This document shows positions 1-35,694 of a stretch of DNA of 35,694 nt, in pieces. How positions within the stretch are numbered: position 1 is the first letter of the stretch; the number at the start of each line of letters is the position of its first letter. A model generated the notes under the pieces. The model was not told the origin of the DNA, did no database searches, and saw only the letters and a list, made by a program, of their open reading frames with translations. The position numbers and the translations under genes were made by a program. Origin of the DNA: Oscillospiraceae bacterium (lineage in GTDB: Bacteria > Bacillota > Clostridia > Oscillospirales > Ruminococcaceae); contig JAIKWY010000133.1 of assembly GCA_024684395.1 (NCBI GenBank), forward strand, positions 1-35,694. The letters run 5' to 3'.

Positions 1-4
1 TTTT

Positions 5-33
5 TTGACTTCCTTTAGTTTTTTTTTTATAAT
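5..33 (+). promoter_or_regulatory. Sigma-A promoter of citrate synthase gene
   Basis: TTGACT (5-10) and TATAAT (28-33) are separated by 17 bases in a T-rich stretch. Transcription would start near base 40 and give a leader of about 165 nt before the gene. Seen directly; activity is inferred. Confidence 0.8.
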
Positions 34-71
34 ATTTTTTATATACTATAGGCCATCTCTAAACTCCTTCC

Positions 72-124
72 TTTTTGTTTTTCTACAAAAAGAAAAATGG
101 TTTGGGTGTGGGGCCCCCCCCCCC
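72..124 (+). other. Leader with imperfect A/T hairpin and an 11-C homopolymer
   Basis: Inside the presumed citrate synthase 5' leader, a T-rich arm (72-82) can pair with an A-rich arm (87-97) apart from one G-G mismatch. It is followed by GGGG (110-113) and eleven consecutive C (114-124). The C tract lies outside any convincing gene. Such homopolymers can slip in replication, so leader length and folding could vary between cells. A regulatory role is inference only. Confidence 0.5.
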
Positions 125-203
125 ACCCCGCCTCTAAAATCATTGTTTTTAGCGGCACCCTGTATGGACGTATACCCATTTATAAAAAGAAAGGATGATC
201 CCA

Positions 204-1568
204 ATGGCACGTTATGATTATTCACAAGCCAACTGTCCCGAGATCGAGGCGCTCGCCGACCTCTGCACCGCTGAATTTCCTATCAATCCGGAGCTCTACA
301 CGCAATATGATGTCAAGCGTGGACTGCGTGATCTCAACGGAAAGGGCGTGCTCGCCGGACTGACGCACATCGGTAACGTTCATGCGTCCGAGATCGTGGA
401 CGGTCAGAGCGTACCCTGTGACGGCAAACTCTACTACCGTGGCATCGACGTCGAGGATCTGGTCAATGGCTTTGCCGAGGATGACCGCCCCGGCTTTGAG
501 GAGACGACCTATCTGCTCCTGTTCGGACAGCTCCCGACCAGACAGCAGCTTGACGAATTTACCAAGAAGCTCGCAGAGCTGCGCTATCTCCCTGCCATCT
601 TCACCCGTGACGTCATCATGAAGGCGCCGAGTGACAACATGATGAACACCCTCGCCAAGTGCGTTCTGGCGCTCTATTCCTATGATAAAAAGGCGAACGA
701 CATCTCCATCCCGAATGTCCTCCGCCAGAGCCTTTCGCTGATCTCGCTCTTCCCGCTGATTTCTGTCTATGGCTATCAGGCATATCACTTCAAGGCGGGC
801 GAGAGCCTTATCATCCGCCAGCCGAACCCGGAGCTATCGCTGGCAGAGAACATCCTCTACATGCTGCGCCCCGACTGCCAGTTCACACCTCTCGAGGCAA
901 AGCTGCTCGACCTGGCGCTCGTCCTCCATGCAGAGCACGGCGGCGGCAACAACTCCACCTTCACAGTGCATGTTGTGTCCTCCTCCGGCACAGACACCTA
1001 TTCCGCCATCGCAGCCGCCCTCGGCTCGCTCAAGGGACCGAAGCACGGCGGTGCGAACATCAAGGTCTGCCAGATGTTCGATGACATGATGGAGCACATC
1101 GCCGACTGGGAGGATGAGGATGCCCTCCGTGACTACCTGCGAGGTCTGCTGCACAAGGAAGGCTTCGACCATTCCGGTCTGATCTACGGCATGGGTCACG
1201 CCGTCTACTCCATCTCCGACCCGAGAGCACGGGTATTCAAGAGCTTTGTCGAGAAGCTGTCCGTAGAAAAGGGCAGAGAGAAGGAATTTCAGCTCTATGA
1301 CCGTGTCGAGCGTCTTGCCGCCGAGGTCATCTCCGCCGAGCGCCGCATTTATAAAGGTGTCTGTGCCAACGTGGACTTCTATTCCGGCTTCGCCTACAGA
1401 ATGCTCGGTCTGCCGGTCGAGCTGTATACCCCGATCTTCGCCATCGCCCGCATCTCCGGCTGGTCGGCACACCGCATCGAGGAGCTCATCAACTCCAACA
1501 AGATCATCCGCCCGGCATACAAGGCGATCGACGACGCAAGACCGTATACGCCTCTTTCCGAAAGATAA
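204..1568 (+). CDS. gltA: Citrate synthase
   Basis: Condenses oxaloacetate and acetyl-CoA to citrate in the cytoplasm, the first step of the oxidative half of the TCA route and, in anaerobic Clostridia, mainly a source of 2-oxoglutarate for glutamate. The 454-residue product has the catalytic triad in family context: His281 in GPKHGGAN, His332 in GMGHAVY before DPRA, and Asp391 in VDFYSGF. Start 204 is preferred over the in-frame ATG at 195 because AGGA at 192-195 then lies 8 nt upstream. The N-terminal 60 or so residues extend beyond short bacterial citrate synthases. No aconitase or isocitrate dehydrogenase gene is adjacent. A 2-methylcitrate synthase activity cannot be excluded from sequence alone. 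Confidence 0.95.
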   Translation: MARYDYSQANCPEIEALADLCTAEFPINPELYTQYDVKRGLRDLNGKGVLAGLTHIGNVHASEIVDGQSVPCDGKLYYRGIDVEDLVNGFAEDDRPGFEETTYLLLFGQLPTRQQLDEFTKKLAELRYLPAIFTRDVIMKAPSDNMMNTLAKCVLALYSYDKKANDISIPNVLRQSLSLISLFPLISVYGYQAYHFKAGESLIIRQPNPELSLAENILYMLRPDCQFTPLEAKLLDLALVLHAEHGGGNNSTFTVHVVSSSGTDTYSAIAAALGSLKGPKHGGANIKVCQMFDDMMEHIADWEDEDALRDYLRGLLHKEGFDHSGLIYGMGHAVYSISDPRARVFKSFVEKLSVEKGREKEFQLYDRVERLAAEVISAERRIYKGVCANVDFYSGFAYRMLGLPVELYTPIFAIARISGWSAHRIEELINSNKIIRPAYKAIDDARPYTPLSER

Positions 1569-1591
1569 GCGCAGAGCCTATAACAAAAAAA

Positions 1592-1618
1592 CAGCCAATG
1601 CCCCAAAAGCATTGGCTG
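1592..1618. terminator. Bidirectional terminator between gltA and the VanW gene
   Basis: Ten-base arms CAGCCAATGC (1592-1601) and GCATTGGCTG (1609-1618) are flanked by an A run on the left and a T-rich stretch on the right. The structure can end transcription arriving from both convergent genes. Confidence 0.85.
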
Positions 1619-1625
1619 ATCATTT

Positions 1626-2462
1626 TTATTCCTCCCAGAGCTGCTCCTTCGGGATCAGTTCCGGATCAAACATGACCTCGGAATGGTTATCGAGCACCAG
1701 CTGGTGCATGAGCCGCTTCCCGGTCTTCTTGTCATAGGTATCCTTGTAGATCTTGGACACCCGGTAATACTTGTCGCCCTCCTTCTGGAAGTGATGCCCC
1801 TCCTCGGAGATGTCATAGCGGCACGGGAACGGCTTCCGGCTGCGCAGCTCCACGAACAGCTCATCGCCCTCGCACCATGCCAGGAGCTGGACATGCTGGC
1901 TCGTGGTATTCCGGAACCGGTAGTCGATATAGTTATAGCTGACGGAAGTACCCGCACTGAACGGCACACGTCCGTGCTCATCCGGTGCCAGCGCATCGGA
2001 ATGCGCATGGAACTCCGTCACCTCCATCGGGCTGTGCAGGATGACACGGTGGATGGTATTGCTCAGGTTGCAAAGACCGCCGCCGATGCCGCTGATGAGC
2101 TTGCCGTTGATGATGACACGCCCGTCCTTGTAGCCGCGCTGCTTCGTAGTCGGTCCCACCGTCAGCCAGAAGGAGAACGTCTCCCCCGGACGGATGATGA
2201 GCCCGTTGATCTCCTTGCAGGCGAGCCGGATATTCTCCGCCTTGTTCTGCTGGAGCGTCGGATCAATGCCCTTGCCCCGCTTGATGAGATGCGAGCTCTG
2301 CTGATAGATCACAGCGGGAAGCTTCTCCTCATAATAGGAGCGTGCGATCACTTCCTTGCTCATCGCATTTTTCAGATGCCGCTTTGCGATCTCCTTGTGC
2401 TCCGATATGGCATAGGTCAGCGGGCTGATCTCACAGAACAGCATTCCTTTTTTCCATAACAT
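1626..2462 (-). CDS. VanW family protein
   Basis: 278 residues. The central and C-terminal part has the VanW-domain signature: RPGETFSFW, then GYKDGRVIINGK, then a glycine-rich GIGGGLCNLSNT followed by HAHSDAL. The family takes its name from a gene in some vancomycin-resistance clusters, but its biochemical role is not established; no van ligase or dehydrogenase genes are nearby, so resistance should not be inferred. No obvious signal peptide is visible. The first ATG is chosen because GGAG lies about 9 nt upstream; the next Met has no spaced ribosome site. It is the last gene of a leftward trio that starts at the promoter near 3800. Confidence 0.85.
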   Translation of the reverse strand: MLWKKGMLFCEISPLTYAISEHKEIAKRHLKNAMSKEVIARSYYEEKLPAVIYQQSSHLIKRGKGIDPTLQQNKAENIRLACKEINGLIIRPGETFSFWLTVGPTTKQRGYKDGRVIINGKLISGIGGGLCNLSNTIHRVILHSPMEVTEFHAHSDALAPDEHGRVPFSAGTSVSYNYIDYRFRNTTSQHVQLLAWCEGDELFVELRSRKPFPCRYDISEEGHHFQKEGDKYYRVSKIYKDTYDKKTGKRLMHQLVLDNHSEVMFDPELIPKEQLWEE

Positions 2463-2499
2463 GGGCAGATTCTCCTCACTTCACTCTCGATACTTTTTT

Positions 2500-2526
2500 G
2501 TTATTCCCGCCGAAGGCGGGGATAAC
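2500..2526. repeat. Inverted repeat between yqeG and the VanW gene
   Basis: Twelve-base arms (2500-2511 and 2515-2526, one mismatch) around a GAA loop, with the core CCCGCCGAAGGCGGG. There is no T run on the 3' side on the minus strand, so it is a poor terminator. It resembles the small GC-rich palindromes seen in other gaps of this window. Confidence 0.7.
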
Positions 2527-2539
2527 AAAAGGATCATTT

Positions 2540-3070
2540 TTACTTCAAGATCTTCCCGAACCGATGGCTGTACCCGCTCTTCCGATGCAGGCGCAGCACC
2601 GCCTTTTCGATGTACCGCTTCACGCCGATCCACTTCTCGCCCGGTACCGTGATGTAATGCACCAGGATGGACGGCATCCCGGCATTGTTGGCACCGAGGA
2701 TGTCCGTGAACATCTGGTCGCCGATGACGATCGCCTCTTTCTTGCCTACGCCGAGCAGCTCCGCCGCCCGCCAGTACGCCTCCGGGTTCGGCTTGTCCGC
2801 ATCGCAGAGGTACAGCGTGTCGATGTGCCGGATGAACCGCTTCACCCGCTCCTCGTCATTGTTCGACAGCAGCAGCGTTTTCAGCCCGATGCTGTGGATA
2901 TAGCGGAACAGCTCCTCGATCTCCGGCGTGGCATCGTCATTGTGATGCACCAGCGTGTTGTCGATGTCAAACAGGATCGCCCGGTATCCGAGCGAATACA
3001 GCTTCACATAGTCAATGTCAAACACACTGTCCGCATATTCATAGGGATAATATCGTTCAAGCATAGGCAT
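2540..3070 (-). CDS. yqeG: YqeG family HAD IIIA-type phosphatase
   Basis: 176 residues with the haloacid dehalogenase motifs in order: FDIDNTLV (motif I, nucleophile and acid Asp), LLSNN (motif II), and DKPNPEAY followed by VIGDQMFTDI (motifs III/IV). YqeG proteins are small cytoplasmic phosphatases; the physiological substrate is not settled. In many Firmicutes yqeG lies next to the ribosome-assembly GTPase gene yqeH, but not here. Its start overlaps the end of the upstream TIM-barrel gene by 14 nt (start at 3070) or 8 nt (second Met at 3064), implying translational coupling. Confidence 0.9.
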   Translation of the reverse strand: MPMLERYYPYEYADSVFDIDYVKLYSLGYRAILFDIDNTLVHHNDDATPEIEELFRYIHSIGLKTLLLSNNDEERVKRFIRHIDTLYLCDADKPNPEAYWRAAELLGVGKKEAIVIGDQMFTDILGANNAGMPSILVHYITVPGEKWIGVKRYIEKAVLRLHRKSGYSHRFGKILK

Positions 3071-3737
3071 GTTCTTTCATGTAAGCGCACACCTTGTTGA
3101 TCTGTGTGCAGAAATCCTCACCGAACTGGTTCTCAAAGAAGGCGCTGCCGATGGTGAATGCCCACGGACCAGCCTCCGTCACCTCATCCAGGCGTTCAAA
3201 GCTGTTGATGCTGCCCGCGATGCAGACCGGCGCCGGCACCTCTGCCACGAGCCGTCTGTTCAGCTCCACCGCATCACCGGTGAAGCGGTAGCCCAGCAGG
3301 TCGATGCCGCAGGCACCCTTTGCGATGTGATCCTTTGCCTCGGCAATGATGCCGTCAATGTCGCCGCCCAGGATCGAGGGTCTGTCATAGACCTCGCCCA
3401 CAAACGGCATGTACCGCAGTTCATGCTCCTTGCAGAAGCGGTTCACGGAGTCAAAGAACATCGTCCCCATCAGGATGTCACACCCACAGTCCACTGCAAG
3501 CTGTGCCCCCTCCAGACACTTGTCCTCGGTATACGAAACGACTTCGAGCACGGTCGTCTTGCCGCACTCACGCATTCTCTTGTAGAGCGCCTTCATCTCC
3601 CCGGGCGGGAGCGGTTCTTCCTTCATGCCCCAGTACTGCGCAGCCGAATCCTTGCACTGTTCAAAGATCTCGGCGGCATTCAGAACGGTCTTGTCATCGT
3701 GCGTCAGCATAACAATGAGCATCGGCTCATGCTGCAT
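3057..3737 (-). CDS. Phosphate-binding TIM-barrel protein (NanE/HisA-like), substrate unknown
   Basis: 226 residues from the ATG at 3737, which has GGAGGAA five nt upstream; a longer reading frame upstream lacks a ribosome site and would cover the promoter. Alternating strand/helix pattern with TTVLEVVSY, GCDILMGTMFF, GACGIDLLGYRF, PVCIAGSINS and a C-terminal AFTIGSAFFE resembles the late beta strands and phosphate cup of NanE, HisA and related (beta/alpha)8 enzymes. I cannot assign a substrate. It is first in a likely operon with yqeG and the VanW gene, downstream of a perfect promoter. Confidence 0.6.
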   Translation of the reverse strand: MQHEPMLIVMLTHDDKTVLNAAEIFEQCKDSAAQYWGMKEEPLPPGEMKALYKRMRECGKTTVLEVVSYTEDKCLEGAQLAVDCGCDILMGTMFFDSVNRFCKEHELRYMPFVGEVYDRPSILGGDIDGIIAEAKDHIAKGACGIDLLGYRFTGDAVELNRRLVAEVPAPVCIAGSINSFERLDEVTEAGPWAFTIGSAFFENQFGEDFCTQINKVCAYMKEHAYA

Positions 3738-3788
3738 ATCTATTCCTCCATTCAGGCTATATTGCGGTCTAACCCCATACATAGGATT

Positions 3789-3817
3789 ATTATACCACAG
3801 AATGGGCATTTTGTCAA
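3789..3817 (-). promoter_or_regulatory. Perfect sigma-A promoter for the TIM-barrel/yqeG/vanW operon
   Basis: On the minus strand TTGACA (3817-3812) and TATAAT (3794-3789) are spaced by 17 nt. Transcription would start about 45 nt upstream of the ATG at 3737. Confidence 0.85.
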
Positions 3818-3855
3818 TTCAAAGTGCATAATTTTCCCACATGCCCAGGGCAGAA

Positions 3856-3966
3856 AAAAACAGCCCTCCCCCGGTGATCGTTCCGGGGGAGGTTCTCCTC
3901 ACATTTTATTAAGCACACACCTTATTTTCACATGGCTTTCTGTATTCTGTCACTCCTTCATCTGAT
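3856..3966 (-). ncRNA. Candidate small RNA (about 110 nt)
   Basis: A perfect minus-strand promoter (TTGACA/TATAAT, 17 nt apart, 4001-3973) fires into a stretch ending in a strong terminator (3892-3865, then seven T). No gene of usual size lies in between. The only small reading frame is a 14-codon GTG frame (3953-3909) containing two Cys codons, but its AAGGAG overlaps the start codon, so translation looks unlikely. No known RNA family was recognised. It could also act as a leader for the operon downstream if transcription read through. Confidence 0.55.
3865..3892 (-). terminator. Terminator of the candidate small RNA
   Basis: Ten-base arms CCTCCCCCGG (3865-3874) and CCGGGGGAGG (3883-3892) form a stable stem. 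On the minus strand it is followed by GCTG and seven T. Confidence 0.85.
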
Positions 3967-3972
3967 GCATTG

Positions 3973-4001
3973 ATTATAGCACAAAATGACATATTTGTCA
4001 A
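3973..4001 (-). promoter_or_regulatory. Perfect sigma-A promoter for the candidate small RNA
   Basis: TTGACA (4001-3996) and TATAAT (3978-3973) with 17-nt spacing on the minus strand. Confidence 0.8.
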
Positions 4002-4091
4002 GGAAATGCAATCGTTTTCGGTAAAGTTTACCTTTTCTTCATAGTTTTTTCGCAAGCGCTTCACTTACAAGGCGATTTTTCGGCATTTCTC

Positions 4092-4120
4092 TTGCATCCA
4101 CGCCCTTTTTATGGTATAAT
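4092..4120 (+). promoter_or_regulatory. Sigma-A promoter of the flippase operon
   Basis: TTGCAT (4092-4097) and TATAAT (4115-4120) with 17-nt spacing. The leader would be only about 25 nt. Confidence 0.75.
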
Positions 4121-4151
4121 AATAGCACTATGCAACCCGGAGGCTTTACCC

Positions 4152-5588
4152 ATGAACAAATACAGATCCCTCGCACTGAATACCGTTGTATTCACGATCG
4201 GGAGCTTCGGGTCGAAATTCATTTCGATCTTTCTGAACAATCTCTACACCAAGCACATCGACCCCGCCTCGCTCTTCACCAAGAGCCTGCTCGAAACGCT
4301 TGCGCTGTTCCTCATCCCGGTCTTTACATTTTCGCTGAAAGAAGCGCTCATCCGCTACGGTCTCGACAAGGACTATGACAAGAAGGAGGTCTTCTCCACC
4401 GCTGCCATCCTCGAAGCCGGCGGACTCGGCTTCATGCTCCTGCTGATCCCCATTCTGCCGCATATCCCCTATTTCGGCAGGCTCGGCAGCTACACCACAC
4501 TGCTCGGCATCTACATCCTGACCTCCTCGCTGCGGGCGCACTGCTCCCAGTTCGTCCGTGCCTGCGAAAAGGTGCGGCTCTTCTCCCTTGACGGCATCCT
4601 GACAACGCTGATGCTCTTCCTGTTCAATCTGGTCTTCATCGGTCATTTCGAGATGGGCGTCCGGGGCTTCATGCTCTCGACCATCCTCTCCGACTTCTGC
4701 TCGGCGGTGTTCCTGTTCGTCACCGGCAATCTCCGCCGCTATTTCAGCCTGAAGGCATGGCAGAGCGACCTCGCAGGGCAGATGCTCCGCTTCACCGTCC
4801 CCCTCATCCCGACCACGGTCATGTGGACATTCACCGGCTTCTCCGACCAGCTCTTCATCGGCGGCATGAAGAGCGACAAGGTCTTTCTCGGCGAGAACGC
4901 CGCCGGCATCTACGCCGCAGCCGCCAAGATCCCGAACCTGATCTCCATGCTTTCCACGATCTTTTTCCAGGCGTGGAATATGTCCGCCATCACCGAGAAC
5001 GACTCCGAAGACCGCAATGTCTTCTATGAAAAGGTCTACAGCACCTACGAAGCCTTCCTGTATATCGGCTCCGCAGGGCTCCTGCTGCTGGTGAAGCCCG
5101 TCTCGTCGATCTTCATCAACTACAGCGTCTATCCCGAATATGCCACCGCCTACCTGAACAGTCCCCTGCTCATCGCAGCGGCAGTCTTCACCTGCCTTGA
5201 CCTGTTCCTGGCGAGCATCTACACCGCCACCAAGCACACCCGCAACGCCTTCTATACCATCCTGATCGTCTTCCTTGCCAACATCCTGCTCAATCTCTGC
5301 CTGATCCCGCTGCTCGGCATCCAGGGCGCCGCACTTGCCACGCTCCTGAGCTACATGCTCTGCTTCTGGGTGCGCATCTTCGATGCAAGACGCTATGTGC
5401 CGTTCCGGTTCTACTTCGCCACCCACCTGCTGAACACCGGACTGCTCCTGCTGCTCTGCGGTCTGAGCATTTTCCAGCCGGCAAATTTCATCCTCATGGA
5501 GATCCCCGTCTGCTGCGGCATCCTTCTCCTCAACCGCCGCCCGTTCATGGCATTGATCGGGAAGCTCCTGAAACGTGAAAGGAAGTGA
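4152..5588 (+). CDS. MATE/Wzx-like polysaccharide or lipid-linked precursor flippase
   Basis: 478 residues with about 12-14 hydrophobic segments from NTVVFTIGSFGSKFISIFL near the N terminus to the last segment around IPVCCGILLL. The overall pattern is that of the MOP superfamily (polysaccharide biosynthesis protein, Wzx, MurJ-like): an N-terminal Gly-Ser-Lys segment after helix 1, short charged loops and a C-terminal basic tail. Likely moves a lipid-linked glycan across the membrane, but no glycosyltransferases are nearby, so the substrate is unknown. GGAGG lies 8 nt before the ATG at 4152. The next gene starts 4 nt after its stop. Confidence 0.8.
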   Translation: MNKYRSLALNTVVFTIGSFGSKFISIFLNNLYTKHIDPASLFTKSLLETLALFLIPVFTFSLKEALIRYGLDKDYDKKEVFSTAAILEAGGLGFMLLLIPILPHIPYFGRLGSYTTLLGIYILTSSLRAHCSQFVRACEKVRLFSLDGILTTLMLFLFNLVFIGHFEMGVRGFMLSTILSDFCSAVFLFVTGNLRRYFSLKAWQSDLAGQMLRFTVPLIPTTVMWTFTGFSDQLFIGGMKSDKVFLGENAAGIYAAAAKIPNLISMLSTIFFQAWNMSAITENDSEDRNVFYEKVYSTYEAFLYIGSAGLLLLVKPVSSIFINYSVYPEYATAYLNSPLLIAAAVFTCLDLFLASIYTATKHTRNAFYTILIVFLANILLNLCLIPLLGIQGAALATLLSYMLCFWVRIFDARRYVPFRFYFATHLLNTGLLLLLCGLSIFQPANFILMEIPVCCGILLLNRRPFMALIGKLLKRERK

Positions 5589-5592
5589 GCCC

Positions 5593-6312
5593 TTGCCATT
5601 CTCCAAAAAAACAGCCGAGTTCCTCGAATGCGAGCGCTGGTGGATCTTAGCGGCGCTGATGTGTATCGGCGGCTTCTTCGGCGGCTTCACCTATACGGTG
5701 CGGGGCGGCATCTTCTGCAATGCCCAGACCGCCAATTTTGTCCTGCTTGCGATGGCGATCGGTGACGGCGACTGGGCGCAGGCACGCTATCTCATCATCC
5801 CGATCACGGCATACTTCCTCGGCGCCGTCGTCTCCGAGACAGCCGCCGCCCATATCAAGAAATACAACCTCATCCGCTGGGATACCTTGCTCATCATGAT
5901 CGAGCTGGTCGTAGTGGTCATCCTCGGTCTCATCCCGGACGATGCCCCGTTCCAGATATCCCAGGTCGCCGTGAATTTCATCTGCTCGATGCAGTACAAC
6001 ACCTTCCGACAGGCAGACGGCATCCCGATGGCAACGACCTTCTGCACGAACCACCTCCGGCAGGTCGGCGTCTTCTTCACCAAAGGCATCCGCCACGCCG
6101 AAAAAGCCCATTTCAGCCGGATGCTGTTCCACGTCGGCATGCTGACGCTGTTCGTTGCCGGCGGCATCATCGCCACGGTACTGTGCAGACGCTTCGGCGG
6201 CAAAGGCGTCTGGTTCGCCGCCGTTCCGCTGCTGTTCATTCTCTGTGACCTGCTCTATGCCGACCTGCATAAGGAAAAAGGCGAACTGGACAGGAAGCCC
6301 AAGGGACACTAA
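5593..6312 (+). CDS. YoaK family (DUF1275) membrane protein
   Basis: 239 residues starting at TTG 5593; AAAGGA inside the end of the flippase gene gives good spacing, and the alternative GTG at 5575 has none. Six or so membrane segments: WILAALMCIGGFFGGFTY, FVLLAMAIGD, IIPITAYFLGAVV, TLLIMIELVVVVILG, MLTLFVAGGIIATVL and a last segment near VPLLFILCDLLYAD. The family signature at the start (GGFTYTVRGGIFCNAQTANF) matches the typical YoaK pattern where a small-residue helix is followed by T-GN/AQTAN. Function of the family is unknown; a transport role is often guessed. Probably co-transcribed with the flippase. Confidence 0.85.
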   Translation: MPFSKKTAEFLECERWWILAALMCIGGFFGGFTYTVRGGIFCNAQTANFVLLAMAIGDGDWAQARYLIIPITAYFLGAVVSETAAAHIKKYNLIRWDTLLIMIELVVVVILGLIPDDAPFQISQVAVNFICSMQYNTFRQADGIPMATTFCTNHLRQVGVFFTKGIRHAEKAHFSRMLFHVGMLTLFVAGGIIATVLCRRFGGKGVWFAAVPLLFILCDLLYADLHKEKGELDRKPKGH

Positions 6313-6358
6313 ACGATTTTTTGCATTATAAAGCGAAGCAAAGATAAAAGTTTTTGGT

Positions 6359-6491
6359 CCAGCTTTTTTCAAAAAGCTGGTCAGGTCCAGGGCTGAAAGC
6401 CCTGGTCGCTCGCCGCAGCGAGCGAAATACCCTTGCCGGAGGCGCTCGCAAGGGGTGAATTTCAAAAACAGTCCAGTGGACTGTTTTTGAA
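6359..6491. repeat. Composite palindromic repeat element (five hairpins)
   Basis: In order: CCAGCTTTTT/AAAAAGCTGG (6359-6380), CCAGGGCT/AGCCCTGG (6387-6405), CGCTCGC/GCGAGCG (6407-6424), CCCTTGC/GCAAGGG (6430-6454), and a perfect 15-bp palindrome with a one-base centre (6461-6475 and 6477-6491). The first hairpin resembles elements at 34350 and 35664. No coding capacity; the chained-hairpin structure looks like a non-autonomous repeat rather than a simple terminator. Confidence 0.75.
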
Positions 6492-6494
6492 AGA

Positions 6495-6526
6495 GGGGAC
6501 GGCTGCAAGAGAGCCGTCCCCTTTTT
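6495..6526 (+). terminator. Terminator of the flippase/YoaK operon
   Basis: Arms GGGGACGGCT (6495-6504) and AGCCGTCCCC (6512-6521) followed by a run of T. Confidence 0.85.
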
Positions 6527-6607
6527 TGCCTTTACAGCACATTTTCCTCGCCGCCTTTATGCGGCGACATCCTTTTTCTCCCTGAACACCCCACCAAAAA
6601 TCTCTTT

Positions 6608-6636
6608 GCATACAGCCTGTATCTCCCGCATACACT
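6608..6636 (+). promoter_or_regulatory. Candidate sigma-E-type sporulation promoter for sipL
   Basis: CATACACT (6629-6636) matches the sigma-E -10 consensus CATACA-T, and GCATACA (6608-6614) lies 14 nt upstream as a plausible -35. No good sigma-A promoter is visible before sipL. Since SpoIVA and SipL act in the mother cell under sigma E in characterised sporeformers, the context agrees. Confidence 0.55.
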
Positions 6637-6666
6637 CTACCAACCACATTCACAGGAGGTACCCGC

Positions 6667-8205
6667 ATGGAATTACAAACCACCCGCACCGTCATCACAT
6701 CCGCCGAGCCGCTCGGGACGACCGTCCAGGAGCAGGGCATCGAGCTGGATTATGTGCTCCCCGACTACTTCCCCGATGTCTTCACTTTACTGAAATGCTT
6801 TGTCACGCCGACAATCACGAGCCAGTCCGTCAGCGGCGACCGCCTGAGCTATGAGCTCCGGGCAGACATCCGCATCCTCTACTGCACCGAGCAATCCCAC
6901 GTCCTGCAATGCGTCACCCAGACTTTGCACTTCTCCCGCACAGCCGAGCTCCCGCCCGGTGAGAGCATCACCGCCGAGCTGAGCCCCACGCTTGACTATG
7001 TCAACTGCCGTGTCGTGAGCCGCCGCCGTCTGGATCTGCGCGGAGCCGTCACCATCCGCATCCGTTCGACCGCCCTCCGCCGGCAGGAAGTCCTCTCCGA
7101 CATCTCCGGCAAGGGCATCCAGCTCCGCCGCCAGCCGGTGCAGTTCCCCGCTCATAGCCTTCGTGCCGAACGGAGCATCCTGATCTCCGAGGAGCTCGAA
7201 CTCGGCAGCGCCAAGCCGCCCATGCTGCACATCGTCCGCTGCGATGCCCGTGCCGTTGAGCAGACCCAGCGCTATGTCTCCGGCAAGCTCATGGTGCAGG
7301 GCAGCCTACAGGTGCAGCTGCTCTATGCCTGCGAAAAAGACAGCGACGGCAGTCTCGAACCCATGTCCTTCCGTCTCCCCTACAGCCAGCTCGTAGATCT
7401 CGAAGGCGCCGGCGAACAGGATCTCTGCCAGATCGAGACCGACGTCCTCTCCTGCGACATCAAGCCCGTCTCCGATGCCTCCGGCGAGGTGCATATGCTC
7501 CGCTGCGATGCCGAGCTGCATGTCACCTGCACGGCGCTCCGCATCGGCGCAGGCTCCCTCGTGACGGATGCCTTCTCCACCGAACATCCGAGCGAGACCG
7601 TCCGTGTGAGCATCCCGCTTGCCGGCGCTCCCGTCCCCGTCTCCGAAACGCTCACCGTCAGCGCCAAGCTCCCCTGCACGGATACCGAGCTCGATTGTGT
7701 CTATGATGCATGGTGCGAAGTCCGCACCCTCTCGACCGAACAGCAGGACGGCACCGTCCTCGTCACCGGGATGCTCGCCTGTCTGTGTCTCGTCCGGGAA
7801 AGCAGCGGTCTGCCCCGCCTGCTCGAAAAGGAGGAGCCCTTCGAGTACAGCTTCACCCCGGAAAGCCTTGGCGACAGCGACGCCCTCCGGCTCAAAGCAT
7901 CTGCCGTCAACACGGCATACACCCTTTCCTCCGCCGCCGAGGTCACACTCCGCTGCGAGCTCTCCCTTGCGGGAACCCTCACCCACACCACAGCCGTTGA
8001 AGCCCTGACCGATCTTGTGTTAGATGAAGAAGAAACCCTCCCCCGCCGCTACGCCCTCAAGCTCTACTACGGCAGCACCGGCGAAGCCGTCTGGGACATC
8101 GCCCGCCGCTCCCACACCAGCGTGGAAGCCATCATGGCGGAGAACGACCTGACCGATGAGATCCTCTCCCGCAGCGGAATGCTCCTCATCCCCATCGTTG
8201 GCTGA
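6667..8205 (+). CDS. sipL: SipL-like spore coat morphogenesis protein (DUF3794 + LysM)
   Basis: 512 residues. The first 460 hold repeated DUF3794-type beta-rich units (for example YVLPDYFPDVFTLLKC followed by an ILYC-containing strand, then similar segments near residues 200-300 and 330-450). The last 50 (from LKLYYGSTGEAVWDIARR to the end) form a LysM domain. This architecture is that of SipL of Clostridioides difficile, which binds SpoIVA through its LysM domain and helps localise the coat around the forespore. Finding spoIVA as the next gene supports the assignment. AGGAGG sits 7 nt before the ATG. Cytoplasmic mother-cell protein, no signal peptide. Confidence 0.85.
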   Translation: MELQTTRTVITSAEPLGTTVQEQGIELDYVLPDYFPDVFTLLKCFVTPTITSQSVSGDRLSYELRADIRILYCTEQSHVLQCVTQTLHFSRTAELPPGESITAELSPTLDYVNCRVVSRRRLDLRGAVTIRIRSTALRRQEVLSDISGKGIQLRRQPVQFPAHSLRAERSILISEELELGSAKPPMLHIVRCDARAVEQTQRYVSGKLMVQGSLQVQLLYACEKDSDGSLEPMSFRLPYSQLVDLEGAGEQDLCQIETDVLSCDIKPVSDASGEVHMLRCDAELHVTCTALRIGAGSLVTDAFSTEHPSETVRVSIPLAGAPVPVSETLTVSAKLPCTDTELDCVYDAWCEVRTLSTEQQDGTVLVTGMLACLCLVRESSGLPRLLEKEEPFEYSFTPESLGDSDALRLKASAVNTAYTLSSAAEVTLRCELSLAGTLTHTTAVEALTDLVLDEEETLPRRYALKLYYGSTGEAVWDIARRSHTSVEAIMAENDLTDEILSRSGMLLIPIVG

Positions 8206-8247
8206 GACAGTATACGAAGCGCCTTTCCATTTCCAAACAAAGCGGGT

Positions 8248-8335
8248 GCAGGGGGTGCAACCCCCTGCGAAAAAAGCCCCCTCCCTGGGGAGGGGGTTGG
8301 GGGTGGGGGTAAAAAGAATGCCTTTTCTTTTTACC
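8248..8335. repeat. Hairpin cluster between sipL and spoIVA
   Basis: Three stems: GCAGGGGGT/ACCCCCTGC (8248-8268), CCCCCTCCC/GGGGAGGGGG (8277-8296) and GGTAAAAAGAA/TTCTTTTTACC (8308-8335). Same type of GC-rich palindromes as in other gaps. They could attenuate read-through into spoIVA; no separate spoIVA promoter is obvious. Confidence 0.65.
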
Positions 8336-8377
8336 GGTCTCTCAAAAATCACTCCCCATAACCAGGAAGGAGTACCC

Positions 8378-9850
8378 ATGAACGACATCTACACCGACAT
8401 TGCCCGCCGCACCGGCGGAGACATCTACATCGGCGTGGTCGGACCCGTCCGCACGGGCAAATCCACGCTCATCAAGCGCTTCATGGAAACGCTTGTTATC
8501 CCGAACATCGACAGCAGCTTCAAGAAGGAACGAGCCGTTGACGAGCTCCCGCAGTCCGCCGCCGGCAAGACCATCATGACGACCGAGCCGAAGTTCATCC
8601 CCGAGGAAGCCGTCCCCGTTCGTCTCGATGACGGCGCACAGTTCCGCTGCCGGATGATCGACTGCGTGGGCTACATCGTCCCGAGCGCTTTAGGCTACAT
8701 CGAAAACGAAATGCCCCGCATGGTCATGACGCCGTGGTTCGATGAGGAAGTCCCCTTCAACATGGCAGCCGAGATCGGCACCCAGAAGGTCATCACCGAA
8801 CATGCCACCGTCGGACTCGTCGTGACAACAGACGGCAGCATCTCCGACATCCCCCGGGAGGAATATGCCGAAGCCGAAGCGCGTGTCATCTCCGAGCTGC
8901 AAGCCCTCGGCAAGCCCTTTGTCGTGCTGCTCAACACCACCGACCCGCATTCCGAAGCCGCCCGCAGTCTCGCCGCAGAGATGCAGGAAAGCTACGGCAC
9001 CGCCGTCCTCCCCGTGAGCGTCATCGACCTGACGGAGAACGACATCCGGGAGATCCTGACAGCGCTTCTCTATGCCTTCCCCATCCGGGAGGTCAATTTC
9101 GCCATGCCCGGCTGGGTCAGTATGCTCGGCAAGGGGCATCCCGTGAAGGATGCCGTCTTCGGCTGCATCCGGAGCGCCGCACAGACGCTCTCCACCGTGA
9201 AGGATGCCGCCGGACTTGCACAGCAGATCTGCGACTGTGAATACATCCTCCACGCCGCCCCGACCGGGATCGACCTCGGCACCGGCACGGTCACGATCAG
9301 CGTGAGCCTTGACGGCGCATTGTTTTTCCGCATCCTCAGTGAAGCGACCGGGCTTTCCATTGCGGATGAAAGCGGGCTGCTCTCCACCCTCACCGAGCTC
9401 TGCGAGATCAGAAAAGCCTACGCCCGCATCGAGCCCGCTCTCCGTGAAGTGGAAGCCACCGGCTACGGCATCGTCATGCCCTCGATGGAGGAGCTCCACC
9501 TCGAGGAGCCCGAGATCATCCGACAGGGCGGCAAGTACGGCGTCCGCCTGAAAGCCTCCGCCCCCTCCATCCACCTGATGAAAGCCGGTATCACCACCAC
9601 GGTGAGCCCGATCGTCGGCACCGAAAAGCAGAGCGAGGAACTCGTCATGTATCTCCTCGAGGGCTTCGAGGAAGACCCCGGCCGCATCTGGGAGTCGAAC
9701 ATCTTCGGCAAATCCCTCCACGAGCTGGTGAATGAAGGGCTGCACTCCAAGCTGTTCAAGATGCCCGTCGAAGCCCGCATGAAGCTCCAGGAGACCCTCG
9801 AACGCATCATCAACGAGGGCTGCTCCGGTCTGATATGCTTCATTTTGTAG
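8378..9850 (+). CDS. spoIVA: Stage IV sporulation protein A, coat-assembly ATPase
   Basis: 490 residues, essentially the same length as Bacillus subtilis SpoIVA. Walker A GPVRTGKS at residues 22-29 with Lys28, a following conserved TTEPKFIP segment, MIDCVGY as the Walker B-like element, and the family's C-terminal end CSGLICFIL. SpoIVA hydrolyses ATP to polymerise irreversibly on the outer forespore membrane and forms the base layer of the spore coat. The start has GGAAGGAG 5-6 nt upstream; an in-frame extension into the repeat region upstream is not real. In C. difficile its recruitment partner is SipL, encoded here just upstream. Confidence 0.97.
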   Translation: MNDIYTDIARRTGGDIYIGVVGPVRTGKSTLIKRFMETLVIPNIDSSFKKERAVDELPQSAAGKTIMTTEPKFIPEEAVPVRLDDGAQFRCRMIDCVGYIVPSALGYIENEMPRMVMTPWFDEEVPFNMAAEIGTQKVITEHATVGLVVTTDGSISDIPREEYAEAEARVISELQALGKPFVVLLNTTDPHSEAARSLAAEMQESYGTAVLPVSVIDLTENDIREILTALLYAFPIREVNFAMPGWVSMLGKGHPVKDAVFGCIRSAAQTLSTVKDAAGLAQQICDCEYILHAAPTGIDLGTGTVTISVSLDGALFFRILSEATGLSIADESGLLSTLTELCEIRKAYARIEPALREVEATGYGIVMPSMEELHLEEPEIIRQGGKYGVRLKASAPSIHLMKAGITTTVSPIVGTEKQSEELVMYLLEGFEEDPGRIWESNIFGKSLHELVNEGLHSKLFKMPVEARMKLQETLERIINEGCSGLICFIL

Positions 9851-9851
9851 A

Positions 9852-9921
9852 CCTCTCCCCTGTTTTCCAAAATGGCTCTGCTGCGTCCCTCAACCCCTCC
9901 CCCACTATAACAGGGGAGGGG
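9852..9921. repeat. 70-bp element with terminal inverted repeats after spoIVA
   Basis: CCTCTCCCCTGTT (9852-9864) and AACAGGGGAGGGG (9909-9921) are inverted copies with one mismatch around a 44-base centre. The purine-rich GGGGAGGGG core recurs in the repeats at 8277, 13241 and 31388. Confidence 0.6.
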
Positions 9922-10034
9922 CTCGGATGCATTTTGTCATAGGATCAAACGCATGCATACGGCTGCATGATCCCTCCCGAAATACTGTTTCGGAGCATAG
10001 AGCAGCCTTCCGGCATCTGCATCATACAACAAAA

Positions 10035-10066
10035 ATCCCCCTCCCGGATTCGTCCGGAAGGGGGAT
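10035..10066 (-). terminator. Terminator of metY
   Basis: Fourteen-base arms (10035-10048 and 10053-10066, one mismatch); on the minus strand the stem is followed by TTTTTG, 20 nt past the metY stop. Confidence 0.85.
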
Positions 10067-10085
10067 GCATTTTCACAAAATTTGC

Positions 10086-11351
10086 TTATTTGCTTGCCGC
10101 AAACGCCTGCTTGATATCGTCGAGAATATCCTCCACATTCTCCAGACCGACAGACAGACGGATCAGACCCGCATTGATACCAGCCGCCACAAGCTGCTCA
10201 TCGGTGAGCTGACGGTGGGTCATGCTTGCCGGATGCAGCACGCAGGTGCGGATGTCAGCCACATGCACCTCACGGGATGCCATCTGGAGCGCATCCATGA
10301 ACTTGGTCGCACGCTCACGGCCGCCCTTGATGCAGAACGAGATAACGCCGCTGCAGCCGTCCGGCAGATACTTCTGCGCACGCTCATGGTACTTGTCAGT
10401 CGGAAGACCCGGATAGCTTACGCTCTCCACATCCTCGCTGCTGTTCAGATACTCAGCAACGACCATTGCATTCTTGCAGTAACGCTCCATACGAACAGAC
10501 AGCGTCTCCAGACCAAGGTTCAGCAGGAACGCAGAGTTCGCAGCCGGATAGCAGCCGAAGTCTCTCATGAGCTGCATTCTCGCCTTGATGATGTACGCCA
10601 TCTTCCCGAAGGTATCCCAATATACAACACCGTGATAGCTCTCGTCCGGCTCGGTGAAGTCAGGGAAGTTGCCGTTTGCCCAGTTGAAGTTACCGGAATC
10701 AACGATCACGCCGCCGCCCTGCAGTGCATGGCCGTCCATGTACTTGGTCGTGGAGTGTACCACGATATCCGCGCCAAACTCGATCGGACGGCACAGGATC
10801 GGAGTCGGGAAGGTGTTGTCGATGATGAGCGGGATGTTGTGCTTATGCGCAAAATTCGCAAAGCGCTCGATGTCGAACACATTCAGTGCCGGATTTGCCA
10901 GCGTCTCACCGAATACCAGACGGGTGTTCGGCTTGATGGCAGCTTCGAGGGTCGCCTCATCTGCCTCCGGATCCACGAAGATGCACTCGATGCCGAGCTT
11001 CTTCAGCGATACCGCAAACAGATTGACCGTGCCGCCGTACAGCGAGCTGACCGCCAGGATGCTGTCACCGGAATTTGCAAGATTCAGTACAGACAGCAGC
11101 GAAGCAGCCTGACCGGAGGTCGTACACATTGCGCCGACGCCGCCCTCAAGTGCAGCGATCTTCTTCTCTACTGCATCCACGGTCGGATTTGCAAAACGGG
11201 AATACATGTACTCCATCGGCATATCGAACAGGTCTGCGATATGCTGTGTAGAGTCAAACACATAGGTCGTGCTCTGCACGATCGGCAGCGCACCCGGCTC
11301 ACCATTCTTGGGCTTGTAGCCCTCACGAACGCATTTGGTCTCAATTCTCAT
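10086..11351 (-). CDS. metY: O-acetylhomoserine sulfhydrylase / aminocarboxypropyltransferase
   Basis: 421 residues, full family length. A PLP-dependent Cys/Met metabolism enzyme: SRFANPT substrate-binding segment near residue 51, TTSGQAA near 78, IDNTFPTP at about 177, and the PLP lysine Lys203 in HSTTKYMDGH. The longer spacing and GYKPKNGEPGALPIVQSTTY at the N terminus are typical of MetY rather than MetB/MetC. Converts O-acetyl-L-homoserine and sulfide to homocysteine in methionine synthesis. AAAGGA lies about 9 nt before the ATG. Monocistronic, with its own promoter and terminator; no SAM riboswitch fits in the 30-nt leader. Confidence 0.93.
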   Translation of the reverse strand: MRIETKCVREGYKPKNGEPGALPIVQSTTYVFDSTQHIADLFDMPMEYMYSRFANPTVDAVEKKIAALEGGVGAMCTTSGQAASLLSVLNLANSGDSILAVSSLYGGTVNLFAVSLKKLGIECIFVDPEADEATLEAAIKPNTRLVFGETLANPALNVFDIERFANFAHKHNIPLIIDNTFPTPILCRPIEFGADIVVHSTTKYMDGHALQGGGVIVDSGNFNWANGNFPDFTEPDESYHGVVYWDTFGKMAYIIKARMQLMRDFGCYPAANSAFLLNLGLETLSVRMERYCKNAMVVAEYLNSSEDVESVSYPGLPTDKYHERAQKYLPDGCSGVISFCIKGGRERATKFMDALQMASREVHVADIRTCVLHPASMTHRQLTDEQLVAAGINAGLIRLSVGLENVEDILDDIKQAFAASK

Positions 11352-11386
11352 AGGATGACTTCCTTTCTGTTATAGACTGTATCTAT

Positions 11387-11415
11387 ATTATAACACAGCC
11401 TTCCCCTTCTGGCAA
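11387..11415 (-). promoter_or_regulatory. Sigma-A promoter of metY
   Basis: TTGCCA (11415-11410) and TATAAT (11392-11387), 17-nt spacing on the minus strand. Confidence 0.75.
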
Positions 11416-11447
11416 TACGTTCCATGCTACAAGAAATCTATTGCATG

Positions 11448-12047
11448 CTATAGGACACCGCTATAACGCAGGCACGCCATCACAATGAGCAGCCCGCCGC
11501 CGACCATACGCCACTTCCCCGACAGATGCCCCGCACGATTCCCCCAGAGCGTGAACAGGAACCCCATCACAAGCATCAGCCCCATGCAGACAAGTCCATC
11601 CCGCAGCCCGAACCCCGCCACGATCCCCGCAGCCAGCGCATCGAGTGACAGCGCTGCCGCATACGCCGGCACCTCCCGCAGCCCGAGCACCTTGGAACCG
11701 TCCGTATCCGCTGCTGTTTCGTCGATGCAGATTTCAATGACCAGCCCCAGCGCATGACGCCGGATCCGCTGTTTCCGCCGCATGAACCCTTTCAGGAGCT
11801 CCCCTGTGATCTGCACAAAGCCCATGCCCCCAATGAGCATCACTCCGCCCAGCTCAAACAGTCGCACCGACACATGCCGCCCCAGCCATCCCCCGAACAG
11901 CAGCGACAGCCCCATGACAGCCGTATCAAACGCACTGACCAGCGCCGCACTCCGTTTCGGAATAAGGATCCCGCTCATCCGGCAACCCATCGCCGCAAAG
12001 AAAATATCCACACTCACCGCAAACGCCAACAAACAAGCACCAACCAC
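11448..12047 (-). CDS. YtaF/MntP-type membrane protein
   Basis: 199 residues from GTG 12047, which has GGAGG 8 nt upstream; the GTG at 12056 overlaps that site. Two similar halves, each with an acidic residue in a small-residue helix: AFAVSVDIFFAAMGCRM early, then LSLDALAAGIVAGFGL, six or so membrane segments in all. The middle segment (ETAADTDGSKVLGLREVPAYAAALSLDALA) is the YtaF-like connection between halves. YtaF is a sporulation-linked membrane protein of unknown function; the related MntP exports manganese. I favour YtaF because of the linker and neighbouring sporulation genes, but cation export is possible. Confidence 0.75.
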   Translation of the reverse strand: MVGACLLAFAVSVDIFFAAMGCRMSGILIPKRSAALVSAFDTAVMGLSLLFGGWLGRHVSVRLFELGGVMLIGGMGFVQITGELLKGFMRRKQRIRRHALGLVIEICIDETAADTDGSKVLGLREVPAYAAALSLDALAAGIVAGFGLRDGLVCMGLMLVMGFLFTLWGNRAGHLSGKWRMVGGGLLIVMACLRYSGVL

Positions 12048-12105
12048 CGTGAACACCTCCGCTTCTCCTGTAGTCTATGCCCTTCCCCGGAATTGTGTGA
12101 ATCGC

Positions 12106-12134
12106 TTGCAAAATCCGGGATTTTATGCTATACT
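12106..12134 (+). promoter_or_regulatory. Sigma-A promoter of birA
   Basis: TTGCAA (12106-12111) and TATACT (12129-12134), spacing 17 nt. Confidence 0.7.
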
Positions 12135-12155
12135 GAATACAAAGGAAGTGAGCCT

Positions 12156-13121
12156 ATGCAAATCAAAGACAAAGTCCTCCAGGCGCTGCTGCAAGCAGAA
12201 GGCAGCTATCTCTCCGGCGCAGCCCTTGCCCGTGAGCTCGGATGCAGCCGCACCGCCGTCTGGAAAGCCATCGAGCAGCTCAAAGCAGACGGCTGTCAGA
12301 TCGAAGCCGTGACAAACCGGGGCTATTCCCTGCAAAACACCGGCGACCTGTTCCTCCCCGTCCAGCTCAAAAACCGCCTGACAAGTACCCGTACAAGCTA
12401 TGAGATACATCATTTCCCCGAGCTTGACTCCACCAATAACCGTCTGAAAGAGCTCGCCGCCGCAGGCGCCCCCGCCGGGACTGTCGTTATCGCCGATAAA
12501 CAGACCGCCGGAAAAGGTCGCCTCGGCAAGCGCTTCCACTCCCCCGCCGGCGGCATGTACCTGTCCGTGCTCCTCCGCCCGGATCTGCCCCTGACCGACA
12601 TGATGGCTGTCACCGCCTGCACCGCCTCCGCCGTGCATCTCGCGCTCGCCGATCTTGGCATCAGCGCACAGATCAAATGGGTCAACGACCTCTTCCTGCA
12701 CGGCAAAAAGATCTGCGGCATCCTCTCCGAGGGCGCTTTCAACGCCGAGCTCCTGAAAATGGACTACCTCATCATCGGCATCGGCATCAACCTCACGCCC
12801 GATCCCGCTCTGCCCGAGGAATTGCGCCCCATCGTGACGGATATCCTCACCGAGACAGGCATCCGTCTGCAACGTGCCGACCTCATCGCGGGCATTCTCC
12901 TGCATCTCGAACAGCTCATCGCCGAGCTCCCCGCCCGGACATATCTCCCCATCTACAAAGAAAATTCCTGCACACTCGGGCATCATGTGCAGTTTCTGTC
13001 GAACGGCATACCAAAAATCGCCCTTGCTGTCGATTTTGCAGATGATGCGGGTCTGATCGTCGAGCATGATGACGGCACCCGTGAGACCATCCGCACCGGC
13101 ACTGCCACCCCCATCGACTGA
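12156..13121 (+). CDS. birA: Bifunctional biotin ligase / biotin operon repressor
   Basis: 321 residues. Residues 1-60 form a winged helix-turn-helix (SGAALARELGCSRTAVWKAI), followed by the ligase: ELDSTNNRLKE, the biotinyl-AMP loop GKGRLGKRFHSPAGGMY, KWVNDLFL and a GIGINL strand, then a C-terminal SH3-like domain. It attaches biotin to carboxyl-carrier proteins and, with its HTH, probably represses biotin transport or synthesis genes, none of which are here. AAGGAAGTGAG precedes the ATG at 12156. A parS-like site starts directly after its TGA stop. Confidence 0.93.
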   Translation: MQIKDKVLQALLQAEGSYLSGAALARELGCSRTAVWKAIEQLKADGCQIEAVTNRGYSLQNTGDLFLPVQLKNRLTSTRTSYEIHHFPELDSTNNRLKELAAAGAPAGTVVIADKQTAGKGRLGKRFHSPAGGMYLSVLLRPDLPLTDMMAVTACTASAVHLALADLGISAQIKWVNDLFLHGKKICGILSEGAFNAELLKMDYLIIGIGINLTPDPALPEELRPIVTDILTETGIRLQRADLIAGILLHLEQLIAELPARTYLPIYKENSCTLGHHVQFLSNGIPKIALAVDFADDAGLIVEHDDGTRETIRTGTATPID

Positions 13122-13137
13122 TGTTTCACATGAAACA
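13122..13137. promoter_or_regulatory. parS: parS-like site 1, one mismatch
   Basis: TGTTTCACATGAAACA differs from the Firmicutes parS consensus TGTTTCACGTGAAACA at one central base. It begins at the base after the birA stop codon. Binding by the nearby Spo0J is expected. Confidence 0.8.
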
Positions 13138-13160
13138 ATCCATATTTACCATAATATGCC

Positions 13161-13194
13161 AAAACAGCCCCAGAATTTGATCCGGGGCTGTTTT
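13161..13194. terminator. Bidirectional terminator between birA and serS
   Basis: AAAACAGCCCC (13161-13171) and GGGGCTGTTTT (13184-13194) form a stem with A4/T4 flanks usable from both sides. Confidence 0.8.
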
Positions 13195-13210
13195 AGTATA
13201 GTATAGTTAG

Positions 13211-13275
13211 TGTTCAGAGACCGAAGGTCCCTGAACGCCGAAGACCTCCCCTGAACTACGTTCAGGGGAGGTCTT
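13211..13275. repeat. Two adjacent inverted repeats downstream of serS
   Basis: GTTCAGAGACC/GGTCCCTGAAC (13211-13235, one mismatch), then a perfect 16-bp inverted repeat with a 3-base loop (13241-13256 and 13260-13275). The long stem lies just past the serS stop but has no T run on the minus strand. It shares the AGACCTCCCCTG purine/pyrimidine style of the other repeats. Confidence 0.75.
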
Positions 13276-13285
13276 AAACCATATC

Positions 13286-14572
13286 TTACTTCTTCGTGAT
13301 AACTTCCTGACCACCCATGTACGGACGCAGAGCCACAGGAATGCGGATGCTGCCGTCCTCGTTCAGGTTGTTTTCGAGGAATGCGATCAGCATTCTTGGC
13401 GGTGCCACAACCGTATTGTTCAGCGTGTGAGCGAAGTACTTCTTGCCGTCCGCATCCTTCACACGGATGCCAAGGCGTCTTGCCTGCGCATCGCCAAGGT
13501 TGGAGCAGCTGCCGACCTCGAAATACTTCTGCTGTCTCGGCGACCAAGCCTCAACGTCCAGGCTCTTCACCTTCAGGTCAGCCAGATCACCGGAGCAGCA
13601 CTCGAGCGTGCGTACCGGAATATCGAGCGTGCGGAAGAAGTCAACGGTATTCTTCCAGAGCACATCGAAGTACTCCATGCTCTCCTCCGGCTTGCAGACA
13701 ACGATCATTTCCTGCTTCTCAAACTGGTGGATACGATACACACCACGCTCCTCGATGCCGTGCGCACCGACTTCCTTACGGAAGCAAGGAGAATAGCTCG
13801 TCAGCTTCTGCGGCAGGCTCTCCTCCGGCAGGATGGTGTCGATGAACTTACCGATCATGGAGTGCTCAGACGTACCGATGAGGTACAGATCCTCGCCCTC
13901 GATCTTGTACATCATGCCTTCCATCTCTGCGAAGCTCATAACACCGGTCACGACCTCGCTGCGGATCATAAACGGCGGGATAAAGTAGGTAAACCCTCTG
14001 CCGATCATGAAATCACGGGCATAGCTCAGGATGGAGGAATGCAGTCTCGCAATATCGCCGCTCAGGTAATAGAAGCCATTTCCCGACGTTTTTCTTGCAG
14101 AATCAAGGTCGATACCGCACAGATTCTCCATAATATCCACATGGTACGGCACCTCGAAGTCCGGTACGACCGGATCACCAAAGCGCTCGATCTCCACGTT
14201 CTCAGAGTCATCCTTACCGATCGGCACAGATGCATCGATGATATTCGGGATCACCAGCATGATCTCGCGGATCTTCTTCTGGAGCTCATCCTCGCTGACC
14301 TCCAGTGCAGCGAGCTCGTCGCCCATCGCATTGACCTCAGCCTTGACAGCCTCAGCGCCGTCCTTGTCGCCCTTCGCCATCATACCGCCGATCAGCTTGC
14401 TCTTCGCCTTGCGCTGTGCTCTCAGCTCATCGCCCCGGACCTTTGCAGCACGATACTGCTTGTCGAGCTCGATGACCTCGTCCACGAGCGGCAGCTTTTC
14501 ATCCTGAAACTTCTTCTTGATATTGTCCTTGACAACATCCGGGTTTTCCCGCAAAAACTTCATATCCAGCAT
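13286..14572 (-). CDS. serS: Seryl-tRNA synthetase
   Basis: 428 residues. N-terminal long coiled-coil arm (residues about 30-105, rich in Lys/Glu) that grips the tRNA long variable arm, followed by the class II catalytic core: motif 2 CFRKEVGAHG...RVHQFEK-like (YRIHQFEKQE) and motif 3 near APPRMLIAFLEN. Charges tRNA-Ser with serine in the cytosol. GGAAAGGAAG lies 4-6 nt before the ATG. There are only 93 nt between parB and serS and no T-box fits there; it may be co-transcribed with soj-spo0J. Serine itself would be supplied by serC-serA 12 kb away. Confidence 0.97.
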   Translation of the reverse strand: MLDMKFLRENPDVVKDNIKKKFQDEKLPLVDEVIELDKQYRAAKVRGDELRAQRKAKSKLIGGMMAKGDKDGAEAVKAEVNAMGDELAALEVSEDELQKKIREIMLVIPNIIDASVPIGKDDSENVEIERFGDPVVPDFEVPYHVDIMENLCGIDLDSARKTSGNGFYYLSGDIARLHSSILSYARDFMIGRGFTYFIPPFMIRSEVVTGVMSFAEMEGMMYKIEGEDLYLIGTSEHSMIGKFIDTILPEESLPQKLTSYSPCFRKEVGAHGIEERGVYRIHQFEKQEMIVVCKPEESMEYFDVLWKNTVDFFRTLDIPVRTLECCSGDLADLKVKSLDVEAWSPRQQKYFEVGSCSNLGDAQARRLGIRVKDADGKKYFAHTLNNTVVAPPRMLIAFLENNLNEDGSIRIPVALRPYMGGQEVITKK

Positions 14573-14649
14573 GGTTCATTCTTCCTTTCCGATTTTGGGA
14601 CATTCTATATAGATATACAGCATACGCCGCATGTCCTCCACATAATCAA

Positions 14650-14665
14650 TGTTTCATGTGAAACA
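14650..14665. promoter_or_regulatory. parS: parS-like site 2, one mismatch
   Basis: TGTTTCATGTGAAACA is the reverse complement of site 1, hence the same variant. It begins at the base after the spo0J (parB) stop codon. Confidence 0.8.
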
Positions 14666-15511
14666 TTATTCCTCCGGCGACAGCAATTCCGCCAGCGTCC
14701 GCAGATCCTCTTCATCATAAAATTCAAGGCTCAGCGTTCCCTTATTCTTCTTATACTGCACCTTCACCTTGCGTCCAAGTCTCGTATGCAGTGCCTGCTC
14801 CACCTCGCCATAATAAGAAATAGGCGCAGGTTCGGCATTTTCCTCTTCCGCAGGAGCCTGACTGTCCGCAGCGAGCTTCTCGATCTGGCGCACGGTCATC
14901 TGCCCGTCAGCCGCCTTTCTCGCCGCATACAGCATCAGATCATCATCCGCAATACCCAGCAGAGCCCGTGCATGACCGGCAGAAATGCTGCCATCCACCA
15001 GATACCCCTGGATCTCGTCCGGCAGCCGCAGCAAACGGATGGCATTTGCCACCGCACTGCGGGAGCGACCGACCGTTTTGGCGATCTCCTCCTGCGTCAT
15101 ATGATATTCATCCTGCAATTTGCAGTAACCGAGCGCTTCTTCGATCGGATTCAGGTTTTCACGCTGCAAATTCTCAATAAGAGCGATCTGCGCCGCTTCC
15201 GCCTCCGACATATCCCGGATCACGACCGGCACTTCATCCAGCCCGAGCATCCGGGCAGCACGCCATCTGCGCTCGCCTGCAACGATCTGGTACCCGCCCA
15301 TCGGCATGGGACGCACCAGGATCGGCTGTAATACGCCATATTCCCGGATAGAATCCGCCAAAGCCGAGATAGCTGTCTCGTCGAAATTCTTTCTCGGCTG
15401 GTTCCGGTTCGGCTCAATCTCCGACAAGCGCAGCGTCTTCTTCACCTGCACTTCGGACGAATTATCCTCAAACAGCGAATCCAGACCGCCACCAAGTCCG
15501 CCTTTACCCAT
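14666..15511 (-). CDS. parB: Chromosome-partitioning ParB/Spo0J CTPase clamp
   Basis: 281 residues. N-terminal signature GKGGLGGGLDSLF, then the box I/II region with PNRNQPRKNF and the CTP-binding GERRWRAAR motif, a helix-turn-helix around TQEEIAKTVGRSRSAVANAIRLL, and a C-terminal dimerisation part. It loads at parS, binds CTP, slides as a clamp and recruits SMC; with ParA it positions origins. Start ATG has GAGGTGATCGA before it. Sixteen nt separate it from parA. The four parS sites nearby are its presumed targets. Confidence 0.95.
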   Translation of the reverse strand: MGKGGLGGGLDSLFEDNSSEVQVKKTLRLSEIEPNRNQPRKNFDETAISALADSIREYGVLQPILVRPMPMGGYQIVAGERRWRAARMLGLDEVPVVIRDMSEAEAAQIALIENLQRENLNPIEEALGYCKLQDEYHMTQEEIAKTVGRSRSAVANAIRLLRLPDEIQGYLVDGSISAGHARALLGIADDDLMLYAARKAADGQMTVRQIEKLAADSQAPAEEENAEPAPISYYGEVEQALHTRLGRKVKVQYKKNKGTLSLEFYDEEDLRTLAELLSPEE

Positions 15512-15527
15512 TCGATCACCTCATTTC

Positions 15528-16331
15528 TCACGACAACGCAAGGCGAAGCCGCCATTTCGTGTCATTATCCAGTTCCTCGCCGAGGATCTCCTTCCCCAGC
15601 AGCTCATAAAACAGCGCACCCTTCGATCCCCTATCGTAGTACATGACAGGCTTTCCATAGCTTGGCGCCTCCGAAAGCCGCACATTTCTGGGGATCTTCG
15701 TGCGAAAGATCTGATCCGGGAAGTACTTCGCCACCTCATCGACCACCTGTCTTGACACATTCAGCCGATTATCATACATGGTAAACAGGATGCCGCAGAT
15801 CTGCAACGACGGATTGAAATTGCTCCGTACATGCTTCAGCGTATTCAGCAGCTGTGTCAGACCTTCGAGTGCATAATACTCCGCCAGCATCGGGATGAGC
15901 ACCTCATCGCACGCAGTCAAGCCGTTCAGCGTCAGCAGTCCGAGCGCAGGCGGGCAGTCGATCAGGATAAAATCATACTGCTCCTTCACGCTCAGCACCT
16001 GCATTTTCAGCCGTTTGAAGCGATCCTCCATCTGCGCCAGTTCGATCTCCGCACCGGCAATGTCAGACGTCGCAGGCACGATAGAAACGTTCTCGAACTC
16101 CGTCACAATGATCGCATCTTCGATCTTCGCCTTGCCGATGAGCATATCATACGCCGAGACCTTCAAGCCCTTCTTTTTGATGCCAAACCCGGTCGTAGCA
16201 TTGCCCTGTGAATCAATGTCGATGCACAGCACTTTTTTGCCTCTCGACCCAAGATACGCCGCCAGATTGACCACAGTTGTGGACTTTCCGACGCCGCCCT
16301 TCTGGTTGGCGACCGCAATCACCTTACCCAT
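15528..16331 (-). CDS. parA: Chromosome-partitioning ATPase ParA/Soj
   Basis: 267 residues, full length for Soj. Deviant Walker A KGGVGKST at residues 11-18 with Lys16, signature lysine Lys11, Walker A' LCIDIDSQGN, and Walker B FILIDCPPALG. It lacks the N-terminal HTH of plasmid type Ia ParA, so it is the chromosomal type. Binds DNA as an ATP dimer and is released by Spo0J; in Bacillus Soj also affects DnaA. AAAGGAGA sits 5 nt before the ATG. First gene of the soj-spo0J(-serS) unit. Confidence 0.96.
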   Translation of the reverse strand: MGKVIAVANQKGGVGKSTTVVNLAAYLGSRGKKVLCIDIDSQGNATTGFGIKKKGLKVSAYDMLIGKAKIEDAIIVTEFENVSIVPATSDIAGAEIELAQMEDRFKRLKMQVLSVKEQYDFILIDCPPALGLLTLNGLTACDEVLIPMLAEYYALEGLTQLLNTLKHVRSNFNPSLQICGILFTMYDNRLNVSRQVVDEVAKYFPDQIFRTKIPRNVRLSEAPSYGKPVMYYDRGSKGALFYELLGKEILGEELDNDTKWRLRLALS

Positions 16332-16378
16332 AGCCGTCTCCTTTCTTCATCTCTCAGCGACAAAAAGCCGCTGTTATC

Positions 16379-16407
16379 ATTATACCATGTTCACGGCATT
16401 TTGTAAA
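16379..16407 (-). promoter_or_regulatory. Sigma-A promoter of parA-parB
   Basis: TTTACA (16407-16402) and TATAAT (16384-16379) on the minus strand, 17-nt spacing. A perfect parS lies 22 nt upstream of the -35, so Spo0J loading there could influence transcription. Confidence 0.75.
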
Positions 16408-16425
16408 GTGATTTCCGGAAAATAT

Positions 16426-17274
16426 TTATGTTTCACGTGAAACATTTCCCGTCAAATTCCCCTCCGGATGCAGCGGAATGACGATATGAAACTCGATCCT
16501 GTCAGAATACTGCGTTTTCTGCGAATCTGCGTCGATCCCGACCGTCCGCATCGTCTCCACCGCATGGTTGATGGTGTTGACAAACAGCCGCACATCCTTG
16601 AACAAAGCGCTCCGCTTCCGCAGATTCTCCTGCTCCCGCCGCTCCCCGATGAGCGAATCGACATACCGCTCCGTCTTTTCGACATTCAGCCCCAATTTCA
16701 CGATCTTCTCCAGCACCTTCCGCCGCTCCTCCTCGCTCCCAAGGCGCAGAAGCGTCCGTGCATGTCGTTCCGAAAGCCCATTTTCGAGGATAAACGCCCG
16801 CTCCCCCTCCGAAAGCCGCAGCAACCGCAGCTTATTAGCGATGGTACTCTGCGCCCGACCAAGCCGCAGCGCTGCATCCTCCTGTGTCATCCCGTAAAAC
16901 GAAATGAGCTTCTCCAGCGCTGCCGCCTCCTCAAAGCAATTCAGATCCTCCCGCTGGATATTCTCGACCAGCGCCAGGATCGCCGAATTTCTGTCGTTGA
17001 TGTCCATGACAATACATGGCACCGTCTCCAACCCGGCAAGCTTCGCCGCCCGCAGCCGCCGCTCCCCTGCAATGAGCACATAACCATCCGCTAAGCACCG
17101 CACCGAAAGCGGCTGTAAAATGCCGTTCTGCCGGATGCTCTCCGCCAGCGCCCGCAGCTCCGTATTCACGAACCGCACCCTCGGCTGATGCGGATTCGGC
17201 TTGATCTCCTCCACAGGGATCTGCATGACCCGCTCCTCCGTCTTTTCCTTCACAAACCCAAACAGCCCCGCCAT
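16426..17274 (-). CDS. noc: Noc-like ParB paralogue (nucleoid occlusion protein)
   Basis: 282 residues, close to Bacillus Noc (283). Starts at ATG 17274 with GGAGGT 6 nt upstream. The N-terminal stretch MAGLFGFVKEK is a short, amphipathic-looking segment like the Noc membrane-targeting helix. Then IPVEEIKPNPHQPRVRF, the CTP motif GERRLRAAK, and the HTH MTQEDAALRLGRAQSTIANK, where AQSTIANKLRLL is typical of Noc rather than Spo0J. In Bacillus it blocks Z-ring assembly over the nucleoid. Its last codons, NVSRET then stop, are written by a perfect parS. A second Spo0J-type role cannot be excluded. Confidence 0.82.
   Translation of the reverse strand: MAGLFGFVKEKTEERVMQIPVEEIKPNPHQPRVRFVNTELRALAESIRQNGILQPLSVRCLADGYVLIAGERRLRAAKLAGLETVPCIVMDINDRNSAILALVENIQREDLNCFEEAAALEKLISFYGMTQEDAALRLGRAQSTIANKLRLLRLSEGERAFILENGLSERHARTLLRLGSEEERRKVLEKIVKLGLNVEKTERYVDSLIGERREQENLRKRSALFKDVRLFVNTINHAVETMRTVGIDADSQKTQYSDRIEFHIVIPLHPEGNLTGNVSRET
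16429..16444. promoter_or_regulatory. parS: parS site 3, perfect consensus
   Basis: TGTTTCACGTGAAACA lies inside the end of noc, directly before its TAA stop, and encodes the residues VSRET. Confidence 0.93.
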
Positions 17275-17301
17275 AAGCGCACCTCCATCCTTGATACATC
17301 C

Positions 17302-17331
17302 ATTATACCAGATGAAATGCCGCTCCGGCAA
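17302..17331 (-). promoter_or_regulatory. Sigma-A promoter of noc
   Basis: TTGCCG (17331-17326) and TATAAT (17307-17302), 18-nt spacing on the minus strand, just past the rsmG terminator. Confidence 0.65.
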
Positions 17332-17336
17332 CAGAA

Positions 17337-17369
17337 AAATCCGTTATTTCTTTTGAAAATAACGGATTT
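17337..17369 (-). terminator. Terminator of the mnmE-mnmG-rsmG unit
   Basis: Perfect 12-base arms AAATCCGTTATT (17337-17348) and AATAACGGATTT (17358-17369), followed on the minus strand by TTTTCTG, about 20 nt past the rsmG stop. Confidence 0.8.
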
Positions 17370-17389
17370 CCGTACATATTCATCCCCTC

Positions 17390-18103
17390 TTACAGCGGTT
17401 TTTGCTTGATCTGACCGCTATTGCGAGGATATTTTGTCGGAGTGCTGCTGAACTTTTTCACGACATAAATCACTCTTTCATCCCCGCCCGGCAGCTCATA
17501 CCGGATGGGCTCCTCAGCATGACCACCAAGCATCCGGATCGCCTGCAAAGCAGGTTTCAGCTCCTCGATCGGCCCCTTCATCGCCAGCCAGTAACCGCCC
17601 GTCTTCACATACGGCAGCGAATACTCCGCCAGCATCGGCAGCGCAGCCACAGCCCGAGCCGTCACCGCATCAAATTGCTCCCGGAAATCGGGCTTTTTGG
17701 CATATTCCTCTGCCCTGCCATGCATCGCCGTGAACGTCCCGCCAACCAGGTCCCGCACCTGTTCAAGGAACACGATGCGCTTATTCAGGCTATCGAGCAG
17801 CGTGATATACAGATCCGGACGTATCATCCCGAGCGGAACGCCCGGAAATCCTGCTCCACTGCCAATGTCGAGTACCTTCGCCCCCTCCGGCAGATATGCT
17901 GCGCACTTCACTGCCAGCAGCATACTGTCCAGAAAATGCTTTTTCAGGATACCATCCGCATCCGTCACCGCCGTAAGATTGACCTTCTCATTGTAATCCA
18001 CCAAAAATGCGGCATATTTCTCCATATTATCATATGTTTCACGTGAAACATCCACGCCATATGTATGAAACAGCGCCGCTGCTTCCTCATAACCCGGCAG
18101 CAT
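17390..18103 (-). CDS. rsmG: 16S rRNA (guanine-527-N7)-methyltransferase
   Basis: 237 residues from ATG 18103, preceded by AAGGAGGGG; longer in-frame starts have no ribosome site. Rossmann methyltransferase with the SAM-binding motif [17 protein letters not shown], followed by [13 protein letters not shown] and VTARAVA. It methylates G527 of 16S rRNA. Start overlaps the mnmG end by 17 nt. A perfect parS within the gene (18035-18050) encodes VSRET in the N-terminal helical region; the same peptide is written by parS in noc, in the same frame. Confidence 0.95.
18035..18050. promoter_or_regulatory. parS: parS site 4, perfect consensus, inside rsmG
   Basis: TGTTTCACGTGAAACA inside the rsmG coding sequence, translated as VSRET near residues 19-23. 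parS inside or near rsmG is also known from other Firmicutes. Confidence 0.93.
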
Positions 18104-19970
18104 TTGACCCCTCCTTATGTTGTTCGAGCCACACGAGCAAAACTGACACATCCGCCGGTGACACACCCGAAATGCGTGATGCCTGCCCGATGCTCACAGG
18201 CTTTCGCAGATTAAGCTTTTCCGCTGCTTCCAGCCGCAGCCCACGCACTGTATTATAATCCAGATCTCCCGGCAGCTTCTTGTCTTCGAGTTTTTTTGCA
18301 AGCAATATCGTCTCATTCTGTCGCTGGATATACCCCGCATACTTGATCTGGATCTCCACCTGCTCCTGCTCGTCCGCAGTCAATTCAGGCCGCTCCGGAT
18401 CAAATGCGGCGATCATCGCATACCCGATCTGCGGCCGACGGATGAGATCCGCCGCCTTACAGCCTGTTGACAGCGGAGAAGTCCCCTGTGCCTCGAGCAT
18501 CGCATTCAGCCCCGCAGACGGTGCGATATTGCAATGCTCCAGCCGCTTGATCTCCTGCGCCACACGCTCATACTTCCGCAGCATCGCCTGATATCGTTCC
18601 TCCGGTAAAAGCCCTATTTTGCGTCCGATCGGCATCATCCGCTGATCCGCATTATCCTGCCGCAGAACGAGCCGGTACTCGCTCCGTGAGGTCATCATCC
18701 GGTAAGGATCGCTGCACCCCTTTGACACCAGATCGTCGATGAGCGTCCCGATATACGACCCCGACCGCTCAAAAATGACCGGTTCTTCGGCTTTTGCAGC
18801 CAATGCCGCATTGATCCCGGCGACGATGCCCTGTGCCGCAGCCTCCTCATAGCCCGAGCTGCCGTTGAACTGCCCCGCACCGTACAAACCACGCAGTGCC
18901 TTCGCCTCCAAAGTCGGCAAAAGTGCCGTAGGATCAACACAATCGTACTCGATGGCATACGCCGGCCGCAGGATCTCGACATGCTCCAGCCCCTTGATCG
19001 TCCGCAAAAACGCCAGCTGCACCTCTTCCGGCAGAGAACTGCTCATCCCCTGCAAATAATACTCCTCGGTCGAAAGCCCCATCGGCTCGATAAACAGCTG
19101 ATGCCGCTCCTTATCCGCAAACCGCACCACTTTATCCTCGATAGATGGGCAATATCTCGGACCCACGCCCTCGATGCGCCCCGCATACAGCGGCGACCGA
19201 TGCAGGTTCTCCTTGATGACCCGATGCGTCTCCGCATTGGTATAGCTCACATAGCAGCTCACCTGGTTATGCATCTCCGTCCCGTCATGCAGGAACGAAA
19301 ACGGCGTAATATCGGCATCTCCGTCCTGCCGCTCCAGCGCATCGAAGTCGATGCTCCGCTTGTGTACCCGGCAGGGCGTCCCCGTCTTGAACCGCCGCAG
19401 CGGTAGATACTCCCGCAGGCTCTCCGCCAGCGCATTCGCCGGCAGCGCCGCATCCGGCCCGCTCTCATAGGACGCCTCCCCCACATGGATGACGCCTTTG
19501 AGATACGTTCCCGTTGCGATGATGACCCGCCCCGCATGATACGCCGTCCCGAGCCGTGTCACAATTCCCCGTACTTCGCCATTTTCGACAAGTACCTTGA
19601 CCGCCTCGCCCTGCTTGACGAACAAATTTTCTTGCTTCTCGCAGACATGCTTCATATAATTATGATACATCACCCGGTCAGCCTGCACCCGCAGACTATG
19701 CACCGCCGGACCCTTGCCCCGGTTGAGCATCCGGCTCTGCAAAAAGCACGCATCTGCGGCTTTTCCCATCTCTCCGCCAAGTGCGTCGATCTCCCGCACC
19801 AGATGCCCCTTCGCCGTCCCGCCGATGGACGGATTGCACGGCATATTGGCGATCTGGTCAAGCGAAATGGTCAGCAGCAGCGTCCGGCATCCCAGCCTTG
19901 CCGCCGCCAATCCCGCTTCCACGCCCGCATGACCGGCGCCGACCACGATCACGTCATACTGATTCTCCAT
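18087..19970 (-). CDS. mnmG: tRNA uridine-34 5-carboxymethylaminomethyl-modifying enzyme, FAD subunit
   Basis: 627 residues. FAD-binding [17 protein letters not shown] at residues 11-27, the GidA signature [21 protein letters not shown], a second segment PALYAVGQFNG-like ([20 protein letters not shown]), and a helical C-terminal domain that contacts MnmE and tRNA. With MnmE it installs the (carboxymethyl)aminomethyl group at wobble U34. Sits between mnmE and rsmG with tight spacing (15 nt after mnmE), as in many Firmicutes. AGGAAG precedes the ATG. Confidence 0.97.
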
Positions 19971-19985
19971 ACTTCCTCCAAATGC

Positions 19986-21338
19986 CTATTTTCCCACACA
20001 AAACCGCTCGAACACAGTGTCCGCCACACGATCCGTGATGCGTTCTCCCGTGAGCTGCAACAGCGCCTCCGCCGCCGCATCCAGGCAGACCGTCACCGCA
20101 TCGAATGCCATGCCCATCTGAAGCGCCCCCAGCGCCTCCCGCACAGCATCCACTGCCGCCCGCAGGCTGTCCCGCTGCCGCTCGTTGGCGATCATGCCGT
20201 CCTCCCAGGCAGCCCCCTGCCGCTGCGCAAACCGCTCCACAGCCGCTTCGAGCGCCTTCAGGTTATCTTCATTTTTTGCCGATATATAGACAGTTTCTGC
20301 ATAAGCCCCATCCGGCTGCCAGCACTGACCCTTGTCCGATTTATTGCATACACAAATGGTACGCTCCTCCGGCAGCAGCGCTAACAGCGCCCGATCCGCC
20401 TCCGTACAAGGCTCCGATGTATCAAACACCGCCAGCACCAGCTCCGCTTCCAGTAAATACTGCCGCGACCGCTCCACGCCGATGCGCTCGATCGGCTCAT
20501 TCGTCTCGTGCATCCCCGCCGTATCCGACAGCCGCAGCCGATACGAACCAATGCGCACCTGCTCCTCGACCACATCCCGTGTCGTCCCTGCAATGTCCGT
20601 GACAATGCTCCGCTCGCAGCCGGAAAGTGCATTGAACAGCGTCGATTTCCCGACATTCGGGCGCCCGACGATCGCCGTCCGCAGCCCCTCCCGCAGGATG
20701 CGCCCATAGTCATACGAGCTCAGCAGCGTCTCCATATCCGAAAGTAGTGCCCCGAGCCGCTTCTCGAGCGCCCCGCCGTCCACCTCCGGTATGTCCTCAT
20801 CCGGATAATCCGCCCAGACCGCCAGGTCTGACAGCATTTCGAGCAGCACGCCCGAGAGCCGCCGGATCCGCCGGAACGTCGCCCCTTCCCGGAGCGCCCG
20901 GGCGCATTGCAGCTCCTTCTCCCCGGATGCAGCGATCAGATCCGCGACCGCCTCCGCCTGTGTCAGGCTCAGCTTCCCGTTCAGAAATGCCCGCCTGGTG
21001 AACTCCCCGGCTTCCGCCAGCCGCACCTCCGGAGAGAGCACCGCCCGCAGCAGCCGCTCGGTCAGATACCGCCCGCCGTGACAGGAGATCTCCGCCACAT
21101 CCTCACCGGTATAGCTGTGCGGCGCCCGGAACACTGTCAGCACCACATCATCGAGCCGCTCCCCATCCTGCATGAAATAGCCATAGGCGCACGTATACCC
21201 CGCCATTTCGAGCGGTGTCCCGCCCCTTACCGGCGCAAAGACCTCCGCCGCCCGCCGGATGGCATACGGCCCCGAGATGCGGATGACCGCCATGCCGCCT
21301 GTGCCGTGCGGTGTCGCGATCGCTGCGATCGTCTCCAT
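19986..21338 (-). CDS. mnmE: tRNA modification GTPase MnmE
   Basis: 450 residues from ATG 21338, chosen because GGAGG lies 7 nt upstream; the ATG at 21344 is too close. N-terminal folate-binding domain (METIAAIATPHGTGGMAVIR), helical domain, and an inserted G domain with GRPNVGKS, a DIAGTTRD switch, DTAG and NKSD. The family C terminus FCVGK carries the essential cysteine. Partner of MnmG in wobble U34 modification. A terminator-like stem (21358-21383) sits immediately before its ribosome site. Confidence 0.97.
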   Translation of the reverse strand: METIAAIATPHGTGGMAVIRISGPYAIRRAAEVFAPVRGGTPLEMAGYTCAYGYFMQDGERLDDVVLTVFRAPHSYTGEDVAEISCHGGRYLTERLLRAVLSPEVRLAEAGEFTRRAFLNGKLSLTQAEAVADLIAASGEKELQCARALREGATFRRIRRLSGVLLEMLSDLAVWADYPDEDIPEVDGGALEKRLGALLSDMETLLSSYDYGRILREGLRTAIVGRPNVGKSTLFNALSGCERSIVTDIAGTTRDVVEEQVRIGSYRLRLSDTAGMHETNEPIERIGVERSRQYLLEAELVLAVFDTSEPCTEADRALLALLPEERTICVCNKSDKGQCWQPDGAYAETVYISAKNEDNLKALEAAVERFAQRQGAAWEDGMIANERQRDSLRAAVDAVREALGALQMGMAFDAVTVCLDAAAEALLQLTGERITDRVADTVFERFCVGK

Positions 21339-21357
21339 GCTCATACCTCCAAAACAA

Positions 21358-21383
21358 GAGGCTGAACGCAACCGTCCAGCCTC
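21358..21383 (-). terminator. Terminator-like stem just before mnmE
   Basis: GAGGCTG/CAGCCTC stem, then TTGTTTT on the minus strand, ending 4 nt before the mnmE ribosome site. It could attenuate transcription from jag into mnmE or cover the ribosome site. Confidence 0.6.
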
Positions 21384-21403
21384 CCTTTCATTCATTCGTT
21401 ATG

Positions 21404-21474
21404 GAAGCACTGGATCAATCATAATACAGTGCTTCGGGAATCATAAAATGGCTACTTGTGGGGCTGCACCCCAC
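21404..21474. repeat. Two hairpins between jag and mnmE
   Basis: GAAGCACTG/CAGTGCTTC (21404-21412, 21427-21435) and GTGGGG/CCCCAC (21458-21463, 21469-21474). Gap of 173 nt within an otherwise packed operon; no gene seen there. Confidence 0.6.
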
Positions 21475-21511
21475 GCCCCCTGTACTGATTTATAAATCAA
21501 TCAGTACTTAC

Positions 21512-22861
21512 TCAGAACTCGATCTTGCCGTACAGACCTGCATTGATCTCATCCTCAGCCTTCGGACGCTTGTACTCCTTCTCGAAAGCCGTCTTCATGG
21601 AATCCATCGAAATGCGCTCCGGCGGTGCATCCGGATTTCTGCGGCGTCCGCCGTCGCGTCTGCGACGATCGTCTCTGCCGCGACCGCCTCTTCCGCCACG
21701 CTCGTCACGCTCGCCACGGCCACCTCTGCCACGTCTCTGCGGACGCTCGGTAGAGGAGATGACCACCTTACGATACGGCTCCTCGCCGATGCTCTTGGAC
21801 TGCACACCATCGATCTCAGCGATCGCCGAGTGGATGATGCGTCTCTCATACGGATTCATCGGTTCGAGCATCATCTGTCTGCCGCTGCGCAGTACGTTCT
21901 TGGCGATCTTCGCAGCCAGCTCCTCGAGGGTCTTGCGGCGGCGCTCACGGTAGTTCGCACTGTTCAGGATGATGCGGTAGTATTCCTTGTCGCCTCTGTT
22001 GGCGATCATGAATGTCAGATACTGGAGTGCATCGAGCGTCTCGCCTCTCTTACCGATGACAGCGCCGTTGTTCGCAGCCACGATGTCGATCATCGCACTC
22101 TCCGCACCGGCGTTGACCTCGAAGGTCGCCTCCACGCCCATCTGCTCGAGGATGCCTGCGAGATAAGCCTTTGCCTTCTCGATCTTCGCCAGCGCAGCTT
22201 CAGAAGGCTCGCCCACGATCAGCTCCTCATCGAACGGCACCTTGTCCGCCTTGTCTTCCTTGGTCTCAGCCTTTGCCGGCGCAACCGCTTCCTTCACAGC
22301 CTCAGCCGCCTCTGTCGCAGCAGTCTCTACCGCCGGAGCGACCTCATCAGCAGCGGCGTCCACAGCAGCAGCGACCTCCTTGGCAGCCTCCTCCACAGCG
22401 GGAGCGACTTCCTTGGCGGCATCCTCCACAGCAGCAGCCACTTCCGTAGCCACATTCTCAACCACAGCCGCAGCCTGCTCGAGAACAGAGGGCTTCTCCT
22501 CAGGCTCCTCTGCAAATGCCGCAGCCGCAGCGCCGAGCTCTTCGGATGCTTCCTTGATCGCCTTGTCCATCTCCTCAGCGGACATCTCCGGCTGAGCGGG
22601 CTTTTCCTCTACGACATCGTACTCCACCGCCGGCGGGACCTCGATCTCGTGCTTTGTCTGGCGGTGATCCACCGCAGATACATCAATGGAAGTATAGGTC
22701 GCCTGCACCTTGGCAAGACCCTTAGTGATGCCCAGGAAGCCACGCTTCGGCTCCTCCAGGATCTCAAAGGTGATGTCCGACTCTGCGACACCAAACGTCT
22801 TTGCAGCCAGCTCTCTTGCCTTCTCGACCGTCTTTTCTGTAAATACTTGACTTTTGATCAT
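21512..22861 (-). CDS. jag: Jag/KhpB RNA-binding protein with expanded linker and RGG tail
   Basis: 449 residues, roughly twice the length of Bacillus SpoIIIJ-associated Jag. Jag-N domain (1-52, VEKARELAAKTFGV...GFLGITKG), then an acidic linker, then KH (266-280, GAVIGKRGETLDALQ) and R3H (about 300-370, with NYRERRRKTLEELA and MNPYERRIIH). Residues 140-194 are five consecutive 11-residue repeats of the type EVAPAVEEAAK. Residues 371-405 are an Arg/Gly-rich tail with several RGG triplets. KhpB proteins bind RNA and influence cell division and the membrane insertion pathway. Eleven nt separate it from yidC upstream. ATG preceded by AGGAGG. Confidence 0.95.
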   Translation of the reverse strand: MIKSQVFTEKTVEKARELAAKTFGVAESDITFEILEEPKRGFLGITKGLAKVQATYTSIDVSAVDHRQTKHEIEVPPAVEYDVVEEKPAQPEMSAEEMDKAIKEASEELGAAAAAFAEEPEEKPSVLEQAAAVVENVATEVAAAVEDAAKEVAPAVEEAAKEVAAAVDAAADEVAPAVETAATEAAEAVKEAVAPAKAETKEDKADKVPFDEELIVGEPSEAALAKIEKAKAYLAGILEQMGVEATFEVNAGAESAMIDIVAANNGAVIGKRGETLDALQYLTFMIANRGDKEYYRIILNSANYRERRRKTLEELAAKIAKNVLRSGRQMMLEPMNPYERRIIHSAIAEIDGVQSKSIGEEPYRKVVISSTERPQRRGRGGRGERDERGGRGGRGRDDRRRRDGGRRRNPDAPPERISMDSMKTAFEKEYKRPKAEDEINAGLYGKIEF

Positions 22862-22872
22862 GGTACGACCTC

Positions 22873-24153
22873 CTACTTCTTTTTCTTCTTAGTTAATTTC
22901 ACCGGCTCTTCCTGTACTTCTTCCTCGCCGTATTTCTCAGCCATCCGTCTTCTTGCCTCACGGATGACGGAAGTATTGTATTCCTCTATCTCAGAGCGGG
23001 ACGGCTTTCTCTCGGAGCCGTCATCATCGGAATACCGCACTCTGTTGGAAGGACCGCCGCCGAGCGTTGCAGGGCTCTCTCCCCCCTGCTGCTGGCGGAG
23101 CATTTCCTCCTGCTGCTCCATCAGGCGCTGCATCATGGAGGGTCTGCGCTTGGAGTTCTTTGCCTTCTCACGCTCTTTCTCGCCGATCTTCTGCACTCTC
23201 TCCTCATTGAACCAGGAGTACAGCAAAAAGCTCTGCACAAAGGAGAATGCCGAAGAACACATCCAGTAGAAGCCGACACCGGCAGGCACCGTAAATGCGA
23301 GCCAGACAGAGAACAGCGGCATAAAGTACAGCATCGCGTTCATCGGACCCATGTTCGGCATATCCGGATTGCGCTTCTTCTGCATGTGCTGCATGTAGAT
23401 CGTCATGCAAAGCTGCAGGATACCCGACAGGATCGGGATCAGGAACAGGAACACCGTCGAATTCTGCATCGGCTTCCAGTTCGGCGTCTCACTCAGATTG
23501 GTGCTGCCGATCTTGAAGGTCTCCGCAAACTGCGTCACCGCCGGCACAAAGCTCTCGTCGATAGCCGCCAGCTTCTGTACGGACTCATTGCCGTCCTTGT
23601 CCCAGACCGTGACCTCGCCGCTCTTGACGACCGCCTGGAACTCCTCCGCCTTGCCGTCCTGGAGCAGCTTGCCCATGAGGATGAGCTCCTCACGCATACT
23701 GTTCTTGTTGATCTGCTTCTCGGCAGCAGCACGGTCGTCATCGATCATGAGGACGATCGACTTTGCCTCCTCGATCACAGGCTTTTTATAGTCCATGATA
23801 TACGTCATCGGCTGGTAAACAACAGCAAGCACGCCCCACAGCAAAATCAGCGGGATGAAGGACGTCAGGCAGGAGGAATACGGATTGATATTCTCCTCCT
23901 GATACAGCTTCGACTGTTCGAGCTGCATCTTCTCCGGCTCATTGCGGTACTTCTCCTGGATCTTCTTCAGCTTCGGAGACAGGAGCGTCTGCCTTGCCGC
24001 ATTCTTCTGCTGCTTATAGCTCACAGGGAACAGCAGGATCTTGGTGAACAGTGTGAAGAGTATGATGGCAATACCATAGTTCCCCACCCAGTTGTAGATC
24101 AGCTTCATAATGAAGCCAAGCGGCACACCGATGATATTAATGATAAAATTCAA
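22873..24153 (-). CDS. yidC: Membrane protein insertase YidC/Oxa1 (SpoIIIJ type)
   Basis: 426 residues from TTG 24153, with GAGGT 8 nt upstream. Core Oxa1 features: helix near residues 25-45 (GIAIILFTLFTKILLFP), cytoplasmic helical hairpin with QQKNAARQTLLSPKLKKIQEKYR including an Arg expected in the hydrophilic groove, then helices FIPLILLWGVLAVVY, STVFLFLIPILSGILQL, MNAMLYFMPLFSVWLAF and FYWMCSSAFSFVQSFLL. Between the second and third membrane segments lies an extra 110-residue extracytoplasmic domain (about 125-235), and the C-terminal 100 residues are charged and Lys-rich at the end. Inserts membrane proteins with or without SecYEG. No N-terminal lipobox seen. Confidence 0.93.
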   Translation of the reverse strand: MNFIINIIGVPLGFIMKLIYNWVGNYGIAIILFTLFTKILLFPVSYKQQKNAARQTLLSPKLKKIQEKYRNEPEKMQLEQSKLYQEENINPYSSCLTSFIPLILLWGVLAVVYQPMTYIMDYKKPVIEEAKSIVLMIDDDRAAAEKQINKNSMREELILMGKLLQDGKAEEFQAVVKSGEVTVWDKDGNESVQKLAAIDESFVPAVTQFAETFKIGSTNLSETPNWKPMQNSTVFLFLIPILSGILQLCMTIYMQHMQKKRNPDMPNMGPMNAMLYFMPLFSVWLAFTVPAGVGFYWMCSSAFSFVQSFLLYSWFNEERVQKIGEKEREKAKNSKRRPSMMQRLMEQQEEMLRQQQGGESPATLGGGPSNRVRYSDDDGSERKPSRSEIEEYNTSVIREARRRMAEKYGEEEVQEEPVKLTKKKKK

Positions 24154-24221
24154 TTTTTGCTACCTCATTCCTTATTATCCAATAAACAATCCAAACAAAT
24201 GTGACAGCCATTCCCGGCACA

Positions 24222-25175
24222 TCACGCTGCAGCCGTCTGCTGCTCTTTTTTCTGTACAGCCTTCAGCACCAGCGGCCAGATCACCAGCGCAAACGTCAGC
24301 ACGATCACGCTCTTCATGAACTTGCCCCAGTGTCCGCCCAGCAGCTCCACCAGCGGAGCCTTGAGCGAGTCCTCCATCAGCATCAGGATGACCACGCCCA
24401 CAATGCCTGCGGCGATCGACTGTTTTGTCAGGACCGGCTGGAACCGGATCCATTTCTTGTCTATAGATCTGCAAACACACAGTGTCAGCAGCTTTGCAAG
24501 GTCGCCGTATCCGTCATTCATCATCTTGTCCGGATCCACCAGCAGTGTACCGTCCACATAGTCCATCGGATAGGGCTTGAACGTGATATAGCACAGCGCC
24601 GCCACGCAGTAGACAACGCCCCCGATGAGGAACAGGTTTTCCTTCTCAGGGTGCTTCTCCAGATAACCGAACGCAAAGTACAGCCCGATGGCAGTCAGTG
24701 TGCCCTCCGTCACCCCGACGATGACATCCTGCGGCGTGTGTACCCCCAGGAAATTCCGTGAGAACCCCGTCAGCAGCACCATAAAGATGCAGACAAACGA
24801 GATCCAGCGGATCTTCTTCCAGGCATCCACCGCAAACGCCCCGTAGGTACTGCTTGCCGTGACCGAATGACCGCTCGGGAACGAATATCCCGTCGCCGTC
24901 TTGATCGAATCACCCGCCGGCACGACCCGTGCATCACGGATCCACGGCCGGTACACGCAAGCCGTCAGCTTCACCACCGAATTGATGGCGACCACGCAGC
25001 ACCACGACCCCAGCGCATGAAGTCCGCAGCGCTTATCCAGACACCAATAGACGAGCACAGCCATCACATAAAGATACGACACAGCAAAATCCGAGACATG
25101 CACCATAAAGTCCGTCACCGATCCGCTCAGCCCGTTTCTGATGTCCTGTAAAAACAATAAATACGCAATATCCAT
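24222..25175 (-). CDS. PAP2-family membrane phosphatase
   Basis: 317 residues from ATG 25175, with GGAGG upstream. All three phosphatase motifs are present: KLTACVYRP (KxxxxxxRP), PSGH in GYSFPSGHS, and SRNFLGVHTPQD (SRxxxxxHxxxD). Six or more membrane segments follow the usual type 2 phosphatidic-acid phosphatase pattern, extended by extra helices at the C terminus. Likely dephosphorylates lipid phosphates such as undecaprenyl pyrophosphate, but the substrate is unproven. It sits between yidD and yidC, a position not usual for this conserved cluster; 19 nt after yidD and 68 nt before yidC. Confidence 0.88.
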   Translation of the reverse strand: MDIAYLLFLQDIRNGLSGSVTDFMVHVSDFAVSYLYVMAVLVYWCLDKRCGLHALGSWCCVVAINSVVKLTACVYRPWIRDARVVPAGDSIKTATGYSFPSGHSVTASSTYGAFAVDAWKKIRWISFVCIFMVLLTGFSRNFLGVHTPQDVIVGVTEGTLTAIGLYFAFGYLEKHPEKENLFLIGGVVYCVAALCYITFKPYPMDYVDGTLLVDPDKMMNDGYGDLAKLLTLCVCRSIDKKWIRFQPVLTKQSIAAGIVGVVILMLMEDSLKAPLVELLGGHWGKFMKSVIVLTFALVIWPLVLKAVQKKEQQTAAA

Positions 25176-25194
25176 ATCCGTTCCTCCGTTACGG

Positions 25195-25485
25195 CTATTC
25201 CTCCGACGGACCAGAAGCCCGATCGTCCTGCCGTGACGCAGACGGATAGGATATTTTCGGATGCAGTGTAAATGTCTCCGGCACCTCATCCACGCCGCCC
25301 CTTGACCAGGGATTGCAGCGCAGCAGCCGCCAGGAAGCCAGTACAAAGCCCCTGCACGCTCCGAACCGTTCGATCGCAGTCAAAGCATAAGCCGAGCATG
25401 TCGGATAATACCGGCAGCACGGCGGGAACAGCGGAGAAATGCACTTCCGGTAAAACCGGATGAGCAGCATCATAAGATATTTCAT
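25195..25485 (-). CDS. yidD: Membrane protein insertion efficiency factor YidD
   Basis: 96 residues, with the family core RFYRKCISPLFPPCCRYYPTCSAYA and LLRCNPWSRGGVDEVP. A small protein attached to the inner face of the membrane, thought to help YidC-dependent insertion. Start overlaps the rnpA stop by 4 nt (ATGA). The 25-residue C-terminal tail after VPETFTLHP is variable and not conserved in the family. Confidence 0.95.
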   Translation of the reverse strand: MKYLMMLLIRFYRKCISPLFPPCCRYYPTCSAYALTAIERFGACRGFVLASWRLLRCNPWSRGGVDEVPETFTLHPKISYPSASRQDDRASGPSEE

Positions 25486-25859
25486 GCCTTGCCACCCTTT
25501 GGCAGCGGCAGCGGCTCACCCGCATAGATCTTATGCAGACCGGGGATGCCGTGCCGTTTCAGGCTCTCACCGAGCACCTGCGACTTGACCGTCAGCAGTC
25601 TCGGACGAGCCACCACGACAATGTCGAGCCCGATGGGTGCAGCAAGCTCATTTTCACGCCAGGCCTGCCGGATGAGCCGTCTGGCTCTGCTCCGGCAGAC
25701 TGCATTGCCGACTTTTTTGCCGGTAGTGATGCCAAGCCGGTTGCATCCGAGCTTGTTCTTCCGTGCATAGAGGATGACAAACGGCAAAACGATGCACTTC
25801 CCCTTGCGGTAGCACATCTGAAACTCCCTGTTTTCTTTCAGGATCTCCGTATACATCAT
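25482..25859 (-). CDS. rnpA: Ribonuclease P protein component
   Basis: 125 residues. Features NRLGITTGKKVGNAVCRSRARRLIRQAW, in which the basic helix corresponds to the RNR motif that binds RNase P RNA. It assists 5' maturation of tRNA. Candidate starts are GTG 25862 (GGAGG 7 nt upstream) and ATG 25859 (10 nt); I use the ATG. The 195-nt gap to rpmH is long for this pair and holds a terminator and repeats. Confidence 0.93.
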   Translation of the reverse strand: MMYTEILKENREFQMCYRKGKCIVLPFVILYARKNKLGCNRLGITTGKKVGNAVCRSRARRLIRQAWRENELAAPIGLDIVVVARPRLLTVKSQVLGESLKRHGIPGLHKIYAGEPLPLPKGGKA

Positions 25860-25911
25860 CACGCACAGTCCTCCGGCTCAATCCCTCCATATCCGTACCA
25901 AAGCGGGTCTC

Positions 25912-25971
25912 AAGGGTGCGCAGCACCCTTACAGTTCCTCCCACTTTGGGGGAGGTGCCGCCGGACGGCGG
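25912..25971. repeat. Palindromic repeat cluster between rpmH and rnpA
   Basis: AAGGGTGC/GCACCCTT (25912-25930), CCTCCC/GGGAGG (25937-25955) and CCGCCG/CGGCGG (25958-25971). GC-rich chained hairpins of the same kind as elsewhere. Confidence 0.65.
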
Positions 25972-26020
25972 CGGAGGGGGCGTTTTCAAGCAGCGATCGT
26001 CCCTCTACGATAAAACAAAA

Positions 26021-26047
26021 AGACCACAAATGCATGATTTGTGGTCT
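26021..26047 (-). terminator. Terminator directly after rpmH
   Basis: Perfect 11-base arms (26021-26031 and 26037-26047) followed on the minus strand by TTTTGTTTT. It starts 6 nt past the rpmH stop, so most transcripts would end here, allowing high rpmH and lower rnpA expression. Confidence 0.85.
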
Positions 26048-26053
26048 GACTCG

Positions 26054-26188
26054 TCAGTGGGAAAGTCTCTTTCTGCCCTTTGCTCTCCTACGAGCTAAAA
26101 CCTTTCTGCCGTTTCTGTCGGACATTCTCTTCATGAAGCCATGTTCCTTTTTTCTATGGATCTTCTTCGGCTGATACGTTCTTTTCAT
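26054..26188 (-). CDS. rpmH: 50S ribosomal protein L34
   Basis: 44 residues: [18 protein letters not shown] followed by [25 protein letters not shown], the canonical L34 sequence. ATG 26188 with GGAGGAG about 8 nt upstream. In many bacteria rpmH lies beside dnaA and oriC; here the gene across the divergent gap is serC. Confidence 0.97.
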
Positions 26189-26283
26189 TGCAGGTCTCCT
26201 CCTCTCGCATATGCCGGCATCCTCAGCCCAACGCCGATGACCGCCGACGAATTGACAGAGCACAAGTACTCTTATACCCTATT

Positions 26284-26312
26284 ATTATAGCGAAAAGCAA
26301 GACTTCTGTCAA
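26284..26312 (-). promoter_or_regulatory. Perfect sigma-A promoter of rpmH
   Basis: TTGACA (26312-26307) and TATAAT (26289-26284) on the minus strand, 17-nt spacing. Leader about 90 nt. Confidence 0.85.
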
Positions 26313-26520
26313 GAGGATTTCCGCATTTTTTCCGAAATCCCATAAAAACGACAAACCGCCCGCTCTGAAATCGTGATATTTACACAAAAGGCAAGCCCGA
26401 TCCCGCCCCCTGCCGCCGGATTCCATCTCACAAAGACACCTGTCCTCGTTACAAATACACAAAAACCGCCTGTCAAATACAGGCACTTTTTATAAAATCA
26501 GAAGAATCTGTCAAACCGTC

Positions 26521-26549
26521 TTGACAGTCCCTATAAAAAAGAGTATAAT
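26521..26549 (+). promoter_or_regulatory. Perfect sigma-A promoter of serC-serA
   Basis: TTGACA (26521-26526) and TATAAT (26544-26549), 17-nt spacing. Transcription would start near 26556, leaving a 95-nt leader. Confidence 0.85.
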
Positions 26550-26567
26550 AATAGATGGGTTTTTGCA

Positions 26568-26604
26568 TCCCTCGCCTGACAAAAATTTAACAGGCAGAGA
26601 ATGC
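26568..26604 (+). promoter_or_regulatory. Possible structured leader of serC
   Basis: TGCAT and GCCTG on the left can pair with CAGGC and ATGCA on the right, around an A/T-rich loop, with unpaired bases between the two helices. No match to a known riboswitch class was recognised. Weak evidence. Confidence 0.3.
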
Positions 26605-26651
26605 ACAAGACGATCCCGTTATTTTTAAAAACTTATGTGGAGGTACGCACA

Positions 26652-27737
26652 ATGAGCAGAGTTTACAATTTCAGCGCAGGTCCGGCTGTTCTGCCGGAAG
26701 AGGTCCTTCAGGAATGTGCAGCAGAAATGATGGATTACCAGGGCTGCGGCATGTCCGTTATGGAAATGTCCCACCGTTCCAAGGTATATGACAAGATCAT
26801 CAAGGAAGCAGAGGCTGATCTCCGTGAGCTGATGAACATCCCGGATAACTACAAGGTGATCTTCCTCCAGGGCGGCGCATCTCTGGTATTCGCAGAGGTA
26901 CCGATGAACCTGATGAAGAACGGCAAGGCTGCTTACATCATCACCGGTCAGTGGGCTAAGAAGGCTGCTGCCGAGGCTGAGAAGTACGGCGAAGTTGTGA
27001 AGGTAGCTTCCTCCGCTGACAAGACCTTCTCCTACATCCCGGACTGCTCCGATCTGGACATCCCGGAGGATGTTGACTACGTATACATCTGCGAGAACAA
27101 CACCATCTACGGCACCAAGTTCTGGGAGCTCCCGAACACCAAGGGTCACATCCTGGTATCCGACGTATCCTCCTGCTTCCTGTCCGAGCCGATCGACGTA
27201 TCCAAGTACGGCGTTGTATACGGCGGTGTACAGAAGAACGTAGGCCCGTCCGGTGTACAGATTGTCATCGTTCGTGAGGATCTGATCGCAGACGGTCCCG
27301 CATTCAAGCAGACTCCCACCATGTGCGACTGGAAGATCCAGGCAGACGCAGAGTCCCTCTACAACACCCCGCCCTGCTACGGCATCTATGTATGCGGCAA
27401 GGTATTCAAGTGGATCAAGAAGATGGGCGGCCTCGAGGGCATGAAGAAGCACAACGAGGAGAAGGCAAAGATCCTGTACGATTTCCTCGACCAGTCCAAG
27501 CTGTTCAAGGGCACCGTTGAGAAGAAGGATCGCTCCATCATGAACGTACCGTTCGTAACCGGCAATGCTGATCTCGATGCAAAGTTCGTAGCTGAGGCAA
27601 AGGCAGCAGGCTTCGAGAACCTGAAGGGTCACAGAACCGTAGGCGGCATGAGAGCTTCCATCTACAACGCAATGCCGATCGAGGGCGTTGAGAAGCTCGT
27701 TGCGTTCATGAAGAAGTTCGAGGCAGAGAACGCCTGA
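26652..27737 (+). CDS. serC: Phosphoserine aminotransferase
   Basis: 361 residues, usual length. N-terminal YNFSAGPAVLP is the SerC signature, the PLP-binding Lys195 lies in YGGVQKNVGPSG, and FLQGGAS binds the cofactor phosphate. Converts 3-phosphohydroxypyruvate and glutamate to phosphoserine, step two of serine synthesis. GGAGG sits 8 nt before ATG 26652. Codon use (many GTA, AAG, TCC) differs from the C-rich neighbours, which suggests high expression. Followed after 141 nt by serA; serB is not in the window. Confidence 0.97.
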   Translation: MSRVYNFSAGPAVLPEEVLQECAAEMMDYQGCGMSVMEMSHRSKVYDKIIKEAEADLRELMNIPDNYKVIFLQGGASLVFAEVPMNLMKNGKAAYIITGQWAKKAAAEAEKYGEVVKVASSADKTFSYIPDCSDLDIPEDVDYVYICENNTIYGTKFWELPNTKGHILVSDVSSCFLSEPIDVSKYGVVYGGVQKNVGPSGVQIVIVREDLIADGPAFKQTPTMCDWKIQADAESLYNTPPCYGIYVCGKVFKWIKKMGGLEGMKKHNEEKAKILYDFLDQSKLFKGTVEKKDRSIMNVPFVTGNADLDAKFVAEAKAAGFENLKGHRTVGGMRASIYNAMPIEGVEKLVAFMKKFEAENA

Positions 27738-27776
27738 GTCTCTCCATATAAAACCAAGTAAGTAAATCCTGCGGGT

Positions 27777-27854
27777 GCAGGGCTGCATAGTCCTGCCGAG
27801 TGGGAGAGTTTGAGAGGGAGGGCAGCGCCCTTCCTCTCATCCGCCGTAAGGCGG
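27777..27854. repeat. Three hairpins between serC and serA
   Basis: GCAGGGCT/AGTCCTGC (27777-27796, one mismatch), 12-base arms at 27812-27823 and 27827-27838 (one mismatch), and CCGCC/GGCGG (27841-27854). They could tune the serC:serA ratio, or simply be a copy of the repeat family. Confidence 0.6.
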
Positions 27855-27878
27855 CATCATAAAAAGGAGGAATCCCCC

Positions 27879-28985
27879 ATGTTCAATATCCTGACCCTGA
27901 ACAAGATCGCCAAGTGCGGCACCGACAAGTTCGACACTGCCAAGTACACTGTAGGCGATTCCGTAGAGAACCCGACCGGTATCATGGTACGTTCTGCCGT
28001 GATGCATGAGATGGAGTTCGGCGCAGATCTGCTGGCGATCGGCAGAGCAGGCGCCGGCACCAACAACATCCCGGTCGAGAAGTGCGCAGAGCAGGGCATC
28101 GTTGTGTTCAACACCCCCGGTGCCAATGCCAATGCCGTAAAGGAGCTCGTGCTCGCAGGTCTGTTCCTGGCTTCCCGTAAGGTGACCAAGGCAGTGCAGT
28201 GGGCATCCACCCTCGAGGACACCGCTGAGATGAACGTTGCAAAGCAGGTCGAGAAGGGCAAGTCCAACTTCGGCGGCTGCGAGATCACCGGCAAGACCCT
28301 CGGCATCATCGGTCTGGGCGCCATCGGCAGAAAGGTCGCTTTCGCTGCCAAGGCTCTCGGCATGACCGTAGTCGGCACCGACCCGTTCCTCTCCGAGGCA
28401 GCAGCCAAGGAGCTCGAGGGCACCTGCAAGGTCGTTGCCACCAAGGAAGAGATCTATGCAGAGGCTGATTACATCACGCTGCATGTTCCCTGCAACAACG
28501 ATACCAAGGGCTTCTTCAACGCAGCCGTTTTCGCACAATGCAAGGACGGCGTGAAGATCCTGAACTTCGCTCGCGGCGAGCTCGTGAATGACGATGATCT
28601 GGAGCAGGCGATCGCATCCGGCAAGGTTTCCGCTTATGTAACAGACTTCCCGAATGCCAAGACCGTCAAGATGGACGGCGTTGTAGCCATCCCGCACCTG
28701 GGCGCATCCACCGAGGAGTCCGAGGACAACTGCGCTATGATGGCAGCCGATGAGCTGATCGACTACATCGAGAACGGCAACATCAAGAACTCCGTGAACT
28801 TCCCGAACGTCTCCGCAGATGCTGCCAAGAAGGTATGCGTACTGCACAAGGAAGGCGCACAGCTCCCGGGCACCGTTCTCGCAACCGGCGCCAAGAAGGG
28901 CTTTGCCTACACCATCCTCGCTGACGGCGACGCAGATGCGATCAAGGCGATCGACGGCGTTATCAGAGTAAGAGTGATCGGCTAA
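27879..28985 (+). CDS. serA: D-3-phosphoglycerate dehydrogenase with shortened ACT end
   Basis: 368 residues from ATG 27879 with AAGGAGG upstream. NAD-binding Rossmann motif GLGAIG at residues 145-150, catalytic Arg232 in NFARGELV and His273 in PHLGAST. Oxidises 3-phosphoglycerate to 3-phosphohydroxypyruvate, the first step of serine synthesis. The C terminus (317-368) keeps the first strand (KKVCVLHK) and last strands (FAYTILAD, GVIRVRVIG) of an ACT domain but lacks about 15-20 residues in the middle, where the helix and ligand loop normally are. Serine feedback may therefore be altered. Forms an operon with serC. Confidence 0.95.
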   Translation: MFNILTLNKIAKCGTDKFDTAKYTVGDSVENPTGIMVRSAVMHEMEFGADLLAIGRAGAGTNNIPVEKCAEQGIVVFNTPGANANAVKELVLAGLFLASRKVTKAVQWASTLEDTAEMNVAKQVEKGKSNFGGCEITGKTLGIIGLGAIGRKVAFAAKALGMTVVGTDPFLSEAAAKELEGTCKVVATKEEIYAEADYITLHVPCNNDTKGFFNAAVFAQCKDGVKILNFARGELVNDDDLEQAIASGKVSAYVTDFPNAKTVKMDGVVAIPHLGASTEESEDNCAMMAADELIDYIENGNIKNSVNFPNVSADAAKKVCVLHKEGAQLPGTVLATGAKKGFAYTILADGDADAIKAIDGVIRVRVIG

Positions 28986-29048
28986 GTGCGGGGAGCCCCC
29001 GCAGGCAGGTTGCTTCGCTAACGGAAAATGCACCATTCTGGTGTCCGC

Positions 29049-29090
29049 TTGCCCCCAATGGCTACGCCAAAGGGGGCAAAGCTGTTTTTT
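29049..29090 (+). terminator. Terminator of serC-serA
   Basis: TTGCCCCC (29049-29056) and GGGGGCAA (29072-29079), with an inner TGGC/GCCA stem, then GCTG and six T. Confidence 0.85.
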
Positions 29091-29219
29091 CTCAACACAT
29101 CGCAGCTAAAGCTGCTCTGATGCAGTTCTCCAGCGTTTCAGACAATGGCACAAGTATTATATTTATTTATGCTATCATGATGATTGCATATACCAAAATC
29201 TCTATAAACAGGTGAGCCT

Positions 29220-29678
29220 ATGGAACCCAGACCCTTTGGACCGATCGCCTATCAAACAGCATACCAGCCGCTCCTGCTCTCTTTTTTAGAAACATGCCTA
29301 CCGGAATCCCACCGTTCTCTGGACATCACCGGCAGACACCGGTATTATCTGCATGTCGAAGCACACTTCAAAGCCTTCTGGTGCATGTTTGATGAGACCC
29401 GCATGATCGGCACCGTGGCAGTCTCCGAACTGAGCCACGATACCTGCGAATTGAAATCCCTCTATCTATTGGAATGCTATCACGGCATGGGATACGGCAA
29501 AAAGCTGATCCTGCACGCCATGACCTATGCCAAAGCACACGGCTACCAGAAAATGTACCTCGATTCCCTCTCCACCAGCGAAAAAGCCCTCGCCCTCTAC
29601 CGAAAACTCGGTTTTCACGACACCGCCCGATACAACACCAACCCCTGTTCCGATGTCTTCATGGTCAAAGAACTGTAG
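29220..29678 (+). CDS. GNAT family N-acetyltransferase
   Basis: 152 residues. Family pattern: MIGTVAVSEL strand, CELKSLYLLECYHGMGYGKKLI containing the acetyl-CoA pyrophosphate loop (H-GMGYGK), YQKMYLDS and a final ALALYRKLGFHDTARY. The closest common type is a small-molecule or protein acetyltransferase; substrate unknown. Ribosome site AGGTGA 5 nt upstream. It is separated from serA by a terminator and from the phage cassette by convergent orientation. Confidence 0.9.
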   Translation: MEPRPFGPIAYQTAYQPLLLSFLETCLPESHRSLDITGRHRYYLHVEAHFKAFWCMFDETRMIGTVAVSELSHDTCELKSLYLLECYHGMGYGKKLILHAMTYAKAHGYQKMYLDSLSTSEKALALYRKLGFHDTARYNTNPCSDVFMVKEL

Positions 29679-29693
29679 CCCCCCATAACCCAC

Positions 29694-29727
29694 AAGCCCC
29701 GAAGCGACCAAAACCGCTCCGGGGCTT
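29694..29727 (+). terminator. Terminator after the acetyltransferase
   Basis: AAGCCCCGAAGCG (29694-29706) and CGCTCCGGGGCTT (29715-29727), one internal mismatch, then TTCATC. Confidence 0.7.
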
Positions 29728-29747
29728 TCATCATCCCCCCAGCAGCG

Positions 29748-29793
29748 GCGAAGCAAAGCTGCCACCCCTCGGCAGCGAGCGAAGCAAAGCTGC
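29748..29793. repeat. Two perfect 15-base direct repeats
   Basis: GCGAAGCAAAGCTGC occurs at 29748-29762 and 29779-29793; the following bases (CCTCGG) are also shared. It lies at the left edge of the phage cassette. Confidence 0.8.
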
Positions 29794-30019
29794 TCCTCGG
29801 CAATGTTAGGCAAAACCCAGCTGCACACCAGGTACCATGTAGTCCGCCGCCGCGACGGAGGAGTGGTCGCAGCGGCTGGTGGTTTGCCCAAAATCGACTA
29901 CACCCAAGCAGGTGCAGGGCAGCCGCCCTGCCGCCGGGGAGTCCAGAGGGGGCTGGCGTGAGCCCCCTCTGGGCAGGGGTAGAGCGCACCAAGCTTATAA
30001 AAGCCCCCCAAAGATCCGC

Positions 30020-30934
30020 CTATACGTTATAAAACCCATCCTCATACGCCCAGACCGTCGTCCGCAGTCCATTCGCCCCAAACACGACCCGCACCCGGCA
30101 GATGCGCTCCTCCTGCAAATGCGCCCCGAACGTCACCTTCTCCCCGAGCTGCTCATCCGCAAAGCCCGCATACTCCACGAACTTCGCCCGCCAGCCCCTG
30201 TCGGAATACAGATTTCGGAACGTCAGCGCCTCCGTCGGATCCGAAAGATACGCCCGGTCAAACGGGATCTGCTTGTGCCGCACGATCTCCGTCCCCGCAG
30301 CCGCCGGATTGTCCTGTACATAGGCATCCGGCGTCCCGTCCAACGCCTCCATATGATAACAGCTCACAAGTTTGGTCGTGTCATACTCCGTCCCATAGCT
30401 CACCGCCGCCGGGATCGTGACCAGCCGTGGATCATCCGGCAGCGTCATCCGCACCATGTTCCCCACCGTGTACGCATGACCGCCCGTCAGCTTGTACGTG
30501 AAATGCACGATACAGTCCCAGAGACTTGTCTTGCTCGTCACATAGATATATCCCGTCCGCTGATCCTCCTGATACGTCACATGCGGAAACGTGTAGAACC
30601 CCTGCACCAGATCCCCGATCGTCAGATTCGCATGAAGCCCCGGTACCAGCTCATTCTGCACCAGCACGGATGTAAAACTCCGCGCCTTGATGCGCAGCAT
30701 CCTGACACCCGCCCGCAGCACCTGCACCACCCGGTCAGTGATCCCGAGGAAGATCTCCGTCATGTCATATTCCAGCCCGATCCGGCATACCTGCTCGGGA
30801 TGGAAATCCCCCACCGGAAACTCCGCCGTCAGCGTCTCATACGGCGTGTAGATCTCCCGCTCCAGCACCAGAGCCGTGCAGGCAGTCTCCACCGCCGCAC
30901 CCTCCGCAAAATACAGCCGCAGCCTAAAGCTCAT
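30020..30934 (-). CDS. Phage baseplate hub-like protein (XkdQ / late control D type)
   Basis: 304 residues. A beta-rich N terminus (LRLYFAEG, LEREIYTPYETLTAEFPV, EIFLGITDRVVQV) followed by a segment with SKTSLWDCIVHFTYKLTGGHAY and ending FGAHLQEERICRVRVVFGANG fits the hub/tube-cap proteins related to XkdQ of PBSX and gpD. It would sit at the tail tip. Its ATG overlaps the previous stop (ATGA). Assignment rests on general pattern and position, not on one decisive motif. Last gene of the leftward cassette; nothing phage-like follows it. Confidence 0.5.
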   Translation of the reverse strand: MSFRLRLYFAEGAAVETACTALVLEREIYTPYETLTAEFPVGDFHPEQVCRIGLEYDMTEIFLGITDRVVQVLRAGVRMLRIKARSFTSVLVQNELVPGLHANLTIGDLVQGFYTFPHVTYQEDQRTGYIYVTSKTSLWDCIVHFTYKLTGGHAYTVGNMVRMTLPDDPRLVTIPAAVSYGTEYDTTKLVSCYHMEALDGTPDAYVQDNPAAAGTEIVRHKQIPFDRAYLSDPTEALTFRNLYSDRGWRAKFVEYAGFADEQLGEKVTFGAHLQEERICRVRVVFGANGLRTTVWAYEDGFYNV

Positions 30935-31317
30935 GTCTCATCCTCCGTTTCCAGCACCGTGTTTGTCAGGAAGATCAGCACCACCTCCGGCACATCATAG
31001 CCCTCGCCGAGACTGTACCCGATCAGCAGCGCATTCCGATACAGCAGATGCCCGAGCCGGAGCCCCATCGTCTCCCCTGCCCGGAGCTTCCCATCCAGCG
31101 CCGCCGCTACAGATGCCACATCCGCCGCCTCTGACAGCTTCCCTTTCAGCACCAGCTTTGTCCCCTTTGACCAGCACGCCGTGACAGCCGTGTGCCCCTG
31201 TGCCGTCCCCTGCTCCCGCACCGCACAGCTCCCGGTCAGGCGATATTCCGCCAGATGCAGCACGATCTCCCCCACCGTCACATCATACTGCTTCATCCCG
31301 CAAATACTCAAACCCAT
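30931..31317 (-). CDS. Small phage protein, unknown, possible tail component
   Basis: 128 residues from ATG 31317 with AGGAGAGAATTGC before it. Predominantly beta (QYDVTVGEIVLHLAEYRL, HTAVTACWSKGTKLVLKGKL, VVLIFLTNTVL), consistent with a tail-type beta barrel or a XkdN/late-gene accessory. No specific family recognised. Translationally coupled to the hub-like gene. Confidence 0.5.
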   Translation of the reverse strand: MGLSICGMKQYDVTVGEIVLHLAEYRLTGSCAVREQGTAQGHTAVTACWSKGTKLVLKGKLSEAADVASVAAALDGKLRAGETMGLRLGHLLYRNALLIGYSLGEGYDVPEVVLIFLTNTVLETEDET

Positions 31318-31387
31318 GCAATTCTCTCCTTTTTCTCAAAAAAGCACCAGAACCCCGGTCTTGTGCTTCGACTACCCCACCCCCTGA

Positions 31388-31462
31388 CCCCCTCCCCAAA
31401 GGGGAGGGGGAGGAAATAGCGGCGCTGCGCGCCGCAGCTGCTTTAGGGGCTCCGCCCCTAAA
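31388..31462. repeat. Palindromic repeat cluster inside the phage cassette (1)
   Basis: CCCCCTCCCC/GGGGAGGGGG (31388-31410), GCGGCGC/GCGCCGC (31419-31435) and TTTAGGGGC/GCCCCTAAA (31442-31462), followed by CCCCGTTTTTGCC. It occupies most of the 193-nt gap between two structural genes. Confidence 0.75.
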
Positions 31463-31510
31463 AACCCCGTTTTTGCCTGCGACTCATTCTAAACGGAACA
31501 GCTCCCATTG

Positions 31511-31912
31511 TCACTCACCGCAGACGGCGCAATCCCATACTCCCCGAAACCGTACCACCGCCCGCAGCACTGTCCTCTGCAATTTCGCATCCCCGAGCGC
31601 CGGCTGCACCTCGCATACCACCGCCCCCATCGACTCGAGCGCCGGCAGGATCGAACCATACAGCAGCTCCTCCGCCACGCTGACCGGCACCGTCATCGGC
31701 ACGAGCACAGAGATCCGCAGGAACGCCGCAAACGGATGCACCGCCCCCTCACCGTCCGGAAACGGCAGATCCAGCTGCAAGCGTTCCGCCTCCACCACTG
31801 TGAACCGCCGGTCAGACTTGCGCGGGATCGGCACCGCATCAAATCCCGGATAGACCTCCCCGCCGCACGCCTCCTGCAACGCCGCAACCACCTCATTGAT
31901 CAGCTCCCGCAT
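31511..31912 (-). CDS. Small phage protein, candidate tail-completion or connector
   Basis: 133 residues from ATG 31912, with AGGAGG 5 nt upstream; its start overlaps the end of the connector gene by 20 nt. Pattern: N-terminal helix MRELINEVVAALQEA, YPGFDAVPIPRKSDRRFTVVEAERLQLD, and paired beta strands. Size and position right after the head-tail connector resemble the XkdI/XkdJ type of neck or tail-terminator protein. No defining motif seen. Confidence 0.5.
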   Translation of the reverse strand: MRELINEVVAALQEACGGEVYPGFDAVPIPRKSDRRFTVVEAERLQLDLPFPDGEGAVHPFAAFLRISVLVPMTVPVSVAEELLYGSILPALESMGAVVCEVQPALGDAKLQRTVLRAVVRFRGVWDCAVCGE

Positions 31913-32267
31913 CACAGCCTCCTGTCCCGATGAAGAAAAATGTCTCATCCCGCAACAGCTCCGCACAGATCCCACGATATGCCGAGACAAGCCGCTCCGC
32001 AAGGCTCCCCTTCACCTCATCCGGCGCAGACGCCACATTTCCCGCATATACCGCCAGCGCACCGCCCCGGATGCCCCAGATCTCCTGGTACCGCAGATTC
32101 GCCACAGCCGCCGCAAGATAGCACAACCGCACATCCGTCTCATCCGCTCCATCCTGCAGCGCCCGCCGCACCTCCGCCGCCGCTAAAGACAGCAGCGGCA
32201 GATACCCGCTCACATCTGCCTCCCCCGAGAACAGCGTGAACAGCGCCCCGATCATCTTCATATCCAT
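31893..32267 (-). CDS. Putative phage head-tail connector (XkdH-like)
   Basis: 124 residues, mostly helical: IGALFTLFSGEADVSGYLPLLSLAAAEVRRALQ, VRLCYLAAAVANLRYQEIW, LAERLVSAYRGICAELL. Small helical proteins of this size after capsid and protease genes are usually adaptor/connector proteins (gp6-like, XkdH). Start ATG has only a weak GGGGGTG upstream. Fourteen nt after the protease gene. Confidence 0.55.
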   Translation of the reverse strand: MDMKMIGALFTLFSGEADVSGYLPLLSLAAAEVRRALQDGADETDVRLCYLAAAVANLRYQEIWGIRGGALAVYAGNVASAPDEVKGSLAERLVSAYRGICAELLRDETFFFIGTGGCDAGADQ

Positions 32268-32281
32268 ATAAACACCCCCGC

Positions 32282-33100
32282 TCAGGGCATCCGGAATGCC
32301 CCGTCCGGCGACTCACTTGCCGCCCCGGCAAGCTGCACCTCCGCCTCGCCGCAGCTCTCCGCCAGGAGCGCCCGCTTGAATGCCATCAGTTCCCCGATGT
32401 CCATCTTGTCCGCCGCCATGCAAAGTGCCTTCGATATGGCATTTTCACGCCCGCACAGCACCAGCACCTCCTCACGCAGCATCTTCTCCACTTCATCGAG
32501 CAGCGCCTTCTCGTTTTCCATGATAACCTCCTGTTCCCCCGTGAAACGCTTCGTCACCCCCGCCGACACCTGCGCCGGCACAGCAACAAAGCTCCATTCA
32601 TAGGCATCTTTCACATCATCCAGCACCGTACAGCACAGCTTCCCGTCATAGTACCGCCCCGGTACATGCGCACAGCCCCCGCCGCTGCGATCCGCCCCGC
32701 AGACCGAACAGCTCCGCCGCCCCGCACTGCACGACACACTGACTTCCTTCTTGATACCGCCCTCGATCTCCCGGATGAGATCCGCATTCGACGCCGTCCG
32801 GATCATATACGCCTTCGCCGTCAGCGCGACATACGGCCGCCCGTCCTTCGTCAGCCGTCCCGCCTCCGGAATGAGCGCCGTGTCGTAGATCCGCGCCGTC
32901 TGCCCGAGCGCCCGCATGTCGTGGTCGAAAATGCCCGTTTTCCCGACAAACAGCCCACGCATCGCCGTAAGCGCCTCCTCCGAGAAGCACTCCAGGTCCC
33001 GATCCACATCATTATCACACAGCACCACATCAAACAGATAGACCTCCTCCGCCTGATGCTCCCGCCGTGTAAACCGGTTCAGCTTTTCCAGCTCCGTCAT
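32282..33100 (-). CDS. Prohead protease, S78_2 / XkdF-like, with Cys-rich insert
   Basis: 272 residues from the third ATG (33100), giving GGAGG 7 nt spacing. N-terminal protease-like domain with LCDNDVDRDLECFSEEAL, GKTGIFDHD and ARIYDTAL, ending in DAYEWSFVAVPAQVSAGVTK, which is the hallmark end of clostridial phage XkdF-type proteases. Between them a Cys/His cluster (CSAGRRSCSVCGADRSGGGCAH) could bind zinc. The C-terminal third (after MENEKALLDEVEK) is helical and may be a scaffold part. It cleaves capsid scaffold during head assembly. It comes after the capsid gene here, the reverse of the usual order. Confidence 0.72.
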   Translation of the reverse strand: MTELEKLNRFTRREHQAEEVYLFDVVLCDNDVDRDLECFSEEALTAMRGLFVGKTGIFDHDMRALGQTARIYDTALIPEAGRLTKDGRPYVALTAKAYMIRTASNADLIREIEGGIKKEVSVSCSAGRRSCSVCGADRSGGGCAHVPGRYYDGKLCCTVLDDVKDAYEWSFVAVPAQVSAGVTKRFTGEQEVIMENEKALLDEVEKMLREEVLVLCGRENAISKALCMAADKMDIGELMAFKRALLAESCGEAEVQLAGAASESPDGAFRMP

Positions 33101-33119
33101 CATCATTCCTCCAGTATTT

Positions 33120-33296
33120 GCGACCGTTCCGGTCGCTTAGGGGGGCTCCTCGCCCCCCTTACCCCCTCGGCAGGCGCAGAGCCTGCGCTGGCAGGTGCCT
33201 CCCAATGCCCTTCGGGCAAAGGTCGGCAGCAGCCCTGCACCCGCATCTTATCACAAAACCCAAACCTCGTTTTTTTGCTCACCGCAGTGAGCGAGA
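33120..33296. repeat. Palindromic repeat cluster inside the phage cassette (2)
   Basis: GCGACC/GGTCGC (33120-33136), AGGGGGGC/GCCCCCCT (33139-33159), a CAGGCGCAG/CTGCGCTGG-like stem (33172-33191) and GCTCACC/GTGAGC after a run of seven T (33270-33292). Fills the 203-nt gap between capsid and protease genes. Confidence 0.7.
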
Positions 33297-33303
33297 TCCC
33301 CTA

Positions 33304-34263
33304 TCAAGTGATCTCCAGCACCTTCACCGCACCCGACATCAGCGCCCTGAAGCCCACATTGATGGAAACGCCGATGCAGTCGAGCTGACGGTCGATGAGC
33401 TTGTCCGTCTCCAGCACGACCTCGCTGCTGCGGATCTGTTCGAGCGCAAAATCCGTGTCCAGACCGATGACCGTATCATCGTCAAGCTGCTTGCAGTTGA
33501 TGAGACGAGTGCCGAACGGCAGACGGATCTCCGTCACATCCTTGGACGATGCCTCCAGCATCTCATCCATGACAAGGATCTGCGCCATCACACCCGGCGA
33601 TACCAGCACCGCCTTCATGTCAAAGCTCGTAAAACTGCCGTACAGCGCCGCAAGATCGCCGTAAGCCAGCCCCGTGACAGATGTTGCTGTCACAGAATCC
33701 ACCAGCACATCCAGCGCCGCACCGGTCACAGAATCCGCCAGCTCCTTGCCCACACGGCGCAGCATCAGTGCGAACACATCCAGCTTCTGCTGACGAACCG
33801 CCTCATAGGAAGCCTTGATCGTTCTGCCGTACTTCGCCAGAGAAACCACACTGTCACTCTCCGTGATGGTCGAATCCGGCATCGCAGAACCCTCGTTCGT
33901 GGTCGAATACGCCGCCGTCTCCGTCAGCACCACACCCTGATAGCGGTTCGACTCGCAGCGTGTCACAACAGCCGTGATCTCGTCGAGCACCGCCTCGCGC
34001 ATGCCCTGCACAATGGCTCTGCGCACGAATTCCGGGAACAGCACCGCGCTCTCCGTGGTCGTGAAGAACTTCTCCACCCTGTCACAGCCCGCACCGTTCA
34101 CACGGATGTCGAAGCGCTTGAGCTGACGCTCGTAAGCATCGAGCGCCGCCAGCGGTGTGCCGGCATACTGCGCCTGCGGATCCGCCTCTTCGAGCGCCTG
34201 CAAGAAGCTCTTGCCCGCCAGATGATACATACCCTTCTCCAGCTTCACATCATTATACATCAT
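33304..34263 (-). CDS. Major capsid protein, HK97 fold (XkdG-like)
   Basis: 319 residues from ATG 34263 with AGGAGGA 7 nt upstream. Features of PBSX/XkdG-type capsid proteins: helical N terminus, then FFTTTESAVLFPEFVRRAIVQG, SLAKYGRTIKASYEAVRQQKLDVFALMLRRVGKELA (spine helix), SPGVMAQILVMDEML and a C-terminal strand region ending in VGFRALMSGAVKVLEI. It would form the phage-like head. No cargo-loading or encapsulin-specific feature visible; portal and protease genes argue for a true phage head. Confidence 0.78.
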   Translation of the reverse strand: MMYNDVKLEKGMYHLAGKSFLQALEEADPQAQYAGTPLAALDAYERQLKRFDIRVNGAGCDRVEKFFTTTESAVLFPEFVRRAIVQGMREAVLDEITAVVTRCESNRYQGVVLTETAAYSTTNEGSAMPDSTITESDSVVSLAKYGRTIKASYEAVRQQKLDVFALMLRRVGKELADSVTGAALDVLVDSVTATSVTGLAYGDLAALYGSFTSFDMKAVLVSPGVMAQILVMDEMLEASSKDVTEIRLPFGTRLINCKQLDDDTVIGLDTDFALEQIRSSEVVLETDKLIDRQLDCIGVSINVGFRALMSGAVKVLEIT

Positions 34264-34349
34264 CACATTTTCCTCCTAAATCACATGATTCCGTCTTTTA
34301 ACTACTGCTCCCCCACCCACGGCGAAGCCAAAAGACCGTTTTTTTGCTC

Positions 34350-34479
34350 AAGCTTTTTTTCGTAAAAAAAGCTTGCAGGGGTCAAGGGGACAGCGGCGAA
34401 CGCCCCGTCCCCTCTGTCTCGTTCCTCGACATCTCCCCACCCCGTGGGGAGTCACCCTTGTCGCCGTCCGCAGACGGCG
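34350..34479. repeat. Composite palindromic repeat reaching into the portal gene
   Basis: AAGCTTTTTTT/AAAAAAAGCTT (34350-34374), GGGGAC/GTCCCC (34386-34412), CTCCCC/GGGGAG (34433-34451) and CGCCGTC/GACGGCG (34462-34479). The first hairpin lies after the portal stop; the other three are translated as the last 30 or so residues of the portal protein. Confidence 0.75.
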
Positions 34480-35605
34480 AAATCTTCGCAGCCGCCTCCA
34501 ACGCCTCCGCCTGCGCATTATACAGCCGCGCCTTCGCCAGCTCCACCTCATCCTGCAAGTTGATGTTATCCCACGCCACACGCACCTGCGCATAGCACCC
34601 GTGCAGCTGCAAGAACGCCCCCGCAATGCGGCAGATGACCGGCTCCAGCAACCGCCGGTAATACTCCAGCTCCGATGTCAGGATATCCGCCTGCTGCGCC
34701 GACATCCGCTCCGTGGATGACCAGTTCAGACCGAGCAGAAACGGCGGGATCGAGAGCTTTGCAATGAGCTGTTCGAGGATCTGCCGCACCGGGATCTCCG
34801 TGTCCGGCATCGAACCCTCCGCCCCGATCACCCGGATGTTCACATCCCCGACCGAGACAAAATCCCGGATCTCGCCGCGCTTCGCCGCCTGCATACCCTC
34901 GCTCCACTCCCGTGCGATCGCCTGCGCACGCTCTCCCGCATACGCCATCTCGCCCGGATCCGCCGAAGGCTTGTACGTCACCGCATACCGGATATTCCCC
35001 GCCCGATCATAATTCTGACCAATGCAGTCATAAATTTTCAGCAACAGCTCCGCAAACACCGGCAACCCCTGTAAGAGCGAAATACCGTAGATCCCGCCCT
35101 CCGGAGGCCGCAGCGCCGTGAACAGGATCCGCTCCGGATGCGGGAGAACGACCTCGCCGTTTTCCGTCCGCAGCACATACTGCCGCTGCAGCGGATGCGC
35201 CCCCGCACGGACGCCAACGTCCGCAGCACGCCCGTTCCACAGCCCCGCAATGTTCCGCCCCTGCCTGTCCAGCACGATCTCCCCGACCGCATTGCCATAC
35301 ACAAGCAGACTGTCCAGATACCCGTCCATGAAGCTGTATACCGACTGGCCCGTCAGCCCGACCGGCACCTCCCGCAGGAATGCATCGAGCGCCGCCTGCA
35401 TCCGTGCATCAGAGCACTCCACCCGGAACGTCCCGATGAGCCGCACGATCTTGGAGATCGCCGCATCCACGATCGGCACCGTCCGCCGCACCCGCTCAAA
35501 CAGCGCATAGCTGTAGAGCTGCACCGGAAATTCCTCCGCCCGCCCCCGCACCGCCGTCTGCACCTCCGGCAGCCTGGCAGGCTTCTTCTTACCAAACCAA
35601 TTCAT
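34382..35605 (-). CDS. Phage portal protein
   Basis: 407 residues from ATG 35605 with GGGAGGT 5 nt upstream. PBSX/SPP1-type portal pattern: YALFERVRRTVPIVDAAISKIVRLIG, YLDSLLVYGNAVGEIVLDRQG, YGISLLQGLP, and the late segment LSIPPFLLGLNWSSTERMSAQQADILTSELEYYRRLLEPV, typical of portal proteins. Forms the dodecameric DNA gate of the head and binds terminase. The C-terminal end from SPSADGDKGDSPRGGE onward is low-complexity and encoded by a palindromic repeat. Upstream (right) a hairpin at 35664 precedes it; the terminase, if any, lies outside the window. Confidence 0.85.
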   Translation of the reverse strand: MNWFGKKKPARLPEVQTAVRGRAEEFPVQLYSYALFERVRRTVPIVDAAISKIVRLIGTFRVECSDARMQAALDAFLREVPVGLTGQSVYSFMDGYLDSLLVYGNAVGEIVLDRQGRNIAGLWNGRAADVGVRAGAHPLQRQYVLRTENGEVVLPHPERILFTALRPPEGGIYGISLLQGLPVFAELLLKIYDCIGQNYDRAGNIRYAVTYKPSADPGEMAYAGERAQAIAREWSEGMQAAKRGEIRDFVSVGDVNIRVIGAEGSMPDTEIPVRQILEQLIAKLSIPPFLLGLNWSSTERMSAQQADILTSELEYYRRLLEPVICRIAGAFLQLHGCYAQVRVAWDNINLQDEVELAKARLYNAQAEALEAAAKISPSADGDKGDSPRGGEMSRNETEGTGRSPLSP

Positions 35606-35663
35606 GATCAACCTCCCGAACTCTCCTCCACACCCGCCCATCCCCCATCTCGTTTTTTTGATC

Positions 35664-35689
35664 AAACTTTTTTTCCGCAAAAAAAGTTT
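35664..35689. repeat. T7/A7 hairpin upstream of the portal gene
   Basis: AAACTTTTTTT (35664-35674) and AAAAAAAGTTT (35679-35689), with GTTTTTTTGATC before and GCAGG after. Same layout as 34339-34379, where the stem ends are AAGC/GCTT instead. Confidence 0.8.
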
Positions 35690-35694
35690 GCAGG

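Follow-up and report, generated by a model that had tools for sequence, protein, structure and literature searches.

The window is the whole of contig C90 of its genome (G000), 35,694 nt long, and at its right end it carries a run of phage-derived genes, all on the reverse strand. The portal protein gene (34382..35608; PHROG 30703, E 5e-141) is followed leftward by genes for the major capsid protein (33304..34266; Phage_capsid_4, E 2e-15; PHROG 3922, E 5e-66) and a probable prohead protease (32282..33106; PHROG 16951), which has a CxxC...CxH motif and in which His62 and Ser123 were invariant in 130/130 sequences. PDB sequence searches with these three proteins gave no credible match. The next protein, c122 (31893..32267), matched no family, and its place after the capsid and protease together with its conservation points to a probable head-tail connector. 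c138 (31511..31912), whose frame is open to 32002 and whose start was picked by eye, belongs to a conserved family and may be a tail-terminator or neck protein; its sole PDB profile matches were weak ones to lambda gpU (E 0.06-0.2). The small protein c130 (30931..31317) has a predicted fold like that of phage tube or tube-initiator proteins, as suggested by its model (pLDDT 76). Foldseek linked it weakly, never reaching E <= 0.001, to tube and baseplate proteins of phages, and an hhalign comparison paired c130 with the contractile relatives' pre-hub protein (E 3e-5, probability 73). The final gene of the operon (30020..30934) encodes a baseplate-hub-like protein with the gp27/gp44/VgrG fold.

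Interspersed repeats lie in the gap between c130 and c138 (31351..31483), in the gap between the protease and capsid genes (33117..33302), over the 3' end of the portal gene (34320..34493), where the final ~25 codons are repeat-derived, and at the point where the contig stops (35621..35694). All recur elsewhere in the genome, as a preliminary description of this DNA had said of the cassette gaps, and they lie between genes or at the portal end, splitting none. The contig breaks inside the last of these repeats, just ahead of the portal start. At the facing end of another contig of the genome, C160, we found TerL (G000:C160:137-1390; the best match to the TerL profile in this genome, E 9e-221) and TerS (C160:1374-1775; profile match, E 4e-38), both reading in the direction that a placement of C160 directly after the window would require. 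We infer the adjacency of the two contigs from the gene order of relatives; the junction itself is unassembled. The TerL residues that we take to be the Walker A/B and nuclease acidic positions are invariant in 20 relatives. A second, distant TerL (E 8e-22) lies on C128 in a separate prophage-like region.

Past TerS, C160 continues with genes that we named by eye as encoding a substrate-binding protein, NifD/NifH-like proteins and ABC transporters. Looking rightward for terminase, tail and lysis genes, as the preliminary description had proposed, recovered both terminase genes and then met ordinary genes. The same description had allowed that the window holds one part of a complete prophage whose remainder lies beyond the right edge. 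The contig does end at 35694 with an unassembled junction, yet TerL and TerS are followed by chromosomal genes, and in relatives the nine-gene set is flanked on both sides by ordinary genes. Hence, within the limits of the broken assembly, we reject a prophage running on rightward, which is scarcely credible; the cassette is no fragment of a prophage.

The full unit has the order TerS-TerL-portal-capsid-protease-c122-c138-c130-hub and spans ~6.9 kb, with a median operon length of 6884 bp (n = 65, range 6262-7913). Among the best 80 of 324 named loci (labelled in their records Ruminococcus, 57; other Oscillospiraceae, 12; unplaced, 10; and Clostridium, 1), all nine genes were present wherever the contig has room, except in L075, in which c138 and c130 form a single fused frame; every other absence fell at a contig end under a simple length rule. 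L085 probably has a capsid-protease frame without a stop. The c138 and c130 profiles matched just 17/60 and 27/60 loci from other genera. No integration or replication genes were seen by eye in the flanks of the genome's own contigs or of L103, L109, L220, L229, L234, L242-L244, L247, L253 and L324, and no lysis gene or regulator was identified for the operon. LexA boxes upstream gave no clear signal, with exact boxes in 2/67 upstream regions (0.3 in shuffled sequence) and boxes with one mismatch in 12/67 (7.2 in shuffled sequence). The position of the operon is common within clades and different between them. Neighbours named by eye are a glgP-like gene, directly beside the operon in 7 genomes (5 genera), a pgk-like gene close by in 4 genomes and a radical-SAM gene in 14 loci.

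The portal gene is present in 33/36 other genomes of the window's genus (G001 and G030 gave no match, and G005, which matched via the repeat-encoded portal tail only, was left out) and in 116/125 genomes of the R. flavefaciens genus (66/68 among the high-quality ones). Portal was found in 175/396 genomes of the family, representing 56/115 genera, and in 54/297 genomes of the order, in at least five families. Its copy number is nearly always one per genome: two genomes in the family search had two portal matches (G067 and G329), and the double matches in the R. flavefaciens genus were one gene in two pieces (G796) and overlapping pieces at two contig ends (G721). IMG/VR contained 89 relatives, and the 80 loci kept all lie on contigs of <=18.6 kb. 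Six GenBank "phage" records matched the portal, each at <60% identity. The one that we opened, a 46.7-kb "Bacteriophage sp.", is chromosome carrying the cassette without hub, flanked by Rnf-like genes and a ribosomal protein operon (by eye); one such stretch of chromosome has therefore been deposited as phage. No phage-sized relative was seen among the 80 IMG/VR loci and this record. Our searches of the PMC open subset brought up no publication in which an operon of this kind is named for Ruminococcus.

Some copies are damaged. TerL is in pieces in L081 and L091, the operon is truncated in L234 and L261, and a run of N interrupts the capsid gene of L109. Among the matches listed, single in-frame stops occur in four portals of the window's genus, in one of the R. 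flavefaciens genus and in six of the family. Broken or truncated copies and the minimal gene content would suit a decaying prophage remnant that has been retained by chance. This explanation is very improbable, as a single internal stop was found among the matches listed for a portal that nearly all genomes of the R. flavefaciens genus possess, the repeats in the window have left every gene whole, and dN/dS medians are 0.08-0.17 across all nine genes. These medians (NG86, 0.05<dS<0.8; 12 to 39 non-independent pairs per gene, named loci only) were 0.11 for TerS, 0.08 for TerL, 0.09 for portal, 0.11 for capsid, 0.10 for protease, 0.15 for c122, 0.14 for c138, 0.17 for c130 and 0.12 for hub, with single pairs reaching 0.58 in c122. 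When all pairs with dS<1.5 were used, distant ones included, the values for c138 and c130 were 0.52 and 0.60. All nine genes are under purifying selection.

To compare inheritance of the cassette with that of its hosts, we set an unrooted tree of TerL, portal and capsid beside an unrooted RpoB tree for 30 genomes of 28 genera. The Mantel correlation was 0.595, and 0/5000 permutations were as high (maximum 0.267). The two trees had 12/27 splits in common, against a permuted mean of 0.17 and a maximum of 2 in 2000, and there was no conflict among splits with support >=95. The RpoB ORF was chosen by homology; choosing the longest ORF had given a Mantel r of 0.11, because the longest ORF is not always RpoB. 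This agreement bears on a further explanation, that the cassette is a satellite-like element of the capsid-forming PICI type borrowing the tails of a helper phage. A gene set with head, terminase and connector functions that lacks a complete tail does resemble such satellites, but near-universal single copies that follow the host tree are not the behaviour of a mobile satellite, and no integrase was seen in the flanks, read by eye. We consider a satellite improbable. The cassette is real, and its long residence and domestication, both suspected earlier, are strongly supported, since it is near-universal in two genera and nearly always single-copy, agrees with the RpoB tree, is under purifying selection and has ordinary genes at its flanks; domestication we regard as almost certain. 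As looked for in a GTA, phage-derived capsid, portal and terminase genes lie in the chromosome with conserved functional motifs, and they show vertical inheritance together with purifying selection in the host lineage.

The tail genes were compared across 60 loci of the family, mostly one or two per genus. Sixteen loci have the window's order (type A), 23 have the protease ahead of the capsid and no sheath match (type B), and 19 hold sheath, tube and baseplate genes inside the operon (type C); L215 and L261 were left untyped. The type C locus L242, for example, encodes a sheath (PHROG 279, E 4e-26), baseplate J (Pfam, E 9e-42), a Mu-gp48-like protein and the hub, and no tape measure was seen in L242 or L243. 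Because relatives retain contractile genes in the operon, the designation "PBSX-like" given in the preliminary description is supported. The six type C genomes in the tree form one clade, supported in both the cassette and RpoB trees, with G069, G178 and G215, in which the sheath profile had no match. Neither sheath nor baseplate J was matched in the window's own genome. Across the 40 non-type-C genomes searched, among which are this genome, 8 from the window's genus and 7 from that of R. flavefaciens, baseplate J was absent from 34 (exceptions: G174, G293, G191, G162, G286 and G203) and sheath from 38 (exceptions: G174 and G203), and both were present in 5/5 type C controls. Of the earlier statement that the cassette is without tail tube and sheath, the second part stands, and the first must be qualified in view of the tube-like fold predicted for c130. 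The trees being unrooted, that the contractile state is ancestral is something we infer.

The hub and the contractile relatives resemble PBSX and tailocins, and PBSX packs DNA without injecting it, as stated in the part of PMC12946183 cited here. The domesticated particle could accordingly have another job, either as a PBSX-like killing particle or as a capsid that holds DNA but does not deliver it. For a killing particle, however, most compact lineages searched lack the sheath and baseplate J that are the engine of contractile tailocins, and the lowest dN/dS medians of all belong to TerL (0.076) and portal (0.094), neither of which would be of use to a pure tailocin. Another job of this kind seems unlikely to us.

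Overall, we favour, with a probability of roughly 0.65, the reading that the cassette is a domesticated, tail-reduced, GTA-like particle system that is vertically inherited. It probably makes tiny particles that move bacterial DNA from cell to cell. TerS and TerL would drive chromosomal DNA through the portal to fill a small capsid, which the operon's protease would mature. c122, c138, the tube-fold protein c130 and the hub may close the vertex as a very short tail, which would replace the contractile tail retained by related genera. Release would occur at lysis of the producer cell, by genes outside the operon, and the particles would then deliver their DNA to kin cells. Several points count against the GTA reading. 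The operon offers no baseplate and fibre genes that would account for entry of DNA into Gram-positive cells, no lysis gene or regulator was identified for it, some copies are damaged, the c138 and c130 profiles match only part of the loci from other genera, baseplate J or sheath does occur in six non-type-C genomes, and the portal is absent from 9/125 genomes of the R. flavefaciens genus and from more than half of the family sample.

The FpGTA of Faecalibacterium is described in the cited part of PMC12946183 as two operons producing ~40-nm particles with no identifiable tails and 8.4-8.9 kb of DNA, ten ORFs lying in 10.5 kb and a second operon holding baseplate, fibre and lysis genes. By comparison, the operon here packs its nine genes into 6.9 kb, and the search of its own genome for baseplate J gave nothing. 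The TerL profile had no match in 8/8 genomes of a genus that may be Faecalibacterium, picked with a 16S probe that matched 4/396 genomes, in four genera. DNA of R. callidus is encapsidated as even 4.6-kb fragments; the same part of PMC12946183 names no operon for it, and the four MAGs that it lists as screened for GTA elements do not include R. callidus. As a candidate source of this packaged DNA the present operon suggests itself, and its 6.9 kb are too large for a 4.6-kb particle, as a GTA would predict. Tentatively, and at slightly less than even odds, we join these observations as follows. An ancient GTA lineage, distinct from FpGTA, would be near-core in Ruminococcus and across much of the order to which this genus belongs; the lineage would descend from a PBSX-like contractile element, would have shed its sheath and baseplate, and would now make near-tailless DNA-carrying particles. 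Its operon would account for the packaged 4.6-kb DNA of R. callidus and perhaps also for the transfer of DNA in ruminal Ruminococcus that Klieve reportedly described in 2005, a study cited in PMC7284617. Ruminococcus is a key genus in the breakdown of fibre, and for capsid-borne DNA movement within it the nine genes make up a concrete candidate that deletion can test. The related operons, some with a contractile tail and some lacking one, form a series in which the reduction of a phage to a DNA carrier can be traced.

The likeness to PBSX of Bacillus subtilis lies in the gene order, which in PBSX is portal-protease-capsid-connectors-hub, and in the sheath, baseplate J and Mu-gp48-like genes of the contractile relatives. 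The cassette differs from PBSX in being a compact operon without sheath, separate tube, tape measure, baseplate or lysis gene and in being inherited in a host-like manner across many genera. RcGTA of Rhodobacter capsulatus is likewise domesticated and vertically inherited, and some of the weak structural matches to c130 are RcGTA chains; what sets RcGTA apart from the cassette is its long tail of siphovirus type and its cluster of ~14 kb. Capsid-forming PICIs also combine head and packaging genes with the lack of a full tail, but they are mobile, integrase-bearing and helper-dependent, whereas the cassette tracks the host tree.

A radical-SAM gene of about 212 aa, named by eye, lies immediately upstream of the operon at 14 loci (median distance, 146 bp), which take in three genomes of type C, with sheath, tube and baseplate genes inside the operon, and loci from the set of named relatives. 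In the window's own genome, NifD/NifH-like and ABC-transporter genes, likewise named by eye, adjoin TerS and TerL (L321, positions 2721-9656). At the portal end of the cassette, an interspersed repeat (window positions 34320-34493) encodes the final ~25 codons of the portal, and repeats like it are present repeatedly across this genome. A human faecal sequence filed in GenBank as 'Bacteriophage sp.' (MT835508.1, positions 1-40999) is, judging by gene names assigned by eye, a stretch of bacterial chromosome, carrying a form of the cassette without the hub and a ribosomal protein operon nearby.

Some relatives carry altered copies. The operon is reduced to five head genes at locus L234, the portal alone is left at L261, and TerL and capsid are fragmented at L081; these lineages are possibly in the course of losing the cassette system. 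No stop codon separates capsid and protease at L085, or c138 and c130 at L075, and each pair shares one frame, as a true fusion or an assembly error.

The window's genome also contains a prophage-like region apart from the cassette (contig C128, positions 14000-30000), which has a TerL and structural genes of its own. On contig C71, positions 1951-2429, within a region with phage-tail-like genes, share 67% DNA identity with window positions 32568-33049, in the protease gene; by sequence, this stretch appears to be a phage relative of that one cassette gene. At another locus, L339, a TerL near the cassette TerL in sequence (positions 5975-7189; E = 6e-149) lies in a prophage-like region containing a sheath gene, a candidate for the stock of phages from which the cassette came.
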